Shown: one piece after another, positions 1 to 64,000 of the stretch
Numbering within the stretch: position 1 is the stretch's first letter
Layout: every line of letters starts with the position of its first letter
Source: Comamonadaceae bacterium
GTDB taxonomy: Bacteria; Pseudomonadota; Gammaproteobacteria; Burkholderiales; Burkholderiaceae_C
DNA: 64,000 bases
Direction of reading: 5' to 3'
Assembly (NCBI GenBank): GCA_947447985.1
Contig: CANFLX010000003.1
Location: 1-64,000, forward strand
Translations under genes and position numbers: made by a program
The notes under the pieces: generated by a model
Told to the model about the DNA's origin: nothing
What the model saw: the letters and a program-made list of their open reading frames with translations, nothing else
Database searches by the model: none

Positions 1-276
1 ATCAACGCAGCCCAGCTGCGCGTCACGGGCGCCAAGTCCATTGACAAGGTGTACTACAGCCACTCCGGCTACCCCGGTGGCATTTCCGCCATCAACTTTC
101 GCGATATGCAAGCCAAGTTCCCCGGCCGTGCTTTGGAAAAAGCCGTCAAGGGCATGCTGCCAAAAGGCCCCCTGGGCTACGCGATGATTAAAAAACTCAA
201 GGTCTATGGCGGTGCTGAGCATCCCCATACCGCCCAACAGCCCAAAGTGCTGGAAATCGCAGGAGCAGGCAAATGA
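1..276 (+). CDS. rplM: 50S ribosomal protein L13 (5' truncated by window edge)
   Basis: The last 91 residues of ribosomal protein L13 are present and in frame from base 1; a full L13 has about 142. L13 is an early-assembling protein of the large ribosomal subunit. The visible part contains the typical [13 protein letters not shown] stretch and the GMLPKGPLG segment, followed by the C-terminal [10 protein letters not shown] region. The stop TGA overlaps the ATG of rpsI (ATGA), so the two genes are translationally coupled as in most bacteria. Family identity is clear; only the N-terminus is missing. Confidence 0.97.
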
Positions 277-665
277 TCGGTGATTGGAACAACGGAACCG
301 GCCGCCGCAAATCCAGCGTTGCCCGCGTTTTCCTGAAAAAAGGCTCCGGCCAGATCGTCGTCAATGGCAAGGCCATTGAAAACTTCTTCGGTCGTGCCAC
401 CTCGATCATGATCTGCAAGCAACCTCTGCTCTTGACCAACCATGCCGAAACCTTCGACATCATGGTCAACGTGGCAGGTGGTGGCGAGTCGGGCCAAGCC
501 GGTGCTACACGCCACGGCATTACCCGCGCTTTGATTGACTACGACGCTTCGCTCAAGCCCATGCTGAGCCAAGCAGGCTTCGTGACGCGTGACGCGCGCG
601 AAGTGGAACGTAAGAAGGTCGGCTTCCACGGCGCTCGCCGTCGCAAGCAGTTCTCCAAGCGTTAA
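273..665 (+). CDS. rpsI: 30S ribosomal protein S9
   Basis: This 130-residue protein is full length for S9, which binds 16S rRNA in the 30S head and reaches the P site with its basic C-terminal tail. Visible marks are the N-terminal [12 protein letters not shown] motif, the [18 protein letters not shown]-binding segment and the C-terminal [24 protein letters not shown]-type tail ending in SKR. It starts at the ATG that overlaps the rplM stop codon. A strong intrinsic terminator follows 22 bases after its stop, so it closes the ribosomal operon. Confidence 0.98.
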
Positions 666-687
666 TCCCCCTGCGGATTGCAAATCA

Positions 688-718
688 GCCGCCCGGGCAT
701 TGTTTGGGCGGCTTTTTT
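688..718 (+). terminator. Rho-independent terminator of rplM-rpsI
   Basis: GCCGCCC at 688-694 pairs with GGGCGGC at 706-712 across an 11-base loop and is followed by six T residues (713-718). It lies 22 bases after the rpsI stop codon and ends just before the next gene, whose GTG start is at 735. Confidence 0.9.
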
Positions 719-734
719 ATTGGGAGTTCCTTCC

Positions 735-1463
735 GTGCGATTTCGACTACTACGCCGCCGCCTCACCATCAGCGCGCCCCGCATGGCGGTGCGCAGCGCC
801 ATGCCCTGGCCGGTGCGCTGGGCCATCGTGGCCTTGGTCTTTGGCTTTTGCGCTGCGATCGGCCTGTGGGCTTTCGAATTTGGCAGGGACATCGCTGGCC
901 TCGAAAACGGCACCCAGACTGAGTTGCTGCAGCTGCGTGAGAAGGTGAAAACGCTTCAAACCGACATGGACGCTGCTATTGAGCAGCGCAACCAAGCCCA
1001 GTCGATTGCCAACACGGCGGGCGCCTTGGTAGCGGCCGAAAAAGCATCGAGCGAACGATTGGCCGCACAGGTCAAGCAACTCGACGACGACAACCGCCGA
1101 CTTCGCGACGACCTCGGGTTCTTTGAGAAACTGATTCCCGCTTCCGCCACGGAAGCCGTGGCGATTCGTGGCATGCAGGCCGAAGCGGTCGCCGATGGCA
1201 AGATTCGCTGGCAGGTGCTGGTCATTCAAAGCAAAAAAAATGCGCCGGCGCTCACCGGGCGCCTGGAGATCAGTTTCACCGGAACGTTGGCAGGCAAGCC
1301 CTGGAGCAACCCCGCGCCTGGCATCAGTGTGCCGCTCAATGTGCAGCAATACGGGCGCTTGGAAGCTGTGTTTGAGGTGCCCGCGCAAGTCAGCATCAAA
1401 GGCATGTCGGCCAAAGTGTTTGAGGGCAATGTGCTGCGCGCAACCCAGACCATCAAGCTGTGA
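735..1463 (+). CDS. DUF6776-like membrane-anchored coiled-coil protein
   Basis: This is a protein of unknown function with 242 residues. It has a basic N-terminus, one membrane helix at about residues 28-47, a long predicted coiled coil (about 63-135, rich in heptad-like L/A/Q/E/K) and a compact C-terminal domain of mixed strands. It matches my memory of the DUF6776 family found beside bactofilin genes in betaproteobacteria. I chose the GTG at 735 because GGGAG lies eight bases upstream and because the longer frame (from 678) would start inside the rpsI terminator. The bactofilin gene follows 43 bases later, so a shared role in envelope architecture is possible but is inference. Confidence 0.75.
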   Translation: MRFRLLRRRLTISAPRMAVRSAMPWPVRWAIVALVFGFCAAIGLWAFEFGRDIAGLENGTQTELLQLREKVKTLQTDMDAAIEQRNQAQSIANTAGALVAAEKASSERLAAQVKQLDDDNRRLRDDLGFFEKLIPASATEAVAIRGMQAEAVADGKIRWQVLVIQSKKNAPALTGRLEISFTGTLAGKPWSNPAPGISVPLNVQQYGRLEAVFEVPAQVSIKGMSAKVFEGNVLRATQTIKL

Positions 1464-1506
1464 CGGCGTGGCCGCGGGTTAACATTCAGCGCTCAGGAGG
1501 ATTTGT

Positions 1507-1908
1507 ATGTTCAATAAAAAAAAGCAGCCCCCCCTTAAAAGCCTGGTCGCCCAGGGAGCGCGCGTGGTCGGAGACATTTACTTTGCCGAAGGCATGCGCG
1601 TGGAATGTTCTATCACGGGCAATATCCGCCCGGTCGACAACAACCCCAGCATTTTGGTGATTGCCGAATCGGCGGTGATCACCGGCGGGGTCTGCGCGGA
1701 CCACATCATCATCAACGGAACGATCAAGGGCCCGGTGTCGGCCCGCATGATGCTCGAACTGCAACCCAATGCCCGCATCGAAGGGGACGTCGAGTACGGG
1801 GCGCTTGAAATGCACCAAGGCGCGCTGATAGCCGGGCGTTTGACCCCCATCCTGGGCGATGCACCAATGCCCGCACTGGCAACAGCGGTAATGCCGGATG
1901 CACTGTAA
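1507..1908 (+). CDS. Bactofilin (polymer-forming cytoskeletal protein)
   Basis: The 133-residue product has the bactofilin core: a right-handed beta-helix built from short repeats rich in V, I and G (ARVVGDIYFAEGMRVECSITGNI, then further rungs such as GGVCADHIIINGTIKGPV). Bactofilins polymerise into nucleotide-free filaments that place cell-wall enzymes and other envelope machines. The flanking tails are short: a basic N-terminus with KKKQPP and an Ala/Pro-rich C-terminus. A good ribosome-binding site (CAGGAGG, 1494-1500) precedes the ATG. A neighbouring M23 peptidase (3496-4878) fits the wall-related role of many bactofilins. Confidence 0.9.
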   Translation: MFNKKKQPPLKSLVAQGARVVGDIYFAEGMRVECSITGNIRPVDNNPSILVIAESAVITGGVCADHIIINGTIKGPVSARMMLELQPNARIEGDVEYGALEMHQGALIAGRLTPILGDAPMPALATAVMPDAL

Positions 1909-1965
1909 TTCCGAGCGATTCACTGTACTATTACGCCATCTCTCAATTTTTTCGGAACGACCTGT

Positions 1966-2331
1966 ATGAGCGCTATTGCTGAAGCCCTGCCCACGGAAAT
2001 GCCCGCCCCCATTTTGTTTACCGACAGCGCGGCGGCCAAAGTGGCTGATTTGATTGCTGAAGAAGGCAACAACGACCTGAAACTGCGTGTTTTTGTGCAG
2101 GGCGGTGGCTGCTCGGGCTTTCAGTATGGCTTCACTTTTGATGAAATCACCAATGAAGACGACACCACCATGACGAAAAATGGTGTGTCACTGTTGATTG
2201 ACGCGATGAGTTACCAGTACCTGGTGGGCGCCGAAATTGATTACAAAGAAGACCTGCAGGGAGCGCAGTTTGTGATCAAGAACCCCAACGCAACCACCAC
2301 CTGCGGTTGCGGCTCGTCGTTCTCGGTCTAG
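1966..2331 (+). CDS. erpA: Iron-sulfur cluster insertion protein ErpA
   Basis: This is a 121-residue A-type iron-sulfur carrier that delivers Fe-S clusters to apoproteins such as IspG/IspH and respiratory enzymes. The three cluster-binding cysteines are in place: C49 in [11 protein letters not shown], and C113 and C115 in the C-terminal TCGCGSSF motif. Length and the N-terminal leader before ILFTDSAA agree with ErpA rather than IscA or SufA. It has its own upstream gap of 57 bases and is followed, convergently, by anmK. Confidence 0.95.
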
Positions 2332-2343
2332 ATCAAGCTTCTC

Positions 2344-3495
2344 TCAAGCCGGGTATACGGCACCTAAGATACGGGCGCCTCTGGCGCCCGTAACGCTTGC
2401 TACGCTGCCGGTTTGTCGCAAGATGGTTTGCTGTGCCAGCCACGCGAACGCCAAGGCCTCAACCTGCATCGGATCAATGCCAAGTTCTGCGGTGCTGCAC
2501 ACGCGCTTGCCCCCCAACTGCGACTGCATGCGTCGCATCAAATCGTCATTCAGGGCGCCACCACCACAGACCAGCACGCGCTCGGGTTGGGGCTTGGCCC
2601 CCTTGAGCGCTTGTGCGCAGCCCCAGGCGGTGAGTTCGGTCAGCGTGGCCTGCACATCTTGTGCCGCGATATCCTCAAAACCCTGCAGGCGCTGGCGCAG
2701 CCACGGCAGGTTGAACAAATCCCGCCCCGTGCTTTTGGGTGGCGCTTTGGCAAAAAAGGCCTCGTCTTGCAAGGCCGCCAGCAGTTGCGGGTCCACGTGG
2801 CCCTGTGCTGCCCAGTGGCCACGATCGTCATAAGCGGCGCCTGTGTGCAGTTGGCACCAAGCATCCATCAAGGCGTTGCCTGGTCCGCAGTCAAAACCAA
2901 TCAGTGCTGCGCTTGAGCCGCCGGCGGGTGCGGGCAGGAGCGTGACATTGGAAATGCCGCCAATGTTCATCACCGCGCGGTTCTGCGTGCCATCACCGAA
3001 CACGGCCCGGTGAAACGGTGGCACCAACGGTGCGCCTTGACCGCCCGCTGCCACATCGCGGCTGCGAAAGTCGGCCACCACATTGATGCCGCACAGCTCC
3101 GCGAGCAAGGCGGGTTGGTTGATCTGAACCGTGTAGCCGGTGGCATCAAATTCCTGGGGCCGGTGGCGTACCGTTTGCCCGTGGGCTCCGACGGCACGCA
3201 CTTGCGTGGCCGAGACGCGCGCCTTTTTTAGCAGATCGCCGACCACCTCCGCATAGAAGCGCACCAGCGCATTGGCAGCCAATGCGCTGCGGTGTAACTC
3301 GTTGTCGCCGGGGGTGTTCAAGGCCAGAAGCTCGCTGCGCAGCGCGGGGTCAAAGCTGTGGCTGGCGCTGGCAAGGATGGTGGGCGCTAGGCCGTCGGTG
3401 CTACGCAGGTCTGCGAGGACACCATCCACACCGTCAGTGGATGTGCCGGACATGAGTCCGATGAAAAGCGCTGGCGCGGACACCTGCGCGGGCAC
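2344..3495 (-). CDS. anmK: Anhydro-N-acetylmuramic acid kinase
   Basis: AnmK phosphorylates and opens 1,6-anhydro-MurNAc released from murein turnover, giving MurNAc-6-phosphate for peptidoglycan recycling. The 383-residue product has the N-terminal GLMSGTSTDGVD phosphate loop, the central GFDCGPGNALMDAW segment and the C-terminal VLVCGGGALNDDLM ATPase motif. The start is GTG at 3495, directly abutting the TAA stop of the M23 peptidase gene upstream. This zero-base junction implies translational coupling of a wall hydrolase and a wall-recycling kinase. Confidence 0.95.
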   Translation of the reverse strand: MPAQVSAPALFIGLMSGTSTDGVDGVLADLRSTDGLAPTILASASHSFDPALRSELLALNTPGDNELHRSALAANALVRFYAEVVGDLLKKARVSATQVRAVGAHGQTVRHRPQEFDATGYTVQINQPALLAELCGINVVADFRSRDVAAGGQGAPLVPPFHRAVFGDGTQNRAVMNIGGISNVTLLPAPAGGSSAALIGFDCGPGNALMDAWCQLHTGAAYDDRGHWAAQGHVDPQLLAALQDEAFFAKAPPKSTGRDLFNLPWLRQRLQGFEDIAAQDVQATLTELTAWGCAQALKGAKPQPERVLVCGGGALNDDLMRRMQSQLGGKRVCSTAELGIDPMQVEALAFAWLAQQTILRQTGSVASVTGARGARILGAVYPA

Positions 3496-4878
3496 TTACT
3501 GCACGTTGCCGGCTTGGATCTGGGCCGCAGCGCTGAGCTGGGCACGCACCATGTGGGCCGATTGGTCAAACAAGGGTTTGTAGGCGGCCGCCAAAGGCAC
3601 GGCGGCATGGCTGCGGGCCAGCGTCAGCGGGTCTTTGTGCACGCCGTTGACCCGGAACTCAAAATGCAAATGCGGGCCAGTTGCCCAACCAGTGGCTCCC
3701 ACCAGGCCGACGTTTTCGCCTTGCTGCACCCGCTGTCCCGGGCGGACATTGATTTTGCTGAGGTGGGCATACAGCGTGGAGTTGCTGCCGTCATGCTTGA
3801 CCATCACCACGTTGCCATAGCCGTTTTGCACACCCGCAAACTCCACCACGCCGTCACCTACGGTGCGCACCGGCGTGCCGGTGGTCGCCCCATAGTCCAC
3901 ACCCAAATGGGCACGCCAGGTTTGCAAAATCGGATGAAAGCGCATCGAAAAACCACTGGTCACGCGCGAGAACGCCATGGGCGAGGTCAAGAACGCACGG
4001 CGCAGGCTTTCGCCCGCCAGGTTGTAGTAGCCGCCCTTGCTCAGGTTGTGGGTGGCCGCGGTCGCGCTGCCGGCCAGTGGCTCCTGGAACCACATGGCCT
4101 GGAAAGTCTTGCCCGCGTTCACGAACTCGGCGCTCAAAACGCGGCCCGGGCGCAGCGGTTCACCGTCGCCCTCCAGGGTTTCGTAGACCACCGAGAAGCG
4201 GTCGCCCTTGCGCAGTGCGCGGTGAAAGTCGATGTCGCCCGAGAAGATTTCTGCCATTTGCACTGCAATGGCGTCGGGAATGCGCGCGTCGTCGGTGGCC
4301 GCAAACAAAGAAGACTGAATGGTGCCGCTGGCCATGCGCGAGCTCACGCTCAGCGGCAGGGTCTCAAGTTGGGAGCCATAGCCCTGGGCGGACTTGGCGA
4401 CGGTCAGGCGTTTGAAGTTGCCGTCATCTTCAGGGCTCCAACGGGCGCTCAAGGCAAGCAGGCCGCCACGTTCGTCCACTTCCGCACTCACACTGCGTCC
4501 GGCACGGCCCATCAAGGTTTGTTGCACCAGACGGTCGCTGCGCAAAAATGCGGCTGCGGCGACGTCAGACACCCCCAGGCGCTTGAGCAGGGTGTCCGCA
4601 GTGTCGGTGCTGCGGGTCAGGTCGGTACGGTACAGGCGCATGGCCTGCGTGGCCAGTGCCTCGTATTGCGGCTCCAGAGGCAGGGCTTGCACTGCTTCCA
4701 CCACCGTGCGTTTGGGCAGCGTGGCCACGTCCGGGCCCAGGTTGGCCACGGCGAAACTGGCGCCCGCGCCGCCCAGCAGCAACGCCGCCACACCGGCCAG
4801 CACGCGCTGCGGGTGACGGTGCACTGCCAAAGCAATGCGCTGTGCGGCTTCCACCGCCAGGGTCAGGTTCAAACTCAT
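3496..4878 (-). CDS. M23 family metallopeptidase (LytM-type murein endopeptidase)
   Basis: The protein has 460 residues: an N-terminal membrane anchor (about 26-47), a long periplasmic region with an OapA/LysM-like fold, and a C-terminal LytM (peptidase M23) domain. The zinc site is intact, with H324 and D328 in HLGVDYG and the HLH at 403-405 in GPHLHFEFRVNG, so it should be an active D,D-endopeptidase rather than an EnvC-like activator. The reading frame is open much further upstream, but I placed the start at the ATG preceded by GAGGAG, which gives a normal anchor and leaves a 177-base divergent region to tyrS. It sits head-to-tail with anmK. Confidence 0.92.
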   Translation of the reverse strand: MSLNLTLAVEAAQRIALAVHRHPQRVLAGVAALLLGGAGASFAVANLGPDVATLPKRTVVEAVQALPLEPQYEALATQAMRLYRTDLTRSTDTADTLLKRLGVSDVAAAAFLRSDRLVQQTLMGRAGRSVSAEVDERGGLLALSARWSPEDDGNFKRLTVAKSAQGYGSQLETLPLSVSSRMASGTIQSSLFAATDDARIPDAIAVQMAEIFSGDIDFHRALRKGDRFSVVYETLEGDGEPLRPGRVLSAEFVNAGKTFQAMWFQEPLAGSATAATHNLSKGGYYNLAGESLRRAFLTSPMAFSRVTSGFSMRFHPILQTWRAHLGVDYGATTGTPVRTVGDGVVEFAGVQNGYGNVVMVKHDGSNSTLYAHLSKINVRPGQRVQQGENVGLVGATGWATGPHLHFEFRVNGVHKDPLTLARSHAAVPLAAAYKPLFDQSAHMVRAQLSAAAQIQAGNVQ

Positions 4879-5055
4879 GTTGGGGCTCCTCGCAGGGCGG
4901 GGGGCCAAGCGGCCACCGCACCGGGGTGCGCTTCGGCGGCGACTAAAATCGTCTGCCTGAGCCGAAACGCGCGTGAAATTCAGCGCCCAGTATATCGGGC
5001 TTCGCCATTTACGCCTAGAAAACGCGCCAGCCTCCTCTAGCTTTACACCTTCCTT

Positions 5056-6300
5056 ATGAACCACGCCAGCCAAGCCCCCCAACCCATGACAGACAGCGTT
5101 CGCGAGGCGCTGGCGGTATCCCTGCGCGGCTGCGATGAGCTGATTCCGCAAGAGGAGTGGGTCAAAAAGCTGGCACGTTCGCAGGCCACCGGCAAGCCGC
5201 TTCGCATCAAGCTGGGCTTGGACCCCACCGCCCCTGACATCCATCTGGGCCACACCGTGGTGCTCAACAAGATGCGCCAGTTGCAGGATCTCGGCCATAC
5301 CGTCATTTTTTTGATTGGCGACTTCACCAGCATGATTGGTGACCCCTCCGGGCGCAACACCACCCGCCCGCCGCTGACTGCCGAGCAAATCAAGGCCAAC
5401 GCCGAGACCTATTACAAACAGGCCAGCCTGGTGCTGGACCCCGCCAAGACCGAGATTCGTTACAACAGCGAGTGGAGCGACCCCCTGGGCGCGCGCGGCA
5501 TGATTCAGCTCGCCAGCCGTTACACGGTGGCGCGGATGATGGAGCGAAACGACTTTCACGACCGCTTCAAGGCGGGCCAGTCGATCAGCGTGCATGAGTT
5601 TTTGTACCCCCTGATGCAGGGCTACGACAGCGTGGCACTGCACAGCGACCTGGAGTTGGGCGGTACCGACCAGAAATTCAACCTCTTGGTCGGGCGCCAA
5701 CTGCAGGCCGAATATGGCCAGGAGCCCCAGTGCATTCTGACCATGCCGCTGCTCGAGGGCTTGGACGGCGTAGAAAAAATGTCCAAGAGTAAAAACAATT
5801 ACATCGGCATATCCGAGGCGCCCAACACCATGTTTGCCAAGGTGCTGAGCATCTCCGACGTGCTGATGTGGAAGTGGTACACGCTCTTGAGTTTCAAAAG
5901 CGAGGCCGAAATTGCCGCGCTGCAGGCCGAAGTGGCCGCCGGACGCAACCCCAAAGACGCCAAAGTGGCGCTGGCCAAAGAAATCACGGCCCGCTTTCAC
6001 AGCGCCGCCGCTGCCGATGCAGCCGAGCAGGACTTCATCAACCGCAGCCAGGGTGGCATTCCCGATCAGATTGATGAAATGCAGATCGCGCTGGGCGAGG
6101 GCGCCGCGCCCATGGGCATTGCCGCTTTGCTGAAAACCGCCGGGCTGGCCGACTCCAGCGGTGCGGGCAACCGCCTGATTGACGGCGGCGGCGTGCGTGT
6201 GGACAGTGCGGTGGTGAGCGACAAAGGCCTCAAACTGGACGCGGGCACCTATGTGCTGCAGGTGGGCAAGCGCAAGTTTGTGCGCGTCACCCTGGCCTGA
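5056..6300 (+). CDS. tyrS: Tyrosine--tRNA ligase
   Basis: This class I synthetase charges tRNA-Tyr. The 414-residue product shows the HIGH-equivalent HLGH at 63-66, the KMSKS loop at 241-245 ([12 protein letters not shown]) and a C-terminal S4 RNA-binding domain (GGGVRVD... [12 protein letters not shown]). The [15 protein letters not shown] and IGDPSGRN segments are typical of the TyrZ-like type 2 branch rather than the E. coli K-12 TyrS type. A second in-frame ATG ten codons in (MTDSV) is an alternative start. dtd follows six bases after the stop, so charging and proofreading enzymes are probably co-transcribed. Confidence 0.96.
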
Positions 6301-6306
6301 AACGCC

Positions 6307-6795
6307 ATGCAGGCGCTGATTCAGCGGGTGCGCCGCGCCAGCGTCACCATTGACGGCGCGGTGGTTGCGCGCATTGGTGCGGGATTGTTGGTCTTGGTCT
6401 GCGCGGAGCAGGGCGACACACAGGCGCAGGCGGACAAGCTCTTGGCCAAGATCCTCAAGCTGCGCATATTCAGCGATGCCGAGGGCAAGATGAACCGCTG
6501 TGTGCAAGACCTGGACGGAGCGGGGCAGCACGGCGGCCTGCTGCTGGTCAGCCAGTTCACCCTGGCGGCCGACACCTCAGGCGGTAACCGCCCCAGCTTC
6601 AAAAACGCGGCGGCACCGGACGCAGGCAGGGCGCTGTACGACTACTTTGTGCTGCAGGCCCGCGCCAGCCACAGCGAGGTGCAAACGGGGGTGTTTGCAG
6701 CGGACATGCAAGTGGAACTGGTCAACGACGGGCCCGTGACCATCCCCATGCGGGTGGTCCCGCCGACAGGAATCGAACCTGTATTTCACGCTTAG
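6307..6795 (+). CDS. dtd: D-aminoacyl-tRNA deacylase, 3' end overlapping a tRNA gene
   Basis: Dtd hydrolyses D-amino acids, notably D-Tyr, from mischarged tRNAs; its position six bases after tyrS fits. The dimer has the [17 protein letters not shown] active-site loop and the C-terminal NDGPVT motif with the cross-subunit Gly-cisPro. Dtd normally ends soon after this motif, at about 145-150 residues. Here the frame has no stop there and runs on for about 13 extra residues ([11 protein letters not shown] end), which are the antisense translation of the downstream tRNA-Arg gene. The TAG at 6793-6795 is complementary to the tRNA anticodon loop region. The core is complete, so I expect a functional enzyme with a short foreign tail. 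Confidence 0.95.
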
Positions 6796-6829
6796 GAGGC
6801 ATGCGCACTATCCATTGTGCTACGGCGAG
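6755..6829 (-). tRNA. tRNA-Arg (anticodon CCU)
   Basis: The minus strand folds into a cloverleaf with a 7-bp acceptor stem (CTCGCCG with CGGCGGG, one T-G pair), D stem GCAC/GTGC, anticodon stem CATGC/GCGTG around the loop CTCCTAA (anticodon CCT, reading AGG), a 4-base variable loop and a T arm ACAGG-TTCGATT-CCTGT. The discriminator is A and CCA is encoded. It is 75 nt with CCA. It overlaps the 3' end of dtd by 41 bases in antisense. Confidence 0.95.
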
Positions 6830-7005
6830 GAGTGGGGCATTTTAGAGGCCGGGTCCTGAGTGGAGGCCGAATGAAGGCGTCACCAATGACCGCACCGTAT
6901 GCAGCCTGCGCAATTCCGACAAGGGTTTCCCCCAGCTTGCTCTTGGGATGTGAAGGCGGCTAAGGTCTCTGTTGATCCTAGCGCAACCCCCAACGGAGAA
7001 TCTGC

Positions 7006-7476
7006 ATGCAAGTTCATTTGAAGGTCAATGGCCACGACAAAGCGGTCGATGTGCCACCCCATACCACGCTGGTGCAAGTATTGCGCGAGCACCTGCAGCT
7101 CACGGGCACCCATGTGGGCTGTGACACTGCCCAGTGCGGCGCCTGCACGGTGATCAAAGACGGCCACGCCATCAAGTCTTGCAATGTCTTGGCCGCCCAA
7201 GCCAACGGCAGCGAGATCACCACGATTGAGGGCTTGGCCAAGCCTGACGGCACCATGCACCCCATGCAGGCTGCGTTTAAAGAGTGCCACGGCCTTCAAT
7301 GCGGCTTCTGCACCCCGGGCATGGTTTTGAGCGCGATTGATCTTTGCGCCCACCACCCCAAAGCGGACGCGCACGAGATCCGTGCGCTGCTGGAAGGCAA
7401 TATCTGCCGCTGCACTGGTTACCAAAACATCGTTAAATCCGTACAGCAGGGCCAGGCGGCCATGACTGGCGCTTAA
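7006..7476 (+). CDS. coxS: Molybdenum hydroxylase small subunit, [2Fe-2S] (CoxS-like)
   Basis: This 156-residue protein carries the two [2Fe-2S] clusters that pass electrons from the molybdenum site to FAD in CO-dehydrogenase/xanthine-oxidase family enzymes. The plant-ferredoxin-type cluster uses C39, C44, C47 and C59 ([12 protein letters not shown]). The second cluster uses C99, C102, C134 and C136 (QCGFCTPGM and CRCTGY). The ATG is preceded by GGAG. The gene order S-L-M differs from the M-S-L order of characterised CO oxidisers. The large subunit is form II, so the substrate is not established. Confidence 0.93.
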
Positions 7477-7488
7477 GGAGCAATCATC

Positions 7489-9861
7489 ATGGGTGCCTCA
7501 GACTTTTCCAAACTGCCCTTTATCGGCGAGTCCGTCCGCCGCAAGGAAGACTACCGCTTCCTCACGGGTGCCGGTCAATACACCGACGACATCAACCTGC
7601 AAGCGCAAACCCATGCGGTGTTCGTGCGCAGCCCCCACGCGCACGCGCTGATCAAAAACATTGATATCAGCGCTGCCCAGGCCATGCCTGGCGTGGTCCA
7701 CATCTTTGTGGGCACCGACCTGGAAGGAAAAATGGGTGGCTTGCCCTGTGGTTGGCTGATCACAGGCACCGACGGCAAGCCTATGAACGAGCCCCCGCAC
7801 CCGGTGCTGGCCTTGGGCAAAGTGCGCCACGTGGGTGACCAGGTGGCCATGGTGATTGCTGAAACTGTCGAGCAGGCTAAAAACGCCGCAGAAGCCGTGG
7901 TAGTGGACTATGAGCCTCTGAGTGCGGTGGTGGACGTGCGTGACGCAGCCGCTGGCGCCCAATTGCATGACGCTGCCCCCAAGAACCATTGCTACAACTG
8001 GGCCTTGGGCGACAAAGCACAGGTGGACGCCACCTTTGCTAACGCTGCGCATGTGACCCAATTGGACCTGATCAACAACCGCTTGGTCCCCAATGCCATG
8101 GAGCCGCGCGCGGCGATTGGCAGCTACAGCCGTGCCACGGAAGAATATGTACTGTATGTTTCCAACCAAAACCCGCACGTCGAACGACTGTTGATGACGG
8201 CCTTTGTGCTGGGTCTGCCTGAGCACAAAGTGCGCGTGATTGCGCCTGACGTAGGCGGCGGTTTTGGCTCCAAAATTTACCTGTATGCCGAGGACGTGGC
8301 GCTGACCTGGGCTTCCAAACAAATCAACCGCAGCATCAAATGGACCTGCGAGCGTTCGGAATCTTTCTTGACTGATGCCCACGGCCGCGACCACGTCAGC
8401 CATGCCGAAATGGCAATGGACAAAGATGGCAAGTTCCTGGCGATGCGGGTACACACCCATGCCAATTTGGGTGCCTATCTGTCAACCTTCTCCACCGCAG
8501 TGCCGACCATCCTGTACGCCACCTTGTTGGCAGGTCAATACACCTGCCCACAAATTTATGTGGAGGTCGATGCTTGGTTCACCAACACCGCGCCAGTCGA
8601 TGCTTACCGAGGGGCAGGTCGCCCTGAGGCCACCTATCTGGTGGAGCGTCTGGTTTCGCGCTGCGGTTGGGAACTGGGCCTGGCGCAAGATGAAATTCGC
8701 AAACGCAACTTCATCAGCAGCTGGCCTTATCAAACCCCCGTGGCCTTGCAATACGACGCGGGCGACTATCTGGGATGCTTGACCTCTGCACAAGCGCTGG
8801 GCGACACCGCGGGCTTTGAGGCACGCAAAGCGGCCAGCGCAGCCAAGGGTCTGCTGCGGGGTATCGGCTATTCCAGCTACATCGAGGCTTGCGGTCTGGC
8901 ACCCAGCAATATTGCGGGCGCATTGGGCGCGCGCGCCGGATTGTTTGAGTGCGGCGAGGTGCGGGTGCATCCCACCGGCAGCGTGACGGTGTTTACCGGC
9001 TCACACAGCCATGGCCAAGGCCATGAGACCACATTTGCCCAAGTGGTGGCTGCGCGACTCGGTATCGCCGTGGAAGCGGTTGATATTGTTCATGGCGACA
9101 CCGGTCGCGTGCCTTTTGGCATGGGCACCTACGGTTCGCGCTCGATCTCCGTGGGTGGTGCGGCCATCATGAAGGCGCTGGACAAGATCGAGACCAAAGC
9201 CAAAAAGATTGCAGCCCATTTGATGGAGTCGAGCGACGCCGATGTGGAGTTTGCCAACGGCGAGTTCACCGTCAAAGGGACCGACAAAAAGGTAACTTTT
9301 GGTCAGGTGGCGCTCACGGCCTATGTTCCTCACAACTATCCGCTGGACAAGTTGGAGCCCGGTTTGAACGAGACCGCGTTTTACGACCCCACCAACTTCA
9401 CTTTCCCTTCGGGAACCTATATCTGCGAGGTCGAAATTGATCCGGCGACGGGCGTCACCCGCGTGGACAAGTTCACCGCGGTGGATGACTTTGGCACCAT
9501 CATTAATCCGATGATTGTGGAAGGCCAGGTGCATGGCGGCTTGGTTCAGGGCATTGGCCAGGCGATGTTGGAAAACTGCATCTACGACCGCGAAACCGGC
9601 CAGTTGCTGACCGGCTCCTTCATGGACTACACCATGCCGCGCGCCGACGATTTTCCAGAGTTCAAGATCGGCAATATCTGCACACCTTGCACCCACAACC
9701 CGTTGGGGACCAAAGGATGCGGCGAGGCGGGTGCTATCGGCTCGCCTCCGGCCGTCATCAATGCGGTGCTGGATGCGCTGCACGGCGTGGGCGTCAAAGA
9801 GTTTGACATGCCCGCGTCCCCGCATCGCGTGTGGGAAGCCATTCAGGCGGCCAAAGCCTAA
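7489..9861 (+). CDS. coxL: Molybdenum hydroxylase large subunit, form II CoxL-like
   Basis: The 790-residue protein binds the molybdopterin cytosine dinucleotide cofactor and holds the active site. The N-terminal [23 protein letters not shown], the [18 protein letters not shown] Moco loop and the C-terminal [14 protein letters not shown] with its catalytic Glu are all visible. The active-site loop reads AYRGAGR at residues 372-378. Form I CO dehydrogenases have AYxCSFR there, with a cysteine that ligates copper. This motif defines form II, whose CO-oxidising ability is doubtful, so I call it a CoxL-family hydroxylase and leave its substrate open. It lies 12 bases after coxS. Confidence 0.93.
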
Positions 9862-9881
9862 AGTCCCAAGGAGACAACACC

Positions 9882-10673
9882 ATGTATGCATTCACCCTTG
9901 ATCGTCCCGCTTCCACTGCCGACGCTGCGAAATTGGCCGGTGCGGGCGCCAAAGTACTCGCAGGCGGGCAAACGCTGCTCGCCTCCATGAAACTGCGCTT
10001 GTCGCAACCCGGCCACCTTGCAGACTTGTCGGGCATTGCCGAACTCGCGGGCATTTGCCGTGAAGGAAATGCCATTGTGATCGGTGCTATGACGCGTCAC
10101 ATGGACGTGGCCAGCAGTGCCGAAGTGAAATCCACCATCCCCGGACTGGCCGATCTGGCAGCCCACATTGGCGACCGCCAGGTGCGCACCATGGGCACGC
10201 TGGGCGGCTCTGTGGCCAATAACGATCCGTCGGCCTGCTACCCCAGCGCCGTGCTGGCCCTGGGCGCCACGGTGCGGACCAACCAGCGGCAGATTGCGGC
10301 AGATGATTTTTTTACCGGCATGTTCAGCACTGCCTTGCATGACGGTGAAATCATCACTGCGATCAGCTTTCCCATTCCTAAGCGTTCGGTCTACATGAAG
10401 TTTGTGCAGCCGGCCTCGCGCTTTGCGTTGGTGGGTGTCTATGTGGCACAGACAGATTCCGGTGTGCGCGTGGCCGTGACGGGAGCCGGGCAGTGCGTGT
10501 TCCGCCACCATGGATTGGAGGCCGCGCTCAACCAGAGCTTTACCGTGGCGTCTGCAGCGTCGGTGGCAATTGATGCCTCTGAGCTCAACCACGACATTCA
10601 CGCGACCAGTGCCTACCGCGCCAACCTGATCAGCGTGCAAGCGCAGCGGGCCGTCGCTAAGCTTCTGGGCTGA
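9882..10673 (+). CDS. coxM: Molybdenum hydroxylase medium subunit, FAD-binding (CoxM-like)
   Basis: The 263-residue product is the flavoprotein subunit that accepts electrons from the iron-sulfur subunit. It shows the two FAD motifs of the family: AGGQTLLASMKLRL near residue 30 and TMGTLGGSVANNDP near residue 105. I placed the start at the ATG preceded by AAGGAG; an upstream in-frame codon at 9831 would overlap coxL. It is the third gene of the structural set S-L-M and is followed by two hairpins before the maturation genes. Confidence 0.92.
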   Translation: MYAFTLDRPASTADAAKLAGAGAKVLAGGQTLLASMKLRLSQPGHLADLSGIAELAGICREGNAIVIGAMTRHMDVASSAEVKSTIPGLADLAAHIGDRQVRTMGTLGGSVANNDPSACYPSAVLALGATVRTNQRQIAADDFFTGMFSTALHDGEIITAISFPIPKRSVYMKFVQPASRFALVGVYVAQTDSGVRVAVTGAGQCVFRHHGLEAALNQSFTVASAASVAIDASELNHDIHATSAYRANLISVQAQRAVAKLLG

Positions 10674-10686
10674 GGTCCCGCGTTTT

Positions 10687-10704
10687 GCACGGCGCCTGCC
10701 GTGC
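10687..10704 (+). other. Perfect hairpin after coxM
   Basis: GCACGGC at 10687-10693 pairs with GCCGTGC at 10698-10704 around the loop GCCT. It lies 13 bases after the coxM stop, just before a terminator-like hairpin. It has no T run of its own, so it may protect the 3' end of the coxSLM message; that role is inferred. Confidence 0.5.
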
Positions 10705-10711
10705 GAGCAAG

Positions 10712-10746
10712 AGGCTCTGTGCCGGTGGGCGCGGAGCCTTTTTTTT
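10712..10746 (+). terminator. Terminator-like hairpin between coxM and coxD
   Basis: AGGCTC at 10712-10717 pairs with GAGCCT at 10734-10739; the 16-base loop can fold further (GCC with GGC). Eight T residues run from 10739 to 10746, and the coxD start codon follows at 10750. It would end or attenuate transcription between the structural and maturation genes. Confidence 0.7.
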
Positions 10747-10749
10747 GGA

Positions 10750-11679
10750 ATGAATATGCTTGCTTTTTCGACTGTCGATGCGCTGATGGATGCCTTGCGC
10801 CAAGCGGGGTATTTTGCTGAGCGGCGATTGGCCACGGCTGTTTTTTTAGCGCTGAAGCTTGAGCGTCCGTTGCTGCTCGAGGGCGAGCCCGGTGTTGGTA
10901 AGACCGAATTGGCCAAGGCTTTGGCTGCGGCTCTGGGCCGGGCGCTCATACGACTGCAGTGCTATGACGGCCTAGAGCAGCGCGAAGCCTTGTACGAGTG
11001 GAATTACGCCGCGCAATTGCTGCACATGCGTGCCGCACAAAGCGGTACGGGGGGCGAATTGGAGGCGCAGCGGGTCGAACGCGAGGTCTACCAGGAGCGT
11101 TACCTGATCCGGCGTCCCTTGCTGAAAGCCTTGCAGACGGGCGCGCCGGGTGCAGTGCTTTTGATCGATGAGGTCGACCGCGCCGACGAGCCCTTTGAGG
11201 CCTTTTTACTGGAGTATCTGGGCGAATACCAGGTCAGCGTGCCCGAGATCGGCACGGTGAGCGCGCAGTTCAAGCCAGTCACCATACTCACGAGCAATCG
11301 CACCCGCGAGTTGAGCGATGCGGTCAAGCGCCGTTGCCTTTACCACTGGCTGGACTACCCTGATCGGGAGCGAGAGCTGTCCATCATCCGCGCGCAGGTG
11401 CCCAATGCCAGCGCAGACCTGAGCGAGCAGGTGGCCCTGGTGGTGGATCGCTTGCGCAGTCAGCCTTTTGCCAGTGCCTTCCAGCGGGCTCCGGGCATTG
11501 CCGAAAGCGTGGAGTGGGCCAAGGCGTTGATTGCGTTGGACACCTTGGCGCTGGACCCTGAGGTAATGGCAGACACGGCGGGCATCTTGTTCAAGCAGCG
11601 CGAAGACGTGGCTGCCCTGACGCATGCATTGGCCACCGATTTGCTGGCGCCGCCCGAGGTAGACGGCCCGGCTAGCTGA
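10750..11679 (+). CDS. coxD: MoxR-family AAA+ ATPase (CoxD-like)
   Basis: CoxD-type ATPases act as chaperones in active-site maturation of CO-dehydrogenase-family enzymes. The 309-residue protein has Walker A GEPGVGKT at 45-52, Walker B VLLIDEVDRAD near 140 and the sensor-1 ILTSNRTRELSDAVKRR segment. The gene starts directly behind the T run of the terminator-like hairpin. The VWA partner coxE starts 12 bases after its stop, the usual MoxR-VWA pairing. Confidence 0.9.
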   Translation: MNMLAFSTVDALMDALRQAGYFAERRLATAVFLALKLERPLLLEGEPGVGKTELAKALAAALGRALIRLQCYDGLEQREALYEWNYAAQLLHMRAAQSGTGGELEAQRVEREVYQERYLIRRPLLKALQTGAPGAVLLIDEVDRADEPFEAFLLEYLGEYQVSVPEIGTVSAQFKPVTILTSNRTRELSDAVKRRCLYHWLDYPDRERELSIIRAQVPNASADLSEQVALVVDRLRSQPFASAFQRAPGIAESVEWAKALIALDTLALDPEVMADTAGILFKQREDVAALTHALATDLLAPPEVDGPAS

Positions 11680-11691
11680 GTAACAACGGCC

Positions 11692-12876
11692 ATGCAACTG
11701 GGCGATTCCCGAAGCGGCAAACTGGCCGAAAACCTGACGGCATTCGGCCGAAGCCTGCGCCGTGCCGGTGTGCAGGTGGACAGCGCGCGCATCGCTCTTT
11801 CGGCACAGGCAGCCCTTAGCGTGGGCTTGGATGATAAAGACGATCTGGAGGCCGCGCTCGAGGCAGTGCTGGTCAGTCGCGAACAAGACCGATGGGTGTT
11901 CCGCGAGCTGTTTGACGCCTTTTTCCGCAACCCCAACATGGCCCACAAGCTGCTGTCACAGTTACTGCCCAGCGCCGAAGGCAAGGCCGAACCGAGCAAA
12001 CGCCGACCGCGGGTGCGTGAGGCCTTGTCGCCCCAACAAGGTTTTGCCAAGCAGGCGGGCCCCAAGCAAGAGGATCAGAAAGTCGACTTTGACGCGGCCA
12101 TGACCGCCAGTGACGCGCATCGCCTTAAACATGCGGATTTCAATGCGCTTTCGGCGACCGAGTACCGCCTGGTCGAGCGCTTGGCGCGTGACATCCGAAT
12201 GCCCCTGCCGACGTTTGCCTCCAGGCGCGCGCAACAGGGAACACGCGGCGCTGCTTTGCACTGGGCCGGAGTGCTCAGGCAAGGGGTGCGCACCGGCGGC
12301 GAGCCCATGGTTTTGCCGCGCTTGCAACGCAAACGCCAGCCCCTGCCGCTGTTGATACTGGTGGACGTTTCGGGTTCGATGGAGCGCTATGTGCGACTGC
12401 TGCTGGCGTTTTTGCATGCAGCGACCCGGCGCCATAGCCGTCGTGATGTATTTGCCTTCGGCACCCAGCTCACCGACCTGAGCCCCTCTTTTGGTCTGGC
12501 GGACACCGATGCCATGCTGGCGCATGCCAGTATGGCGATCGAAGATTTTGCCGGCGGAACCCAACTGGGTGCCTCTCTGGCCCAGCTGCGGCTGCAGCAC
12601 GCGCGCAGATTGGTCGGTCGACGCTCCATGGTGCTGGTGATCACCGACGGCCTGGACACCGGTGCGCCTGGCGAACTGGCAAAGGAGCTGCTTTGGCTCA
12701 AGCGCCACAGCCGCCGAGTGCTGTGGCTCAACCCCTTGTTGCGCTTTGAGGGATACGCGCCCATAGCGCAGGGTGCCGCTGAATTGCACCGTGCCGCCGA
12801 TGCCATGCTGGCCGTACACAACCTCAGTAGCCTGGAGCAACTCGCTGCCAGCCTGGCCGAGGTGATGCGGCGCTAG
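11692..12876 (+). CDS. coxE: VWA-domain protein (CoxE-like)
   Basis: This 394-residue protein is the partner of the MoxR ATPase encoded just upstream. The C-terminal half is a von Willebrand A domain with a complete metal-binding (MIDAS) motif DVSGS at 225-229, followed by the TDGLDTG segment. The N-terminal half is helical and highly charged, with a basic stretch near 100-130. CoxE proteins are needed, together with CoxD, to activate the hydroxylase. The intact MIDAS contrasts with the altered one in the second VWA protein at 15832-17046. Confidence 0.9.
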   Translation: MQLGDSRSGKLAENLTAFGRSLRRAGVQVDSARIALSAQAALSVGLDDKDDLEAALEAVLVSREQDRWVFRELFDAFFRNPNMAHKLLSQLLPSAEGKAEPSKRRPRVREALSPQQGFAKQAGPKQEDQKVDFDAAMTASDAHRLKHADFNALSATEYRLVERLARDIRMPLPTFASRRAQQGTRGAALHWAGVLRQGVRTGGEPMVLPRLQRKRQPLPLLILVDVSGSMERYVRLLLAFLHAATRRHSRRDVFAFGTQLTDLSPSFGLADTDAMLAHASMAIEDFAGGTQLGASLAQLRLQHARRLVGRRSMVLVITDGLDTGAPGELAKELLWLKRHSRRVLWLNPLLRFEGYAPIAQGAAELHRAADAMLAVHNLSSLEQLAASLAEVMRR

Positions 12877-12940
12877 GCGATGGACGTGCACGCAAGCTCA
12901 GGCACAATCTTCTTCAATGTGAATCTTTCAGGAGCAAATC

Positions 12941-13513
12941 ATGGAAATGCAAGGCAAACGCTTACTCGCAATCACCCAGCAGCAGGCCTGGGATGCGCTC
13001 AACAACCCCGACGTGCTCAAAACATGCATCGCAGGATGCGACAAGGTCGAGCGCAGCGCAGACAACGAGTTCACGGTGGGCGTGTCTATCAAAATTGGTC
13101 CGGTATCAGCCAAGTTCAGCGGCAAGATTGCATTGGCCGATATGCTGCCCCCGCAAAGCTACACCCTGAGCTTTGAAGGCCAGGGCGGCCCGGCGGGGTT
13201 TGGCAAAGGCAGCGCCAAGGTGCAACTCACGCCGGTGGACGGTGGCACCGAACTGAATTACAGCGTGCAGGCCTCGGTCGGCGGCAAGATTGCGCAACTA
13301 GGCCAACGCTTGATCGACGGCGTGGCCAAATCGATGGCGGAAGACTTTTTCAAGCGCTTTGACGATGAAATGCAAAAGCAATATCCGCCGGCCGACGCGC
13401 CTGCGGTTCCGGCGGCGCAAGCCAGTGCGCCTGCAACGGGTTTCACATTGCCGGGCTGGGCCTGGATCGCTGGAGCCGTGGTGCTGGGCCTGCTTGTTTG
13501 GCAACTCCGCTAG
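12941..13513 (+). CDS. coxG: CoxG-like SRPBCC protein with C-terminal membrane anchor
   Basis: The first 150 or so residues form a CoxG (SRPBCC/START-like) domain: MQGKRLLAITQQQAWDALNN, then FSGKIALADMLPPQSY and GGTELNYSVQASVGGKIAQLG. After a Pro/Ala-rich linker, one hydrophobic helix (about 171-188) ends the 190-residue protein. In Oligotropha, CoxG helps anchor the enzyme to the membrane; the C-terminal helix here fits such a role. An AGGAG ribosome-binding site precedes the ATG. It is the last gene of the rightward cox cluster. Confidence 0.88.
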   Translation: MEMQGKRLLAITQQQAWDALNNPDVLKTCIAGCDKVERSADNEFTVGVSIKIGPVSAKFSGKIALADMLPPQSYTLSFEGQGGPAGFGKGSAKVQLTPVDGGTELNYSVQASVGGKIAQLGQRLIDGVAKSMAEDFFKRFDDEMQKQYPPADAPAVPAAQASAPATGFTLPGWAWIAGAVVLGLLVWQLR

Positions 13514-13633
13514 CACTGGCGGTTCGACTTCAACTCTAAAGTCAGCACCTCGACTTTGCGCAGTTGGCGTGATTGGGCGTTCCAAATGCGGTCCAGAGGC
13601 TTTGGGTCGTGCAATTGTTGCGATCCAGAAATG

Positions 13634-15610
13634 CTAGTTTGTTACACGTATAACGCCGTAATGACCAACCGACTTTTCAAAAACAGTTGCGTTGGTTTTA
13701 GTATTTATAATTTTCAGGCCCAATATTAAATTATCGCTTGAATTTTGCGCCTTGATTCCAAAGGTGCTTCGCAATGGAACCGTAAATCCAACACGATACG
13801 AATCTTGCCCCAAACTGCCAATTTCCCAAGGTTTTAAAAGACGGTAAGACGAGCCATTTCTTAGCTCCAATTCAGTATCTACACCACTTCCGCCACCGGA
13901 AAAGCAGGCGAGAATATTTATGTGGTCATTATTAAAGCCGCAAGTGAATATTGCTTGGTAAGGGTATTCTTGCGCAAACGCCTCAAGTCGTTTCTCCTCT
14001 TCCCGTCGCTGCTCTTCTCGCGCCAAGCGCTCTCGCTCAAGTCGCTGCGCTTTTTGCTTTAATACAGATATTTTATTATTGGATGCATCTGCGTAATCTT
14101 GCAAATAGAAAAATACTGTAGTTGGTTCTGAATTTCGAGAGTAGCCTGACTGCAAGACATCATTGATTATTTTTTCGTATTCAGGTTGCGTCCCAACTCC
14201 GAATTTTTTTAGCTTTAAAATCTGAGCCGGAGTCAATCCAGCGTTTTTTGCAAAGACATAATCTTGATTATTCGAAAATCCAAATCCCGCGGCATATCTA
14301 TCTTTAACTGCTACGATAGGTATTAATTTCCCATAGGCTGACGTGTGTTTGTTATCCCGAACGAGCGCATTTTTTATTTGCACTAGATTTTCTGGATAAT
14401 CTACAATGAGATTGCAATTCCTATCAGAATTAATGGCAATATATAATGAGTTTAAATCTTTAAATGTTTTTTCTGCATTGGCTCTCTTTGGTTTTCGCCA
14501 CTCCTGCCTAGCTCGCGGCAGATGAGCGTTGACATCTTGGAGCATGGCAGATTTAGCCAGAGCATCGATATCAAAATCAAGATAGCTCAAGAAAAGCCCT
14601 GACTCCTCTTGTGAGTAATTGACGCTGCAATATCTGAGCTCGCCTTGAGGTGTCTCTCTATCAAGCCCTAAGAAAAGTGAGCCAATCCACTCCTTGTTAC
14701 CGGCATTTGCTTGACCAATGTACTCGTCATTGATTTGCTGAATGGCTTTTTTTGCCGCGGCCGCTTCATTGGCAATTTTTTGTGAGGATATTTGAATCGT
14801 CTGAAAATCAATACTAAACAAAGATACCGCGTTTTGTAGATTTAATTTTGAGATCAGATTATTTTTAAATGTCGTAGGAACTGCAATAATGTCACTGCTG
14901 AATCCGCAATAGGTTTCGATAGAACCATTCCATCCCATTTTTTTCAAAACGCTTTTAGCCTCTTCAGTCAACGCTTCTTTCGTACTGTCGGAGGGAAAAA
15001 CTGATGCAAGTACTTTGGACATACTTAACCAATCGTCTTCAATTTTTTCTTGCCTGCTTGAAACAAAACTGTAAGGAGCAAGGGCGAGGCAGAGTCTACC
15101 TCTGTAGCCATCGGACGGGCGGAAACTTAGGGAGCCATCGATGTTCTTTGCCAAGAAGGTTTTTTCATTCCTCGCCACCATCAGAAATTCGAATGCTCCT
15201 TTGGCCTCACCATTTTGTATTGGCACCCAAAAAGAAGAACTTGAGATCATTTCGCAGGCTGGTAATTCACTCGTAAAAAAACCACCTGGAACGGTAATCC
15301 CTTTCGCTTGTACAAGATACCCTTTGGAATCTGGGAATCTATGCTTGTATGTGAATTGAACTGGTCCTATTTCTGCGTCTTCGAGATTTAATATATCTCT
15401 TGCATATGTTCCGTCGCCAAATGAAACTGATAGGCCGCAATCTTTATGGTTTTTATTGTCGACAAAGATGCCGATTTGGTATTCGTTTATTGTGTCTGTA
15501 AAAGCGAAATTTCCGGCGATTTTTTCGCTGTTGGCTTGACAAAGGGTTGAAGTCGTAACGAATAAGAAGAACCCGATACGGAATGCAGCAGTATTTAAAT
15601 ATTTCAGCAT
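13634..15610 (-). CDS. Large exported protein of unknown function, AT-rich gene
   Basis: I do not recognise this 658-residue protein. The ATG at 15610 gives a typical signal peptide (hydrophobic core about 10-20, likely cleavage near TLCQA at 22-26), so the product should reach the periplasm or beyond. The body is mixed alpha/beta with scattered cysteines. A strongly charged Arg/Glu helix spans about 513-549 and separates a final beta-rich domain of some 110 residues. Base composition is unlike the neighbours: I counted 21 of 60 G+C in 14041-14100 and 17 of 60 in 14821-14880, against well over half in flanking genes. It splits the coxG end from the second MoxR/VWA operon and looks acquired. 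A start at 15670 is possible but would add a non-signal leader. Confidence 0.8.
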   Translation of the reverse strand: MLKYLNTAAFRIGFFLFVTTSTLCQANSEKIAGNFAFTDTINEYQIGIFVDNKNHKDCGLSVSFGDGTYARDILNLEDAEIGPVQFTYKHRFPDSKGYLVQAKGITVPGGFFTSELPACEMISSSSFWVPIQNGEAKGAFEFLMVARNEKTFLAKNIDGSLSFRPSDGYRGRLCLALAPYSFVSSRQEKIEDDWLSMSKVLASVFPSDSTKEALTEEAKSVLKKMGWNGSIETYCGFSSDIIAVPTTFKNNLISKLNLQNAVSLFSIDFQTIQISSQKIANEAAAAKKAIQQINDEYIGQANAGNKEWIGSLFLGLDRETPQGELRYCSVNYSQEESGLFLSYLDFDIDALAKSAMLQDVNAHLPRARQEWRKPKRANAEKTFKDLNSLYIAINSDRNCNLIVDYPENLVQIKNALVRDNKHTSAYGKLIPIVAVKDRYAAGFGFSNNQDYVFAKNAGLTPAQILKLKKFGVGTQPEYEKIINDVLQSGYSRNSEPTTVFFYLQDYADASNNKISVLKQKAQRLERERLAREEQRREEEKRLEAFAQEYPYQAIFTCGFNNDHINILACFSGGGSGVDTELELRNGSSYRLLKPWEIGSLGQDSYRVGFTVPLRSTFGIKAQNSSDNLILGLKIINTKTNATVFEKSVGHYGVIRVTN

Positions 15611-15831
15611 ATCTTTTGGTTGATGGCTCTCGCCGACGGTGGAGGTTGCCAGCAATATATTGATGCCCAATTTCTGGCGTTCAATACAGGTGGGGCTTGT
15701 CTGGTTTCGCCGTACGCGCTCCAGCGGGGTTCCTGGAAACTGGCAGCCCTGGGTATGGTTAATTTCGCAGCGCGCTGGTTATGGGCCATTCGTAGTAATC
15801 GCCATGACATTGCTCTGCGTGAAGTTGTTGC
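15611..15831 (+). other. 221-base intergenic segment, no gene called
   Basis: This gap between the AT-rich gene and the VWA gene contains short open frames on both strands (for example a plus-strand frame through 15639-15872) but no ribosome-binding site or recognisable protein. Its composition is intermediate. It may hold the promoter of the AT-rich gene or decayed sequence from its arrival. I saw no direct repeats or attachment-site core. Confidence 0.4.
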
Positions 15832-17046
15832 TTACTTCGTCAACATCCGCATCGCCTCTTCCAGCCCTTTGAGGGTGAGCGGGTACATGCGTTGTTGCAT
15901 GAGTTGCTGAATCACGCTGATGCTTTGACGGTATTGCCAGACGCCCTGGGGTTCGGGGTTGATCCAGGCGAATTTGGGGAAAGCGCTGGTCAGGCGCTGC
16001 AACCAATCGGCGCCGGGCTCTTCGTTGTTGTATTCCACGCTGCCGCCAGGTTGCAAGATCTCATACGGGCTCATGGTGGCGTCGCCGACAAAGATGAGCT
16101 TGTAGTCTTTGTTGTACTTGCGGATGATGTCCCAGGTCGCAAATTTTTCGGCAAAGCGGCGCCGGTTGTTCTTCCACATGAAGTCATAGACGCAGTTGTG
16201 GAAGTAATAAAACTCCAGGTGCTTGAACTCGGTCTTGGTGGCGCTGAAAAGCTCTTCCACCCGGGCAATGTGGTCATCCATGGTGCCGCCCACGTCCATC
16301 AGCAGCAGCACCTTGACGTTGTTGTGCCGCTCCGGAATCATTTTGATGTCCAGGTAGCCTGCGTTCGCCGCTGTGCTGCGGATGGTGTCGTCGAGGTCGA
16401 GTTCGAGCTCGTTGCCTTCGCGGGCAAACTTGCGCAGTCGGCGCAATGCCACCTTGATGTTGCGTGTGCCCAGTTCCTGGGTGTCGTCATAGTCTTTGTA
16501 AGCGCGCTGGTCCCACACCTTGACCGCGCTGCGGTTGCGGCTCTTGTCCTGCCCGATGCGGATGCCCTGCGGGTTGTGTCCGTATGCGCCAAATGGCGAG
16601 GTACCGCCCGTGCCAATCCACTTGCTACCGCCTTCGTGCCGCTCTTTTTGTTCTTCAAAACGCTTCTTCAGCGTCTCCATGAGCTCGTCCCAGCCCATTT
16701 TCTCGATCTTGGCCAGTTCTTCTGGGCTGAGTTGCAACTCCAGGTTTTTGCGCAGCCATTCCAGCGGCACTTCTTTGGTGAAGTCGGCAATCAACTCCAC
16801 ACCTTTGAAATAGGCCGCAAATGCGCGGTCAAACTTGTCGTAGTGCTTCTCATCTTTGACCAGCGCTGCGCGGCTCAGGTAATAGAAGTCGTCCACTTTG
16901 TAGCCTTGCACCTCTTCACCGTCCGCGGGTTCAGCCGCATTGGGGCCCACCACGCCTTTTTGCAAGGCTTCGAGCAGCGTGAGGAACTCTTTGACTGAGA
17001 CCGGCAGTTTGGCGCTTCGCAGCGTGTAAAAAAAATCGAGCAGCAT
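15832..17046 (-). CDS. VWA-domain CoxE-family protein with altered MIDAS
   Basis: This 404-residue protein belongs to the CoxE-like VWA family that partners MoxR ATPases. The N-terminus (MLLDFFYTLRSAKLPVSVKEFL) is typical of the family, and the C-terminal half is a VWA fold. The metal-ion motif reads DVGGT at 251-255 instead of DxSxS, so metal binding may be weakened. It is the last gene of a four-gene minus-strand operon led by a MoxR ATPase, with gaps of 3, 9 and 12 bases. It is a second MoxR/VWA module besides coxD/coxE; its client protein is unknown. Confidence 0.87.
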   Translation of the reverse strand: MLLDFFYTLRSAKLPVSVKEFLTLLEALQKGVVGPNAAEPADGEEVQGYKVDDFYYLSRAALVKDEKHYDKFDRAFAAYFKGVELIADFTKEVPLEWLRKNLELQLSPEELAKIEKMGWDELMETLKKRFEEQKERHEGGSKWIGTGGTSPFGAYGHNPQGIRIGQDKSRNRSAVKVWDQRAYKDYDDTQELGTRNIKVALRRLRKFAREGNELELDLDDTIRSTAANAGYLDIKMIPERHNNVKVLLLMDVGGTMDDHIARVEELFSATKTEFKHLEFYYFHNCVYDFMWKNNRRRFAEKFATWDIIRKYNKDYKLIFVGDATMSPYEILQPGGSVEYNNEEPGADWLQRLTSAFPKFAWINPEPQGVWQYRQSISVIQQLMQQRMYPLTLKGLEEAMRMLTK

Positions 17047-17058
17047 GGTGGTGTGTGT

Positions 17059-17652
17059 TTAGCGGGGCTTGGTCAGGCTGTGCAGCAACTGGGCTTTGAC
17101 TTCGGGCCACTCGCCGCTGCGCAGGCTGTACATCACGGTATCGCGAATGGTGCCGTCGCGGCGCAGGGCGTGGCCGCGCAGCACGCCGTCTTTGCGCGCG
17201 CCCAGGCGTTCAATGGCTGCTTGCGAGGCAAAGTTGAAGTTGTCCGTGCGCCAGCCGACCACGTGGCAGCCCAAGGTTTCAAAAGCGTGCGTCATCAGCA
17301 GCAATTTGCAGGTCGTGTTGACATGGCTGCGCTGCACACTCTTGGCGTACCAGGTGTAGCCAATCTCGAGGCGTTGGACGGCAGGCACGATGTCGTGGTA
17401 GCTGCTGCTGCCCAGCACGCGGCCACTGGCTTCGTCGATCACGCAGAAGGCAAATCGGTTGCCCGCCTCGCGCATGGCCAAAGCGTCTTCGATGTACTTG
17501 CGGGTGTCTTGCGGCTCCGGCACCGACGTCACGCGGATATTCCACAGCGCGCCGTCGGCCGCAGCTTGGCGCAGGCCCTCTTCGTGCTCCAGCGCCAGGG
17601 GCAGCAGGCGCACGCCGTTTTGCGAAAGGGTGATGGGTTCTACAAATGCCAT
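17059..17652 (-). CDS. GNAT-family N-acetyltransferase (RimJ/RimL-like)
   Basis: This 197-residue protein resembles the RimJ/RimL branch of acetyl-CoA-dependent N-acetyltransferases. Visible are the N-terminal GVRLLPLALEHEEGL, the beta-strand 4 region FCVIDEASGRVLGSSSYHDI, the IGYTWYAKSVQRSHVNT acetyl-CoA segment and the C-terminal ERLGARKDGVLRGHALRRDGTIRDTV. The substrate cannot be told. It lies inside the MoxR/VWA operon, nine bases after the small membrane protein gene. Confidence 0.88.
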   Translation of the reverse strand: MAFVEPITLSQNGVRLLPLALEHEEGLRQAAADGALWNIRVTSVPEPQDTRKYIEDALAMREAGNRFAFCVIDEASGRVLGSSSYHDIVPAVQRLEIGYTWYAKSVQRSHVNTTCKLLLMTHAFETLGCHVVGWRTDNFNFASQAAIERLGARKDGVLRGHALRRDGTIRDTVMYSLRSGEWPEVKAQLLHSLTKPR

Positions 17653-17661
17653 AACAATGCC

Positions 17662-17892
17662 CTATTTGTCATCCGATCGGCTTTGCTGCCAGCGCCGTGC
17701 CAATTGCAATCCGAGTCCACCGCCCCAGCCGACCAGCAAAATCGCGCCGATGCTGGATGCGCCGTAGCCGGGGGCAAAGGTGTCCAGCCCCAACAGCCTG
17801 CCCAGGCCGTATCCGGCCAGCGAACCTGCCAAAAAGCCGAGTGCGTCGGACAGACCGACGGCGAAGAAGTCGAGTTTTTTGGGCTTGGTCAT
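17662..17892 (-). CDS. Small two-helix membrane protein
   Basis: This 76-residue protein of unknown function has two glycine-rich hydrophobic segments (about 10-34 and 44-66) separated by a short loop, and charged termini (MTKPKKLDF and RRWQQSRSDDK). It starts three bases after the MoxR stop codon and ends nine bases before the acetyltransferase start, so it belongs to that operon. No named family is recognised. Confidence 0.75.
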   Translation of the reverse strand: MTKPKKLDFFAVGLSDALGFLAGSLAGYGLGRLLGLDTFAPGYGASSIGAILLVGWGGGLGLQLARRWQQSRSDDK

Positions 17893-17895
17893 AGA

Positions 17896-18750
17896 TCAGC
17901 GGTTGTTGCGCTGCATGAACATCAGTTTTTCGAACAGACTGACGTCCTGTTCGTTCTTTAACAGCGCGCCCACCAGCGGTGGCACCGCCATTTTTTCGTC
18001 TTTGGATTGCAAAGCCGACACCGGAATGTCCTCGGCCAGCAGCAGCTTGAGCCAGTCCAGCAGCTCGCTGGTGGAAGGCTTTTTCTTCAGACCGGGCAGG
18101 TTGCGCACCTCGTAAAAGGTTTTCATGGCGGCACTGAGCAGCTCTTTTTTCAGTCCGGGGAAATGCACATCCACAATGCTCTGCATGGTGGGCGCGTCGG
18201 GGAACTTGATGTAGTGGAAAAAGCAGCGGCGCAAAAACGCGTCGGGCAGCTCTTTTTCGTTGTTCGAGGTAATAAATACCAGCGGGCGGTGCTTGGCGCG
18301 GATCAGCTCGCGCGTCTCGTAGCAATAAAACTCCATGCGGTCGATTTCGCGCAGCAAGTCATTCGGGAACTCAATGTCCGCCTTGTCGATCTCGTCAATC
18401 AGCAAGGCCACCGGGGTGTCGCTGGTAAAGGCTTGCCACAGCACGCCTTTGACAATGTAGTTGTGGATGTCTTTGACGCGCTCGCCGCCGTCGATGTCGG
18501 AGAGCTGCGAGTCACGCAAGCGGCTCACGGCGTCGTATTCGTACAGGCCTTGCTGGGCCTTGGTGGTGGACTTGATGTGCCACTGGAGCAGGGGCAGGTT
18601 CAGCGCAGAAGCCACTTCCTCGGCCAGCATGGTTTTGCCCGTTCCGGGCTCGCCTTTGACCAACAAGGGGCGCTGCAGGGTGGCTGCGGCATTGACCGAC
18701 AGCATCAGGTCCTGGGTGGCAATGTAATTTTTGGTACCGTTGAATTTCAT
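17896..18750 (-). CDS. MoxR-family AAA+ ATPase (second copy)
   Basis: This 284-residue ATPase has Walker A GEPGTGKT at 33-40, Walker B ALLIDEIDKAD near 118 and the sensor-1 segment FITSNNEKELPDAFLRRC. MoxR ATPases work with VWA proteins to load cofactors or remodel complexes; the VWA partner here is the last gene of the operon (15832-17046). It differs clearly from the coxD product in sequence and length, so it is not a recent duplicate. It is transcribed divergently from cytochrome c4. Confidence 0.92.
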   Translation of the reverse strand: MKFNGTKNYIATQDLMLSVNAAATLQRPLLVKGEPGTGKTMLAEEVASALNLPLLQWHIKSTTKAQQGLYEYDAVSRLRDSQLSDIDGGERVKDIHNYIVKGVLWQAFTSDTPVALLIDEIDKADIEFPNDLLREIDRMEFYCYETRELIRAKHRPLVFITSNNEKELPDAFLRRCFFHYIKFPDAPTMQSIVDVHFPGLKKELLSAAMKTFYEVRNLPGLKKKPSTSELLDWLKLLLAEDIPVSALQSKDEKMAVPPLVGALLKNEQDVSLFEKLMFMQRNNR

Positions 18751-18865
18751 GGATCAGTCAATCGAACAAGACAAGGTGGATTCCTCCAAAGCCCGGCGCG
18801 CGGTGCCATAGGGGCACTGTCCGCTGGGCAACAGGAGGCTGCGGGAAGTACGTCAGACTGGCCGA

Positions 18866-18871
18866 TATAAT
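18866..18871 (+). promoter_or_regulatory. Putative -10 element for cytochrome c4
   Basis: A perfect TATAAT hexamer lies 46 bases before the cytochrome c4 start codon in the divergent 167-base gap. No convincing -35 hexamer is present at 17 bases upstream, so this is a suggestion only. Confidence 0.4.
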
Positions 18872-18917
18872 TCGCGCAGTCAATTTATACCAATTCCCTT
18901 TCGATTGTCTGCGCAAA

Positions 18918-19583
18918 ATGAATCTATCGCTTCGTTCCCTGACTGCTGTTCTTGTCGCTTCTGTGACGGTCTTCTCTGCCCAAGCCCAAGATATCAAGGG
19001 TGATGCTGCTGCCGGATCCAAGAAAAACGCCATGTGCATCGGCTGCCACGGCATTGCTGGTTACCAAGCCAGTTTTCCTGAGATCTACAAAGTTCCCAAG
19101 ATTTCAGGTCAGGGTGAAAAGTACATCATCTCGGCGCTTAATGCCTACAAAAAAGGTGAGCGCAAACACCCCTCTATGCGCGGGATTGCGACGACTTTGA
19201 GCGACCAGGACATGGCCGACTTGGCAGCCTTCTATTCGGAAAGCGGTGTGGATGCCAACGCCAAGCCTCTAGAAAAAGCGGCGGATGGCTCAGCCAAAGC
19301 GGTGGAGTTGGTTGCCAAAGGCGCCTGCACTTCCTGCCATGGTGAGAGCCTGAGCAAGCCGATTGACCCCAGCTACCCCAAGCTGGCGGGTCAGTACAGC
19401 GACTACCTGTACGTTGCTTTGAAAGCCTACAAAACCGAAGGCAACCCGCAAGTGGGCCGCGGAAACGCCATCATGGGCGGTGTCGCCAAGCAGTTTTCTA
19501 ATGCAGAGCTCAAGGTTCTGGCCAATTACGTGGGCGGACTGCCTGGCGAATTGAAAACGGTCCCGCAAAACCGTTTCCGCTGA
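18918..19583 (+). CDS. Diheme cytochrome c4
   Basis: This 221-residue periplasmic electron carrier has a Sec signal peptide ending near SAQAQ (residues 20-24) and two c-type heme motifs, CIGCH at 40-44 and CTSCH at 137-141. Each heme lies in a class I cytochrome c domain of about 90 residues, the two-domain layout of cytochrome c4. It probably donates electrons to a terminal oxidase; the aa3 oxidase operon begins 4.8 kb downstream. A UUCG-loop terminator follows. Confidence 0.93.
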   Translation: MNLSLRSLTAVLVASVTVFSAQAQDIKGDAAAGSKKNAMCIGCHGIAGYQASFPEIYKVPKISGQGEKYIISALNAYKKGERKHPSMRGIATTLSDQDMADLAAFYSESGVDANAKPLEKAADGSAKAVELVAKGACTSCHGESLSKPIDPSYPKLAGQYSDYLYVALKAYKTEGNPQVGRGNAIMGGVAKQFSNAELKVLANYVGGLPGELKTVPQNRFR

Positions 19584-19603
19584 GTCCCAGTCATTCATAA
19601 AAA

Positions 19604-19626
19604 AACCGCCTTCGGGCGGTTTTTTT
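19604..19626. terminator. Bidirectional UUCG terminator
   Basis: CCGCC at 19606-19610 and GGCGG at 19615-19619 close a TTCG tetraloop, with an A tract on the left and seven or more T on the right. It serves cytochrome c4 from the left and the DUF1841 gene from the right. The TAA stop of the latter (19625-19627) lies within the T tract. Confidence 0.88.
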
Positions 19627-20062
19627 ATGCGTCTTTGGTGGCGTGGCGCTGGACGCAGGCGATATAGGCATTGCCATCGGGCGGTCGCCCTGCGCGCTGG
19701 CTTTCCCACAGCATGGTTCCCAGGCACTCCATGGCGTCATGGTGCGCGCTGTGCAGCGAGTTGCGCTTGTGGGCGAGCAGTTCCACCGCCTGTCGAATGC
19801 CACGCGGCTGGTCGATCGAGCTTTGTTCACTGATCGACAGGTGCATGGACAAATGCAAAAAAGGGTTGGTGTACCCGTCGCTGCCCCCGTACACCGCAGC
19901 CACGGCCGCCTCGGCGTCCCGCAAATCGGCGTGGTATTCGGGATGCTCGTCAATCCACTGCGCGGCGATGGTTTCGAGCGCTTCCAAAGCCTGTCCGGCG
20001 CGCGACTTGGCGTAGACGGCGCAAAAGTAGCGGCGAACGTCGGCTTGGGAGGGGTTGAACAT
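19625..20062 (-). CDS. DUF1841 family protein
   Basis: This 145-residue protein of unknown function fits the DUF1841 family of beta- and gammaproteobacteria: MFNPSQADVRRYFCAVYAKS at the start, then IAAQWIDEHPEYH, NPFLHLSMHLSISEQ and the C-terminal ECLGTMLWESQRAGRPPDGNAYI. The start is the ATG giving the conserved MFNPS; the open frame extends further upstream without family support. It converges with cytochrome c4 on a shared terminator. Confidence 0.88.
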   Translation of the reverse strand: MFNPSQADVRRYFCAVYAKSRAGQALEALETIAAQWIDEHPEYHADLRDAEAAVAAVYGGSDGYTNPFLHLSMHLSISEQSSIDQPRGIRQAVELLAHKRNSLHSAHHDAMECLGTMLWESQRAGRPPDGNAYIACVQRHATKDA

Positions 20063-20093
20063 GGTGGGAAGGTTACCATGGGGCTTTGCCTGT

Positions 20094-20855
20094 ATGACCG
20101 ACGCCTGGCCCCTGATCACCGACCCGTTTTTCTATGCCGTGGCGGTTCCTGCGGTGCTGCTGCTGGGCATCAGCAAGAGCGGTTTTGGGGCTGGGTTTGG
20201 GTCCCTGGCGGTGCCCATGATGGCCTTGGCAGTGACGGTGCCCGAGGCGGCAGCCATCTTGATGCCGGTCTTGTTTGTGATGGACGTGCTGGGCATGGCC
20301 GCCTACCGGAAAGACTTTGACCTGCCGCTGGTGCGCCAGATACTGCCCTTCGGTGTGCTGGGCATTGGAGTCGGCGCGCTGCTTTTCAAAATATTGCAGG
20401 CCCATGCGGTTGCGGCAATTGTTGGCGGTTTCACCCTCTTGTTCTTGGCCCAGCGCTTGCTGTTCCCGCCCAAAGCGGGCAGTGCGCCGCCCCCGCCATG
20501 GCTGGGAGCGATTCTGGCCACCACGTCCGGATTTACCAGTTTCATTGCCCACGCGGGCGGGCCGCCCATCAACGCCTATGTCATTGGCTTGCGCTTAAGC
20601 CCAGTGAAATTTACCGCCACCATGGCCTTCTTCTTTTTCGTGGTGAACCTGTGCAAATGGATTCCCTATGCCTGGCTGGGTTTGCTGGACCTGCGCAATA
20701 TGAGCACTTCGCTGGTGCTGTTGCCCTTGGCGCCTTTGGGCGTGTGGATCGGTGTGCGCCTGGCGCGGCGCATCAGCGAGCTGCTTTTCTACCGATTTTT
20801 GTACGCGGGGATGCTGCTCACGGGTGTGAAACTGCTGTGGGACGGTTTGTCTTAG
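20094..20855 (+). CDS. TauE/SafE (TSUP) family anion exporter
   Basis: This 253-residue inner-membrane protein has about eight hydrophobic helices and the TSUP repeats, with GISKSGFGAGFGSLAVPMMAL in the first half and GFTSFIAHAGGPPIN in the second. Members export sulfite, sulfoacetate or related anions; the substrate here is open. The ATG at 20094 was chosen as it gives the usual short N-terminus. The DUF1841 gene starts 31 bases away on the other strand. Confidence 0.88.
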   Translation: MTDAWPLITDPFFYAVAVPAVLLLGISKSGFGAGFGSLAVPMMALAVTVPEAAAILMPVLFVMDVLGMAAYRKDFDLPLVRQILPFGVLGIGVGALLFKILQAHAVAAIVGGFTLLFLAQRLLFPPKAGSAPPPPWLGAILATTSGFTSFIAHAGGPPINAYVIGLRLSPVKFTATMAFFFFVVNLCKWIPYAWLGLLDLRNMSTSLVLLPLAPLGVWIGVRLARRISELLFYRFLYAGMLLTGVKLLWDGLS

Positions 20856-20910
20856 CTCCGCGACATTCCATAATGCAGTCCATGTCCCCCTTGGAATTCA
20901 GGAGCGCGCC

Positions 20911-21534
20911 ATGAGCTTTATCGTTGTCATCAACCCCAAAGGGGGTGCAGGCAAATCCACCTTGTCCACCAACATTGCCGGTTACCTGGCTTCGCAAGGC
21001 CATGCCGTGCGCTTGGGCGACGCGGATCCGCAAAAATCCTCGAGTCTGTGGCTGAGTCTGCGTCCTGCCCATGCGCATCCCATCGCTGAATGGAAGGTGG
21101 ACCCGGACGATCTGGCCAAGCCGCCCAAAGAAGCCGGTCATGTGGTGCTCGACACCCCAGCAGGCTTGAGTGGCAGGGCGCTCAAAGACGTGCTCAAAAT
21201 GGCGGACAAAGTCGTGGTTCCGCTGCAGGCCAGCATTTTTGACATGTACGCCACCCGCGATTTTTTGGACACGCTGGCCAAAAGCCGCCATGCAGACCGG
21301 CTCGACGTGGGCATTGTGGGCATGCGCGTCGATGAACGCACGTTGGCTGCTGAGCAGTTCAGCCATTTCGTGAGCGGCTTGGACTTGCCGCTGGTGGGCA
21401 CGCTGCGCGATACGCAAAACTATGTGCATTTGGCGGTCGGTGGCCTGTCGGTGTTTGATGTGCACACCAGCCGGACCGAGCGCGACCTGGCACAGTGGCA
21501 ATCGATTTGCCAATGGCTATCGCAAGCCGTCTGA
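20911..21534 (+). CDS. ParA-family ATPase without a ParB partner
   Basis: This 207-residue P-loop ATPase shows the deviant Walker A PKGGAGKSTLSTN at residues 9-17, the DADPQKSS motif near 40 and a DTPAG Walker B equivalent near 80. It is close to VirC1/solitary ParA proteins that position chromosomes, plasmids or protein clusters. No parB-like gene or parS repeats lie nearby, so it is unlikely to be a classical partition locus. GGAG precedes the ATG. Confidence 0.88.
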   Translation: MSFIVVINPKGGAGKSTLSTNIAGYLASQGHAVRLGDADPQKSSSLWLSLRPAHAHPIAEWKVDPDDLAKPPKEAGHVVLDTPAGLSGRALKDVLKMADKVVVPLQASIFDMYATRDFLDTLAKSRHADRLDVGIVGMRVDERTLAAEQFSHFVSGLDLPLVGTLRDTQNYVHLAVGGLSVFDVHTSRTERDLAQWQSICQWLSQAV

Positions 21535-21570
21535 GCGCCCAATACCCCTTTTCCAACACCCAAGCCCTTT

Positions 21571-22026
21571 ATGAAAACGATCAACACTTTGCAAGAACTG
21601 GCCGCCATGGCAGGCCAGGCCGTCGCCACCAGCGACTGGATCACCGTCACCCAAGAAGCGGTCAACCAGTTTGCAGAGGCCACGGGCGACCACCAATGGA
21701 TTCACGTGGACGTGGAGCGCGCCAAAGCGGGGCCTTTTGGGGCGCCGATTGCCCACGGGTTTCTGACGCTGTCGCTGATTCCGAAGTTTTTTGATTCGGC
21801 ACTGCATATCGCCGACGTGCGCATGGGTGTGAACTACGGCCTGAACCGGGTGCGCTTTATGGGTCCCGTGCCAGTCGGCAGCCGCCTTCGCGCCAGCCTG
21901 ACCTTGCTCAAAGCAGAGGCCATCGAGAACCATGGCTTTCAACTGACCTGGGAAGTGACCACCGAGCGTGAAGGCACGGCCAAGCCCGTGTGTATCGCCG
22001 AATCGATTTCCCGGCTCTACGCCTGA
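21571..22026 (+). CDS. MaoC-family (R)-specific enoyl-CoA hydratase
   Basis: The 151-residue protein is a single hot-dog hydratase. The catalytic Asp and His are in FAEATGDHQWIHVD (around residues 38-48), and the GPFGAPIAHGFLTLSLIP helix follows. Such enzymes hydrate trans-2-enoyl-CoA to (R)-3-hydroxyacyl-CoA, a precursor of polyhydroxyalkanoates. Its stop overlaps the end of trmL, on the opposite strand, by ten bases. Confidence 0.9.
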   Translation: MKTINTLQELAAMAGQAVATSDWITVTQEAVNQFAEATGDHQWIHVDVERAKAGPFGAPIAHGFLTLSLIPKFFDSALHIADVRMGVNYGLNRVRFMGPVPVGSRLRASLTLLKAEAIENHGFQLTWEVTTEREGTAKPVCIAESISRLYA

Positions 22027-22505
22027 GGGTCGGGCGAGGCAGCGGCGGCAAAGCCGTTTTGCCGCCAGGCTTCGAACACCGTGACGGCGACGGCGTTGGA
22101 CAAGTTCAAACTGCGCTGACCGGGCAGCATGGGCAGCTTCAGGCTCTGGCCCGGGCCGAAGGATGCGCGCACGGTGTCGGAGATGCCCTTGGTTTCTGAG
22201 CCAAACACCAGCCAATCGCCCGGTTGAAAGGCGACTTGGTACGGGCTTTGGGTGCCCCGCGTCGTGAGCGTGAACATGCGTTGCGGGTCTGGCCTCTGCG
22301 ATTCAAGAAATGCTTCCCAGCTCGCATGGCGCAGCAGCGCCGCGTATTCGTGGTAATCCAAGCCCGCGCGTCGCATGTGCTTGTCCTCCATGGAAAAGCC
22401 CAGCGGCTCCACCAGATGCAAGCGGCAACCGGTGTTGGCAGCGAGGCGAATGACGTTGCCGGTGTTGGGTGGGATTTCCGGCTCAACCAAAACGATGTGA
22501 AACAT
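22017..22505 (-). CDS. trmL: tRNA (cytidine(34)-2'-O)-methyltransferase
   Basis: TrmL methylates the 2'-O of the wobble base in certain tRNA-Leu species. The 162-residue SPOUT protein has the family N-terminus MFHIVLVEPEIPPNTGNVIR, the LVFGSETKGI knot motif and the C-terminal LNLSNAVAVTVFEAWRQNG. The start is the ATG beginning MFHIV; the open frame upstream adds nothing conserved. It converges on the maoC-like gene with a ten-base overlap. Confidence 0.94.
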   Translation of the reverse strand: MFHIVLVEPEIPPNTGNVIRLAANTGCRLHLVEPLGFSMEDKHMRRAGLDYHEYAALLRHASWEAFLESQRPDPQRMFTLTTRGTQSPYQVAFQPGDWLVFGSETKGISDTVRASFGPGQSLKLPMLPGQRSLNLSNAVAVTVFEAWRQNGFAAAASPDPQA

Positions 22506-22545
22506 GCGTCGATTGTCGCCGCCTTGCAATTCTGGCAGTGGCGAC

Positions 22546-23250
22546 TCAAGCGCCGCGTTCTGCCCGTGCGAAGACCAGCGCGGTAATGTGTGCCGCGCCA
22601 GCTTGGCGCAGGCATTGCGCCGCCGCCGTTAAAGACGCGCCGCTGGTCATCACATCGTCTACCAGCACGACTCGCTTGCCCGCCACGGCTACGGGGTACA
22701 GGGGTTCCATCGCAAAGGCGTGTCGCACATTGTCCAAGCGTGCGGCCCTAGAAAGGCTGCTTTGAGGCGGTGTTTCGCGCACACGCAGCAGCAGGTTCGC
22801 CTGCGTCTTGGCGGGCGCCAATGCCTGCGCCAGCAGCAAAGCCTGGTTGAAGCCGCGCACCCGCAGGCGTTCGCGCGAGAGCGGCATGGGCAGCAGCAGG
22901 TCGGCATCATCCAGCGCAAGCTCCACCCAGGGCGCGCTGCGCATCAAAATCGCCATGCTGCGTGCCCAGCCTGGATGCTGCGCAAACTTGAATTCCAACA
23001 CCAGTTTCGACCAGGGGAAGGCATAGGGCACCGCCGCCAGCGCAGCGTCCAAAACAGTGTTCGACGTGGCGCAAGTCCCGCACAAGGATTGGCCCGCAGG
23101 AACGGGCAAGGCACAACGCCGGCACCGTGCGCAGGGTTGCGCGAACACCTGCACACAGGCTTCGCACACTGGCGCACTCGGCCAGGAGTGGCACACCGCA
23201 CACTGGCTGGGCAGGCGCAGGGAGAGTTGGTGAAGCCAGGGCCACGGCAT
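22546..23250 (-). CDS. ComF family protein (double zinc ribbon phosphoribosyltransferase)
   Basis: The 234-residue product has an N-terminal zinc-ribbon region with CxxC pairs (CAVC, CEAC, CARC, CGTC) and a C-terminal phosphoribosyltransferase domain with the PRPP loop VVLVDDVMTSGASL near 195. ComF proteins take part in DNA uptake and recombination in naturally competent species. It is divergent from the methyltransferase-like gene at 23307, a pairing common in betaproteobacteria. Confidence 0.92.
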   Translation of the reverse strand: MPWPWLHQLSLRLPSQCAVCHSWPSAPVCEACVQVFAQPCARCRRCALPVPAGQSLCGTCATSNTVLDAALAAVPYAFPWSKLVLEFKFAQHPGWARSMAILMRSAPWVELALDDADLLLPMPLSRERLRVRGFNQALLLAQALAPAKTQANLLLRVRETPPQSSLSRAARLDNVRHAFAMEPLYPVAVAGKRVVLVDDVMTSGASLTAAAQCLRQAGAAHITALVFARAERGA

Positions 23251-23306
23251 GCAGCCAATATACTGCGCTCTGCCACTGCGTGCAGCCTCGCTCGCAGCAG
23301 TTTTCT

Positions 23307-24233
23307 ATGCCCCCACTTCCCTCCCAGCGCCCGCCCACCCTTGACGCCATTGCTGCTGCGCGCTGGCAAACTTTGGCGGGCTCCACCTCGCGCACTTCCT
23401 CCCCGTGGCTGCACGAAGAAGTCGCCCGCCGCATGGAAGAGCGGCTCCAATGGATTGTCAAAAAACCCGAACGTTGGGTGCACTGGGAGCCGCTGCGGGG
23501 TGGTTTGGATATTCATGCGCAGCTGGCGAAACGCTACCCGCAGGCCGAGTGTTTTGTAGTCCAAACGCCGACCCACGCAGTACCGGCCGTTCGCCGCGCC
23601 TTGTCGCCGCCATGGTGGGACGTGCGCCGATGGCGAAAACCCGCTTTGCGCTTTGATGCAGGTCTGCAGCCCGTTCAAATGCTGTGGGCGAACATGGCAT
23701 TGCACATGGCTGCCGACCCGCAGTCCCTGATCGCGCGCTGGCACAGCATGCTCGAAGCCGACGGATTTTTGATGTTTTCCTGTTTCGGGCCGGACACCCT
23801 GCGCACGCTGCGTACGTTGTACGGGCAAAGGGGCTGGCCCGCGCCGGCCCACGAGTTCACAGACATGCATGACTGGGGCGACATGTTGGTCGAAGCCGGA
23901 TTTGCGGAACCGGTGATGGACATGGAGCGGATTACCCTGACGTTTTCATCGGCAGACCGCTTGTTGGCGGAGTTGCGCGGCTTGGGGCGTAATTTGCACG
24001 CTCAGCGTTTTGCTGGATTACGCGGCCGACGCTGGCATGCCGATTTGCAAGCGCAAATCACGCAGCGCCTGGCAGACCCCAGCACACCGGGGCGTTTGCG
24101 GTTGGAGTTTGAAATTATTTACGGGCATGCGTTCAAGCCGCAGCCCCGAATCGCGGTTCGACCCCAAACCAGCGTGTCTTTGGATGACTTTCGTACCGCA
24201 TTGCGAAATAACAACGGCGCCGGCCACAAGTAG
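23307..24233 (+). CDS. BioC-like methyltransferase homologue with degenerate SAM motif
   Basis: The 308-residue protein looks like the BioC-related methyltransferases often found beside comF. The second half is recognisable: WANMALHMAADPQSLIARWHSMLEADGFLMFSCFGPDTLRTLR matches BioC, with the catalytic-region WANMALHM. The first half lacks the glycine-rich SAM motif: where a GCGTG-type loop is expected (about residues 52-75) the sequence runs WEPLRGGLDIHAQLAKRYPQ. It may therefore bind SAM weakly, use it differently, or be a non-catalytic homologue. The ATG at 23307 was preferred over far-upstream frames that overlap comF. Confidence 0.75.
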   Translation: MPPLPSQRPPTLDAIAAARWQTLAGSTSRTSSPWLHEEVARRMEERLQWIVKKPERWVHWEPLRGGLDIHAQLAKRYPQAECFVVQTPTHAVPAVRRALSPPWWDVRRWRKPALRFDAGLQPVQMLWANMALHMAADPQSLIARWHSMLEADGFLMFSCFGPDTLRTLRTLYGQRGWPAPAHEFTDMHDWGDMLVEAGFAEPVMDMERITLTFSSADRLLAELRGLGRNLHAQRFAGLRGRRWHADLQAQITQRLADPSTPGRLRLEFEIIYGHAFKPQPRIAVRPQTSVSLDDFRTALRNNNGAGHK

Positions 24234-24301
24234 CCGCCCACGCCTGCGCGTCGGGTCTTTTGGCACTGCCTTTGGGGGTGAATCTGACGAAAACGTTGGG
24301 C

Positions 24302-24307
24302 TACAAT
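24302..24307 (+). promoter_or_regulatory. Putative -10 element of the aa3 oxidase operon
   Basis: TACAAT lies 68 bases before the ctaC start in the 142-base gap after the methyltransferase gene. The -35 region is weak (TGAATC at the right distance), so the promoter may need an activator. This is a by-eye call. Confidence 0.35.
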
Positions 24308-24375
24308 CATTGGCTAACGTTGAGATGGCTTTTGTTACTGGGTTTGCATACTTTGAGGCATTGAAAGTGAATACG

Positions 24376-25560
24376 ATGAAGAGCATTTGGAAAAATCTGG
24401 CTTCAATGTTGGCCACCGCCACCTTGTGGTTCGCCAGCGCCGGTATCAATTTGGCGCATGCCGTCAACGATTTGCCCGGCGGCCCTGCCGTCAATCAACT
24501 GAATTTGTATCCCCCAGTCACCTCGGTGGCGCGGGATCAGCAGTGGTTGCACTGGTTCATGTTGATCCTGTGTGCTGTCATTTTTGTCGCCGTTTTCAGT
24601 GTGATGTTCTATTCCATCTGGAAACACCGCAAATCGGTGGGTCACAAACCCGCGACTTTTCATGAGTCCGTGACGGTGGAAATCATCTGGACGGTGATCC
24701 CCTTCATCATCGTGATCTTGATGGCGCTGCCCGCGACCAAGTCGGTGGTGGCCATGAAAGATACGACCAATGCTGACCTGACGATCAAGGTCACCGGTAT
24801 GCAGTGGAAGTGGGGTTACGACTACCTCAATGGCGAAGGCGAAGGCATCGGCTTTTTGTCCACCATTGATGCCGATCAGCGCGAAATGTCCAACAATGGC
24901 GGCCCCAAAAAGGGCCAGGACGTTGACAACTACCTGCTTAAAGTGGATCACCCTCTGGTGGTTCCGGTCGACAAGAAAATTCGCCTGATCACGACGGCCA
25001 ATGACGTGATCCATGCGTTCATGGTGCCCGCCTTTGGTATCCAGCAAGCGGCTATTCCTGGTTTTGTGCGGGACACCTGGTTCCGCGCGGAGAAGGTCGG
25101 CGACTTCTACGGCCAATGCTCGCAGCTGTGCGGAAAAGAACACTCCTACATGCCCATTCACGTAAAAGTGGTGTCGGCTGAGGATTACACACAATGGGTC
25201 GCTGCGGAGCAAAAGAAAATGGCCGCCTTGGCTGATGACCCCAGCAAAGTGTGGACTTTGGACGACATCAGCAAACGCGGCGAAAAGGTATATGCCCAAA
25301 ACTGCGTGGCCTGCCACCAAGCCAACGGCAAAGGCGGCGGCGCTGTGAAGCCTTTGGACGGTGCAGCGGTGGTGCTCGATGCTGACAAGTCCAAGCAGAT
25401 CATGGTTCTGCTCAATGGCCAGAACAATGGCGCGATGCCTTCATGGAAAGCGCTGAGCAACACTGACATCGCTGCGGTGATCAGCTTTACCAAAAACCAC
25501 TGGTCCAACAAGACCGGACAGCTCGTGCAGCCCTCGGATGTCGCTGCCTTGCGCAAGTAA
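24376..25560 (+). CDS. ctaC: Cytochrome c oxidase subunit II with fused cytochrome c domain
   Basis: Subunit II receives electrons and passes them through the CuA centre to subunit I. The 394-residue product has a signal/anchor region, two membrane helices (about 53-75 and 97-116) and a periplasmic cupredoxin domain with the CuA ligands in CSQLCGKEHSYM (C248 and C252). A C-terminal class I cytochrome c domain carries CVACH at 310-314, so this is a caa3-style fusion. The open frame runs back to 24010 but the ATG at 24376 gives the signal-like start; a GTG three codons upstream is possible. It heads the operon. Confidence 0.93.
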   Translation: MKSIWKNLASMLATATLWFASAGINLAHAVNDLPGGPAVNQLNLYPPVTSVARDQQWLHWFMLILCAVIFVAVFSVMFYSIWKHRKSVGHKPATFHESVTVEIIWTVIPFIIVILMALPATKSVVAMKDTTNADLTIKVTGMQWKWGYDYLNGEGEGIGFLSTIDADQREMSNNGGPKKGQDVDNYLLKVDHPLVVPVDKKIRLITTANDVIHAFMVPAFGIQQAAIPGFVRDTWFRAEKVGDFYGQCSQLCGKEHSYMPIHVKVVSAEDYTQWVAAEQKKMAALADDPSKVWTLDDISKRGEKVYAQNCVACHQANGKGGGAVKPLDGAAVVLDADKSKQIMVLLNGQNNGAMPSWKALSNTDIAAVISFTKNHWSNKTGQLVQPSDVAALRK

Positions 25561-25617
25561 GACGCGCCTCGGCCGTTGCTTGCAAATTGATTTAAGAATT
25601 GTGAAAAGGAAGTTCGT

Positions 25618-27246
25618 ATGAGCGCTGTTTTAGACCACCATGACCACGGTCATGCACACCACGACGACCACGATCACCACGCTCCCACTGGATGGCGCCG
25701 TTGGGTGTTCGCGACCAACCACAAAGACATTGGCACGCTGTATTTGCTGTTTGCCTTCTCGATGTTGATGGTGGGCGGTGTTTTGGCGCTCATCATTCGC
25801 GCCGAACTGTTCCAGCCAGGCCTGCAATTGGTCAATCCTGAGTTGTTCAACCAGCTCACCACCATGCACGGTTTGATCATGGTGTTCGGCGCCATCATGC
25901 CGGCCTTTGTGGGCTTCGCCAACTGGATGATCCCGCTGCAAATCGGCGCGTCTGACATGGCTTTTGCCCGCATGAATAACTTCAGCTTCTGGCTGATGAT
26001 TCCAGCAGCACTCATGATCGTGAGCTCGTTCTTCATGCCTGGCGGCGCACCGGCTGCGGGCTGGACGCTGTACGCCCCGCTGACCCTGCAAATGGGCCCC
26101 AGCATGGACGCCGGTATTTTTGCGCTGCACATCTTGGGCGCTTCGTCCATCATGGGTTCGATCAACATCATCGTCACCATCCTGAACATGCGCGCACCTG
26201 GCATGACGCTGATGAAGATGCCCATGTTCGTGTGGACCTGGTTGATCACCGCCTACTTGCTGATTGCTGTGATGCCTGTGTTGGCCGGCGCGATCACCAT
26301 GACGCTGACAGACCGCCACTTTGGCACCAGCTTCTTTAATCCCGCGGGCGGCGGCGACCCCGTCATGTACCAGCACATTTTCTGGTTCTTCGGACACCCT
26401 GAGGTGTACATCATGATCTTGCCGGCCTTCGGCATCATCAGCCACGTGGTACCCACTTTTGCCCGCAAAAAGCTCTTCGGCTACGCGTCCATGGTGTACG
26501 CAACTTCCAGCATTGCGATTCTGTCGTTCATCGTGTGGGCACACCACATGTTTACCTCGGGCATGCCGGTCACCGGACAGTTGTTCTTTATGTACGCCAC
26601 CATGTTGATTGCCGTGCCAACGGCGGTGAAGATCTTCAACTGGATCGCGACGATGTGGCAAGGCTCCATGACCTTCGAGACGCCTATGCTGTTTGCAGTG
26701 GGTTTCATCTTTGTGTTCACCATGGGTGGCTTCACCGGTCTGATTTTGGCCATGGCCCCCATCGACATTCAAATCCATGACACCTACTACGTGGTGGCGC
26801 ATTTCCACTATGTGTTGGTGGCGGGCTCTCTGTATGCCATGTTTGCCGGTTACTACTACTGGAGCCCCAAGTGGACGGGCGTGATGTACAACGAAACACG
26901 CGGCAAGATCCACTTCTGGTGGTCACTGATCGCGTTCAACGTGACCTTCTTCCCCATGCACTTCTTGGGTCTGGCCGGTATGCCACGCCGCTACGCTGAC
27001 TACCCCATGCAATTCGCTGATTTCAACGCGATTGCAACAGTGGGTGGTTTCGCCTTCGGTTTTGCTCAGGTGTACTTCTTCTTGTTTGTCGTCTTGCCCA
27101 CCATGCGCGGCCAAGGTGCGAAAGCAGCCCAGAGCCCTTGGGAATCGGCGGAAGGCCTGGAGTGGGAAGTTCCCTCGCCCGCGCCTTTCCACACCTTCGA
27201 GACGCCTCCTAAGTTGAACGCTGCTGCCAACAAGGTGATCGGCTAA
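25618..27246 (+). CDS. ctaD: Cytochrome c oxidase subunit I (aa3 type)
   Basis: This catalytic subunit carries heme a, heme a3 and CuB and has 12 membrane helices in 542 residues. The key segments are [12 protein letters not shown] (heme a His), [14 protein letters not shown] with the His-Tyr crosslink pair, VWAHHMF with the CuB histidines, and VVAHFHYVL. The N-terminus before [15 protein letters not shown] is strikingly histidine-rich (about a dozen His in the first 22 residues), which could handle copper. AAGGAAG precedes the ATG. Confidence 0.97.
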
Positions 27247-27276
27247 GCCCTTTCGGCTGAGAACATCAGGCCACCG

Positions 27277-27387
27277 ATGAATCCGACCCAGAAAAAGTCC
27301 AACCTCAAGCTTGCGCTGATACTGGCGTCGGTGGCGGTCGCCTTTTTCTGTGGATTTGTGTTCAAACTGGCTGTGTTGGGCGTTTGA
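27277..27387 (+). CDS. Small cytochrome oxidase assembly protein (36 aa)
   Basis: A 36-residue frame starting MNPTQKKSNLKLALIL encodes a single membrane helix with a short basic N-terminus. It lies 30 bases after ctaD and eight bases before ctaG. A tiny single-helix protein at exactly this place is usual in Burkholderiales, where it is called a cytochrome oxidase small assembly protein. The function is not known from the sequence. Confidence 0.75.
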   Translation: MNPTQKKSNLKLALILASVAVAFFCGFVFKLAVLGV

Positions 27388-27394
27388 CCCTGCG

Positions 27395-27994
27395 ATGAAC
27401 CTGCAGCGCGCAAATTTCCAGATGGTGGGCAAACTGGCCGTCGTGGTCAGCATGATGTTCGCTTTTGGGTATGCGCTGGTGCCTTTGTACCGTGCGATTT
27501 GCGAAATGACAGGCCTTAATGTGTTGGCCTTGAATGAGCAGGTCGTTGCGGGCGCTAAACCTGCATTCGCGCAAAACACACAGGTCGATACATCTCGAAC
27601 GATCACGGTGCAATTTGATGCCAATGCCAATGGCCCGTGGGACTTCAAGCCGGCCCAGCGTTCGGTCAAGGTGCATCCTGGCGAGTTAACCACGGTGATG
27701 TACGAGTTCCAAAACGTGCAAAACCGCCGCATGTCTGCGCAGGCCATTCCCAGTTACGCGCCCCAACAGGCCGCAGCGCATTTCAATAAGGTGGAATGTT
27801 TTTGCTTCAACCAGTACACGCTGGAGCCAGGTGAGAAAAAATCATGGCCCGTGGCCTTTGTGATTGACCCGAAACTGTCCAAAGATGTGCGCACCATCAC
27901 CTTGTCGTACACCTTTTTTGAAGTGGGTGGCAAGACGCCCGCGGCGCCGCTGGCACAGTTGCAAACTGGCAACGCGGCATGGAGTGGCACATGA
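27395..27994 (+). CDS. ctaG: Cytochrome c oxidase assembly protein CtaG/Cox11
   Basis: Cox11-type proteins insert copper into the CuB site of subunit I. The 199-residue product has one N-terminal helix (about 12-30, ending in LVPLYRAICEMTG) and a periplasmic domain with the copper-binding ECFCF motif at about 131-135 (NKVECFCFNQYTLEPGE). The ATG at 27395 was chosen over an upstream frame overlapping the small assembly gene. The stop TGA overlaps the next start (ATGA). Confidence 0.95.
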   Translation: MNLQRANFQMVGKLAVVVSMMFAFGYALVPLYRAICEMTGLNVLALNEQVVAGAKPAFAQNTQVDTSRTITVQFDANANGPWDFKPAQRSVKVHPGELTTVMYEFQNVQNRRMSAQAIPSYAPQQAAAHFNKVECFCFNQYTLEPGEKKSWPVAFVIDPKLSKDVRTITLSYTFFEVGGKTPAAPLAQLQTGNAAWSGT

Positions 27995-28206
27995 TGGCAG
28001 CGCAGAACAGCAAAGTGTCCACTTCGTCGTTTTGGCGTAGCGTGAAATTGGTGGCATGGTCGTTCTTGGGGATTCGCAGCCGAGCGGGTTACGAGGAAGA
28101 CCTGGCCAAGGTGAATCCCATGCACGTCGTGGCCGTGGGGTTGATTGGCGGTCTGCTGCTGGTGGTCGGGCTGATTGCTTTGGCCACTTGGGTCGTTGGA
28201 AAATAA
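27991..28206 (+). CDS. DUF2970 family small membrane protein
   Basis: The 71-residue protein has the DUF2970 pattern: SFWRSVKLVAWSFLGIRSRAGYEEDLAKVNP followed by one membrane helix (about 46-67). Its function is unknown, but it is regularly located between ctaG and ctaE in this group. The ATG overlaps the ctaG stop codon; the next codon is also ATG, so the start is uncertain by one residue. Confidence 0.85.
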   Translation: MMAAQNSKVSTSSFWRSVKLVAWSFLGIRSRAGYEEDLAKVNPMHVVAVGLIGGLLLVVGLIALATWVVGK

Positions 28207-28265
28207 AGTGCTGCCTTGGTGGTGCTGTTGAGCTTTAGAAACGTATTCGGAAAAATGGAGTTGAA

Positions 28266-29147
28266 ATGAGTACAAGCGCACACGGAACAACACCGTACTA
28301 CTTTGTCCCGGGTCCTTCGCGTCATCCAGCGATGGCCGCTTTGGGTTTGTTGTTTGTGATCATGGGTGCGAGCCAGTGGATCAACGGCGCCGAGTGGGGT
28401 AAATATGCCCTGGCGTTCGGCCTGGCCTTCTGGCTTGTTGTGCTTTACCAGTGGTTTGGTGACGCCATCGCCGAGAGCGAAGGCGGCCAATATGGTCGCA
28501 AGATCGATCTGTCCTTCCGCTGGAGCATGAGCTGGTTCATTTTCTCGGAAGTGATGTTCTTCGGCGCCTTTTTCAGCGCTCTGTGGTGGGCCCGATCGCA
28601 CTCGGTTCCCTCGCTGGGAAGCCTGGACAATGCGCTCTTGTGGCCTGACTTCAAGGCCGCATGGCCCAGCCTCGTGGCAGGCGCCACGGGTTCACCTGCT
28701 GGCATCGTGGAGCCTTTCACCACCATGGGCCCCTTCTGGTTGCCCACGATCAACACGGCCCTGTTGTTGACCTCGGGCGTGACCTTGACCATCGCGCACC
28801 ATGCTTTGTTGGACAACAACCGCAGCAAAACCGTCGCATTCATGTGGCTGACCGTGCTCTTGGGTGTGACTTTCCTGTTTGTTCAAGGCTATGAGTACTA
28901 CCATGCGTACACCGAGTACAACCTGAAACTCAGCTCGGGAATCTACGGTTCGACCTTTTTCATGCTGACAGGCTTTCACGGTTTTCACGTGTTTGTCGGT
29001 ATGTTGATGCTGTTGGCCACTACTTTGCGCTTGCAAAAAGGCCATTTCTCAGCGGAGCGTCATTTCGGCTTCGAAGGCGCCGCTTGGTACTGGCACTTTG
29101 TGGACGTGGTCTGGTTGGGTTTGTACGTCTTGGTGTACTGGCTGTAA
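28266..29147 (+). CDS. ctaE: Cytochrome c oxidase subunit III
   Basis: The 293-residue protein has the seven-helix layout of subunit III, which stabilises subunit I and its proton uptake. Visible family segments are YYFVPGPSRHPAMAALG, SEVMFFGAFFSALWWARSH, WLPTINTALLLTSGVTLTIAHH and the C-terminal HFGFEGAAWYWHFVDVVWLGLY. The insert around 115-140 is slightly longer than in mitochondrial homologues, as is common in proteobacteria. A terminator follows 16 bases after the stop. Confidence 0.96.
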   Translation: MSTSAHGTTPYYFVPGPSRHPAMAALGLLFVIMGASQWINGAEWGKYALAFGLAFWLVVLYQWFGDAIAESEGGQYGRKIDLSFRWSMSWFIFSEVMFFGAFFSALWWARSHSVPSLGSLDNALLWPDFKAAWPSLVAGATGSPAGIVEPFTTMGPFWLPTINTALLLTSGVTLTIAHHALLDNNRSKTVAFMWLTVLLGVTFLFVQGYEYYHAYTEYNLKLSSGIYGSTFFMLTGFHGFHVFVGMLMLLATTLRLQKGHFSAERHFGFEGAAWYWHFVDVVWLGLYVLVYWL

Positions 29148-29163
29148 ACCGCGTCTCCCAAAC

Positions 29164-29190
29164 AAAAAAGGCACCGTGGGGTGCCTTTTT
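29164..29190. terminator. Bidirectional terminator after ctaE
   Basis: GGCACC at 29170-29175 pairs with GGTGCC at 29180-29185, flanked by six A on the left and five T on the right. It can serve ctaE and, from the other side, the DUF2909 gene ending at 29220. It partially separates the oxidase structural genes from the assembly genes that follow. Confidence 0.85.
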
Positions 29191-29219
29191 GTTTCCTGAG
29201 ATGCTGGGAAGTCGGTGTC

Positions 29220-29441
29220 TTATGTCCCTGAGGGGATGCCGGTCGGGTGAATGATTCCTAACTTCCACGCCAGCAGAATCCCCGCAAACAGCAATATGGA
29301 GACACCCACGCGCAGCGCGAGCGCCCGCGCCATGCGCCGTGATTGGCGCGGCCCGGTGTTGGATCCACGCAGCATGAAGAACAAGGCAGTGCCCAGACTG
29401 GCGAGAATGGCGAAGAAGGCAAGGCTTACAAGGTAGGTCAT
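29220..29441 (-). CDS. Twin transmembrane protein (DUF2909 family)
   Basis: This 73-residue protein has two hydrophobic helices (about 3-23 and 44-63) joined by a basic loop (RGSNTGPRQSRRMARALALR). It resembles the DUF2909 twin-transmembrane proteins found opposite oxidase assembly genes. It is the only minus-strand gene inside the oxidase region. The frame stays open far upstream but the ATG at 29441 gives the normal small protein. Function unknown. Confidence 0.82.
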   Translation of the reverse strand: MTYLVSLAFFAILASLGTALFFMLRGSNTGPRQSRRMARALALRVGVSILLFAGILLAWKLGIIHPTGIPSGT

Positions 29442-29456
29442 AACTCGGATTATCTT

Positions 29457-30209
29457 TTGAAGTTCACGCGAAAGTTTTATTTCATCACGGCAGCAGCCGT
29501 GTTTTTTACCGGTTTGGCCATCATCCTTGGGTTTTGGCAGCTGGGTCGGGCTGCGCAAAAAGAGGCTCTGCAGGCGCAGATCCAAGCCCAGGCAGGCCAG
29601 GTGCCACTCACGGCCCTGGAGTTGCAGGCAATGGCACCAGGAGCAGCGCCCTTGTACCGCCCGGTGCGGCTTTCCGGCACCTGGGAGCAAGCCTACACGG
29701 TGTACTTGGACAACCGCCAAATGAATGACAAGGTGGGCTTCTTTGTAATGACGCCGTTGCGCTTGCAAGGCACTGGCCAGGTCGTCGTGGTCCAACGCGG
29801 CTGGGTAGGGCGCAACTTCGAAGTGCGCACCCAGATTCCGCACGTGGAAACCCCGCAAGGCCTGGTGTGGGTAGAGGGCCTGATTGCCCCGGCGCCGTCT
29901 AAGCTTTTCGAGCTCGGGGCAGCAGCAAGCGGGCCCCTGCGGCAAAATCTGGACTTGCGCCAATTCAGCCAGGAAACGGGCCTCTTGCTGGCGGACTTTA
30001 CGATTCGCCAAACGGGGGCGGCCAGCGACGGTTTGCTGCGCGCCTGGCCCGCTGTGGCACTGGGGGTCGAGAAACACTACGGCTATGCCTTCCAGTGGTT
30101 CGCCTTGGCGGTGTTGATCATCGGCCTGTATTGTTGGTTTCAAATTATTCGCCGATCACCGGCCCGGTTTCAGGAAAAGCCCCACGATGTCCCATCCCCC
30201 CGCCTTTGA
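29457..30209 (+). CDS. SURF1 family cytochrome oxidase biogenesis protein
   Basis: SURF1 proteins help place heme a in subunit I. The protein has two membrane helices flanking a periplasmic domain: ITAAAVFFTGLAIILGFWQLGRA with the family GFWQLGRA motif near the start, YLDNRQMNDKVGFFVMTPL in the middle, and YGYAFQWFALAVLIIGLYCWF near the end. There is no ATG at the expected position; TTG at 29457 (LKFTRKFYF) is the best candidate but has only a weak ribosome-binding site, so the start is uncertain. Its end overlaps the next gene by 23 bases. Confidence 0.88.
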   Translation: MKFTRKFYFITAAAVFFTGLAIILGFWQLGRAAQKEALQAQIQAQAGQVPLTALELQAMAPGAAPLYRPVRLSGTWEQAYTVYLDNRQMNDKVGFFVMTPLRLQGTGQVVVVQRGWVGRNFEVRTQIPHVETPQGLVWVEGLIAPAPSKLFELGAAASGPLRQNLDLRQFSQETGLLLADFTIRQTGAASDGLLRAWPAVALGVEKHYGYAFQWFALAVLIIGLYCWFQIIRRSPARFQEKPHDVPSPRL

Positions 30210-30870
30210 TGACCAGCCCTTGGGCATGACGGTGCACTCCATGCCCACCGCCCAAGACCTGGCCGCACCTGAACAAACGCGCATGGGTCGCTGGAAGATG
30301 CTGTTGGTCTTGCTGGTGTGTGCAGCCCCCGTGATTGCGTCCTACCTCACCTATTACGTGGTGCGCCCAGAGGGACGGCGTAACTTCGGAGAATTGATCG
30401 AGCCCCAGCGCCCCTTGCCTGACTTGGTCGCCCAAGGGCTGGACGGTGCGCGCGTCAATCTGCGCGAGCTCAAGGACCAGTGGTTGCTCATCAGCGTGGC
30501 GGGGGCCCAATGCGACTCCATCTGCCAGAGCCACCTGTATTTGCAGCGCCAATTGCGCGAAGGCCTGGGCAAAAACAAAGACCGTTTGGACTGGGTTTGG
30601 CTGATTGACGATGCCGCGCCCGTTCCCGCAGAAATTCTGCCTGCGCTCAAAACCGCGACCGTGCTGCGTGTGCCAGCGCAAGATTTGCAAACCTGGCTTA
30701 GCGCAGCGCAAGGTGCCAAGCTCAGCGATCACTTGTACCTCGTTGATCCCTTGGGCAACTGGATGATGCGCTTCCCTGCGCTGTTGACGGCCGAACAGGC
30801 GCCGAGTGCGAAGCGCGACCTCGAGCGCTTGATGCGCGCCTCCGACTCCTGGGACAAGGCCGGGCGCTAA
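30187..30870 (+). CDS. Membrane-anchored thioredoxin-fold protein with CxxxC (oxidase associated)
   Basis: The 227-residue product has a cytoplasmic N-terminus, one membrane helix (about 37-58) and a periplasmic domain with a SCO/thioredoxin-like outline: RPLPDLVAQGLDGARVNLRELKDQWLLISVAGAQCDSICQ. The CDSIC pair has the CxxxC spacing of copper-binding SCO proteins, but the context is otherwise diverged and the distal His is not evident. The location between surf1 and ctaA suggests oxidase assembly or redox control of copper ligands; this is inferred. Confidence 0.75.
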   Translation: MSHPPAFDDQPLGMTVHSMPTAQDLAAPEQTRMGRWKMLLVLLVCAAPVIASYLTYYVVRPEGRRNFGELIEPQRPLPDLVAQGLDGARVNLRELKDQWLLISVAGAQCDSICQSHLYLQRQLREGLGKNKDRLDWVWLIDDAAPVPAEILPALKTATVLRVPAQDLQTWLSAAQGAKLSDHLYLVDPLGNWMMRFPALLTAEQAPSAKRDLERLMRASDSWDKAGR

Positions 30871-30894
30871 GTTCCGATCCCTGCTGAACCGACC

Positions 30895-32046
30895 ATGCAA
30901 ATCGCTTCTTTTGACTGGATGGCCTTGCTGCGGCTCGCGGGCGCGGGCCTGGCTGTGGCGGCGGTGCCGCTGGCTTGGTGGCTCTGGCGCCAGCGCAATG
31001 CATTGCCGGTGGGGCGCATGCAGTCCCTGACTTTGCTTACCTTGTTTTTGACCTTCGATTTGGTGTTGTTCGGTGCCTTCACCCGTTTGACGGACAGCGG
31101 CTTGGGTTGCCCCGACTGGCCTGGATGCTATGGCCATGCCTCTCCGGTGGGTGCGCAGCTACCGATTGATGTGGCGCAGACCGCCATGCCCGATGGTCCG
31201 GTAACGCACGGCAAAGCGTGGATTGAAATGGTGCACCGCTACCTCGCATCCAGCGTCGGTTTATTGATACTGGTCTTGACGGTGAGTGCATGGGCACAGG
31301 CGCGTCGTACGCGAGGGGCCGAACAGGCTGCGTCTATCAGCCCGTGGTGGGCGACGGTCACCTTGGCCTGGGTCTGCCTGCAGGGTGCGTTTGGTGCGCT
31401 GACGGTCACCATGAAATTGTTCCCTGCCATCGTGAGCTTGCATTTGCTGGGGGGTTACGTGCTTTTGGGCCTGCTCTCGGTGCAGGCGGTTCGCCAGTCG
31501 CAGCTTTTGGATTCTCATCGGCCCTGGCAAATTTCCACGACCGCACGTGCCTCCATGGTGGCAGTCTTGCTGGTCTGGCTGGCGCAATCCAGCTTGGGGG
31601 CTTGGGTCAGTACCAATTACGCCGTGCTGGCCTGCTCGGAGTTTCCCACCTGCCAAGGCAGTTGGTGGCCAGAGATGGACTTTGCGCAGGGCTTCACGCT
31701 GTGGCGCCCCTTGGGCTTGGCGGCTGACGGGACACCTTTGAGCTTTCAGGCGCTGACAGCCATCCATGTGTCCCACCGATGGTTTGCCGTGCTGGCAGTG
31801 CTGGCACTGGCTTGGCTGGCCTGGCGCCTGCGACACGTTCCTGCGCTGGTGACTCCGGTGCGTTGCCTTTGGGGCCTGGTGATTTTGCAGGTCGCCACGG
31901 GACTGAGCAACGTGGTGCTCGGCTGGCCGCTGCTCGCGGCAGTGCTGCACACCGGTGGCGCAGGGGCGATGGGCGCCGTGTTGGTGTGGCTGTTGGCTGC
32001 GACCCGCGTGCCAGCGCGAACCCTCTCTGCGCAACAGCGCAACTAG
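30895..32046 (+). CDS. ctaA: Heme A synthase (COX15/CtaA)
   Basis: CtaA oxidises the methyl group of heme O to make heme A. The 383-residue, eight-helix protein holds the paired histidines of the family: [12 protein letters not shown] with [13 protein letters not shown] in the first half, and [10 protein letters not shown] and [18 protein letters not shown] in the second half. The cysteine pair in CSEFPTCQG also fits. ctaB follows 11 bases after the stop, completing the heme A pathway. Confidence 0.94.
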
Positions 32047-32057
32047 AAAGTACTTCC

Positions 32058-32969
32058 GTGACCGCTTCGACTCCCGACCCCACACCCGCAGCACCGACCC
32101 TGTCGGTGCTGCGCCAGTTCAATGCGCTGACCAAGCCGCGCGTCATTCAACTGATCGTTTTTTGCGCCCTGATTGGCATGGTCTTGGCAGTGCCAGGCGT
32201 GCCGTCCTGGGACCAAGTCGGCTTGGCCGCCCGTGCATGTCTGGGCATTTGGTTGGTTGCAGCGGCTGCTGCGGCTTTTAACTGCATCGTGGAGCAGGGC
32301 ATAGACGCCAAGATGAAACGCACCGCGTGGCGCCCTACGGCGCGCGGGGAACTGACCAACACCCAAACCTTGCTGTTTTCTGCGATTTTGGGAACGGCAG
32401 GCTCGGCCCTGCTGTACTGGTGGGTCAATCCGCTGACCATGTGGTTGACCTTTGCAACGTTTGTGGGCTATGCGGTGATTTACACCGTCATTCTCAAACC
32501 CCTGACACCGCAAAACATTGTGATCGGCGGCGCATCGGGCGCCATGCCACCGGTGCTCGGCTGGGCGGCGATGACCGGTGATGTAGGGCCTGAAGCCTTG
32601 GTCTTGTTCCTCATCATTTTTTTGTGGACGCCACCGCACTTTTGGGCACTGGCGCTGTACCGCGTCGAGGATTACCGCAAGTCAGGCTTGCCCATGCTCC
32701 CCGTCACGCATGGCAGCGAATTCACCCGGCTGCAAATAGTGCTCTACACCTGGGTCTTGTTTGCCGCCTGCCTCTTGCCGTTTATGCTGGGTATGAGTTC
32801 GTGGCTGTACCTGGCGTCTGCCGTGGTGTTAAGTCTGGGTTTCTGCTGGTACGCATGGCGGTTGATGCGCGACTACTCCGACGCACTGGCACGCAAGACT
32901 TTTCGCTTTTCCTTGATTCATTTAAGCGCCTTGTTCGCCGCGCTGCTGCTGGACCATTACCTGCTATGA
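32058..32969 (+). CDS. ctaB: Heme O synthase (protoheme IX farnesyltransferase)
   Basis: CtaB transfers a farnesyl group to protoheme to give heme O, the substrate of CtaA. The 303-residue protein has about nine membrane helices, the [18 protein letters not shown] start, the prenyl-diphosphate region [20 protein letters not shown] and the second Asp-rich loop near [15 protein letters not shown]. The start is GTG at 32058; a longer frame upstream overlaps ctaA and lacks support. Its TGA overlaps the ATG of the sco gene. Confidence 0.94.
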
Positions 32970-33574
32970 ATTCCATTCGCCGATTGCTCAACGCGCTGCT
33001 CGCACTCGCCGCGACCTCTCTCCTGCTGGGAAGCCTGGCCGCCTGCGGAGAGCAAAAAGCGGTGTTCAGCTCCATTGATATCACCGGCGCCGACTATGGC
33101 AAGACGGTGGCCCTGGCCGACCACAACGGACAGGTGCGGCATTTATCGGACTTTGCGGGCAAGGTGGTCGTGGTATTTTTTGGCTACACCCAATGCCCCG
33201 ACGTCTGCCCCACCACACTGGCGGAGCTGGTCGAAGTGAAAAAACTGCTGGGCAAGGACGGCGATCGCCTGCAAGCCTTGTTTGTCACCGTCGACCCGGA
33301 GCGCGATACGCCTGAGTTGCTCAAAGCGTACATGGCCAACTTCGATGCCAGCTTTTTGGCCTTGCGCCCGACGCCCGGAGAACTGGAAGCCGTCGCCAAG
33401 GAGTTCAAGATCTATTACAAAAAGGTAGCTGGCGCCAGCACCAGCAGCTACACCATGGACCACTCAGCCGGCAGCTATGTGTATGACACCCAAGGCCAAC
33501 TGCGGCTGTTTACGCGCTACAACAGCGGTGCACCCCTCTTGGCGGCGGACATCGCGCAGCTGATGCCCAAGTAG
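32966..33574 (+). CDS. SCO1/SenC family copper chaperone lipoprotein
   Basis: SCO proteins mature the CuA site of oxidase subunit II. The 202-residue product has a lipoprotein signal with lipobox LAAC (about residues 24-27) and a thioredoxin fold with the copper motif CPDVC in [16 protein letters not shown], and the distal [13 protein letters not shown] segment with the copper-ligand His. It overlaps ctaB by four bases and ends seven bases before the end of the convergent rpoH. Confidence 0.94.
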
Positions 33575-33580
33575 GCAGGT

Positions 33581-34519
33581 TCAGGCGTAGTCGACCAGCG
33601 CCGTTTTCATCTTCTTCATGGCCGCCACTTCGATCTGGCGGATGCGTTCGGCGCTGACACCGTACTCGGCCGCCAGGTCGTGCAGGGTCATGCCGCCTGA
33701 GTTGTCGTCGTTCACTTTGAGCCAGCGCTCTTCCACAATGCGGCGGCTGCGTGCGTCCAAGGTGTCCAGTGCACTGGCGATTCCGTCGGAGGCCAGCACA
33801 TCGCGGCGGTGTGCCTCGATCATGGCCAAAGGCTCATGGTTGCTGTCGGTGAGGTAGGCGATCGGGCCGAAGGCGTCTTCGCCGTCTTCAGAAGCCGTCG
33901 GGTCGAGCAGCACGTCACCGCCCGAGAGCCGTGTTTCCATCTCCAGCACTTCTTCGGGTTTGACGTTGAGCTCGCGCGCCATCGCGTCCACCTGTTCGGG
34001 GTTGAGCGTGTCGCGGTGCGTTCCCAAGTCGGCCGCAGCGTCGTCGGATTTGAAGCGCTGCTTCATGGAGCGCAGGTTGAAAAACAGCTTGCGTTGGGCC
34101 TTGGTGGTGGCCACCTTGACCATGCGCCAGTTTTTCAGGATGTATTCATGGATTTCGGCCTTGATCCAGTGCAGCGCATAGCTCACCAAACGCACGCCCT
34201 GGTCGGGGTCGAAGCGCTTAACCGCCTTCATGAGGCCGACATTGCCTTCCTGGATCAGGTCCCCATGGGCCAGACCGTAGCCCAGGTACTGGCGCGCCAC
34301 CGACACCACCAGGCGCAGGTGCGAGAGCACCAGTTTTCCAGCGGCTTCCAGGTCGTTGTTGTCCTTGAATTGGCGTGCGAAGCGCTGCTCTTCTTCCAGC
34401 GTCAGCATGGGCATGCGATTCGCCGCAGAAATATAAGCGTCCAAATTGCCCAGCGACGGCACCAATGACCAGGGATTGGCCGGGGCCAGCGCGGTGCTTG
34501 TTCCGATTGCGTAAGACAT
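33581..34519 (-). CDS. rpoH: RNA polymerase heat-shock sigma factor RpoH (sigma-32)
   Basis: RpoH directs transcription of heat-shock genes. The 312-residue protein (from MSYAIGT) has region 2 with LSHLRLVVSVARQYLGYGLAHGDLIQEGNVGLMKAVKRFDP, the RpoH-box-like segment QRKLFFNLRSMK near 145, and region 4 with LHDLAAEYGVSAERIRQIE. The start is the ATG with AAGGAG seven bases upstream; the open frame continues 14 codons further, into the CIRCE element. A perfect CIRCE operator overlies the promoter, indicating HrcA control. Confidence 0.95.
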   Translation of the reverse strand: MSYAIGTSTALAPANPWSLVPSLGNLDAYISAANRMPMLTLEEEQRFARQFKDNNDLEAAGKLVLSHLRLVVSVARQYLGYGLAHGDLIQEGNVGLMKAVKRFDPDQGVRLVSYALHWIKAEIHEYILKNWRMVKVATTKAQRKLFFNLRSMKQRFKSDDAAADLGTHRDTLNPEQVDAMARELNVKPEEVLEMETRLSGGDVLLDPTASEDGEDAFGPIAYLTDSNHEPLAMIEAHRRDVLASDGIASALDTLDARSRRIVEERWLKVNDDNSGGMTLHDLAAEYGVSAERIRQIEVAAMKKMKTALVDYA

Positions 34520-34547
34520 TGCAGCACTCCTTGTGTCCATGGCCATA

Positions 34548-34577
34548 ATATTAGCACTCAATGGCGAGGAGTGCTAA
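34548..34577 (-). promoter_or_regulatory. rpoH sigma-70-like promoter
   Basis: On the minus strand TTAGCA (34577-34572) and TAATAT (34553-34548) are separated by 18 bases and resemble -35 and -10 hexamers. The -35 and most of the spacer fall within the CIRCE element. The rpoH start codon lies 28 bases downstream of the -10. Confidence 0.6.
34551..34577. promoter_or_regulatory. CIRCE operator (HrcA binding site)
   Basis: TTAGCACTC at 34551-34559 and GAGTGCTAA at 34569-34577 are separated by nine bases, an exact match to the CIRCE consensus. It lies upstream of rpoH and 46 bases before the divergent Ni/Co exporter gene, so HrcA repression of rpoH is expected, and possibly of the exporter. Confidence 0.93.
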
Positions 34578-34622
34578 TTCCCTACTGGTTAACCCTTGAT
34601 TTAACGCATCTACACTGGGGAC

Positions 34623-35438
34623 ATGAACGACTTATCCAGCCTGTTGCAGCAAGGGGGCGCCAGCGCCTGGCTGTTTCTTCCCAGTGCGGTCGCACTGGGG
34701 GCCTTGCATGGGCTGGAGCCAGGGCATTCCAAGACCGTCATGGCGGCGTTCATCATTGCGATCCGGGGCACCGTCGCCCAAGCGGTGCTGCTCGGGCTGG
34801 CAGCCACCCTGTCGCACACCGCCGTTGTCTGGGCAGTGGCCATGGGCGGGCTGTATTTCGGCCAGCACTGGAACGCCGCCACCAGCGAGCCCTATCTGCA
34901 ACTGGCCTCCAGCGTGCTGATTGCGGGAACCGCACTGTGGATGGGGGTGCGCACCTGGCACGCAGTGCATGGCCACGATCACGATCACGCTCATCACCAT
35001 GACCATGATCACGACCACCACCATGACGACGATCATCCGTCCCCCGCCTTGGACAGCCACGCGCAGGCCCACGCTGACGATATCGCACGGCGCTTTGGCA
35101 AGGCGGGGCAGGAGGTCACCACTGGACAAATCGTAGTCTTCGGCCTGACCGGGGGCTTGATTCCTTGCCCTGCGTCGATCACCGTCCTCTTGCTGTGTCT
35201 TCAGCTCAAACAAGTCGCGCTGGGGGCCACCCTGGTGCTGGGCTTTAGCCTGGGTCTTGCGCTCACCATGGTGGCGTCCGGTGCGCTGGCCGCGCTCAGC
35301 GTGCGCCACGCCGCGCGGCATTGGGGAGGTTTTGGCAAATGGGCGGACAAAGCGCCCTATGTGTCGGTGGTCTTGATGCTGGTGGTGTCCGCCTGGATGG
35401 CCTGGGAAGGCTGGCACGGACTGGCAGCGCTGGTCTGA
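34623..35438 (+). CDS. Nickel/cobalt efflux protein (RcnA/NicO family)
   Basis: The 271-residue membrane protein has the NicO layout: helices with GALHGLEPGHSKTVMAAF near residue 30, a cytoplasmic loop very rich in His and Asp (about 119-140), then GLTGGLIPCPASITVLLLCLQ and a helical end. The HxxxxD-like HGLEPGH segment and the His loop are typical of RcnA, which exports Ni and Co. It is divergent from rpoH, with CIRCE between them. Confidence 0.88.
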   Translation: MNDLSSLLQQGGASAWLFLPSAVALGALHGLEPGHSKTVMAAFIIAIRGTVAQAVLLGLAATLSHTAVVWAVAMGGLYFGQHWNAATSEPYLQLASSVLIAGTALWMGVRTWHAVHGHDHDHAHHHDHDHDHHHDDDHPSPALDSHAQAHADDIARRFGKAGQEVTTGQIVVFGLTGGLIPCPASITVLLLCLQLKQVALGATLVLGFSLGLALTMVASGALAALSVRHAARHWGGFGKWADKAPYVSVVLMLVVSAWMAWEGWHGLAALV

Positions 35439-35519
35439 GCGGTGGCCTGCGGCGCGCAATCGCCGCGTCAGGCAAATGCGGCATGATGCAGATTCCCTAT
35501 TTCTGCGAACCATCAAGCC

Positions 35520-36272
35520 GTGAAACTGGCGCTGCTCTCCGACATCCATAGCAACCTGCAAGCGCTGCAGGCCTGCCTGTCGCACGCGCGGGCCCAAGGC
35601 GCCGAGCAATTCGCATTTTTGGGCGACATGGTGGGTTACGGTGCGCAGCCCGGCGAAGTGCTCGACAGCATCATGGCCCTGCAGGCCGAGGGCGCCTGGG
35701 TGGTGCGAGGCAACCACGATGCCTTGGCCGTTGCCCCGCCCGCGGCCGTTCAAAAAATGGGCGACATGGGGGCCCAATGGACCCACGACCAGCTCACGCC
35801 AGCACAAAGGCGATGGCTCACCGAGTTGCCCCTCACCCACGCGGCCGGCAATGTGCTGCTGGTGCATGCCAGTATCAATGAGCCTGAGCGTTGGCGGTAT
35901 GTCACCGATGCAGTTACCGCCACCGCGAGCCTGGACGCTGCACAGGACTGGCCGCAAGCACGCTATGTGTTTGGCGGCCACGTCCATGCCCAAACCCTGT
36001 ACTACCGCGGCGCCGAGGGGCGGCTGATGCCCTTCCAACCACAGGCCGGCATGGCGATTCCGGTGCCACGGCACCGGCATTGGCTGGCCACGGTTGGCTC
36101 GGTAGGGCAGCCGCGCGATGGAAACCCGCAGGCCATGTACGCCTACTTGGACACCAGCGCCCAGGTGCTGGCATTCCACCGGGTGCACTACGACCATGGG
36201 GCCGCGGCGGACGCCATCCGGCGCGCCGGCCTGCCCGAGATGTTCGCCTCCCGCTTGGAGATGGGCCGATGA
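35520..36272 (+). CDS. Calcineurin-like metallophosphoesterase
   Basis: The 250-residue protein has the dimetal phosphoesterase signature DIHSN (residues 8-12), GDMVGYG near 40, GNHD near 65 and the distal GGHVHAQ near 157. The fold resembles YfcE/ApaH-type phosphodiesterases and PPP-like protein phosphatases. It starts with GTG and its stop overlaps the ATG of the protein kinase gene, so a kinase-phosphatase pairing is plausible; substrate unknown. Confidence 0.9.
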   Translation: MKLALLSDIHSNLQALQACLSHARAQGAEQFAFLGDMVGYGAQPGEVLDSIMALQAEGAWVVRGNHDALAVAPPAAVQKMGDMGAQWTHDQLTPAQRRWLTELPLTHAAGNVLLVHASINEPERWRYVTDAVTATASLDAAQDWPQARYVFGGHVHAQTLYYRGAEGRLMPFQPQAGMAIPVPRHRHWLATVGSVGQPRDGNPQAMYAYLDTSAQVLAFHRVHYDHGAAADAIRRAGLPEMFASRLEMGR

Positions 36273-37834
36273 AACTGCTGACGCCAGGCACCGAGCTCAA
36301 TGGCTTCACGATCGGGGAGTGCATTCACAGTGGCGGCATGGCCCACATCTACCATGTCGTCTATGCGCAGGGCAGCCATGACCCCGGTTTTCCCATGGCC
36401 ATGAAAGTGCCGCGCATGGCCACCGGCGACGGCGCCGAAAACATTGTGAGTTTTGAAGTGGAGTGCCAGATCCAGCAGGTGCTGAGCGGTACCCATGTGC
36501 CACGCTTTGTGGCAGCGGGCGACTTGGAGCGCATGCCGTATTTGGTCATGGAATACATCCAGGGCCGCACGCTGCAGCATTGGCTGGATGCGCCGCAGCC
36601 TTTGGATGTCGATGTGATCTGCCGCCTGGGCGTCGCCATGGCACGTGCGGCCCACGCCTTGCATCTGCAAAACACCGTGCATTTGGATCTCAAGCCGCAA
36701 AACGTGCTGTTTCGGCCTGCGCCCGGGGCTTCGGAAGAAGAGACGGCGAACCAGCCGCTGAATGCGTTTGGCGCTGCTGTGCTGCTGGATTTTGGGTTGT
36801 CGCACCACGCGCATTACCCCGATTTGCTGGCCGAGCAGCTGCGCAAGGCCGTGGGATCGCCCGCCTGGATCGCGCCTGAGCAAGTGGTCGGGGTGCGGGC
36901 TGACCCGCGCAGCGATGTGTTTGCCATTGGCGTGATGCTGTACCAGCTGTGCACTGGCGAACTGCCCTTTGGCGAACCACAAACGGCCGCGGGTATGCGC
37001 CAGCGCCTGTGGGTGGACCCGGTGCCGCCCCGCAAGCGCCGCAGCGATTTGCCGGCCTGGTTGCAAGAGGTGGTGCTGCGCTGCCTGGAGCCAGAGGCGG
37101 CCAAGCGCTATGCCTCTGCAGCCTTGCTGGCCTTTGACCTGTCGCACCCCACGCAAGTGCACGTCACCGCACGGGGCACCAACACCGAGCCCACACCGTT
37201 TCGCACCCATTTCAAGCGCTGGATCAAGGCTGCGGGCATGCACTACCAGCCCAGCCCCTTGCCCGCCCAGCAAATTGACGAAGTGCCCATCGTGATGGTG
37301 GCCGTGCCTTACCGCGACGCCACGGATGCGACTTTGTATTCGCTGCGCCAAGCGGTGGCGCGGTCTTTGGGCACCCGCCCGGGTGCGCGGCTGGCCTGCG
37401 TGACGGTGATCCCCAGCAGCCTGAGCAGCAGCACCCATGAGGAACGCAGCGAAACCCAGTTGCACCGCCGTTACCTCACACAGCTGCACCATTGGGCCCA
37501 GCCCTTGGACCACCCGGGGCACCAAACCTCGTGCCACGTGCTGGAGTCTGGTGATGTGGCCAAGGCCTTGCTGGACTATGCCCGTGGCAACCAGGTGAGT
37601 GTGATCGTGATGGGTGCGGCCACGCACGGTCTGAAGACCCAGCGCTTTGTCGCCACAGTCCCGATCAAAGTGGCGATGGACGCGCCCTGCACCGTGATTC
37701 TGGTCAAGCAGGCGCTGCCGTTTGAGCAGCTCGCTGAACTCAACACAGACGGTGCACTGGAGGCTGAAGCCCGCCACGAAGCGCAAGGCCCGGGGTCGAG
37801 TCTGTACGGCGACGACCTGGGGCCGCTGGGATAG
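36269..37834 (+). CDS. Serine/threonine protein kinase fused to a universal-stress-protein domain
   Basis: The first 290 residues form a Hanks-type kinase: a glycine loop around GECIHSGGMAHIY (17-28), the ATP-binding K46 in MAMKVPRM, the catalytic loop HLDLKPQN (138-145), DFG at 174-176 and APE at 202-204. All key residues are present, so it should be active, although the catalytic loop has HLD in place of HRD, as in some bacterial kinases. Residues about 340-500 form a UspA-like domain (VIVMGAATHG ... PCTVILVK) with an imperfect nucleotide motif. It is coupled (ATGA) to the phosphoesterase gene upstream. Confidence 0.9.
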   Translation: MKLLTPGTELNGFTIGECIHSGGMAHIYHVVYAQGSHDPGFPMAMKVPRMATGDGAENIVSFEVECQIQQVLSGTHVPRFVAAGDLERMPYLVMEYIQGRTLQHWLDAPQPLDVDVICRLGVAMARAAHALHLQNTVHLDLKPQNVLFRPAPGASEEETANQPLNAFGAAVLLDFGLSHHAHYPDLLAEQLRKAVGSPAWIAPEQVVGVRADPRSDVFAIGVMLYQLCTGELPFGEPQTAAGMRQRLWVDPVPPRKRRSDLPAWLQEVVLRCLEPEAAKRYASAALLAFDLSHPTQVHVTARGTNTEPTPFRTHFKRWIKAAGMHYQPSPLPAQQIDEVPIVMVAVPYRDATDATLYSLRQAVARSLGTRPGARLACVTVIPSSLSSSTHEERSETQLHRRYLTQLHHWAQPLDHPGHQTSCHVLESGDVAKALLDYARGNQVSVIVMGAATHGLKTQRFVATVPIKVAMDAPCTVILVKQALPFEQLAELNTDGALEAEARHEAQGPGSSLYGDDLGPLG

Positions 37835-37856
37835 TAGGGGATACTCGTGGGCGTCC

Positions 37857-38783
37857 ATGCCCGATTCATTGTCTGTCTCCCCTTCTGTTAGCGCGCGCGA
37901 CTTCGGCCTCTTGATGCTGGTGGTGCTGGTGTGGGGCATGAACTTCGCGGCCATCAAGATTGGCGTGGCGGGTGTGCCGCCGCTGTTGTTGGGCGCTTTG
38001 CGCTTCATGCTGGCGGCATTTCCCGCGTTGCTTTTTTTCAAGGCGCCCAAAGTCCCGCTGCGCTGGTACCTCGCCTACGGCCTCACCATCTCGGTCGGGC
38101 AATTTGCATTTTTGTTTTCTGCCATCCACGTGGGGATGCCTTCGGGTCTGGCGTCTTTGGTCTTGCAGTCCCAGGCCTTCTTCACCCTGGTGTTTGCGGC
38201 ACTGTGGCTGCAGGAGCGGTGGCAACTCAACCAGCTCGCGGGCCTGGTGTTGGCGGGTGCCGGCCTGGTGCTGATTGGCAGCGCACATGGGCTCAGCATG
38301 CCGCTGCTTGGATTTGCATTGACCGTGGCCGCCGCGCTGATGTGGGCGGCAGGCAACATCGTGACACGCAAGTTGGCGCGCTTTGCGCCGTTCGATCAGC
38401 AGGCCTTTGTGGTGTGGGCCAGTCTGGTGCCGCCCGTGCCATTTTTGGTGCTTTCTGCGTGGATTGAAGGCCCGCAAGCCATTCAGGAGGCTTTGCTGAA
38501 TTTCCACCTCTCCTCGGTGCTGGCGCTGGTGTACCTGTCGTGGGGCGCGACCTTGTTTGGCTATGGCGTATGGACACGCATGTTGCAGCGTTACCCCGCC
38601 AACCGCGTGGCGCCTTTCAGTCTGCTGGTGCCTTTGGTCGGTCTGAGCAGTGGCTGGGTCATTTTTGGGGAAGCTTTGCAAGTGGTGCACTTGGCCGGCG
38701 GCGCATTGCTGATGGCAGGATTGCTACTCAATGTATTTGGCGGGCGGTGGTTGCCAGCCCGCTCTGCTGCGCTTCTCCCCTGA
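37857..38783 (+). CDS. EamA/DMT-family transporter
   Basis: The 308-residue protein has about ten membrane helices in two EamA repeats, with VLVWGMNFAAIKIGV in the first and WAAGNIVTRKLARFAPFDQQ in the second. Members export metabolites or amino acids; the substrate cannot be read. The ATG at 37857 gives the standard short N-terminus; upstream frame lies within the kinase gene. The drug-exporter gene follows 17 bases later. Confidence 0.9.
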   Translation: MPDSLSVSPSVSARDFGLLMLVVLVWGMNFAAIKIGVAGVPPLLLGALRFMLAAFPALLFFKAPKVPLRWYLAYGLTISVGQFAFLFSAIHVGMPSGLASLVLQSQAFFTLVFAALWLQERWQLNQLAGLVLAGAGLVLIGSAHGLSMPLLGFALTVAAALMWAAGNIVTRKLARFAPFDQQAFVVWASLVPPVPFLVLSAWIEGPQAIQEALLNFHLSSVLALVYLSWGATLFGYGVWTRMLQRYPANRVAPFSLLVPLVGLSSGWVIFGEALQVVHLAGGALLMAGLLLNVFGGRWLPARSAALLP

Positions 38784-38800
38784 CTGCCTATTGGAGTTCC

Positions 38801-40039
38801 ATGCACCCTCAAGCTGACACCCTGTGGCGCCTTCCGCAATGGACCTTTGCCGTTTTGCTGGCCGTCTTGGGCATGCTAGGCCCGTTTTCGATTGACACGT
38901 ATTTACCCGCTTTCTCGGATATCGCCGCGTCGCTGGGCGCCACGCCGCTGCAAATGCAACAAACCTTGTCGGCGTATTTGCTGTGCTTTGCCTTTATGGC
39001 GCTTTTTCACGGGGCCATATCAGACAGTTTTGGACGGCGTCCGGTCGTGCTGTGGGGCTTGGCGGTGTTCACGCTGGCCTCTGCGGGTTGCGCCTTGTCC
39101 CAAAGCATTGGCCAACTGATCTTCTTTCGGGGTTTGCAGGGTCTCTCGACCGGCGCAGGCACCGTGATTGCCCGTGCCGTGGTGCGTGACATGTACGCGC
39201 CCCATGACGCGCAAAAGGTGATGAGCCAGATCACCATTTTCTTCGGACTCGCACCTGCCATCGCACCGCTGTTGGGGGGTTGGTTGTTAATTCACAGCAC
39301 CTGGCATGCCATTTTTTGGTTCCTCACCGCCGTAGGCTTGTTTTTGTGGGTGGCGAATTACCGCTTCTTGCCCGAGACATTGCACACCAGCCAGCGCCAG
39401 CACTTCAATGTCAAAAACTTGCTGGCAGGCTATTGGCAACTGGGAGCAGATCCGCGCTTCTTGCTGTTGGCTCTGGCCAGTGGCATCCCCTTTAACGGCG
39501 TTTTTTTGTATGTGCTGAGCGCGCCCGTCTTTCTGGGGGAGCACCTGCATCTCTTGCCCCAGCAGTTTTTTTGGTTTTTTCTGGTGGTCATTGCCGGCAT
39601 CATGGCGGGCGCCTGGGTCAGTGGCCGGGTGGCAGGCACGCGCACGCCCAAGCGCCAGATTCGCGATGGCTTTGTCATCATGCTGTGTGTGGGTGTGCTC
39701 AACCTGATCGCCAACCTGCTGTTCACCGCCCACGTAGCCTGGGCGCTGCTGCCGTTGGGAATCTTTGCCTTCGGCTGGGCCATGATGGTGCCGGTGGTGA
39801 CGCTGCTGGTGCTGGACTTGCACCCTGCACGCCGGGGCATGGCGTCTTCATTGCAGATGTTTATCGGCTCCACGGCCAACGGCATCGTCGCTGGTTTGAT
39901 TTCGCCATGGGTGATGCACTCCACCACGGCGCTGGCGGGCGCCTCGCTGTGCATGATGTGCATAGGTCTGTGCGCCTGGATGTGGATGCGCCGACGCTGG
40001 CCCCGCATTGGAGCGGACGTGGTGACCGCGGAGTCTTAA
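38801..40039 (+). CDS. Bcr/CflA family MFS multidrug exporter
   Basis: The 412-residue protein has 12 helices and the Bcr/CflA marks: FSIDTYLPAFSDIAASLGA in helix 1, the DSFGRRPVVLWGL loop 2-3 motif A, and GAGTVIARAVVRDMY with motif C-like glycine spacing. These proton-driven antiporters export chloramphenicol, bicyclomycin or sulfonamides; substrate not known here. TTGGAG precedes the chosen ATG. It converges on the minus-strand operon. Confidence 0.9.
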   Translation: MHPQADTLWRLPQWTFAVLLAVLGMLGPFSIDTYLPAFSDIAASLGATPLQMQQTLSAYLLCFAFMALFHGAISDSFGRRPVVLWGLAVFTLASAGCALSQSIGQLIFFRGLQGLSTGAGTVIARAVVRDMYAPHDAQKVMSQITIFFGLAPAIAPLLGGWLLIHSTWHAIFWFLTAVGLFLWVANYRFLPETLHTSQRQHFNVKNLLAGYWQLGADPRFLLLALASGIPFNGVFLYVLSAPVFLGEHLHLLPQQFFWFFLVVIAGIMAGAWVSGRVAGTRTPKRQIRDGFVIMLCVGVLNLIANLLFTAHVAWALLPLGIFAFGWAMMVPVVTLLVLDLHPARRGMASSLQMFIGSTANGIVAGLISPWVMHSTTALAGASLCMMCIGLCAWMWMRRRWPRIGADVVTAES

Positions 40040-40065
40040 GTGGAAAGCGTGCGCTTGCGCACCCG

Positions 40066-42048
40066 CTAGAGATCCAGCGCTGGACGCAGTGCGCTGCGTG
40101 GCACATAACGCCAGCGCCCCCATGCGGTGGCTGCCAACGCAGCGATGGCTGCGGCCATGAGCACCTGATGCCAGGACGTTTGCCATAGGCCATCAAAGGC
40201 ACCAAACAGGCTGGCCTTCAGCCCGTGCACCACCCAGGTAATCGGAAGCCAGGGACTCACAGTCGCGAAAAATGTCCCACTGAGTTCGACCGGCAGCACC
40301 CCGCCGGACGAGGAGAGCTGCACCGCCAAGAACAGCATCGACAGCGCTTTGCCCGCATCACCCAGCAGCCGCGTCAATGCGCAAACGATCAGCAAAAATG
40401 CCAGTGCTGCCGTGATGACGGTGCAGGCCAGTGCAGCCGGTTGCAAGACCTTGATATGCAAGACAAGTTCTACCGTCACCAGCACCAGCAGCGCCTGTAA
40501 CAACACCACGCATGCAGGCAGAAGGAGCTTTCCGAGCAGGCGGGTGATCGGGTTGAAATTCTGGGCGAAACCTGGCAGGACGCGCAAGTTGACTAAAAAA
40601 GCGGCGATCCCCGCGCCCAGCCACAGCGCCGCGGGGATGATGTTGGCAGAAAAGCCGCTGCCGCTGTTCTGCACACTGGCCTCGACCTCCAGCACCGGCT
40701 GCACGGAGTTGGCCAGGCCTCGCGCACTGCCCAGGGGAGCTTCCTGGGAAGCGGGCAGTGCATTGACCAGCAGAACAGTTCCATCCAGCAAGGTACGACT
40801 GGCGCCGCTGATTTTGTCGTTGGCTTGTGCCAAGGTGGAGCTGGCGCGGGCAAGTTCATTGGCCCCTTCGGTGAGGTTTTCAATTTGAGCGTCTTCGGGC
40901 AGCCTGCCCACCATAGACCGCACCGCACCGTTCATGGCGCGCACGCCGTTGGTCAGCGCGCCGACACCGGCGCTCAGTTGTCCCGTTCCATCGCTGATTT
41001 TTTGCTGGCCCAGGCCCGCACTGCGCAAGCCGCTGTCAAGTTGGGTGAGACCCAGCGCCAGGTCATTGACCGCATCACGCACCGCAGGGCGGACCAGCAA
41101 ACTGCCGTCAGCGTCCTTTTTAAAGGCATCAACGCCTGCACTCAGCGCCTGGCTGCCCTCTTGGAGGCTTTGAAGGGCCCTGCGCATATCGTCCTGGCTG
41201 GCCGCCAAAGTTTCTGCGCCCGCGGCCAGCGCAGTCATTTCGGAATTGCGGGGGCGCTTAGCGTCCAGTGTGCGCAGGCCGGTTGCCACCTGGCGCATGC
41301 CATTCCCTAATTGCGTCACACCGTCACTGAGTCGTGCTGCGCTGGTGCTGAGCGACCCCGCACCCATGGCCGTTTTGGAAGCGCCGCTGCTGAGTTGTTC
41401 TGCGGCATCGTGCAATTGCGCTGCGGCTTGGCGCAGTCGCTCCACGCTGTTTTTGGAGCCCGCTGCATTCAGTAGTACCAGATTCCATCGCTGCTCGTTC
41501 AAGCTCTCGTTGACCTTGTGCCCTAGCTCGGCGGCAAAGAGTTGAGCAATGCGTGCGCCCTCAAAACTGTTGCCTTCTGAGGCGTACACCACCAACTTGC
41601 CAGCACCGGGTTGGGCGCCCGGGACCGCATTGGAGCTGAAGTCCTTGGGGATGATGAGCGCAAAGGCCAAGCTACCGTGGCGCACCTGTTGGCGCGCCTG
41701 ATCGGCGTCGTCCATTCTCAGATAGCCGAAGCGGGGGCTGCGTTCCAACTGCGCCAGAAGTTCCCGCCCCATATTGACGTCTTGTTCGCGGTAGACCACG
41801 CCCTGGTCCAGGTTGACCAAACCCACTTGCAAGGCTCCGCTGTTGGCCACGGGGTCCCACACACTGGAGAGGTAAATCACCACATAGAGCGCTGGAATCA
41901 GCGCGACGGCCACAAGCGCCAGCACCGAGCGGACGCTTCCGAAAAAAAAGGGCATTTCGAGTCGCACCAGCCACCTGATTTGGCGCACCCAAGCCCAGGG
42001 GTGTCGGACCCAAAGACCGATACCCCGCGGGCGATCTGCCGGTTTCAC
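40066..42048 (-). CDS. YhgE/Pip-type membrane protein (ABC-2-like permease)
   Basis: The 660-residue protein has one N-terminal helix (about 44-62), a large extracytoplasmic region with a predicted coiled coil rich in A, L, S, Q and G (about 205-430), and five or six C-terminal helices. This is the layout of YhgE/Pip proteins and of ABC-2 permeases such as those of type VII-like systems. The start is GTG at 42048, overlapping the DUF962 stop (GTGA); TTG one codon upstream is an alternative. It is the last gene of the selD operon. Function unknown. Confidence 0.85.
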   Translation of the reverse strand: MKPADRPRGIGLWVRHPWAWVRQIRWLVRLEMPFFFGSVRSVLALVAVALIPALYVVIYLSSVWDPVANSGALQVGLVNLDQGVVYREQDVNMGRELLAQLERSPRFGYLRMDDADQARQQVRHGSLAFALIIPKDFSSNAVPGAQPGAGKLVVYASEGNSFEGARIAQLFAAELGHKVNESLNEQRWNLVLLNAAGSKNSVERLRQAAAQLHDAAEQLSSGASKTAMGAGSLSTSAARLSDGVTQLGNGMRQVATGLRTLDAKRPRNSEMTALAAGAETLAASQDDMRRALQSLQEGSQALSAGVDAFKKDADGSLLVRPAVRDAVNDLALGLTQLDSGLRSAGLGQQKISDGTGQLSAGVGALTNGVRAMNGAVRSMVGRLPEDAQIENLTEGANELARASSTLAQANDKISGASRTLLDGTVLLVNALPASQEAPLGSARGLANSVQPVLEVEASVQNSGSGFSANIIPAALWLGAGIAAFLVNLRVLPGFAQNFNPITRLLGKLLLPACVVLLQALLVLVTVELVLHIKVLQPAALACTVITAALAFLLIVCALTRLLGDAGKALSMLFLAVQLSSSGGVLPVELSGTFFATVSPWLPITWVVHGLKASLFGAFDGLWQTSWHQVLMAAAIAALAATAWGRWRYVPRSALRPALDL

Positions 42049-42527
42049 CAACGCACGCCCAAGCGCAAAAAGAGTTTGCTCAAGACAAACAAAGGCCCGA
42101 CCAGCAGGTATTGCAGGTCTTCAAAAAAGGAGGGTTTTTTACCTTCGAGGTGGTGGCCAATGAATTGAAAAATCCAGGCCACCACAAACACCGCCACCGA
42201 CACCGGCAGCAGCACGCCGCGTGCGTCCAAGGCATCCACAGCCGCCAGCAAGACCGAAGTCACCAACAGCATGCACACCGTGAAGCGCCAGGACAGGCGG
42301 ATGTAATACACCATGCTGGCCGCAGAAAACAGCACAGCGAGTGCCGGATGCACAGCGAACATGATTCCAATCAGGCTGAGCATGATGGCAGGGATGGCGA
42401 TGAAATGAATCACCTCGTTGACAGGGTGCGTGTGGCTGGTGCCGTAATGGTTCAGCAAGGCATCCACTTTTCGTGCAGGCGCAGCGTCGTTCAGAGCATC
42501 ATCATGGGCTTGGGCGGTCGTAGGCAT
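42045..42527 (-). CDS. Mpo1-like DUF962 membrane protein
   Basis: The 160-residue protein is related to yeast Mpo1 (YGL010w), an Fe-dependent dioxygenase of 2-hydroxy fatty acids. The conserved N-terminal NHYGTSHTHPVNEVIHFIAIP and C-terminal WIFQFIGHHLEGKKPSFFEDLQYLLVGP segments supply the family histidines, with about four hydrophobic helices. Lipid alpha-oxidation or hydrolase activity is inferred only from the family. It lies 43 bases after the oxidoreductase gene and overlaps the YhgE-like gene by four bases. Confidence 0.85.
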   Translation of the reverse strand: MPTTAQAHDDALNDAAPARKVDALLNHYGTSHTHPVNEVIHFIAIPAIMLSLIGIMFAVHPALAVLFSAASMVYYIRLSWRFTVCMLLVTSVLLAAVDALDARGVLLPVSVAVFVVAWIFQFIGHHLEGKKPSFFEDLQYLLVGPLFVLSKLFLRLGVRW

Positions 42528-42570
42528 TGCGGTGTCCTGTGGGGGGTGAAAAAAGAGTGTCTGCGAAATC

Positions 42571-43722
42571 CTAGGCTTTGAAAAGCTGCTTGAGCCAACC
42601 CGCCAGCCGGCCTTGCACGCAATGGCCGCGCCAGACCGCCAATGCATGGTCGGCGCCCGCATACAGGTAGTGGGTTTGCGGCGGTTTGGCGATTTGCAGG
42701 CGTGCGGGCTCGGCCTCCATCACTGCACGCAGATTGCCCGGCAGTACCGCACTGTCCTCTTGCACGAAAAATACCTCCGGGTGGCTCATGCTGCGTTGGT
42801 GCGGGTCGATCAGCAAGTGTTGCCCCAGGGTGAGCGAGCTGTCTGCACTGTCAGCCAGACCCGTGTCTTGCAGCCAAGCCGGGGTGGACTGAGACAGCAC
42901 CAGCAGGGGAACGTCACAAGCCAGTCGGGCGCCGCTGGCCAGCACCACATCGTCACGCTCAAAAGCCGCGACAGGCTCGTACAGCATCGTCACGCGCTGG
43001 CGGCGCAGGGTGGCCAACATGCGCTGGTGCAAGGGGTCTGCGTTGTCACGGGGCCTGTCTTGGGGCGCTGGCACCCAGGTCACTGCAGCGGTTGGCATGC
43101 GTTGGCGCACTGCCAATGCCAACTCAAATCCGGTCAAGCAGTGGCCAACGACGGCGATGCGCAAAGCCCGGCCGCGCCCCATGTCACAGACCTTGGGCCA
43201 CATTTGGATGAAGCCCTCGATGGGGGGAACAAAAAGTCCGTGTTCTCGGGCACCTGGCATCGCCCGTTCGACCGCATCGCGGTGCGGCTGAGCGCCGATG
43301 TTGATAGACAAAACGTCGTAATCCAAGACCTGCCGGTCGTCGAGCAAAACGGTGCGCGAATCGGCATCCATCGCGCGCCCCTGGCGACCCGCCCAGCGCA
43401 CATGCGTGCCCTCCAGCAGATGTGCAATGTCGGTGAGGCACTGCTCCATCTCGACTTCATGGGCCATGAATCCGGCCAGCATGCGTGGCGAAAAAACCTG
43501 GGTATGCTGGGTCAGCAGCGTGATTTCCGCCTGGGCAATCGGGCGCTTTTGCAGCGATTTCAAGAACCGCAAATGCGCCGGCCCAGCCCCCCACAGCAGC
43601 AGACGGGTGGGGCGGCGGTACGACGCGGTGTTGGCCGCAGGTGCAGGTGCATTCAACTCCGGTACGGCCGTGGCCGGGTCGTTGGCCGCTGGTAGGGCCT
43701 GTTCAGTGGGGGTGCCTGTCAT
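42571..43722 (-). CDS. FAD-dependent pyridine-nucleotide oxidoreductase, paralogue of the SelD N-domain
   Basis: The 383-residue flavoprotein starts with an FAD dinucleotide fold (LLLWGAGPAHLRFLKSL near residue 40) and has a second NAD(P)H-type fold (IAVVGHCLTGFELAL near 190). It aligns along its length with the N-terminal domain of the SelD fusion next door: VFSPRMLAGFM with PYSGMLPGYV, and LDYDVLSINIGAQP with LDYDLLAINTGSTP. The GxGxxG of the second fold is altered (GHCLTG), so NAD(P)H binding may be weak. It starts five bases after the selD stop. Confidence 0.85.
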   Translation of the reverse strand: MTGTPTEQALPAANDPATAVPELNAPAPAANTASYRRPTRLLLWGAGPAHLRFLKSLQKRPIAQAEITLLTQHTQVFSPRMLAGFMAHEVEMEQCLTDIAHLLEGTHVRWAGRQGRAMDADSRTVLLDDRQVLDYDVLSINIGAQPHRDAVERAMPGAREHGLFVPPIEGFIQMWPKVCDMGRGRALRIAVVGHCLTGFELALAVRQRMPTAAVTWVPAPQDRPRDNADPLHQRMLATLRRQRVTMLYEPVAAFERDDVVLASGARLACDVPLLVLSQSTPAWLQDTGLADSADSSLTLGQHLLIDPHQRSMSHPEVFFVQEDSAVLPGNLRAVMEAEPARLQIAKPPQTHYLYAGADHALAVWRGHCVQGRLAGWLKQLFKA

Positions 43723-43727
43723 GGCCT

Positions 43728-46064
43728 CTATTGTTCCACGAGCCAGACGCTGGACGGCGTTTGCTTGGTGGCACGTACCTGCGCCACAACGCGGGTGTGC
43801 GGGTAGCCTGCTGCGCGCAGTGCGATGACGCAATCTTCAGCGCGGTGGGCTGGCACGCTGCACAGCAGCCCACCGGCCGTTTGAGGGTCAAACAAAAGAT
43901 CCAGCCGTGCCTGGTGTCGGGGCTGGGCGCTGCATGCTGCATAGTTGCCAATCGCGCCGGCCTGGCGCGCATTGGCAGTCTGCAGTGAGCTGTGAATGCC
44001 CGCCTGCAAGCACTCCAGTGCACCCTCCAGCAGCGGCAGTGACTGCAGGTCGAGCAGCACCTCCACCTCCGAGGCCCGTGCCATTTCCACCAGATGGCCC
44101 AGCAGACCAAAACCGGTGACGTCGGTACACGCTTTGGCACCGTGGGCTTGCGCAATCTGCGCCGCTTGCCGGCTCGATTGGGCCATGCAGTCCAGCGCCG
44201 CCTCCACCCAGCGGCCACGGGCCTGGCCCAGCGCATGTGCGGCAAACAGGGTCCCGGTACCCAAGGGCTTGGTCAGGAGGACGGCGTCGCCCACCTGCAT
44301 GCCACCTTTGGTCATTACACCGTGCAATTGGCCGTGGGCATCGATATCGACCAGGCCGTTGATGGCAAAACCCAGCGCCAGTTCCTGGCCTTCGCCGGTG
44401 TGGCCACCCACCAGCGTGCAAGCGGCAGCGTTGAGCACATCAACGGCCCCCGCCATCATCTGCGACAGCAGCCTGCGGGTTTGCCGGTCTAGGCCCGGGG
44501 GTACCGTAGCGATGGCAGTGGCGGTATGCGCTTGGGCGCCCATGGCAAACATATCGCCCAGTGCGTGGTTGGCTGCGATCTGGCCAAACCGGTAGGGGTC
44601 GTCCATGAATGCGCGAAAGAAATCGACGGATTGCACCAGCGCCTTGCCCGGTGGCACGCGCACCACCGCAGCGTCGTCGGGCGCGCCCAGACCGATCAGC
44701 ACATCCGCGTTGGGCAAGGGGCACAGCGCGCCCAGCGCCTGTGAGAGCACGGTGGCGCCCACCTTGGCACCGCAGCCGCCGCAGCGCATGGCCTGCGCCG
44801 CTTGCGACTGCTGCGCTTCACCCTCGCTCAGACCGGCAAACACCGGAGCTTCAGCGCCTGCAGAGCTTGCCATGCCGGTGAGACCCAGCGGAGAGAAGCG
44901 CTGCATAAAGCGCCGGTCAATCCAATCTTTCCAACGCCACACCCAGGCTCCGGCAAAGTCCAGTGCCCCGCGCGAGGCCACGGCATAGCGGTCGCCGGTG
45001 CTGATCAAGGCCAGCCAGCGCCGCTGCGGACGGTAGGGCCGCAGGGGCAGCCCCAGCAGCGCGTGGCACAGATTGCGCGCCAGCGGCATGCCCATGCGCA
45101 CCGCAAACACACCGGCTTTTTCCAGAGTCTCGCCTTCCATGTGGGCGACATCGCCCGTGGCAAAAATGTGCGGGTCGGTGATGGACTGCAGTTGGCTGTT
45201 GACCCGTATGCAGTGCGCCTCGTCCAATGCCAGCCCGGTGCTCGGCAGCCAGGAGCCGCCACCGGCTTGGGTCACCCAAAAAACGGCATCGGCGTCCACC
45301 CATGTCCCGCCGGTATGACCCTGACCTTCGCTGCTTTGTACTTGCACGCCCTGGGCGCTGACCTGCGCCACCCGCACACCCGTGTGTACCTGCACACCGC
45401 GGGCTTGCAGCACCTGGGCAAAGCGGCGCTGCACCCGGGGGTTGTGGGTGGGCAGTACCGATTCGCTGGCCGAAAAAAGCGCAAACACCGGCTCATGACT
45501 TGTCAAACCGAGCGACTTGCGTTCTGCGCGCAGCCGGTATTGCATGGACAACAGCAACTCCACCCCACCTGCGCCCGCGCCTACTACGGCAATCCGCTGG
45601 GGCCCCTTGCCGGCCCGAACCGCCGTGAGCAATTCCAACCAGCGCTGGTTGAAGGCGGCGATCGGCTTGACGCGGATGGCATGTTCTTTTGCCCCCGGAG
45701 TCGCCGCCGTTTGCGGCGTGGAGCCGGTGTTGATGGCCAGCAGGTCGTAGTCCAAGGCCGGACGGTCGCGCAGCAACACCTGGCGGCGCGCGCGGTCAAT
45801 GCCGGTGACCTCTGCCCGCACAAACCGGGCACCGGCGAACACGCACAAGCGCACCAAGTCCAGGTGCACCTCATCGAAGTCGTAGTGGCCTGCCACATAG
45901 CCGGGCAACATGCCGGAGTAAGGGGTGTGCGCATCGGTGCACACCAAGGTGATGCGCAGACCCGGCACCGGCTGCATGGCAAAGGCTTTAAGGACGCCCA
46001 CGTGGCTGTGGCCACCGCCCACCAGAACGAGGTCACGCAGGATGGGAGGGGTCGCGGCTTGCAT
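43728..46064 (-). CDS. selD: Selenide, water dikinase fused to an N-terminal flavoprotein domain
   Basis: SelD makes selenophosphate from selenide and ATP, the selenium donor for selenocysteine and selenouridine. The 778-residue product is a fusion. Residues 1-400 are an NDH-2-like FAD/NAD(P)H oxidoreductase (VLVGGGHSHVGVLK near 13, VVGAGAGGVELLL near 160, FATGDVAHM near 285). From about 420 a full SelD follows, with C431 and K434 in CGGCGAK at the positions of the E. coli catalytic C17 and K20, then DDAAVV, HALGDMFAMGA and GGHTGEGQE. The flavin domain might reduce a selenium species. No selA, selB, selU or tRNA-Sec is in the window. Confidence 0.94.
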   Translation of the reverse strand: MQAATPPILRDLVLVGGGHSHVGVLKAFAMQPVPGLRITLVCTDAHTPYSGMLPGYVAGHYDFDEVHLDLVRLCVFAGARFVRAEVTGIDRARRQVLLRDRPALDYDLLAINTGSTPQTAATPGAKEHAIRVKPIAAFNQRWLELLTAVRAGKGPQRIAVVGAGAGGVELLLSMQYRLRAERKSLGLTSHEPVFALFSASESVLPTHNPRVQRRFAQVLQARGVQVHTGVRVAQVSAQGVQVQSSEGQGHTGGTWVDADAVFWVTQAGGGSWLPSTGLALDEAHCIRVNSQLQSITDPHIFATGDVAHMEGETLEKAGVFAVRMGMPLARNLCHALLGLPLRPYRPQRRWLALISTGDRYAVASRGALDFAGAWVWRWKDWIDRRFMQRFSPLGLTGMASSAGAEAPVFAGLSEGEAQQSQAAQAMRCGGCGAKVGATVLSQALGALCPLPNADVLIGLGAPDDAAVVRVPPGKALVQSVDFFRAFMDDPYRFGQIAANHALGDMFAMGAQAHTATAIATVPPGLDRQTRRLLSQMMAGAVDVLNAAACTLVGGHTGEGQELALGFAINGLVDIDAHGQLHGVMTKGGMQVGDAVLLTKPLGTGTLFAAHALGQARGRWVEAALDCMAQSSRQAAQIAQAHGAKACTDVTGFGLLGHLVEMARASEVEVLLDLQSLPLLEGALECLQAGIHSSLQTANARQAGAIGNYAACSAQPRHQARLDLLFDPQTAGGLLCSVPAHRAEDCVIALRAAGYPHTRVVAQVRATKQTPSSVWLVEQ

Positions 46065-46100
46065 GCGGGGTATTGTGCAGTGGGGTGCTCACAGCCGGCT

Positions 46101-48335
46101 TCAGCCCCGGCGCCAGGTGTGAAACCAGCGCGCGCCGCGCAGCAGCCACGCTGGCACATGCGCGCGTTGCCAATTGCCAGCTGCATATTTGTTGGCCTCG
46201 GTGAACGTGGGGTAGGCATGCACCGTGCCCAGCACCGCCTTCAAGCCCAGGCCTTTGCGCATGGCCAGCACGTATTCGGCCAGCATTTCTGCTGCCCGGT
46301 CGGCGACGATGGTCACACCCAGAATGCGGTCGCTGCCCGGCACCGTCAGCACGTGGACAAAGCCCCTGGGCGCGGCATCACCCGCTTCGCACAAGGCACG
46401 GTCCAGGTCGGCCAGATCGAAGCGTGTGAGCTCAAACGCCACGCCTTGGGCATCAACCTCCCGCGCGTTCAAACCCACCCGGGCGACTTCGGGCGAGACA
46501 AAGGTGGTGACGGGCAGATGCCGGTAGTCCGCGGCAAAGCGCTTGAAGTCACCCCACAGTGCGTTGACAGTGGCGTACCAGGCCTGGTGCGCCGCAGCGT
46601 GGGTGAACTGGTAGGGCCCGGCTACGTCACCGGCGGCGTAAATCGTGGGAAACACAGTCTGCAGGTAGGCGTTGGTCGGAACAGTCCGCTCGGTGGCAAT
46701 ACCCAGCGTTTCGAGACCGTAGCCTTGCAAACGTGCACGCCGGCCCACGGCACAGACCAGCAGGTCGAAGCACAGCGTGTGCTCCAGTCCGCTGCGCAGG
46801 TCGCGCACGAGGAGTGACTTTTGCGCATCGTCCCCCGAGCCCTTGGTGCAGCGCAGGGCCTGGTGCTGGGTGAGGACCTGGACGCCATCACCTTGCAGGG
46901 CGCTTTGCACGAGGTCGCTGACCTCAGGGTCTTCGCGGGGCAACAGGCGCTCGCCCGCTTCCACCACCGTGACCGCGGCACCCAAGCGCGCAAAGGCCTG
47001 GCCCAGCTCACAGCCGATCGGCCCACCCCCGAGCACCACGATGCGCGCAGGCAGGGTGGCGCAAAGTGCGAGCTGGCTCCACAGCGTGTCGCTGGTGGCA
47101 AAGCCCACGTCGTGCAGACCGGGCAGGTCGGGCACGACAGGTTGGGCACCGGCCGCAATCACGATGGCACGGGTGCGGATGCGCTGGGGGCCTTGGCCTG
47201 GCCGGGTGACTTCCACCGTCCACGGGTTGATGATGGTGGCGTGGCCTTGCAGCACGTCCACGCCCAGCGCGGTGTACCGCTCGACGCTGTCATGCGGCGC
47301 AATGCTGGCAATCACTTTGTGGATGCGCGCCATCAGCGCCGGAAAATCCAAATCAGGTGCAGGAGCCACCACGCCAAATTGCGCTGCGTTGCGCACCTGC
47401 TGCGCCACCTTGGCGCTGTGAATCAAGGCTTTGCTGGGTACACAGCCATAGTGCAGGCAGTCGCCGCCCAAAGCGCGTTCTTCGACCAAGGTGACTTTGG
47501 CCTGCGCAGCAGCGGCCACATAGGCCGATACCAAGCCCCCCGCGCCGCCACCGATCACCACCAGGTTGGTGTCGAACCGGCGGGGCCGTTGATTGCGCCA
47601 CGGTGCGAGCAGGCGGCGTTGTTGCAGACGCGCCAGTACCTGTTTGGCCACGAGGGGCAAGAGGCCGACCGCCAGACCCGCCACGGCCAGCGCCAGCAGC
47701 AAGGCGGGGCTGAGCACCTCGCGCGCGCTGCTCAGTGTGCCCAGTTGCTGGCCAGCGGCCACATAAATCACTGTGCTTGGCAACATACCGATTTGGCTCA
47801 CCCCATAAAAGGTGCGGGCGCGCAGGGTGCTCAGGCCCATCAGCAGATTGACCAGTCCAAAGGGCACCACGGGAATCAGGCGCAAACCCAGCAGGTACAG
47901 CGCACCCTCGCGCGACACGCTGTGGCGCATCGCCTGCACCCTGGGCCCCATGCGCGTGCGCAGCCAGTCTGCAAACAAATAGCGCGCCAAATAAAACGAC
48001 AGCGTCGCGCCCAGGGTGGAGGCAAACGACACCAGCAGCACGCCCCACCCCAGGCCCAGAACCGCGCCTGCGGCCACCGTCAGCACCGCAATGCCAGGCA
48101 CAGAAAAAGCGGCAACCAGCAGGTAAAGCGTGAAAAATGCGGCGCGAAACTGCCAGGGAGACGCCTGGTGCCAGCGCTGCAAATCGGCCAACTGGCTTTT
48201 CACCAGGGCCAGCCAGGCCGCTTCGTCGGGCGCCTGCCACCACCACAGCCATACCAACATGCCAAGGCCCAGCAGCAGGCCGGTGCGCCAGACCCAAGCG
48301 CTGCGATGCTCGCGCGGGCTGTGGACCTTAGTCAT
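46101..48335 (-). CDS. TVP38/TMEM64 membrane protein fused to a mercuric-reductase-like flavoprotein
   Basis: Residues about 20-240 form a TVP38 (DedA-superfamily) membrane domain with the PGIAVLTVAAGAVLGLGWG and LRLIPVVPFGLVNLLMGLS segments. Residues 255-744 form a pyridine nucleotide-disulfide oxidoreductase: FAD fold VVIGGGAGGLVSAYVAA, active disulfide C293-C298 in GGDCLHYGCVPSK and the C-terminal HAYPTFTEA (706-714). In lipoamide dehydrogenase the residue before this Pro is the catalytic His; here it is Tyr. The C-terminal Cys pair and N-terminal metal domain of MerA are missing, so mercury reduction is unlikely. Starts at ATG 48335, overlapping the upstream gene by eight bases. Confidence 0.88.
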   Translation of the reverse strand: MTKVHSPREHRSAWVWRTGLLLGLGMLVWLWWWQAPDEAAWLALVKSQLADLQRWHQASPWQFRAAFFTLYLLVAAFSVPGIAVLTVAAGAVLGLGWGVLLVSFASTLGATLSFYLARYLFADWLRTRMGPRVQAMRHSVSREGALYLLGLRLIPVVPFGLVNLLMGLSTLRARTFYGVSQIGMLPSTVIYVAAGQQLGTLSSAREVLSPALLLALAVAGLAVGLLPLVAKQVLARLQQRRLLAPWRNQRPRRFDTNLVVIGGGAGGLVSAYVAAAAQAKVTLVEERALGGDCLHYGCVPSKALIHSAKVAQQVRNAAQFGVVAPAPDLDFPALMARIHKVIASIAPHDSVERYTALGVDVLQGHATIINPWTVEVTRPGQGPQRIRTRAIVIAAGAQPVVPDLPGLHDVGFATSDTLWSQLALCATLPARIVVLGGGPIGCELGQAFARLGAAVTVVEAGERLLPREDPEVSDLVQSALQGDGVQVLTQHQALRCTKGSGDDAQKSLLVRDLRSGLEHTLCFDLLVCAVGRRARLQGYGLETLGIATERTVPTNAYLQTVFPTIYAAGDVAGPYQFTHAAAHQAWYATVNALWGDFKRFAADYRHLPVTTFVSPEVARVGLNAREVDAQGVAFELTRFDLADLDRALCEAGDAAPRGFVHVLTVPGSDRILGVTIVADRAAEMLAEYVLAMRKGLGLKAVLGTVHAYPTFTEANKYAAGNWQRAHVPAWLLRGARWFHTWRRG

Positions 48336-48972
48336 GCGCACCCTCTTGCGGGGCCGCAGGGGCACGCGGCGCAAACGCCTGCACGCCCCAGCGCACGCGG
48401 GTGACCAGTGTCAGAGCGCACAGCGCGGCGAAGCCATAGGCCAAAGGTGCGAAATGTGCGGGCCAGAGGCAGGCCGCCGCAAAAAACGCCAGCGTTTCGG
48501 TGCCTTCGGTCAGTCCACCCAAAAAATAAAAGGATTTGCCGGGATAGGCCAGGTTGGTCATGCCGCGCTTTTGCGCCAACACGGCAAAGGCCAGAAAGCT
48601 GCTCGCCGTGCCCACAAAAGCTGCCAGCACCACAGCGGCAGCAAGCGCGTTGTGGTGGGGGTCGGCCAGCGCAAATGCCAGCGGAATGCTGGCGTAAAAC
48701 ACAAAGTCAAGCGTGATGTCTAAAAAACCGCCCAGGTCGGTGGCTGTGGTGAGGCGCGCGACTGCGCCGTCGAGTGCATCGCACAGACGCGACAAGCCAA
48801 TCGCCAGCAAGGCCGCTGCAAACACGCTTTGGGTCACGAGCAAAGCGCCCACCAGGCCGATGGCAAAGCCAATCCAGGTCAGCGCATTGGCACCTACGCC
48901 GGCGCGCACCAGCATGCGGGCCACGGCCTGAACCGGTGTGTGCATCAGTGACAAGGCAAAGCGATCAAGCAT
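48328..48972 (-). CDS. CDP-alcohol phosphatidyltransferase family protein
   Basis: The 214-residue membrane enzyme shows the complete CDP-alcohol phosphotransferase signature D65-x2-DG-x2-AR-x8-G-x3-D-x3-D89 (CDALDGAVARLT ... LDITLD) and about six helices. It should transfer a phosphoalcohol from a CDP-linked donor; which lipid is made is unknown. E. coli YnjF, also encoded near an YnjCD ABC transporter, is of this family. Here it lies between ynjD-like and the TVP38 fusion, 30 bases after the former. Confidence 0.9.
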   Translation of the reverse strand: MLDRFALSLMHTPVQAVARMLVRAGVGANALTWIGFAIGLVGALLVTQSVFAAALLAIGLSRLCDALDGAVARLTTATDLGGFLDITLDFVFYASIPLAFALADPHHNALAAAVVLAAFVGTASSFLAFAVLAQKRGMTNLAYPGKSFYFLGGLTEGTETLAFFAAACLWPAHFAPLAYGFAALCALTLVTRVRWGVQAFAPRAPAAPQEGAHD

Positions 48973-49002
48973 GGGGGCATTGTCGGCGCTCAGGCAGGCC
49001 GC

Positions 49003-49647
49003 TTAGTCCAGCACGGTCAGATGCTGGGGGTCCGCCACGTCGGCCGCATCGTGGCTCACCAGAATGGCCGGGATGCCGCGTTGTGCCACCGCAGCAAACA
49101 CCAGCTCGCGCATGCGCTGGCGCAAAGGCGCATCGAGCTTGGAAAAAGGCTCGTCGAGCATCAAGGCCAGCGGCTCTGCGAGCAGGGCACGGGCCAAGGC
49201 CACGCGCGCGCGCTGACCGCCCGACAGGGTGGCGGGGTCGGCATCGGCAAAGGACTGAAGTTCCACCTCGGCCAGCGCGTCCAGCGCCCGAGTTTGGCGT
49301 GCAGCCTGTGGGCCCGCAGGCACGGCAAATAGCAGGTTTTCCAACACGGTCAGGTGTGCGAACAGCAGGTCGTCTTGCATCAGCAAGCCCACGCGGCGCT
49401 GGTGCGTGGGCAGGGTGTCGATGCGCTTGCCGTTCAAAGCCACGGTTCCGTCGAAGGTCACTGCGGTATCCAAGGTGCCGCAAACGGCCGCCAGCAGGCT
49501 GGATTTGCCCGAGCCGCTGGGGCCCATCACGGTATGCACCACGCCACCCGGAACCGTGAGTTCCAGTGCAGCAAGCAGCACGCCCGCAGGCGTTTGCAGA
49601 CGGTGCACATCCATGTGCAGCAGCTGGGCAGGGTGGTCGTGGGCCAT
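49003..49647 (-). CDS. ABC transporter ATP-binding protein (YnjD-like)
   Basis: The 214-residue ATPase has Walker A GPSGSGKS (42-49), the Q-loop LMQDDLLF near 90, the signature LSGGQRARVALARALL near 140 and Walker B LMLDEPFSKLD. It is the partner of the permease encoded 13 bases upstream. Size and order match E. coli YnjD, a transporter of unknown substrate in the ThiQ/CysA-like group. The ATG at 49647 leaves the standard N-terminus; an upstream frame overlaps the permease gene. Confidence 0.9.
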   Translation of the reverse strand: MAHDHPAQLLHMDVHRLQTPAGVLLAALELTVPGGVVHTVMGPSGSGKSSLLAAVCGTLDTAVTFDGTVALNGKRIDTLPTHQRRVGLLMQDDLLFAHLTVLENLLFAVPAGPQAARQTRALDALAEVELQSFADADPATLSGGQRARVALARALLAEPLALMLDEPFSKLDAPLRQRMRELVFAAVAQRGIPAILVSHDAADVADPQHLTVLD

Positions 49648-49660
49648 GGGCGCGCCTATG

Positions 49661-51352
49661 CTACTGCAGGGTCTGGCGGGGGCTGAATCGCCGCGCACGG
49701 CCCAGCACTGCAGCCATGGCAAACACCAGGGCGGGTAGCGTCCACAACAAGACGGCATACGCCGCCATCAGCGAGCGCTGCCCGCCAGCGGCCAGGGCGA
49801 CCGCTTCGGTGTTCACCGTGGCGAAGCGGCCTGCGCCCACATACACCGTGGGCAAGTACTGCGCCACGCTCACGGCAAAGCCCACCGCCAAGGACGCGGC
49901 CAAAGGCGCCCGCAGCAAAGGCCATTTGATGCGCCAGAGGAAGGCCGCGTGCGAACGTCCCAGACTCGCGGCCACCGCCTGCAGCCGTGGATCAAAGTGG
50001 CCATAAGGCCCTTGCAAAGTCAGCAGCACATAGGGCAACACACACAGGGTGTGCGCCAGCCACAGGCCCTTGAAGCTGCCATCCACGCCCCAGGCCAGTG
50101 CCAGCTGGTGCAGGCCCACGGTCCACAGCACCGTGGGTAGCAGCAGCGGCAAGAACCACAGGCCTTGCAGGCGCTGCTGCCACGGTGGGGGCGCGCATTC
50201 CAGCCAGGCCACACACCCCAGCAAGGCCAACGCACTGCTGGCCAGCGCCAGCGCCAGCGTGTCCCCCACCACGTCGGCGCTTTGCGCCACGGATTGCCAT
50301 GCCTGGACCGTCCATCCCTGCGGCCACAAGGCAGGAAATAACCATGGGCCCATGGCACTGCCCAAAACCAGCGCCGATGCAACCGCCGTGTAGGCCAGCG
50401 CAAGCACCTGCAACAACACGGGGGGACGCTCGATTCCCGATGTCGCGCCTGTGCGGTCTTGGGTGGTGAAACCGCGTGTCCATCCCACCGTGGCCCCCTG
50501 GCGCCACCTGCTTTGCAGGGCGATGCCCGCCAGGGCCACCAGCGCCACGACGCCGGTGAGCAGCCAAGCGCCCGCCGCACCCATGGCATTGCGTGCTGGA
50601 TCGGGGTCTTGCAGCCATTGCCAGGTCAGCACGGCCAATGGCGCCGGAGTGGAGGGCCCCGCCAGCATCGCCACGTCCACCACCGTGATGCTGTAGATCC
50701 CTGCGGCCAGCAGTGGCGCCTGCAAGCGCGGCAGCAGTTGCGGCCACACCACGCGCCACCAGGCCGTGCGCGGGCGGTAGCCCAGACTGTGTGCCACTTG
50801 CATTTCCATCCTTAGCCTGCGTGCCAGGTCCGGGCGGCCCAGTTGCGCTGCTGCTGCCCAGAGCAAGAAGGGAATTTCTTTGAAGGCCAGCACGGCGATC
50901 AATCCCAGGCCCCAGGGGTCTTGTGCGCTTTGCCACGGTGGCGGGGTGTCCAAGCGCAGTGCCAAGCCATCGTTGAAAGGGGCTAGCAAGGCGGCGCCCA
51001 GGCGCACCAGCCACCCTGAAGGTGCGAGCAGCAGCACCAAGCCGATGGCAAAGGCCGCATGGGGCAGGGCCAGCATGGCGGGCACGCGGCGCAGCAGCAC
51101 AGGCCACTGTGCCGTGCCGTGCGTCGCCGCAAGAATGAGTGCCGTGCCTGTGAGCGCCAACGCAAAAGCCGCGCCCCCCGTGTAGAGGCTGAGCCAGAGG
51201 GCCGGTACCAGCGCAGGCTGGGCCAGAAGATCTGCCCAGGCGCGCGCGTCGGCGGCTGCCCAAAAAGCGGCGGCCAAGGTCCAGGCCAAAACCAGTGCGG
51301 CGGATCCTGCCAGCGCGAAGGCGGCTGCGCGCGGGCCCGATTCAAACCGCAT
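49661..51352 (-). CDS. ABC transporter permease, double-length (YnjC/ThiP-like)
   Basis: The 563-residue protein contains two fused permease domains with about 12 helices in total; each has an EAA-like loop (second copy: LQAVAASLGRSHAAFLWRIKWPLL near 470; first copy: MQVAHSLGYRPRTAWWRVVWPQLL near 185). The layout is that of YnjC or ThiP. No periplasmic binding protein gene is adjacent. In E. coli ynjB and ynjA precede ynjC, whereas here 3-hydroxybutyrate dehydrogenase lies upstream, 27 bases away. Confidence 0.9.
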   Translation of the reverse strand: MRFESGPRAAAFALAGSAALVLAWTLAAAFWAAADARAWADLLAQPALVPALWLSLYTGGAAFALALTGTALILAATHGTAQWPVLLRRVPAMLALPHAAFAIGLVLLLAPSGWLVRLGAALLAPFNDGLALRLDTPPPWQSAQDPWGLGLIAVLAFKEIPFLLWAAAAQLGRPDLARRLRMEMQVAHSLGYRPRTAWWRVVWPQLLPRLQAPLLAAGIYSITVVDVAMLAGPSTPAPLAVLTWQWLQDPDPARNAMGAAGAWLLTGVVALVALAGIALQSRWRQGATVGWTRGFTTQDRTGATSGIERPPVLLQVLALAYTAVASALVLGSAMGPWLFPALWPQGWTVQAWQSVAQSADVVGDTLALALASSALALLGCVAWLECAPPPWQQRLQGLWFLPLLLPTVLWTVGLHQLALAWGVDGSFKGLWLAHTLCVLPYVLLTLQGPYGHFDPRLQAVAASLGRSHAAFLWRIKWPLLRAPLAASLAVGFAVSVAQYLPTVYVGAGRFATVNTEAVALAAGGQRSLMAAYAVLLWTLPALVFAMAAVLGRARRFSPRQTLQ

Positions 51353-51379
51353 CGCCCTGCGCGCCGCGTGGGGTGTTGT

Positions 51380-52150
51380 TTACTGCGCGGCCCAACCGCC
51401 GTCCATGTTCCAGGCCACGCCACGCACATTGTTGGCCGCGGCGGAACACAAAAATACGGCCAGTGCGCCGAGTTCATCGGGCGTGGTGAATTGCAAGGAG
51501 GGCTCTTTCTCGCCCAAGAGCAGTGCGGTGGCTTCAGCGTTAGAGACGCCCAACGCAGCCGCTTTGGCGTCCACTTGTTTTTGCACCAGGGGTGTGAGTA
51601 CCCAGCCGGGGCAAATGGCGTTGCAGGTCACGCCGGTGGTGGCGTTTTCCAGCGCGGTGACCTTGGTCAGACCCACCAGGCCGTGCTTGGCTGCCACGTA
51701 GGCTGACTTCTCGGCCGAGGCCACCAGTCCATGGACCGAGGCCACGTTCAAAATGCGGCCCCAGTTGCGCGACAGCATGCCGGGCAGCGCAAAGCGGCTG
51801 GCGTGGAAGGCGCTGCTCAGGTTGATGGCCAGCACCGCGTCCCAGCGCTCGGGTGGGAAATTTTCGACCCGCGCCACGTGCTGAATGCCGGCATTGTTCA
51901 CCAAAATGTCGACGGCACCAAAGGTGGCCTCGGCGTGGCGCACCATGGCTTCGATCTCGGCGGGCTTGCTCATGTCGGCGCCGTGGTAGCTCACGGCCAC
52001 GCCGAATGCTGCGATTTCTGCCTTGGGGCCTTCGACGTCGCCAAAGCCATTCATCACGATGTTGGCGCCCTGCGCGGCCAGCGCTTTGGCCAGCCCCAGA
52101 CCGATGCCGCTGGTGGAGCCGGTAACGAGAGCGGTTTTGCCTTTGAGCAT
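51380..52150 (-). CDS. bdhA: 3-hydroxybutyrate dehydrogenase
   Basis: This 256-residue short-chain dehydrogenase oxidises 3-hydroxybutyrate to acetoacetate in polyhydroxybutyrate turnover. It has the TGSTSGIGLG nucleotide motif (11-20), NNAG near 88, the catalytic S, Y and K in NVASVHGLVASAEKSAYVAAKHG and the C-terminal NVRGVAWNMDGGWAAQ ending typical of BdhA. GAAGGA precedes the ATG. It is the first gene of the leftward run and ends 27 bases before the ABC permease start. Confidence 0.93.
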   Translation of the reverse strand: MLKGKTALVTGSTSGIGLGLAKALAAQGANIVMNGFGDVEGPKAEIAAFGVAVSYHGADMSKPAEIEAMVRHAEATFGAVDILVNNAGIQHVARVENFPPERWDAVLAINLSSAFHASRFALPGMLSRNWGRILNVASVHGLVASAEKSAYVAAKHGLVGLTKVTALENATTGVTCNAICPGWVLTPLVQKQVDAKAAALGVSNAEATALLLGEKEPSLQFTTPDELGALAVFLCSAAANNVRGVAWNMDGGWAAQ

Positions 52151-52266
52151 GGGGATTCCTTCTTTGTCAGTGCGGGGCCGGGGCCCTGGGGGTTGCATCC
52201 ATTACGATCACCGCATTATCAATCTGCCGCACTGCGGGTCGTCGACGCCCCGCCTGCCCCCACCAC

Positions 52267-53184
52267 ATGTCCCAACCTACTTTGCACTTCTTGCCCTGCA
52301 GCACGCCGGAGCCTCACCGCATGGCCTATTGGCAGTGGGGCGACCCGGACGCGGCGCATACCGTGATCTGCGTGCATGGTCTGACGCGCCAGGGCCGCGA
52401 CTTTGACGTGCTGGCCCAGGCGCTGGTGGAACGCGCCGGTGGTGCACTGCGGGTGGTGTGCCCCGATGTGGTGGGCCGGGGAAAAAGCGATTGGCTCAAA
52501 GACCCGATGGGCTACCAGATTCCCCATTACGCCGCCGACATGCTGGCGCTGATCACCCAGCTCAAGCCCACGACGCTGGACTGGGTGGGCACCAGCATGG
52601 GTGGCTTGATCGGCATGGTGGTCTGCAACCTGGCGGGCAGCGTGGGGGTGCCGGTGCGCCGCCTGGTGCTCAATGACGTGGGTCCGGTGATTGAATGGTC
52701 GGCCTTGCAGCGCATTGGCCAGTACCTGGGCAAGAGCGGCCCGTTTGCTTCGGTGCAGCAGGCCGCAGACGCCATGTGGGCTATCTCGAGCAGCTTTGGC
52801 CCGCACACGCCAGCCCAGTGGCTGGCGCTGAGCCAACCCATGCTGCGCCAGGTGAACCAGGCGGTTCAAGGCGCTTTGCAAGAAGCGGTCTACGCCATGC
52901 ATTACGACCCGGCCATTGCGTTGCCCTTCGGGCAGGCCACGCCCGAGACGGCAGCGCAGGGCGAAGCCTTGTTGTGGCAGGCCTATGACGCCATCACCGC
53001 GCAGACCCTGTTGATCCGGGGCGCTGATTCTGATTTGCTGTCCAAAGCCACGGCCTTGCAAATGACGCAGCGCGGCCCCCATGCCCGCTTGGTCGAATTT
53101 GCGGGTGTGGGCCATGCGCCCACGCTGGTGGCGCAGGACCAAACCGAGGCCGTCGCGTCCTTCTTGCTTGCGGCGGGCGTCTAA
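52267..53184 (+). CDS. Alpha/beta-hydrolase fold esterase
   Basis: The 305-residue protein has the alpha/beta hydrolase landmarks: VICVHGLTRQGRDF oxyanion region near 37, the nucleophile elbow GTSMGG near 116, an Asp in the GADSDLL loop near 255 and the terminal His in GVGHAPTL. The usual GxSxG is complete, so it should be catalytically active. The substrate is unknown. It is divergent from bdhA, with 116 bases between them, and relA follows 19 bases after its stop. Confidence 0.88.
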   Translation: MSQPTLHFLPCSTPEPHRMAYWQWGDPDAAHTVICVHGLTRQGRDFDVLAQALVERAGGALRVVCPDVVGRGKSDWLKDPMGYQIPHYAADMLALITQLKPTTLDWVGTSMGGLIGMVVCNLAGSVGVPVRRLVLNDVGPVIEWSALQRIGQYLGKSGPFASVQQAADAMWAISSSFGPHTPAQWLALSQPMLRQVNQAVQGALQEAVYAMHYDPAIALPFGQATPETAAQGEALLWQAYDAITAQTLLIRGADSDLLSKATALQMTQRGPHARLVEFAGVGHAPTLVAQDQTEAVASFLLAAGV

Positions 53185-53203
53185 GTACCCAACGCAACAC
53201 CGC

Positions 53204-55468
53204 ATGCAACGCCACGACCACGAGGGCTCCAGCACACCGTCGGCATTGATAGCCGCCACGGCCGACAGCCTGCCTGCCCAGGCCGATGCCCTGGCGCGCG
53301 CGCGCGCCTTTGCCGAGCCACTGTTGGCCAATGCGGTGCTCGATACCGGCGAAAATATCCTGGCCCATGCCGACGCCGTGGCCGCCATCTTGGCGTCCAT
53401 CGGCGGCTCGCAGGCCATGCAGGCTGCCAGCTACCTGGTCTACGCCTGCGAGCACCTGAACAAACCGCACGAGGTGATCGCCAAAGCCTTTGGCGACAGC
53501 TTTGCCGACCTGGCGCTGGAGACCACCAAGCTGGTGCGCCTGCAACGCATGGCACGCATTGCCCAAAACGCCGCCAGCCGCAGCGCGCAGGCCGCGCCCA
53601 TGGCCCAAACCGCCGCCGCGCAGACCGAGAGCGTGCGCAAAATGCTGCTCGCGTTTTCGCGCGACTTGCGCGTGGTCATGCTGCGCCTGGCCTCACGCTT
53701 GCAAACGCTGCGCCACTTCGCTGCCAGCAAACTGCCCTTGCCTGCGGGCCTGGCGGCGGAGTCGCTGCAGGTGTTTGCGCCCTTGGCCAATCGTTTGGGG
53801 ATTTGGGAAGTCAAGTGGGAAATTGAGGACCTGTCGTTTCGCTTTATGGAGCCCGACACCTACCGCCAGGTGGCGCAGTGGTTGGACCAAAAGCGCGCCC
53901 AGCGCGAGGCAGCGGTGGAGACCGTTCGGCAAAATTTGGAGCGTGACCTGCGATCCCAGGGGCTGGACGCGCAAGTGCAGGGGCGCCCCAAGCACATTTA
54001 CAGCATCGTCAAAAAGATGCGCGGCAAATCGCTGGGTTTTGAACAGGTGTTTGACATACGCGCTTTGCGCGTCATCGTGCCCACGGTCGACGATTGCTAC
54101 GCGGCACTGAGTTGGGTGCACAGCCAGTTTGTGCCCCTGACCGAAGAGTTTGACGACTACATCGCCAAGCCCAAAGGCAACGGCTACCAGTCTTTGCACA
54201 CCGTGGTGCGCGACGCCAAAGGCCAGCCGATTGAAGTGCAAATTCGCACCCAGGCCATGCACCAGCATTCCGAGCACGGCGTGGCTGCGCACTGGGCCTA
54301 CAAAGAAGCAGGCGCCAAGGGCTATGCCGGGGTGTCGGCCAGCGGCGCCTACGACGCCAAGATTGCAGTGCTGCGCCAGCTCCTGGCGTGGGAGCGTGAG
54401 CTCTCCAGCGGTACTGCCGGACGCCCCCTTGCCGAGTCGGCCAGCGGCGACAAAGCCCCCGCATTTGACGACCGCATTTATGTGCTGACCCCCGAGGCGG
54501 CCATTGTGGAGTTGCCCCAGGGTGCCACGCCGGTGGACTTTGCCTACAGCGTGCACACCACCTTGGGGCACCGCTGCCGGGGTGCCCGCGTGGACGGGGC
54601 GCTCGTGCCTTTGCACACCCCACTGAAAAACGGCCAAACGGTGGAAATTACCACCGCCAAAGAGGGGGGGCCATCACGCGACTGGCTGAACCCCGAACTG
54701 GGTTTTCTGGTCAGCCCCCGGGCCCGCGCCAAGGTGCGCGCCTGGTTCAATGCGCTGGCCATGGGCGACACCGTGGCCAAAGGGCGTGAGGCGGTGGAGA
54801 AGCTCTTGCAGCGCGAAGGCAAAACGGCGCTCAAGCTCGACGACCTGGCTGCGCAACTGGGCTTTCATACCGCCGACGATTTGTTTGAAGTGGTGGGCAA
54901 AGACGAGTTCTCGCTGCGCAACATCGAAATCCTGCTGCGTCCGCCAGAGCCTGTTGCGGTCGATGACGACTTTGTCGCCCTCAAAAAACCCCGCCAGGCC
55001 GGTGTGTCGGGCAAAGGCGGCGTGCTGGTGGTGGGGGTGGATTCGCTGCTCACCCAACTGGCCAAGTGCTGCAAACCTGCGCCACCCGATGCCATCAGTG
55101 GATTTGTGACGCGCGGCAAAGGCGTGAGCATCCACCGCGCCGATTGCTCCAATCTGCGCAACATGGTGAGTCGCAGCGGCGAGCGGGTGATTGAGGTGCA
55201 GTGGGGCGGGGGTGGCACCGACAGCAAAGACGGCAATGTTTATCCCGTGGATGTGGCCATTGAGGCGATCGACCGCCAAGGTCTGCTGCGCGATATTTCT
55301 GAGGTGTTCACCAAAGAAAAAATGAACGTGATCGGCGTGCAAACCCAGTCGGTGCGGGGCATTGCCTGGATGACGTTTACCGTGGAGGTGGCCGACGCAG
55401 GCCGTTTGGGACGGGTGCTGCGCAGCGTTGGCGATTTGGCAGGTGTGCGCGCAGCGCGCAGGCGCTAG
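53204..55468 (+). CDS. relA: GTP pyrophosphokinase RelA
   Basis: RelA makes (p)ppGpp on stalled ribosomes. The 754-residue protein has a degenerate HD region: where the hydrolase HD motif is expected the sequence reads LVYACEHL, so hydrolysis is lost. The synthetase domain follows (RPKHIYSIVKKM, DIRALRVIV, then EFDD at 315-318 in EEFDDYIAKPKGNGYQSLH); the EFDD form is typical of RelA rather than bifunctional SpoT. A TGS domain (DRIYVLTPEAAIVELP ...) near 430-490 and a C-terminal ACT domain complete it. ATG at 53204. Confidence 0.95.
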   Translation: MQRHDHEGSSTPSALIAATADSLPAQADALARARAFAEPLLANAVLDTGENILAHADAVAAILASIGGSQAMQAASYLVYACEHLNKPHEVIAKAFGDSFADLALETTKLVRLQRMARIAQNAASRSAQAAPMAQTAAAQTESVRKMLLAFSRDLRVVMLRLASRLQTLRHFAASKLPLPAGLAAESLQVFAPLANRLGIWEVKWEIEDLSFRFMEPDTYRQVAQWLDQKRAQREAAVETVRQNLERDLRSQGLDAQVQGRPKHIYSIVKKMRGKSLGFEQVFDIRALRVIVPTVDDCYAALSWVHSQFVPLTEEFDDYIAKPKGNGYQSLHTVVRDAKGQPIEVQIRTQAMHQHSEHGVAAHWAYKEAGAKGYAGVSASGAYDAKIAVLRQLLAWERELSSGTAGRPLAESASGDKAPAFDDRIYVLTPEAAIVELPQGATPVDFAYSVHTTLGHRCRGARVDGALVPLHTPLKNGQTVEITTAKEGGPSRDWLNPELGFLVSPRARAKVRAWFNALAMGDTVAKGREAVEKLLQREGKTALKLDDLAAQLGFHTADDLFEVVGKDEFSLRNIEILLRPPEPVAVDDDFVALKKPRQAGVSGKGGVLVVGVDSLLTQLAKCCKPAPPDAISGFVTRGKGVSIHRADCSNLRNMVSRSGERVIEVQWGGGGTDSKDGNVYPVDVAIEAIDRQGLLRDISEVFTKEKMNVIGVQTQSVRGIAWMTFTVEVADAGRLGRVLRSVGDLAGVRAARRR

Positions 55469-55497
55469 GGGCGGTACGACAAGCACTACAACGGTTT

Positions 55498-56151
55498 TTA
55501 TTGGGTTCCGAAAATGCGGTCACCCGCGTCGCCCAAGCCGGGCAGGATGTAGCCGTGGTCGTTGAGCTCACGGTCAATGGCAGCGGTAAAAATTTCCACG
55601 TCGGGATGCGCTTCATGCAGCGTGTTAATGCCTTGTGGAACCGTCAGCAGACATAAAAATTTGATGGATTTGGGCTTGCACTCTTTGAGCCGGGTAATCG
55701 CCGCTGCGGCCGAGTTGCCGGTGGCCAGCATGGGGTCGACCACGATGATGTCGCGCTCCTGCATGTCTTTGGGCATCTTGAAGTAGTACTCCACAGCCTG
55801 CAGGGTGGCAGGATCGCGGTAAATGCCGATATGGCCCACCCGCGCGCCGGGCACCACCTGCAAGACGCCGTCCAAAATGCCGTTGCCTGCGCGCAAGATC
55901 GACACAAACACCAGTTTTTTGCCGTTGATCTCTTTGGCCTGCATGGTTTCCAGCGGCGTTTCAATCTCCACGGTCTGCATGGCCATGTCGCGCGTGACCT
56001 CATACGCCATCAGGCTGCTGAGTTCGCCCAGAAGACGGCGAAAACTGTTGGTGCTGGCCTCTTTTTTTCGCATCAGCGTGAGCTTGTGCTGAACCAATGG
56101 GTGGTCAATCAAATGAACGTGGGGGCGAGCGGAGTCGGATATTTGAATCAT
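55498..56151 (-). CDS. upp: Uracil phosphoribosyltransferase
   Basis: Upp salvages uracil to UMP using PRPP. The 217-residue product has the [18 protein letters not shown] start, the [27 protein letters not shown] segment, the PRPP loop [12 protein letters not shown] near 135 and the C-terminal [17 protein letters not shown] uracil-binding flap, all diagnostic. The ATG at 56151 gives the standard length; the open frame upstream is short. It converges on relA, with 29 bases between stops. Confidence 0.97.
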
Positions 56152-56211
56152 GGCGCAAACTCTACCCCAAACCACTCCCTACCCCCCCCCGGCGCCCCTT
56201 GGCAGACAGGC

Positions 56212-56811
56212 TTACATCCCAATGCCCAGCGACTCTTCGAAATTTTGCAGCGGCCCCAGTGGAATATTGCGGTCTATGGTGGTGTGAATTTGCGGCTCAC
56301 CACTCCATTGGGTATAGACCACCTGCTGGTCGATCACCACGATCAGCGCCGAAAACTTCCACCCTGTGGTCACGCTTTGGCGATGGAAATTGAGGAAATC
56401 GAGCACAAAGTTTCCCACCCGCCGCTGTTCAATGCGACTGGGCGTCATGGCATAGGCCATGCAGGCGGAGCCGGCCTGCATGCATTGCAAGACGCCTTGG
56501 GGTACGGTGCTTCGCTCCTGCAGCGGGGAGGGCAAGACGGCTTCAATCACCTGCGCCTGGTTGAGCATCTGCACATTGGGCGTTTTGTCCGGATCAAATC
56601 CGAGCGCACGGACCTGGTCCATGGAGGTTTGAAACGGTGTGATGTGGTCAAAACTGCGCTTGACTGCGGCAAAGTCGGGCCAGGGGTTGCTGACCTCGCG
56701 GTGCACTGCGGGAAGCCAGCTGCTGCAGGCGCTCAACAAGGCCATCGCCAGAAGCAGTGCCGCGCAGGTTTGCATGGGCCGGGTTCGAGAGGGAGTCAAG
56801 GGAGGCACCAT
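56212..56811 (-). CDS. Putative lipoprotein of unknown function
   Basis: The product (199 residues from the first ATG) has a lipoprotein signal with lipobox LLSAC (residues 25-29), so it is likely anchored in the outer membrane. A second ATG at 56775 (MQTCAALL) would give a more compact signal peptide and may be the true start. The rest is a small mixed domain with PWPDFAAVKRSFDHITPF near 45 and a C-terminal FSALIVVIDQQVVYTQWSG. No family is recognised with confidence. It is divergent from yebC. Confidence 0.75.
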   Translation of the reverse strand: MVPPLTPSRTRPMQTCAALLLAMALLSACSSWLPAVHREVSNPWPDFAAVKRSFDHITPFQTSMDQVRALGFDPDKTPNVQMLNQAQVIEAVLPSPLQERSTVPQGVLQCMQAGSACMAYAMTPSRIEQRRVGNFVLDFLNFHRQSVTTGWKFSALIVVIDQQVVYTQWSGEPQIHTTIDRNIPLGPLQNFEESLGIGM

Positions 56812-56849
56812 AGGTTTGCCGCAGTCTAGGGTGCATGGGCGCGCCGCTG

Positions 56850-56865
56850 CTTGACCCCTGTCAAG
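56850..56865. promoter_or_regulatory. Perfect 6-bp dyad upstream of yebC
   Basis: CTTGAC and GTCAAG form an exact inverted repeat with four bases between. It lies between the lipoprotein gene and the putative yebC -10 (TACAAT, 56889-56894) and could be an operator. No regulator is identified. Confidence 0.35.
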
Positions 56866-56930
56866 TGCGCTTGGATGGCCTCGAAAAGTACAATCGCTCC
56901 TCAGAACGAACGATTAAAGAAGGATTTCGC

Positions 56931-57650
56931 GTGGCAGGACACAGCAAATGGGCCAATATTCAGCACCGCAAAGGTCGCCAAGATGAAAAGCGCGGCAAGA
57001 TTTGGACCCGCATCATTCGTGAAATCACGGTGGCGGCGCGCGCCGCTGGTGGCGATCTCGGGATGAATCCCCGCCTGCGCCTGGCCGTCGAAAAAGCCAA
57101 GGCCGCCAATATGCCGGCCGATCGCATCAAGTACAACATCGACAAAGCCACCGGCAACGCCGAAGGGGTGAGCTACGAGGAAATCCGCTACGAGGGCTAT
57201 GGCATTGGCGGTGCGGCCATTATTTTGGACACCATGACCGACAACAAGGTGCGCACCGTGGCCGAGGTGCGCCATGCCTTGAGCAAGCACGGCGGCAATA
57301 TGGGCACCGAAGGCTCGGTGTCCTTTCAGTTCAAGCATTGCGGACAAATGATTTACGCCCCCGGCACCAGCGAAGACCGGGTGCTGGAGGTGGCACTCGA
57401 GGCTGGTGCGCAGGATGTGATTACCCACGAGGACGGTGTGATTGAGGTACTGACGTCTGCTGCTGATTTCGAGAGCGTCAAAGCCGCATTGGACGCGGCC
57501 GGTCTGGTCTGCGAAGAAGCCGCGGTCACTATGCGTGCGGAAAACACCATTGAGCTCGCAGGCGAGGACGCGGCCCGCATGCAAAAACTCCTGGATGTGC
57601 TGGAAGACCTGGACGACGTGCAGGAAGTCTTTCACAACGCTGCCTTATGA
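56931..57650 (+). CDS. yebC: YebC/PmpR family translation/transcription factor
   Basis: The 239-residue protein has the YebC N-terminus [20 protein letters not shown] and the conserved [15 protein letters not shown] and [14 protein letters not shown] segments. YebC proteins have been called DNA-binding regulators and, more recently, factors that relieve ribosome stalling. The start is GTG at 56931 with AAGGA upstream; the open frame before it is not conserved. purD starts at its stop codon (ATGA). Confidence 0.94.
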
Positions 57651-58939
57651 ACGTCCTGGTCATAGGCGGCGGTGGCCGCGAACATGCGCTGGCTTGGAAG
57701 CTCGCCCAGTCGCCCAAAGTGCAGAGGGTCTACCTGGCGCCTGGCAATGGCGGAACCGCCTTGGACGACCGCCTGAAAAACCTGCCCATCACAGACATGG
57801 CCGTGCTGCGGGATTGGGCCCTGGAGCACAAAATTGCACTCACCGTCGTCGGGCCCGAAGGCCCGTTGGCAGCAGGGGTGGTGGACGATTTCCGAGCCCA
57901 TGGCTTGCGCGTTTTCGGCCCCACACAGGCCGCAGCGCAGCTGGAAAGCTCCAAGGCATTTTCGAAGGCGTTTATGCAGCGCCACGGCATTCCTACCGCC
58001 CACTTTGCGGTGTTTTCAGACCCTGCAGCCGCCCACGCCCATCTGGAGGCAACCGGCGCGCCGATCGTGGTGAAGGCCGATGGATTGGCTGCGGGCAAAG
58101 GTGTGGTCGTGGCCAGCACCTTGGCCGAGGCGCATGCGGCGGTGGACTTCATGCTGGCGGACGGCGCTTTCGGTAGCGCGCCAGCGGGCGGTGAAGCGCG
58201 CGTGGTGATTGAAGAATTTTTGCAAGGCGAAGAGGCCAGCTTCATCGTCTTGTGCGACGGTAAAAACGTGCTGCCGCTGGCGACCAGCCAAGACCACAAA
58301 CGCCTGCAAGACGGCGATGCGGGCCCCAACACTGGCGGCATGGGTGCCTACTCGCCCGCGCCTATCGTGACGCCCGAGGTGCACGCCCGTGCCATGCGCG
58401 AGGTGATCTTGCCCACGGTACGCGGCATGGAAAAAGACGGCATTCCCTTCACCGGTTTCTTGTATGCCGGGCTGATGATCGACGCACAAGGCAAGGTCAA
58501 AACCCTGGAATTCAATTGCCGCATGGGCGACCCCGAAACCCAGCCCATCATGGCGCGCCTGAAAACCGATTGGCTCGATGTGCTTTGGGCCGCGACGGAG
58601 CCGGTAGGCGCTGCGGGTCTGGCTGACCTGGAACTGCAGTGGGACAGGCGCACGGCGCTGGGCGTGGTACTGGCCGCGCACGGCTATCCCCAAACCCCTC
58701 GCGCAGGCGATGCTATTCAAGGCATTCCCACAGAGACCGAGGACCTGGTGGTGTTCCATGCGGGTACCCGCTTGCATGACGGTGTGCTGCAAACCTCCGG
58801 TGGGCGTGTGCTGTGTGTCACAGCCCTGGCGGACTCGGTGCGGCTGGCCCAGGCCCGGGCTTATGAGGCGGTGCACCAGATTCAATTCGATGGCATGCAG
58901 TTCCGCACGGACATCGGCTTTCGCGCCGTCAAGGCCTGA
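57647..58939 (+). CDS. purD: Phosphoribosylamine--glycine ligase
   Basis: PurD catalyses the second step of purine synthesis, joining glycine to phosphoribosylamine. The 430-residue ATP-grasp enzyme shows [22 protein letters not shown], the ATP-binding [18 protein letters not shown] near 140, the [12 protein letters not shown] motif and the metal/[17 protein letters not shown] near 290. Overlapping the yebC stop by four bases, it is probably co-translated with it. An acyltransferase gene follows 12 bases later. Confidence 0.97.
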
Positions 58940-58951
58940 GGACAGCGCCGC

Positions 58952-59626
58952 ATGCCAATGCAGTCTCCCTTGACGCCGCCCCATCCGGTGCAATTGGTGG
59001 GCAGCGCGCTGGCACGCAGGCTGCTCAGTGCCTTGGGCTGGACGCAGAAATTCGAGGGCTTGCCGACGCTGCAAGGTGTTTTTGTGGTGTATCCGCACAC
59101 CAGCAACTGGGATTTTGTCTACGCCGTGATGGCCAAATGGGCGCTGGGAGTGCAGCTGAACTTTTGGGCCAAAGACACGCTCTTCAAAGTGCCCCTGCTC
59201 GGTCCTTGGATCCGTTGGTTGGGCGGAATTCCTACCGTGCGCAATGCGCCGGGCGGATTGGTGGGACAAGCCGTTGCGGAGTTGAAGGCGGCGGCGCGTG
59301 AGCAGCGCTACTGCTGGCTGGGACTTTCTCCCGAGGGCACGCGCAAACGTACCGCAGGCTGGCGCAGCGGTTTTTACCAAACCGCGTGGCAGGCTGGTGT
59401 GCCGATTTGTCTGGTGCGTTTGGATTACGGCCGCAAGGAGTTGGTGGCCACGCATTTCTATCGACTCAGCGGTGACATGGTGGCTGACATGGCCGTGATT
59501 GCCCAGAGCTATGCCGGTGTGCAAGGCTACAGGCCGCACGACGCGTCGCCCGTGGTGCTGCTGGCCTCGGCACCGGAATCCGCTGCCAAGGCGTCCCGGT
59601 CACAAGGAGCAAGTCCCCATGTTTGA
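58952..59626 (+). CDS. Lysophospholipid acyltransferase family protein
   Basis: The 224-residue protein belongs to the PlsC-like acyltransferases: the catalytic HTSNWD (HxxxxD) near residue 50, [14 protein letters not shown], the [12 protein letters not shown] block and [17 protein letters not shown] with the PEGTR motif are visible. It probably acylates a lysophospholipid or glycolipid at the inner membrane. GAGGA precedes the ATG. Its end overlaps the hemF start by eight bases. Confidence 0.88.
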
Positions 59627-60539
59627 ATCGATCTCCCCGGATACCGTGCGTCAGTATCTTTTGGATTTGCAGTCCCGCATCACCGGTGCGGTTGCGGCCA
59701 TCGATGGCGGCACTTTTGTTGTCGACCCTTGGCACAAGGCACCCGAAGAGCCTTTGCAGGGCAACGGCGTTACGCAAATTTTGGAAAACGGCGCCGTGTT
59801 TGAACGTGCGGGTTGTGGTTTTTCGCATGTGCGCGGGCCCCGTCTGCCGCCCAGCGCCACCCAGCACCGCCCCGAACTGGCGGGCGCGCCGTTTGAGGCC
59901 ATGGGCGTGTCACTGGTGTTTCATCCGCGCAATCCCTACGCCCCCACCGTTCACATGAATGTGCGCATGCTGGCCGCCAAGAATCCCGAAGGCCAGACGG
60001 TGTGCTGGTTCGGCGGTGGCATGGACCTCACGCCGATTTACGGGTTTGAAGAGGATGCCGTGCACTTTCACCAGAGTTGCAAAAACGCGCTCGCACCGTT
60101 TGGCGATGACAAATACCCCCGCTTCAAGGCCTGGTGCGACGACTACTTTTTCCTGAAACACCGCAACGAGCCGCGCGGTGTAGGTGGCGTGTTTTTTGAT
60201 GATTTTTCTGAGCTGGGACAGGAGCGGAGTTTTGCCATGCTGCGCGCCATCGGCGACGCGTTCATCGGTGCCTACATGCCGATTGTGGAGCGGCGCAAAG
60301 ACCTGTTCTATGGCAGCCGTGAGCGCGATTTCCAGCTCTACCGGCGCGGCCGCTACGTGGAGTTCAACCTGGTGTGGGACCGTGGTACCCACTTTGGCCT
60401 GCAGTCCGGCGGGCGCACCGAGTCCATCTTGCTGTCCATGCCGCCACACGCGAGTTGGTCGTACCAGAACGTGCCTGCGGCGGGAACGCCGGAAGCGGCG
60501 CTGTATTCACAGTTTTTGGTGGCGCGGGACTGGGTTTGA
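59619..60539 (+). CDS. hemF: Oxygen-dependent coproporphyrinogen III oxidase
   Basis: HemF converts coproporphyrinogen III to protoporphyrinogen IX with oxygen. The 306-residue product has the [13 protein letters not shown] strand, the [22 protein letters not shown] segment and the C-terminal [19 protein letters not shown], all diagnostic. AAGGAG lies upstream of the ATG at 59619. It fits the heme needs of the aa3 oxidase and cytochromes elsewhere in the window. nadD overlaps its stop. Confidence 0.97.
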
Positions 60540-61144
60540 GCAACAAGCCTGTGCGCATCGGCGTGTTTGGCGGTGCGTTTGACCCGCCCCACCTGGGCCA
60601 TGTTGCCCTGGCCCGCGCGGCGGTGGCACAGTGGGGTTTGGAGCGCTTGTACATCGTTCCGACCGGACACGCTTCTCACAAAACCCGCAGCCTGACGCCC
60701 GCCCCGCACCGCTTGGCTCTGTGTGCCTTGGCCTTTGCCGATGTGGCGAAGGCGACGGTGGACGCGCGCGAAATCGAGCGCCATGGGCCCAGCTATACCG
60801 TGGACACCTTGGAGTCTTTGCAGCGCGAGCATCCCGACGCCCAGCTCTATTTGTTTGTTGGCCAAGACCAGGCCCAGACCCTGCAACACTGGCATCGCCC
60901 TGCGGATTTAGCCCGCCTTGCTATAATTTGTGCAGCTCACCGCCCCCCGTCGGCGGACTCCGAGAAACATTTTGACGTGCTTGCGGCAGCGAAATTTGCC
61001 ATCCAAAACCTGCACATGCCGGCCATGGCACACAGCGCAAGCGACATCCGAGAGCGCCTGGCGCAGCATCAAAGCATAGAAACTCTGGTTCCTCCCTCGG
61101 TTGCACGCTATATTGCCCACCACCACCTTTACCAAGCACCCTGA
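60536..61144 (+). CDS. nadD: Nicotinate-nucleotide adenylyltransferase
   Basis: NadD joins AMP to nicotinate mononucleotide in NAD synthesis. The 202-residue protein has the [14 protein letters not shown] nucleotide motif near residue 10, the [17 protein letters not shown] segment and a C-terminal SASDIRERL in place of the usual ISSTxIR motif. TTG at 60536, overlapping the hemF stop (TTGA), is the likely start; GTG at 60551 is an alternative. rsfS starts at its stop codon (TGATG). Confidence 0.92.
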
Positions 61145-61803
61145 TGACCACTACCGCCAAAAAAAATGACATCCAAAAGCTCCAGCGCGCGATCGTGGAC
61201 GGCTTGGAGGACGTGAAGGCCCAGGACATCGTGGTGTTTGATACCGAGAATTTGTCGGCCCTGTTTGAGCGGGTGATTGTGGCCTCTGGCACCTCCAACC
61301 GCCAGACCAAGGCGCTGGCCGCCAGTGTGCGCGATGCCGTGCGCGACGCCGGTTTTGCCAAGCCCCGCGTCGAGGGTGAAGTCAATGGCGAATGGATCAT
61401 CGTGGATTGCGGCCAGGCCGTGGTGCACGTGATGCAACCCAGCTTCCGTACCTATTACAACCTCGAGGAGTTGTGGGGCGAAAAACCCGTGCGCTTGAAG
61501 CTCGGCGTGGCCAAGCCTGCGCCTGTGGCCAAAGCGCCTGTTACCGCCGCTGCGGCCAAACCGGCCACCACGCTGCGCCGCTCCAATGCCGCAAAAATCG
61601 GTGTGGCAGAAGCCTTTCCGTCGCGCGCCCAAGCTGCAAAAACAGCCGCTGCCAAGGCCGCTGCGGCCAAGCGCGACGCCGTGAAGGCTGCTGCGCCCGC
61701 CGCAAAGACGGCAGTGAAAAAAGTGGTAGTCAAGACGGCTGCAGTCAAGAAAGTCGCTGCCAAAAAAGTAGCCGCCAAGAAGACCGCACCACGTCAGGCC
61801 TGA
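61144..61803 (+). CDS. rsfS: Ribosomal silencing factor RsfS with lysine/alanine-rich tail
   Basis: RsfS binds L14 and blocks subunit joining when nutrients are short. The first 120 residues form the RsfS domain: [33 protein letters not shown] and [16 protein letters not shown], ending in [12 protein letters not shown]. After it comes a 99-residue tail dominated by Ala and Lys with AAKK-type repeats, like histone H1-like proteins; usual RsfS proteins lack it. The ATG shares one base with the nadD stop. Confidence 0.93.
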
Positions 61804-61810
61804 GGCGTTC

Positions 61811-62278
61811 GTGCGGCTGGTCATCGTTGCCGTCGGCCAGCGCGTTCCCGATTGGGCGCAAACTGCCTGGGACGATTACGCCAAGCGCTTTCCCCATGAG
61901 ATCAAGATTGAACTCAAGGCTGTCAAAACCGAGCCCCGGGGCTCCAAAACATTAGAGACCTTGTACGCCGCCGAGCGCGCGCGCATTGAGTCCGCCATCC
62001 CCAAGGGCGCCCGTATCGTGGTGCTCGATGAACGCGGTACCACGCTGTCGACCCAAGCCTTGGCCACGCGACTGACCGACTGGCAGCTCAGTGGCGGCGA
62101 TGTGGCGCTGGTCATTGGCGGTCCGGACGGCATTGAGCCCGCCTTTCGGCAATCTGCGCACGAACGCATTCGCCTCTCGGATCTGACCTTGCCCCACGCT
62201 TTCGCCCGGGTGCTGCTGATTGAGCAGCTCTACCGTGCCTGGTCTATCAACGCCAACCACCCCTACCACCGGGAGTAG
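61811..62278 (+). CDS. rlmH: 23S rRNA (pseudouridine(1915)-N3)-methyltransferase
   Basis: RlmH methylates pseudouridine 1915 in helix 69 of 23S rRNA. The 155-residue SPOUT protein has [15 protein letters not shown], the [14 protein letters not shown] segment, the knot motif [13 protein letters not shown] and the C-terminal [21 protein letters not shown], which are diagnostic. It starts with GTG at 61811, seven bases after rsfS; this order (nadD-rsfS-rlmH) is widely conserved. Confidence 0.97.
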
Positions 62279-62284
62279 ACGCGC

Positions 62285-62887
62285 GTGAAACCCTTTATTT
62301 ATCTGGCTTCGCAAAGCCCGCGGCGCAGCCAATTGCTGGCGCAACTCGGCGTGGAACACCGCCTTTTGTTGCCGGACGCCAGCGAAGACAGTGAAGCGCT
62401 GGAAGCGGTGCTGCCCGGCGAGGCCCCGCTGGACTATGTGCAGCGCGTGACGGCGCTCAAGCTGCAAGCCGCACTTGTGCGCCTCAAGCGTCTGCAATGG
62501 CCTGTCGCGCCGGTCTTGTGCGCCGACACCACCGTCGCGCTGGGGCGCACGATTCTGGGCAAGCCGCAGGACGCTGCGCATGCCGACCAAATGCTGAAGC
62601 ATTTGGCGGGGCGCAGCCACCGGGTGATGACCGCGATTGCGCTGGCTGAGGGCGCGCGGATCGTGCGTGAATGCAGTGTCTCGCGGGTGCGATTTGCGCC
62701 CTTGTCGGACGCCGAGCGCGCGGCCTATGTGGCCAGCGGCGAGCCCATGGGCAAAGCGGGGGCCTATGCGGTGCAGGGCTTGGCCGCAGCATTCATTGAG
62801 CGCATCGAGGGCAGTTACTCTGGCATCATGGGCCTGCCATTGTTTGAGACAGCGCAGGCCCTGCGCGCCTTGGATTGTCTGGAGTAA
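62285..62887 (+). CDS. Maf family nucleotide pyrophosphatase
   Basis: The 200-residue protein has the Maf signature [10 protein letters not shown] at the N-terminus, the CADTTVALG Mg/nucleotide site near 80 and the C-terminal [26 protein letters not shown]. Members hydrolyse dTTP, UTP or modified nucleotides; which subgroup (YhdE or YceF) cannot be settled, though the position before rng is typical of YhdE-like proteins. The start is GTG at 62285, six bases after rlmH. Confidence 0.93.
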
Positions 62888-62892
62888 GCCCT

Positions 62893-64000
62893 TTGCAGCA
62901 AGATATTTTGATCAACTGGTCGCCCCAGGAAACCCGTGTTGCCATGGTCGAGCACGGTGCCGTGCAGGAGCTGCATGTGGAGCGCACCTTGGAGCGCGGC
63001 CTGGTGGGCAACGTCTACATCGGCAAAGTGGCACGGGTGTTGCCCGGCATGCAATCTGCGTTCATTGACATTGGTCTGGAGCGCGCTGCGTTTTTGCATG
63101 TGGCCGATGTGTGGCACCCCCCCGCGGAGGGCGAGACCATCAGCGCAGCTCGCAGCGCGCAGGCGCTGATTCCGATTGAGCGCCAGGTGTTTGAAGGCCA
63201 GGCCTTGATGGTCCAGGTGATCAAAGACCCCATGGGCACCAAAGGCGCGCGGCTGTCGACCCAGATCAGCATTGCGGGGCGGTTTCTGGTGTTTTTGCCG
63301 CAGGACGATCACATCGGTGTTTCGCAAAAAATACCCCTGGCCCAGCGCGAGGAATTGCGCCAGCGCGTCCAGACGCTGGCGGGCACCGAGGGCGGCGGCT
63401 TTATTCTGCGCACCAACGCCGAAGACGCGCAGGATGCGGAGCTGTCTGACGACATTGCCTACCTGCGCAAAGCCTGGTCCCGTATCAAAAGCGCATCGCT
63501 CAAATTGCCACCCCCGAGCTTGTTACACCAGGACTTGAATCTGCTGCAACGTGTGCTGCGTGACATGGTGAGCGAGACCACGCAGACCATTCGGGTTGAC
63601 TCTCGTGAACAGTTTGAGTTGTTGCAAGCCTTTGGGGCGGAATTCATGCCGCAAGCCGTGAAAAAGTTGCAGCACTACAAAGGCGAGCGTCCGATATTTG
63701 ACCTCTACGCCATTGACGAAGAAATCGCCAAAGCGCTGGGGCGTCGCGTCGATTTGAAGTCGGGCGGTTATCTGATCATCGACCAGACCGAAGCGCTGAC
63801 CACGGTGGATGTGAACACCGGTGGCTTTGTCGGCGCACGCAATTTTGACGACACGATTTTCAAGACCAACCTGGAAGCCGCGCAGGCCATTGCCCGCCAA
63901 CTGCGCTTGCGCAATCTGGGCGGCATCATCATCGCCGACTTCATTGACATGGCGCGCGCCGACCACCGCGAGGCGGTGTTGGCAGAGTTCAAAAAGCAGC
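62893..64000 (+). CDS. rng: Ribonuclease G (3' truncated by window edge)
   Basis: RNase G trims the 5' end of 16S rRNA. The first 369 residues are present. Visible are the S1-like domain (VGNVYIGKVARVLPGMQSAFIDIGLERAAFLH), the FILRTNAEDAQ region and the catalytic metal site in TTVDVNTGGFVG and IIADFIDM, with Asp residues at the expected positions. The TTG at 62893 (MQQDILINWSPQETR) is the best start. The gene runs off the window. Confidence 0.95.
   Translation, partial: MQQDILINWSPQETRVAMVEHGAVQELHVERTLERGLVGNVYIGKVARVLPGMQSAFIDIGLERAAFLHVADVWHPPAEGETISAARSAQALIPIERQVFEGQALMVQVIKDPMGTKGARLSTQISIAGRFLVFLPQDDHIGVSQKIPLAQREELRQRVQTLAGTEGGGFILRTNAEDAQDAELSDDIAYLRKAWSRIKSASLKLPPPSLLHQDLNLLQRVLRDMVSETTQTIRVDSREQFELLQAFGAEFMPQAVKKLQHYKGERPIFDLYAIDEEIAKALGRRVDLKSGGYLIIDQTEALTTVDVNTGGFVGARNFDDTIFKTNLEAAQAIARQLRLRNLGGIIIADFIDMARADHREAVLAEFKKQ

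Follow-up and report, generated by a model that had tools for sequence, protein, structure and literature searches.

Ndh-SelD (COG1252-SelD) fusions with a CxxC in the SelD site are described in the available portions of earlier reports, where the NADH oxidoreductase is proposed to reduce a selenium compound that SelD then uses (PMC2398784, PMC2432076, PMC4561486). The accessible part of a DedA survey gives the joining of COG0398 DedA to a pyridine-nucleotide reductase as the commonest fusion of that subfamily (PMC10127716). In E. coli, the ydjXYZ-ynjABCD genes are directly activated by FNR (PMC3688515). Here we analyzed a 64,000-nucleotide stretch of a Comamonadaceae genome (contig CANFLX010000003.1; hereafter the window), in which a flavoprotein-SelD fusion lies among homologues of E. 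coli ynj genes and a TVP38-linked reductase. The parts of this locus, their recurrence, the SelD link, the pattern of flavoprotein exchange and the presence of both SelD and MnmH are documented below by sequence comparison.

Gene content of the locus

Eight minus-strand genes are present between 51352 and 40066. Their order, orientation, spacing and domains are as first annotated, by both ORF and profile checks, and the gaps of 13, 30, -8, 36, 5, 43 and -4 bases are reproduced with internal starts at 49647, 48335, 43722, 42527 and 42048, the longest ORFs beginning farther upstream than these. The eight frames and the frame upstream of them have dN/dS values of 0–0.33 relative to L021, a related locus. 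A scan for transcription signals returned 12 terminator-like sites versus 11.8 expected by chance and no sigma-70-like sites versus 1.3 expected. As part of our overall explanation, which we hold tentatively, the putative operon may consist of three joined units: the YnjC/YnjD genes with a YnjF-like enzyme, the TVP38-disulfide reductase, and the flavoprotein-SelD fusion.

The first unit contains a YnjC-like ABC permease (49661..51352; 34% identity to E. coli YnjC, 7e-46, with an alignment of 10 homologues and no Pfam match), a YnjD-like ABC ATPase (49003..49647, longest ORF to 49758; 49% identity to E. coli YnjD) with its Walker A motif at 49498-49524 and LSGGQ at 49213-49227, and a CDP-alcohol phosphatidyltransferase (48328..48972; PF01066) with 51% identity to E. 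coli YnjF. The proposed kinship to the E. coli ydjXYZ-ynjABCDEF cluster is borne out by these three homologues. The YnjB binding protein is absent from the operon, and the one homologue found in the genome lies elsewhere (G000:C7:15335-16483). What lipid enzymes do in the operon is a guess.

The second unit is a TVP38 (VTT) domain fused to a class-I disulfide (pyridine-nucleotide) reductase (46101..48335, longest ORF to 48374), recognized from profile domains. Class-I disulfide reductases are marked by a CxxxxC motif and a C-terminal His-Glu, and both are found here, as CLHYGC (47442-47459) and HAYPTFTE (46197-46220). Mercuric reductase MerA, which has a C-terminal vicinal cysteine pair, is ruled out by a TIGR02053 score of 322.3 bits, below the cut-off of 454.45, and by the lack of CC within the last 60 residues.

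The fusion itself (43728..46064) joins an NDH-2/FSP1-like flavoprotein domain, which matches TIGR03169 at 468.7 bits (cut-off 310) and resembles NDH-type and FSP1 quinone reductases, to a SelD domain matching TIGR00476 at 281.7 bits (cut-off 125). The SelD active-site motif CGGCGAK is at 44763-44783, and its CGGC supplies the CxxC, giving the protein both features of an Ndh-SelD fusion, the TIGR03169 N-domain and CxxC in SelD. Its score of 465.8 bits against TIGR04369 (fusion_not_SelD) is below the cut-off of 700. The E. coli SelD catalytic residues Cys17, Lys20, Asp51, Asp68, Asp91 and Asp227 are kept as C431, K434, D464, D481, D504 and D648; the position of E. coli SelD Asn87 is a His. At the sequence level, these residues and a dN/dS of 0.15–0.23 show that the fusion is kept.

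Four selenium genes were sought in the genome, and two were found. The fusion is the only SelD, and MnmH/SelU, the tRNA 2-selenouridine synthase (346.5 bits; cut-off 219.75), gives it a client, the two together constituting the selenouridine trait. The best SelB score is 115.2 bits (cut-off 242.25) and the best SenB score is 27.8 bits (cut-off 300), so that a selenocysteine role and, in this genome, a selenoneine role are rejected.

Downstream of the fusion is a second, TIGR03169-like flavoprotein (42571..43722, longest ORF to 43833), followed by an Mpo1-like protein (42045..42527, longest ORF to 42662; PF06127) and a YhgE/Pip-family membrane protein (40066..42048, longest ORF to 42051) in which both halves, TIGR03061 and TIGR03062, score above cut-off. 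An Mpo1 homologue also directly follows the SelD fusion in L063 (L141 looks like the same stretch), and the YhgE/Pip protein comes after the flavoproteins in Comamonadaceae-type loci. A ninth minus-strand gene, encoding 3-hydroxybutyrate dehydrogenase (51380..52150, longest ORF to 52198), lies 27 bases upstream of the permease. Among 11 relatives' loci with YnjC, it occupies that place in L021 alone; since it is not conserved, it was rejected as an operon member and is probably outside the conserved unit.

Recurrence of the neighborhood and its link to SelD

The initial annotation expected this neighborhood to recur in other genomes and to be tied to SelD; a survey of relatives' loci bears out the former, and YnjC-SelD proximity and fusion counts the latter. 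The recurrent core pairs the TVP38-disulfide reductase with a stand-alone flavoprotein belonging to the same family as the N-terminal part of the SelD fusion. It has two types of partners: YnjBCD and the CDP-alcohol transferase, the type to which the window belongs, or arsenosugar genes (ArsS and glycosyltransferases).

A YnjC match is found in 61/397 family genomes (threshold 1e-30, as in the search of other families; 1e-40 was used in another search). SelD is near-universal in the family (363/397 genomes; 59/61 with YnjC and 304/336 without), and thus presence or absence says little about its link to YnjC. The two family genomes with YnjC and no SelD are both metagenome-assembled (93–94% complete), and the same combination occurs in G729, a 100% complete genome of another family. 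Distance is more informative: of the 59 family genomes with both genes, 21, spanning 10 genera, have YnjC and SelD no more than 40 kb apart, versus 1.3 expected under a null of uniform placement that ignores shared ancestry and contig ends, congeners not being independent. In this count, split YnjC matches were merged for G391, G439 and G481, the two pieces were counted separately for G300, G397 and G587, and a short piece in G304 was dropped; the counts of SelD fusions and of flavoprotein-SelD proximity given below used one place per genome. The arrangements include fusion within the operon, a convergent stand-alone SelD, and a fusion farther off. The other 38 genomes have no SelD within 40 kb, split contigs concealing some.

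SelD fusions, picked by score and frame length, are present in 31/61 YnjC genomes and 15/336 others. Where coordinates of both the stand-alone flavoprotein and SelD were among the matches listed (54 genomes), the two are no more than 15 kb apart in 13, and seven of these pairs are convergent at 121–216 bases; the 54 are not a random set, and SelD coordinates of YnjC-less genomes come from the best-scoring matches listed. Across 80 loci found with the SelD fusion, 29 of them short on one side, the full reductase is present in 22 and YnjC in 11, and no available flank contains SelU (35% identity). The neighborhood exceeds chance, and its selenium link is well supported.

Flavoprotein exchange and other partners of the redox core

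The second flavoprotein has lost its cofactor motifs, with GHCLTG at 43129-43146, and scores 124.8 bits against TIGR03169, under the cut-off of 310, yet dN/dS indicates purifying selection. In this lineage it is sister to the intact flavoprotein of G404, a member of the same genus with a stand-alone SelD. Motif loss combined with purifying selection in the resident flavoprotein would fit a takeover of its role by the SelD fusion. The broader pattern is similar: among YnjC genomes the fusion is present in 31 and the stand-alone flavoprotein in 32, with both in only 6/61 (p=1e-7), and thus the two tend to exclude each other. Where the reductase immediately precedes the fusion (14 loci), the second flavoprotein follows downstream in 12.

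The reductase also accompanies the flavoprotein outside YnjC genomes. It was found in 39/40 flavoprotein genomes without YnjC (the best 40 of 53 by score), and in 33 of those 39 the flavoprotein is encoded on the same strand no more than 5 kb away; no full-length reductase was found in 40 sampled genomes without a YnjC, fusion or flavoprotein match at 1e-60, one of which, G351, does match the flavoprotein at a weaker level (8e-49). ArsS is present at 24/39 YnjC-less loci of the pair, and ArsS or a glycosyltransferase at 29/39, which implies that the redox part is not specific to selenium. The core module also occurs on a plasmid with bufferin-type genes, and a strictly selenium-only reading was dropped given the arsenosugar partners at plasmid and YnjC-less loci.

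Possible function and comparison with known systems

We tentatively favor a membrane-associated, NAD(P)H-driven metalloid or chalcogen reduction system, wired in this genome to SelD and tRNA selenation. The metalloid or chalcogen compound that enters or is handled at the membrane would in this case be one of selenium, and its reduction would fall to the NAD(P)H-oxidizing flavoprotein domain together with the TVP38-linked reductase. The flavoprotein-SelD fusion would replace the stand-alone flavoprotein that usually partners the TVP38-reductase, the SelD domain would convert selenide and ATP to selenophosphate for the tRNA 2-selenouridine synthase encoded elsewhere, and the old flavoprotein may stay as a motif-less subunit. 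In this scheme we infer the substrate, which way it is transported, how electrons flow, its passage to SelD and any lipid role. The initial annotation proposed import and reduction of a selenium oxyanion or related compound and its hand-over to SelD, with lipid changes alongside; the SelD link stands, and an oxyanion is a hypothetical substrate, given the location of YnjB, the 38 genomes with no SelD within 40 kb and the arsenosugar partners. A bolder version would see YnjBCD and the YnjF-like enzyme, together with the TVP38-linked reductase and the SelD-type flavoprotein, as the long-sought pathway dedicated to selenium uptake and reduction for SelD; it would take in E. coli ydjXYZ-ynjABCDEF, with a redox core common to arsenosugar synthesis, and seems quite unlikely.

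It is conceivable, if rather doubtful, that the module performs membrane redox or lipid housekeeping with no selenium substrate, SelD serving MnmH only and its proximity reflecting shared islands or a handy flavoprotein partner. SelD is often not nearby (38/59 above, and also L130 and L167-L174), the partners include lipid-type genes (the CDP-alcohol transferase, and a sterol-desaturase family gene in L188 and L189), and the plasmid occurrence fits as well. However, SelD proximity is repeated in differing arrangements, SelD is fused to exactly this flavoprotein family, and fusion and stand-alone flavoprotein are nearly mutually exclusive. The ArsS and glycosyltransferase counts would fit a system in which the core readies arsenic or selenium species for sugars (via ArsS/glycosyltransferases or SenB) or lipids (via the CDP-alcohol transferase) and SelD is one of the routes supplying the donor. 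Glycosyltransferases between the SelD fusion and YnjD in L161, and SenB, SelD or selenate-transport genes adjoining the core in L197 and L199-L201, point the same way. Such a role is nonetheless unlikely here, as ArsS is in the flanks of 0/41 sampled YnjC genomes (41 of the 61, partly picked for nearby SelD; SelD rates rest on the 59-genome count), the window has no homologue of ArsS, TIGR04282/TIGR04283 or glycosyltransferases at 1e-15, and SenB is below cut-off in the genome.

That same SenB result would suit descent from a selenoneine cluster since lost, of which the fusion would be the leftover SenC, now lying next to an operon it has nothing to do with. The fusion is within 1 kb of SenB in 15/80 loci (40% identity), and a looser SenB cluster comprises 22 loci, with one representative above the SenB cut-off. 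The kept catalytic residues and dN/dS, the MnmH client, and the second flavoprotein downstream in nearly all loci with an upstream reductase make this origin very improbable.

The conserved cluster near selD supplies named genes to test, and one redox core pairing with SelD, YnjBCD and arsenosugar genes would join selenium and arsenic biochemistry in a single membrane system. Compared with described systems, the E. coli K-12 ydjXYZ-ynjABCDEF cluster, which ends 5.6 kb from selD, shares YnjC, YnjD, YnjF and TVP38 homologues with the window. However, its TVP38 proteins are separate, its YdjY is of ferredoxin type and its YnjA AhpD-like, it has the sulfurtransferase YnjE and, beside YnjC, YnjB, and it lacks a reductase domain and SelD fusion. 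The selenoneine cluster (SenA, SenB) has, in part of the relatives, this SelD fusion as the SelD beside SenB/SenA, unlike the genome studied here, in which SenB stays below cut-off. Arsenosugar loci (ArsS TIGR04167, TIGR04282, TIGR04283) have the TVP38-reductase, flavoprotein, DUF547 and DUF3047 in common, but differ from the window in their ArsS and glycosyltransferases. The COG0398 DedA fusion has the same domains as the TVP38-reductase; the available part of its account mentions neither genomic partners nor a SelD link (PMC10127716). Ndh-SelD proteins are the same fusion as that found here, and the accessible text on them makes no mention of the TVP38 reductase, YnjBCD partners or replacement of a stand-alone flavoprotein (PMC2398784, PMC2432076, PMC4561486). 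Within the portions of the surveyed literature available, neither the exchange of fusion for flavoprotein nor an association with YnjBCD and arsenosugar loci is described.

The eight-gene operon and the selenium genes of its genome

Open reading frame and domain searches of the window bear out the strand, order, spacing and domains given in the initial annotation for eight minus-strand genes at 51352–40066, coding for YnjC, YnjD, a YnjF-like CDP-alcohol transferase, a TVP38-reductase, a flavoprotein-SelD fusion, a second flavoprotein, and Mpo1-like and YhgE proteins. The operon's ORFs are under purifying selection, with dN/dS of 0–0.33 in the nine frames tested relative to L021, a Comamonadaceae MAG and the best named match (94% identity). 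With its E. coli counterpart, YnjD shares 49% identity, the CDP-alcohol transferase 51% (YnjF) and the permease a lower 34% (YnjC); the TVP38 part of the reductase is 31% identical to E. coli YdjX. DNA identity to L021 drops from ~96% to ~80% on passing from the fusion to the second flavoprotein and recovers near 39.7 kb, and dS rises from 0.07–0.13 upstream to 0.8–1.0 inside this segment. Positions 39700–44000, spanning the second flavoprotein, Mpo1-like and YhgE genes, are thus likely a recombination tract. Elsewhere in the window, 14001–16000 has a G+C content of 0.436, versus 0.55–0.67 in all other 2-kb steps.

A genome-wide profile search of the 2.85 Mb, 99.6% complete genome (G000) identifies the fusion as the single SelD over the model's own score cut-off. 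The tRNA 2-selenouridine synthase MnmH/SelU is also over cut-off, on a different contig, and neither SelB nor the selenoneine protein SenB is over cut-off in this genome. The SelD domain retains what we take, in E. coli SelD numbering, to be Cys17, Lys20, Asp51, Asp68, Asp91 and Asp227, has His in place of Asn87, and contains a CxxC motif. With this sole SelD and its kept residues alongside MnmH/SelU, and no SelB or SenB over cut-off, the gene complement points to tRNA 2-selenouridine as the likely client. A CxxC is described for Ndh-SelD-type fusions in a passage of PMC2398784. A YnjB-like binding protein, 60% identical to that of L085, is encoded on a separate contig (G000:C7:15335–16483); in G488, G609 and G655, YnjB lies ~18–24 kb from YnjC.

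Proximity of YnjC and SelD

The YnjC profile matches 61 of the family's 397 genomes. An even sample of 300 genomes across the order gives three matches, each within the family, and 184 genomes of the class give seven, of which five lie beyond the family. A fusion SelD is present in 31 of the 61 YnjC genomes versus 15 of 336 without YnjC; in the window's genus, the only sampled genome lacking YnjC (G553) shows no SelD either. YnjC and SelD lie within 15 kb in 13 of 59 genomes (4 genera), within 20 kb in 16 (7 genera) and within 40 kb in 21 (10 genera), where uniform placement would give 0.53, 0.69 and 1.34, congeners not being independent. The arrangements differ: the fusion is within the operon in G000, G655, G609 and G488, beside or near YnjD in G603, G480 and G547, facing the reductase side in G462 and G403, and 12–36 kb off, with or without Sen genes, in G532, G309, G650, G354, G681, G393, G439, G338 and G411, and a stand-alone SelD faces a stand-alone flavoprotein in G048, G404 and G552. 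Although congeners are not independent, this variety speaks against a single inherited accident behind the proximity. In E. coli K-12 the end of ynjF is 5.6 kb from selD, and a section of PMC3688515 reports direct activation of ydjXYZ-ynjABCD and ynjE by FNR.

The best 80 of 323 fusion relatives from a scan of named genomes were also considered; since 29 of the 80 loci lack 5 kb on one or both sides, the counts are lower bounds. A full TVP38-reductase (≥45% identity) occurs in at least 22, directly upstream of the fusion on the same strand in at least 14; YnjC occurs in at least 11, SenB within 1 kb of the fusion in at least 15, and SelU in none of these 80. In part of its range, then, the fusion serves as SelD in loci of the selenoneine type, which carry SenB, SenA, EgtD and a putative selenate transporter, and one Comamonadaceae-type group carries it inside an operon of the window's type. 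Some in-operon relatives (L163–L165, L027–L035) add a Rieske-type protein, a redoxin or an MscS-type channel.

Exchange of flavoproteins and the core pair

The 61 YnjC genomes contain the fusion in 31 cases, a stand-alone flavoprotein in 32, both in 6 and neither in 4 (p=1e-7); in three of the six with both (G481, G547, G603), the stand-alone flavoprotein is <7 kb from a separate stand-alone SelD. Both the NAD and FAD motifs are kept in 16/16 stand-alone flavoproteins and 16/16 fusions. Among eight resident flavoproteins of the in-operon-fusion lineage, the NAD motif GxGxx(G/A) survives in L024 and L025 and is lost in the other six; none of the eight retains the aligned Gly-Asp of the C-terminal FAD motif, G609 having a Gly-Asp one position off. 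These eight form one clade (100/99), whose sister is the intact flavoprotein of G404 (100/100), from the same genus and with a stand-alone SelD; a ninth altered flavoprotein (G354) is placed outside on a long branch. The altered flavoprotein is still under purifying selection (dN/dS 0.08–0.14 versus three relatives, at a near-saturated dS of 1.0–1.4). From the mutual exclusion, motif loss, tree placement and continued selection, we read the fusion's flavoprotein domain as having taken over the redox job of the resident flavoprotein.

The module also exists without the fusion. Around YnjC in the 41 of 61 genomes whose surroundings were fetched are YnjB (35), a CDP-alcohol transferase (33), the TVP38-reductase (32) and DUF3047 (23), and 18 of the 32 YnjC genomes with a stand-alone TIGR03169 flavoprotein have it <15 kb from YnjC (17 on the same strand). 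Outside the family, L181 (G750) aligns flavoprotein, reductase, YnjB, YnjC, YnjD and YnjF in one row. The reductase is present in 39 of 40 genomes with a stand-alone flavoprotein but no YnjC, the two genes lying ≤5 kb apart on one strand in 33 and on separate contigs in the other six; 40 genomes that lack YnjC, the fusion and any flavoprotein match at 1e-60 yield no full-length TVP38-reductase and one reductase-only match. Of the 39 YnjC-less reductases, 24 are accompanied by ArsS, 29 by ArsS, an arsenosugar glycosyltransferase or both, and none by YnjC; of the 41 YnjC genes, none is accompanied by ArsS and 6 are by arsenosugar glycosyltransferases. Selenium genes adjoin the YnjC-less core in L197, L199, L200 and L201. 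DUF692 (BufB-like) genes occur near the core in 8/41 YnjC genomes and 11/39 YnjC-less loci (L129–L180, L195–L233; loose 35% identity cut).

The TVP38-reductase occurs in 90 of 72,556 plasmid records. Among nine plasmid stretches examined, five (L186, L188, L189, L191, L192) pair it with YnjB, YnjC, YnjD and YnjF homologues, L187 with ArsS and glycosyltransferases, and L193 with bufferin-type and glycosyltransferase genes; L190 and L194 have neither set beside it. All five plasmid flavoproteins tested match TIGR03169, one of them falling slightly short of the cut-off that the other four exceed. A conjugative IncC plasmid of Salmonella (L192, 5914–13213) carries the whole module (reductase, flavoprotein, YnjB, YnjC, YnjD and CDP-alcohol transferase homologues) after bufferin-type genes. 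In the marine versions, L188 and L189, a TonB-dependent receptor lies upstream of the module and a gene of the sterol-desaturase family downstream of it, which hints at lipid chemistry and at import of a larger molecule.

Predicted chemistry and known systems

By sequence, the flavoprotein domain comes closest to the solved structure 4nwz (7e-18), presumably an NDH-2, to the NADH dehydrogenase-like YjlD (8e-15) and to FSP1 (1e-12), with sulfide-quinone reductases matching more weakly (3e-5, 9e-4). Its one Cys invariant in 16/16 fusions, with no second, disfavors a disulfide reductase, and the domain instead probably relays electrons taken from NAD(P)H. The TVP38-reductase retains CxxxxC and His-Glu; going by reductases of this kind in general, it may plausibly reduce a selenium-sulfur adduct such as selenodiglutathione.

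The open-access literature searched contains no joint mention of TVP38 and selenium, which does not prove absence, and the main text of a 2015 survey of selenium candidate genes lacks the terms ABC transporter, permease and NADH alike. Some papers contain a ynj or ydj name plus the word selenium; the two are unconnected in the relevant portions of PMC2593051, PMC8614886, PMC8803141 and PMC4591121. A passage of PMC8614886 does cite a rhodanese-selenite intermediate, which makes it relevant to YnjE. A Cupriavidus metallidurans DedA protein is tied to selenite uptake (Ledgham 2005, as cited in passages of PMC2744661 and PMC8679861). Both the flavoprotein-SelD fusion and the TVP38-reductase domain fusion are already known; the latter resembles lipoamide dehydrogenase and MerA by sequence but differs from MerA in lacking its Cys pair.
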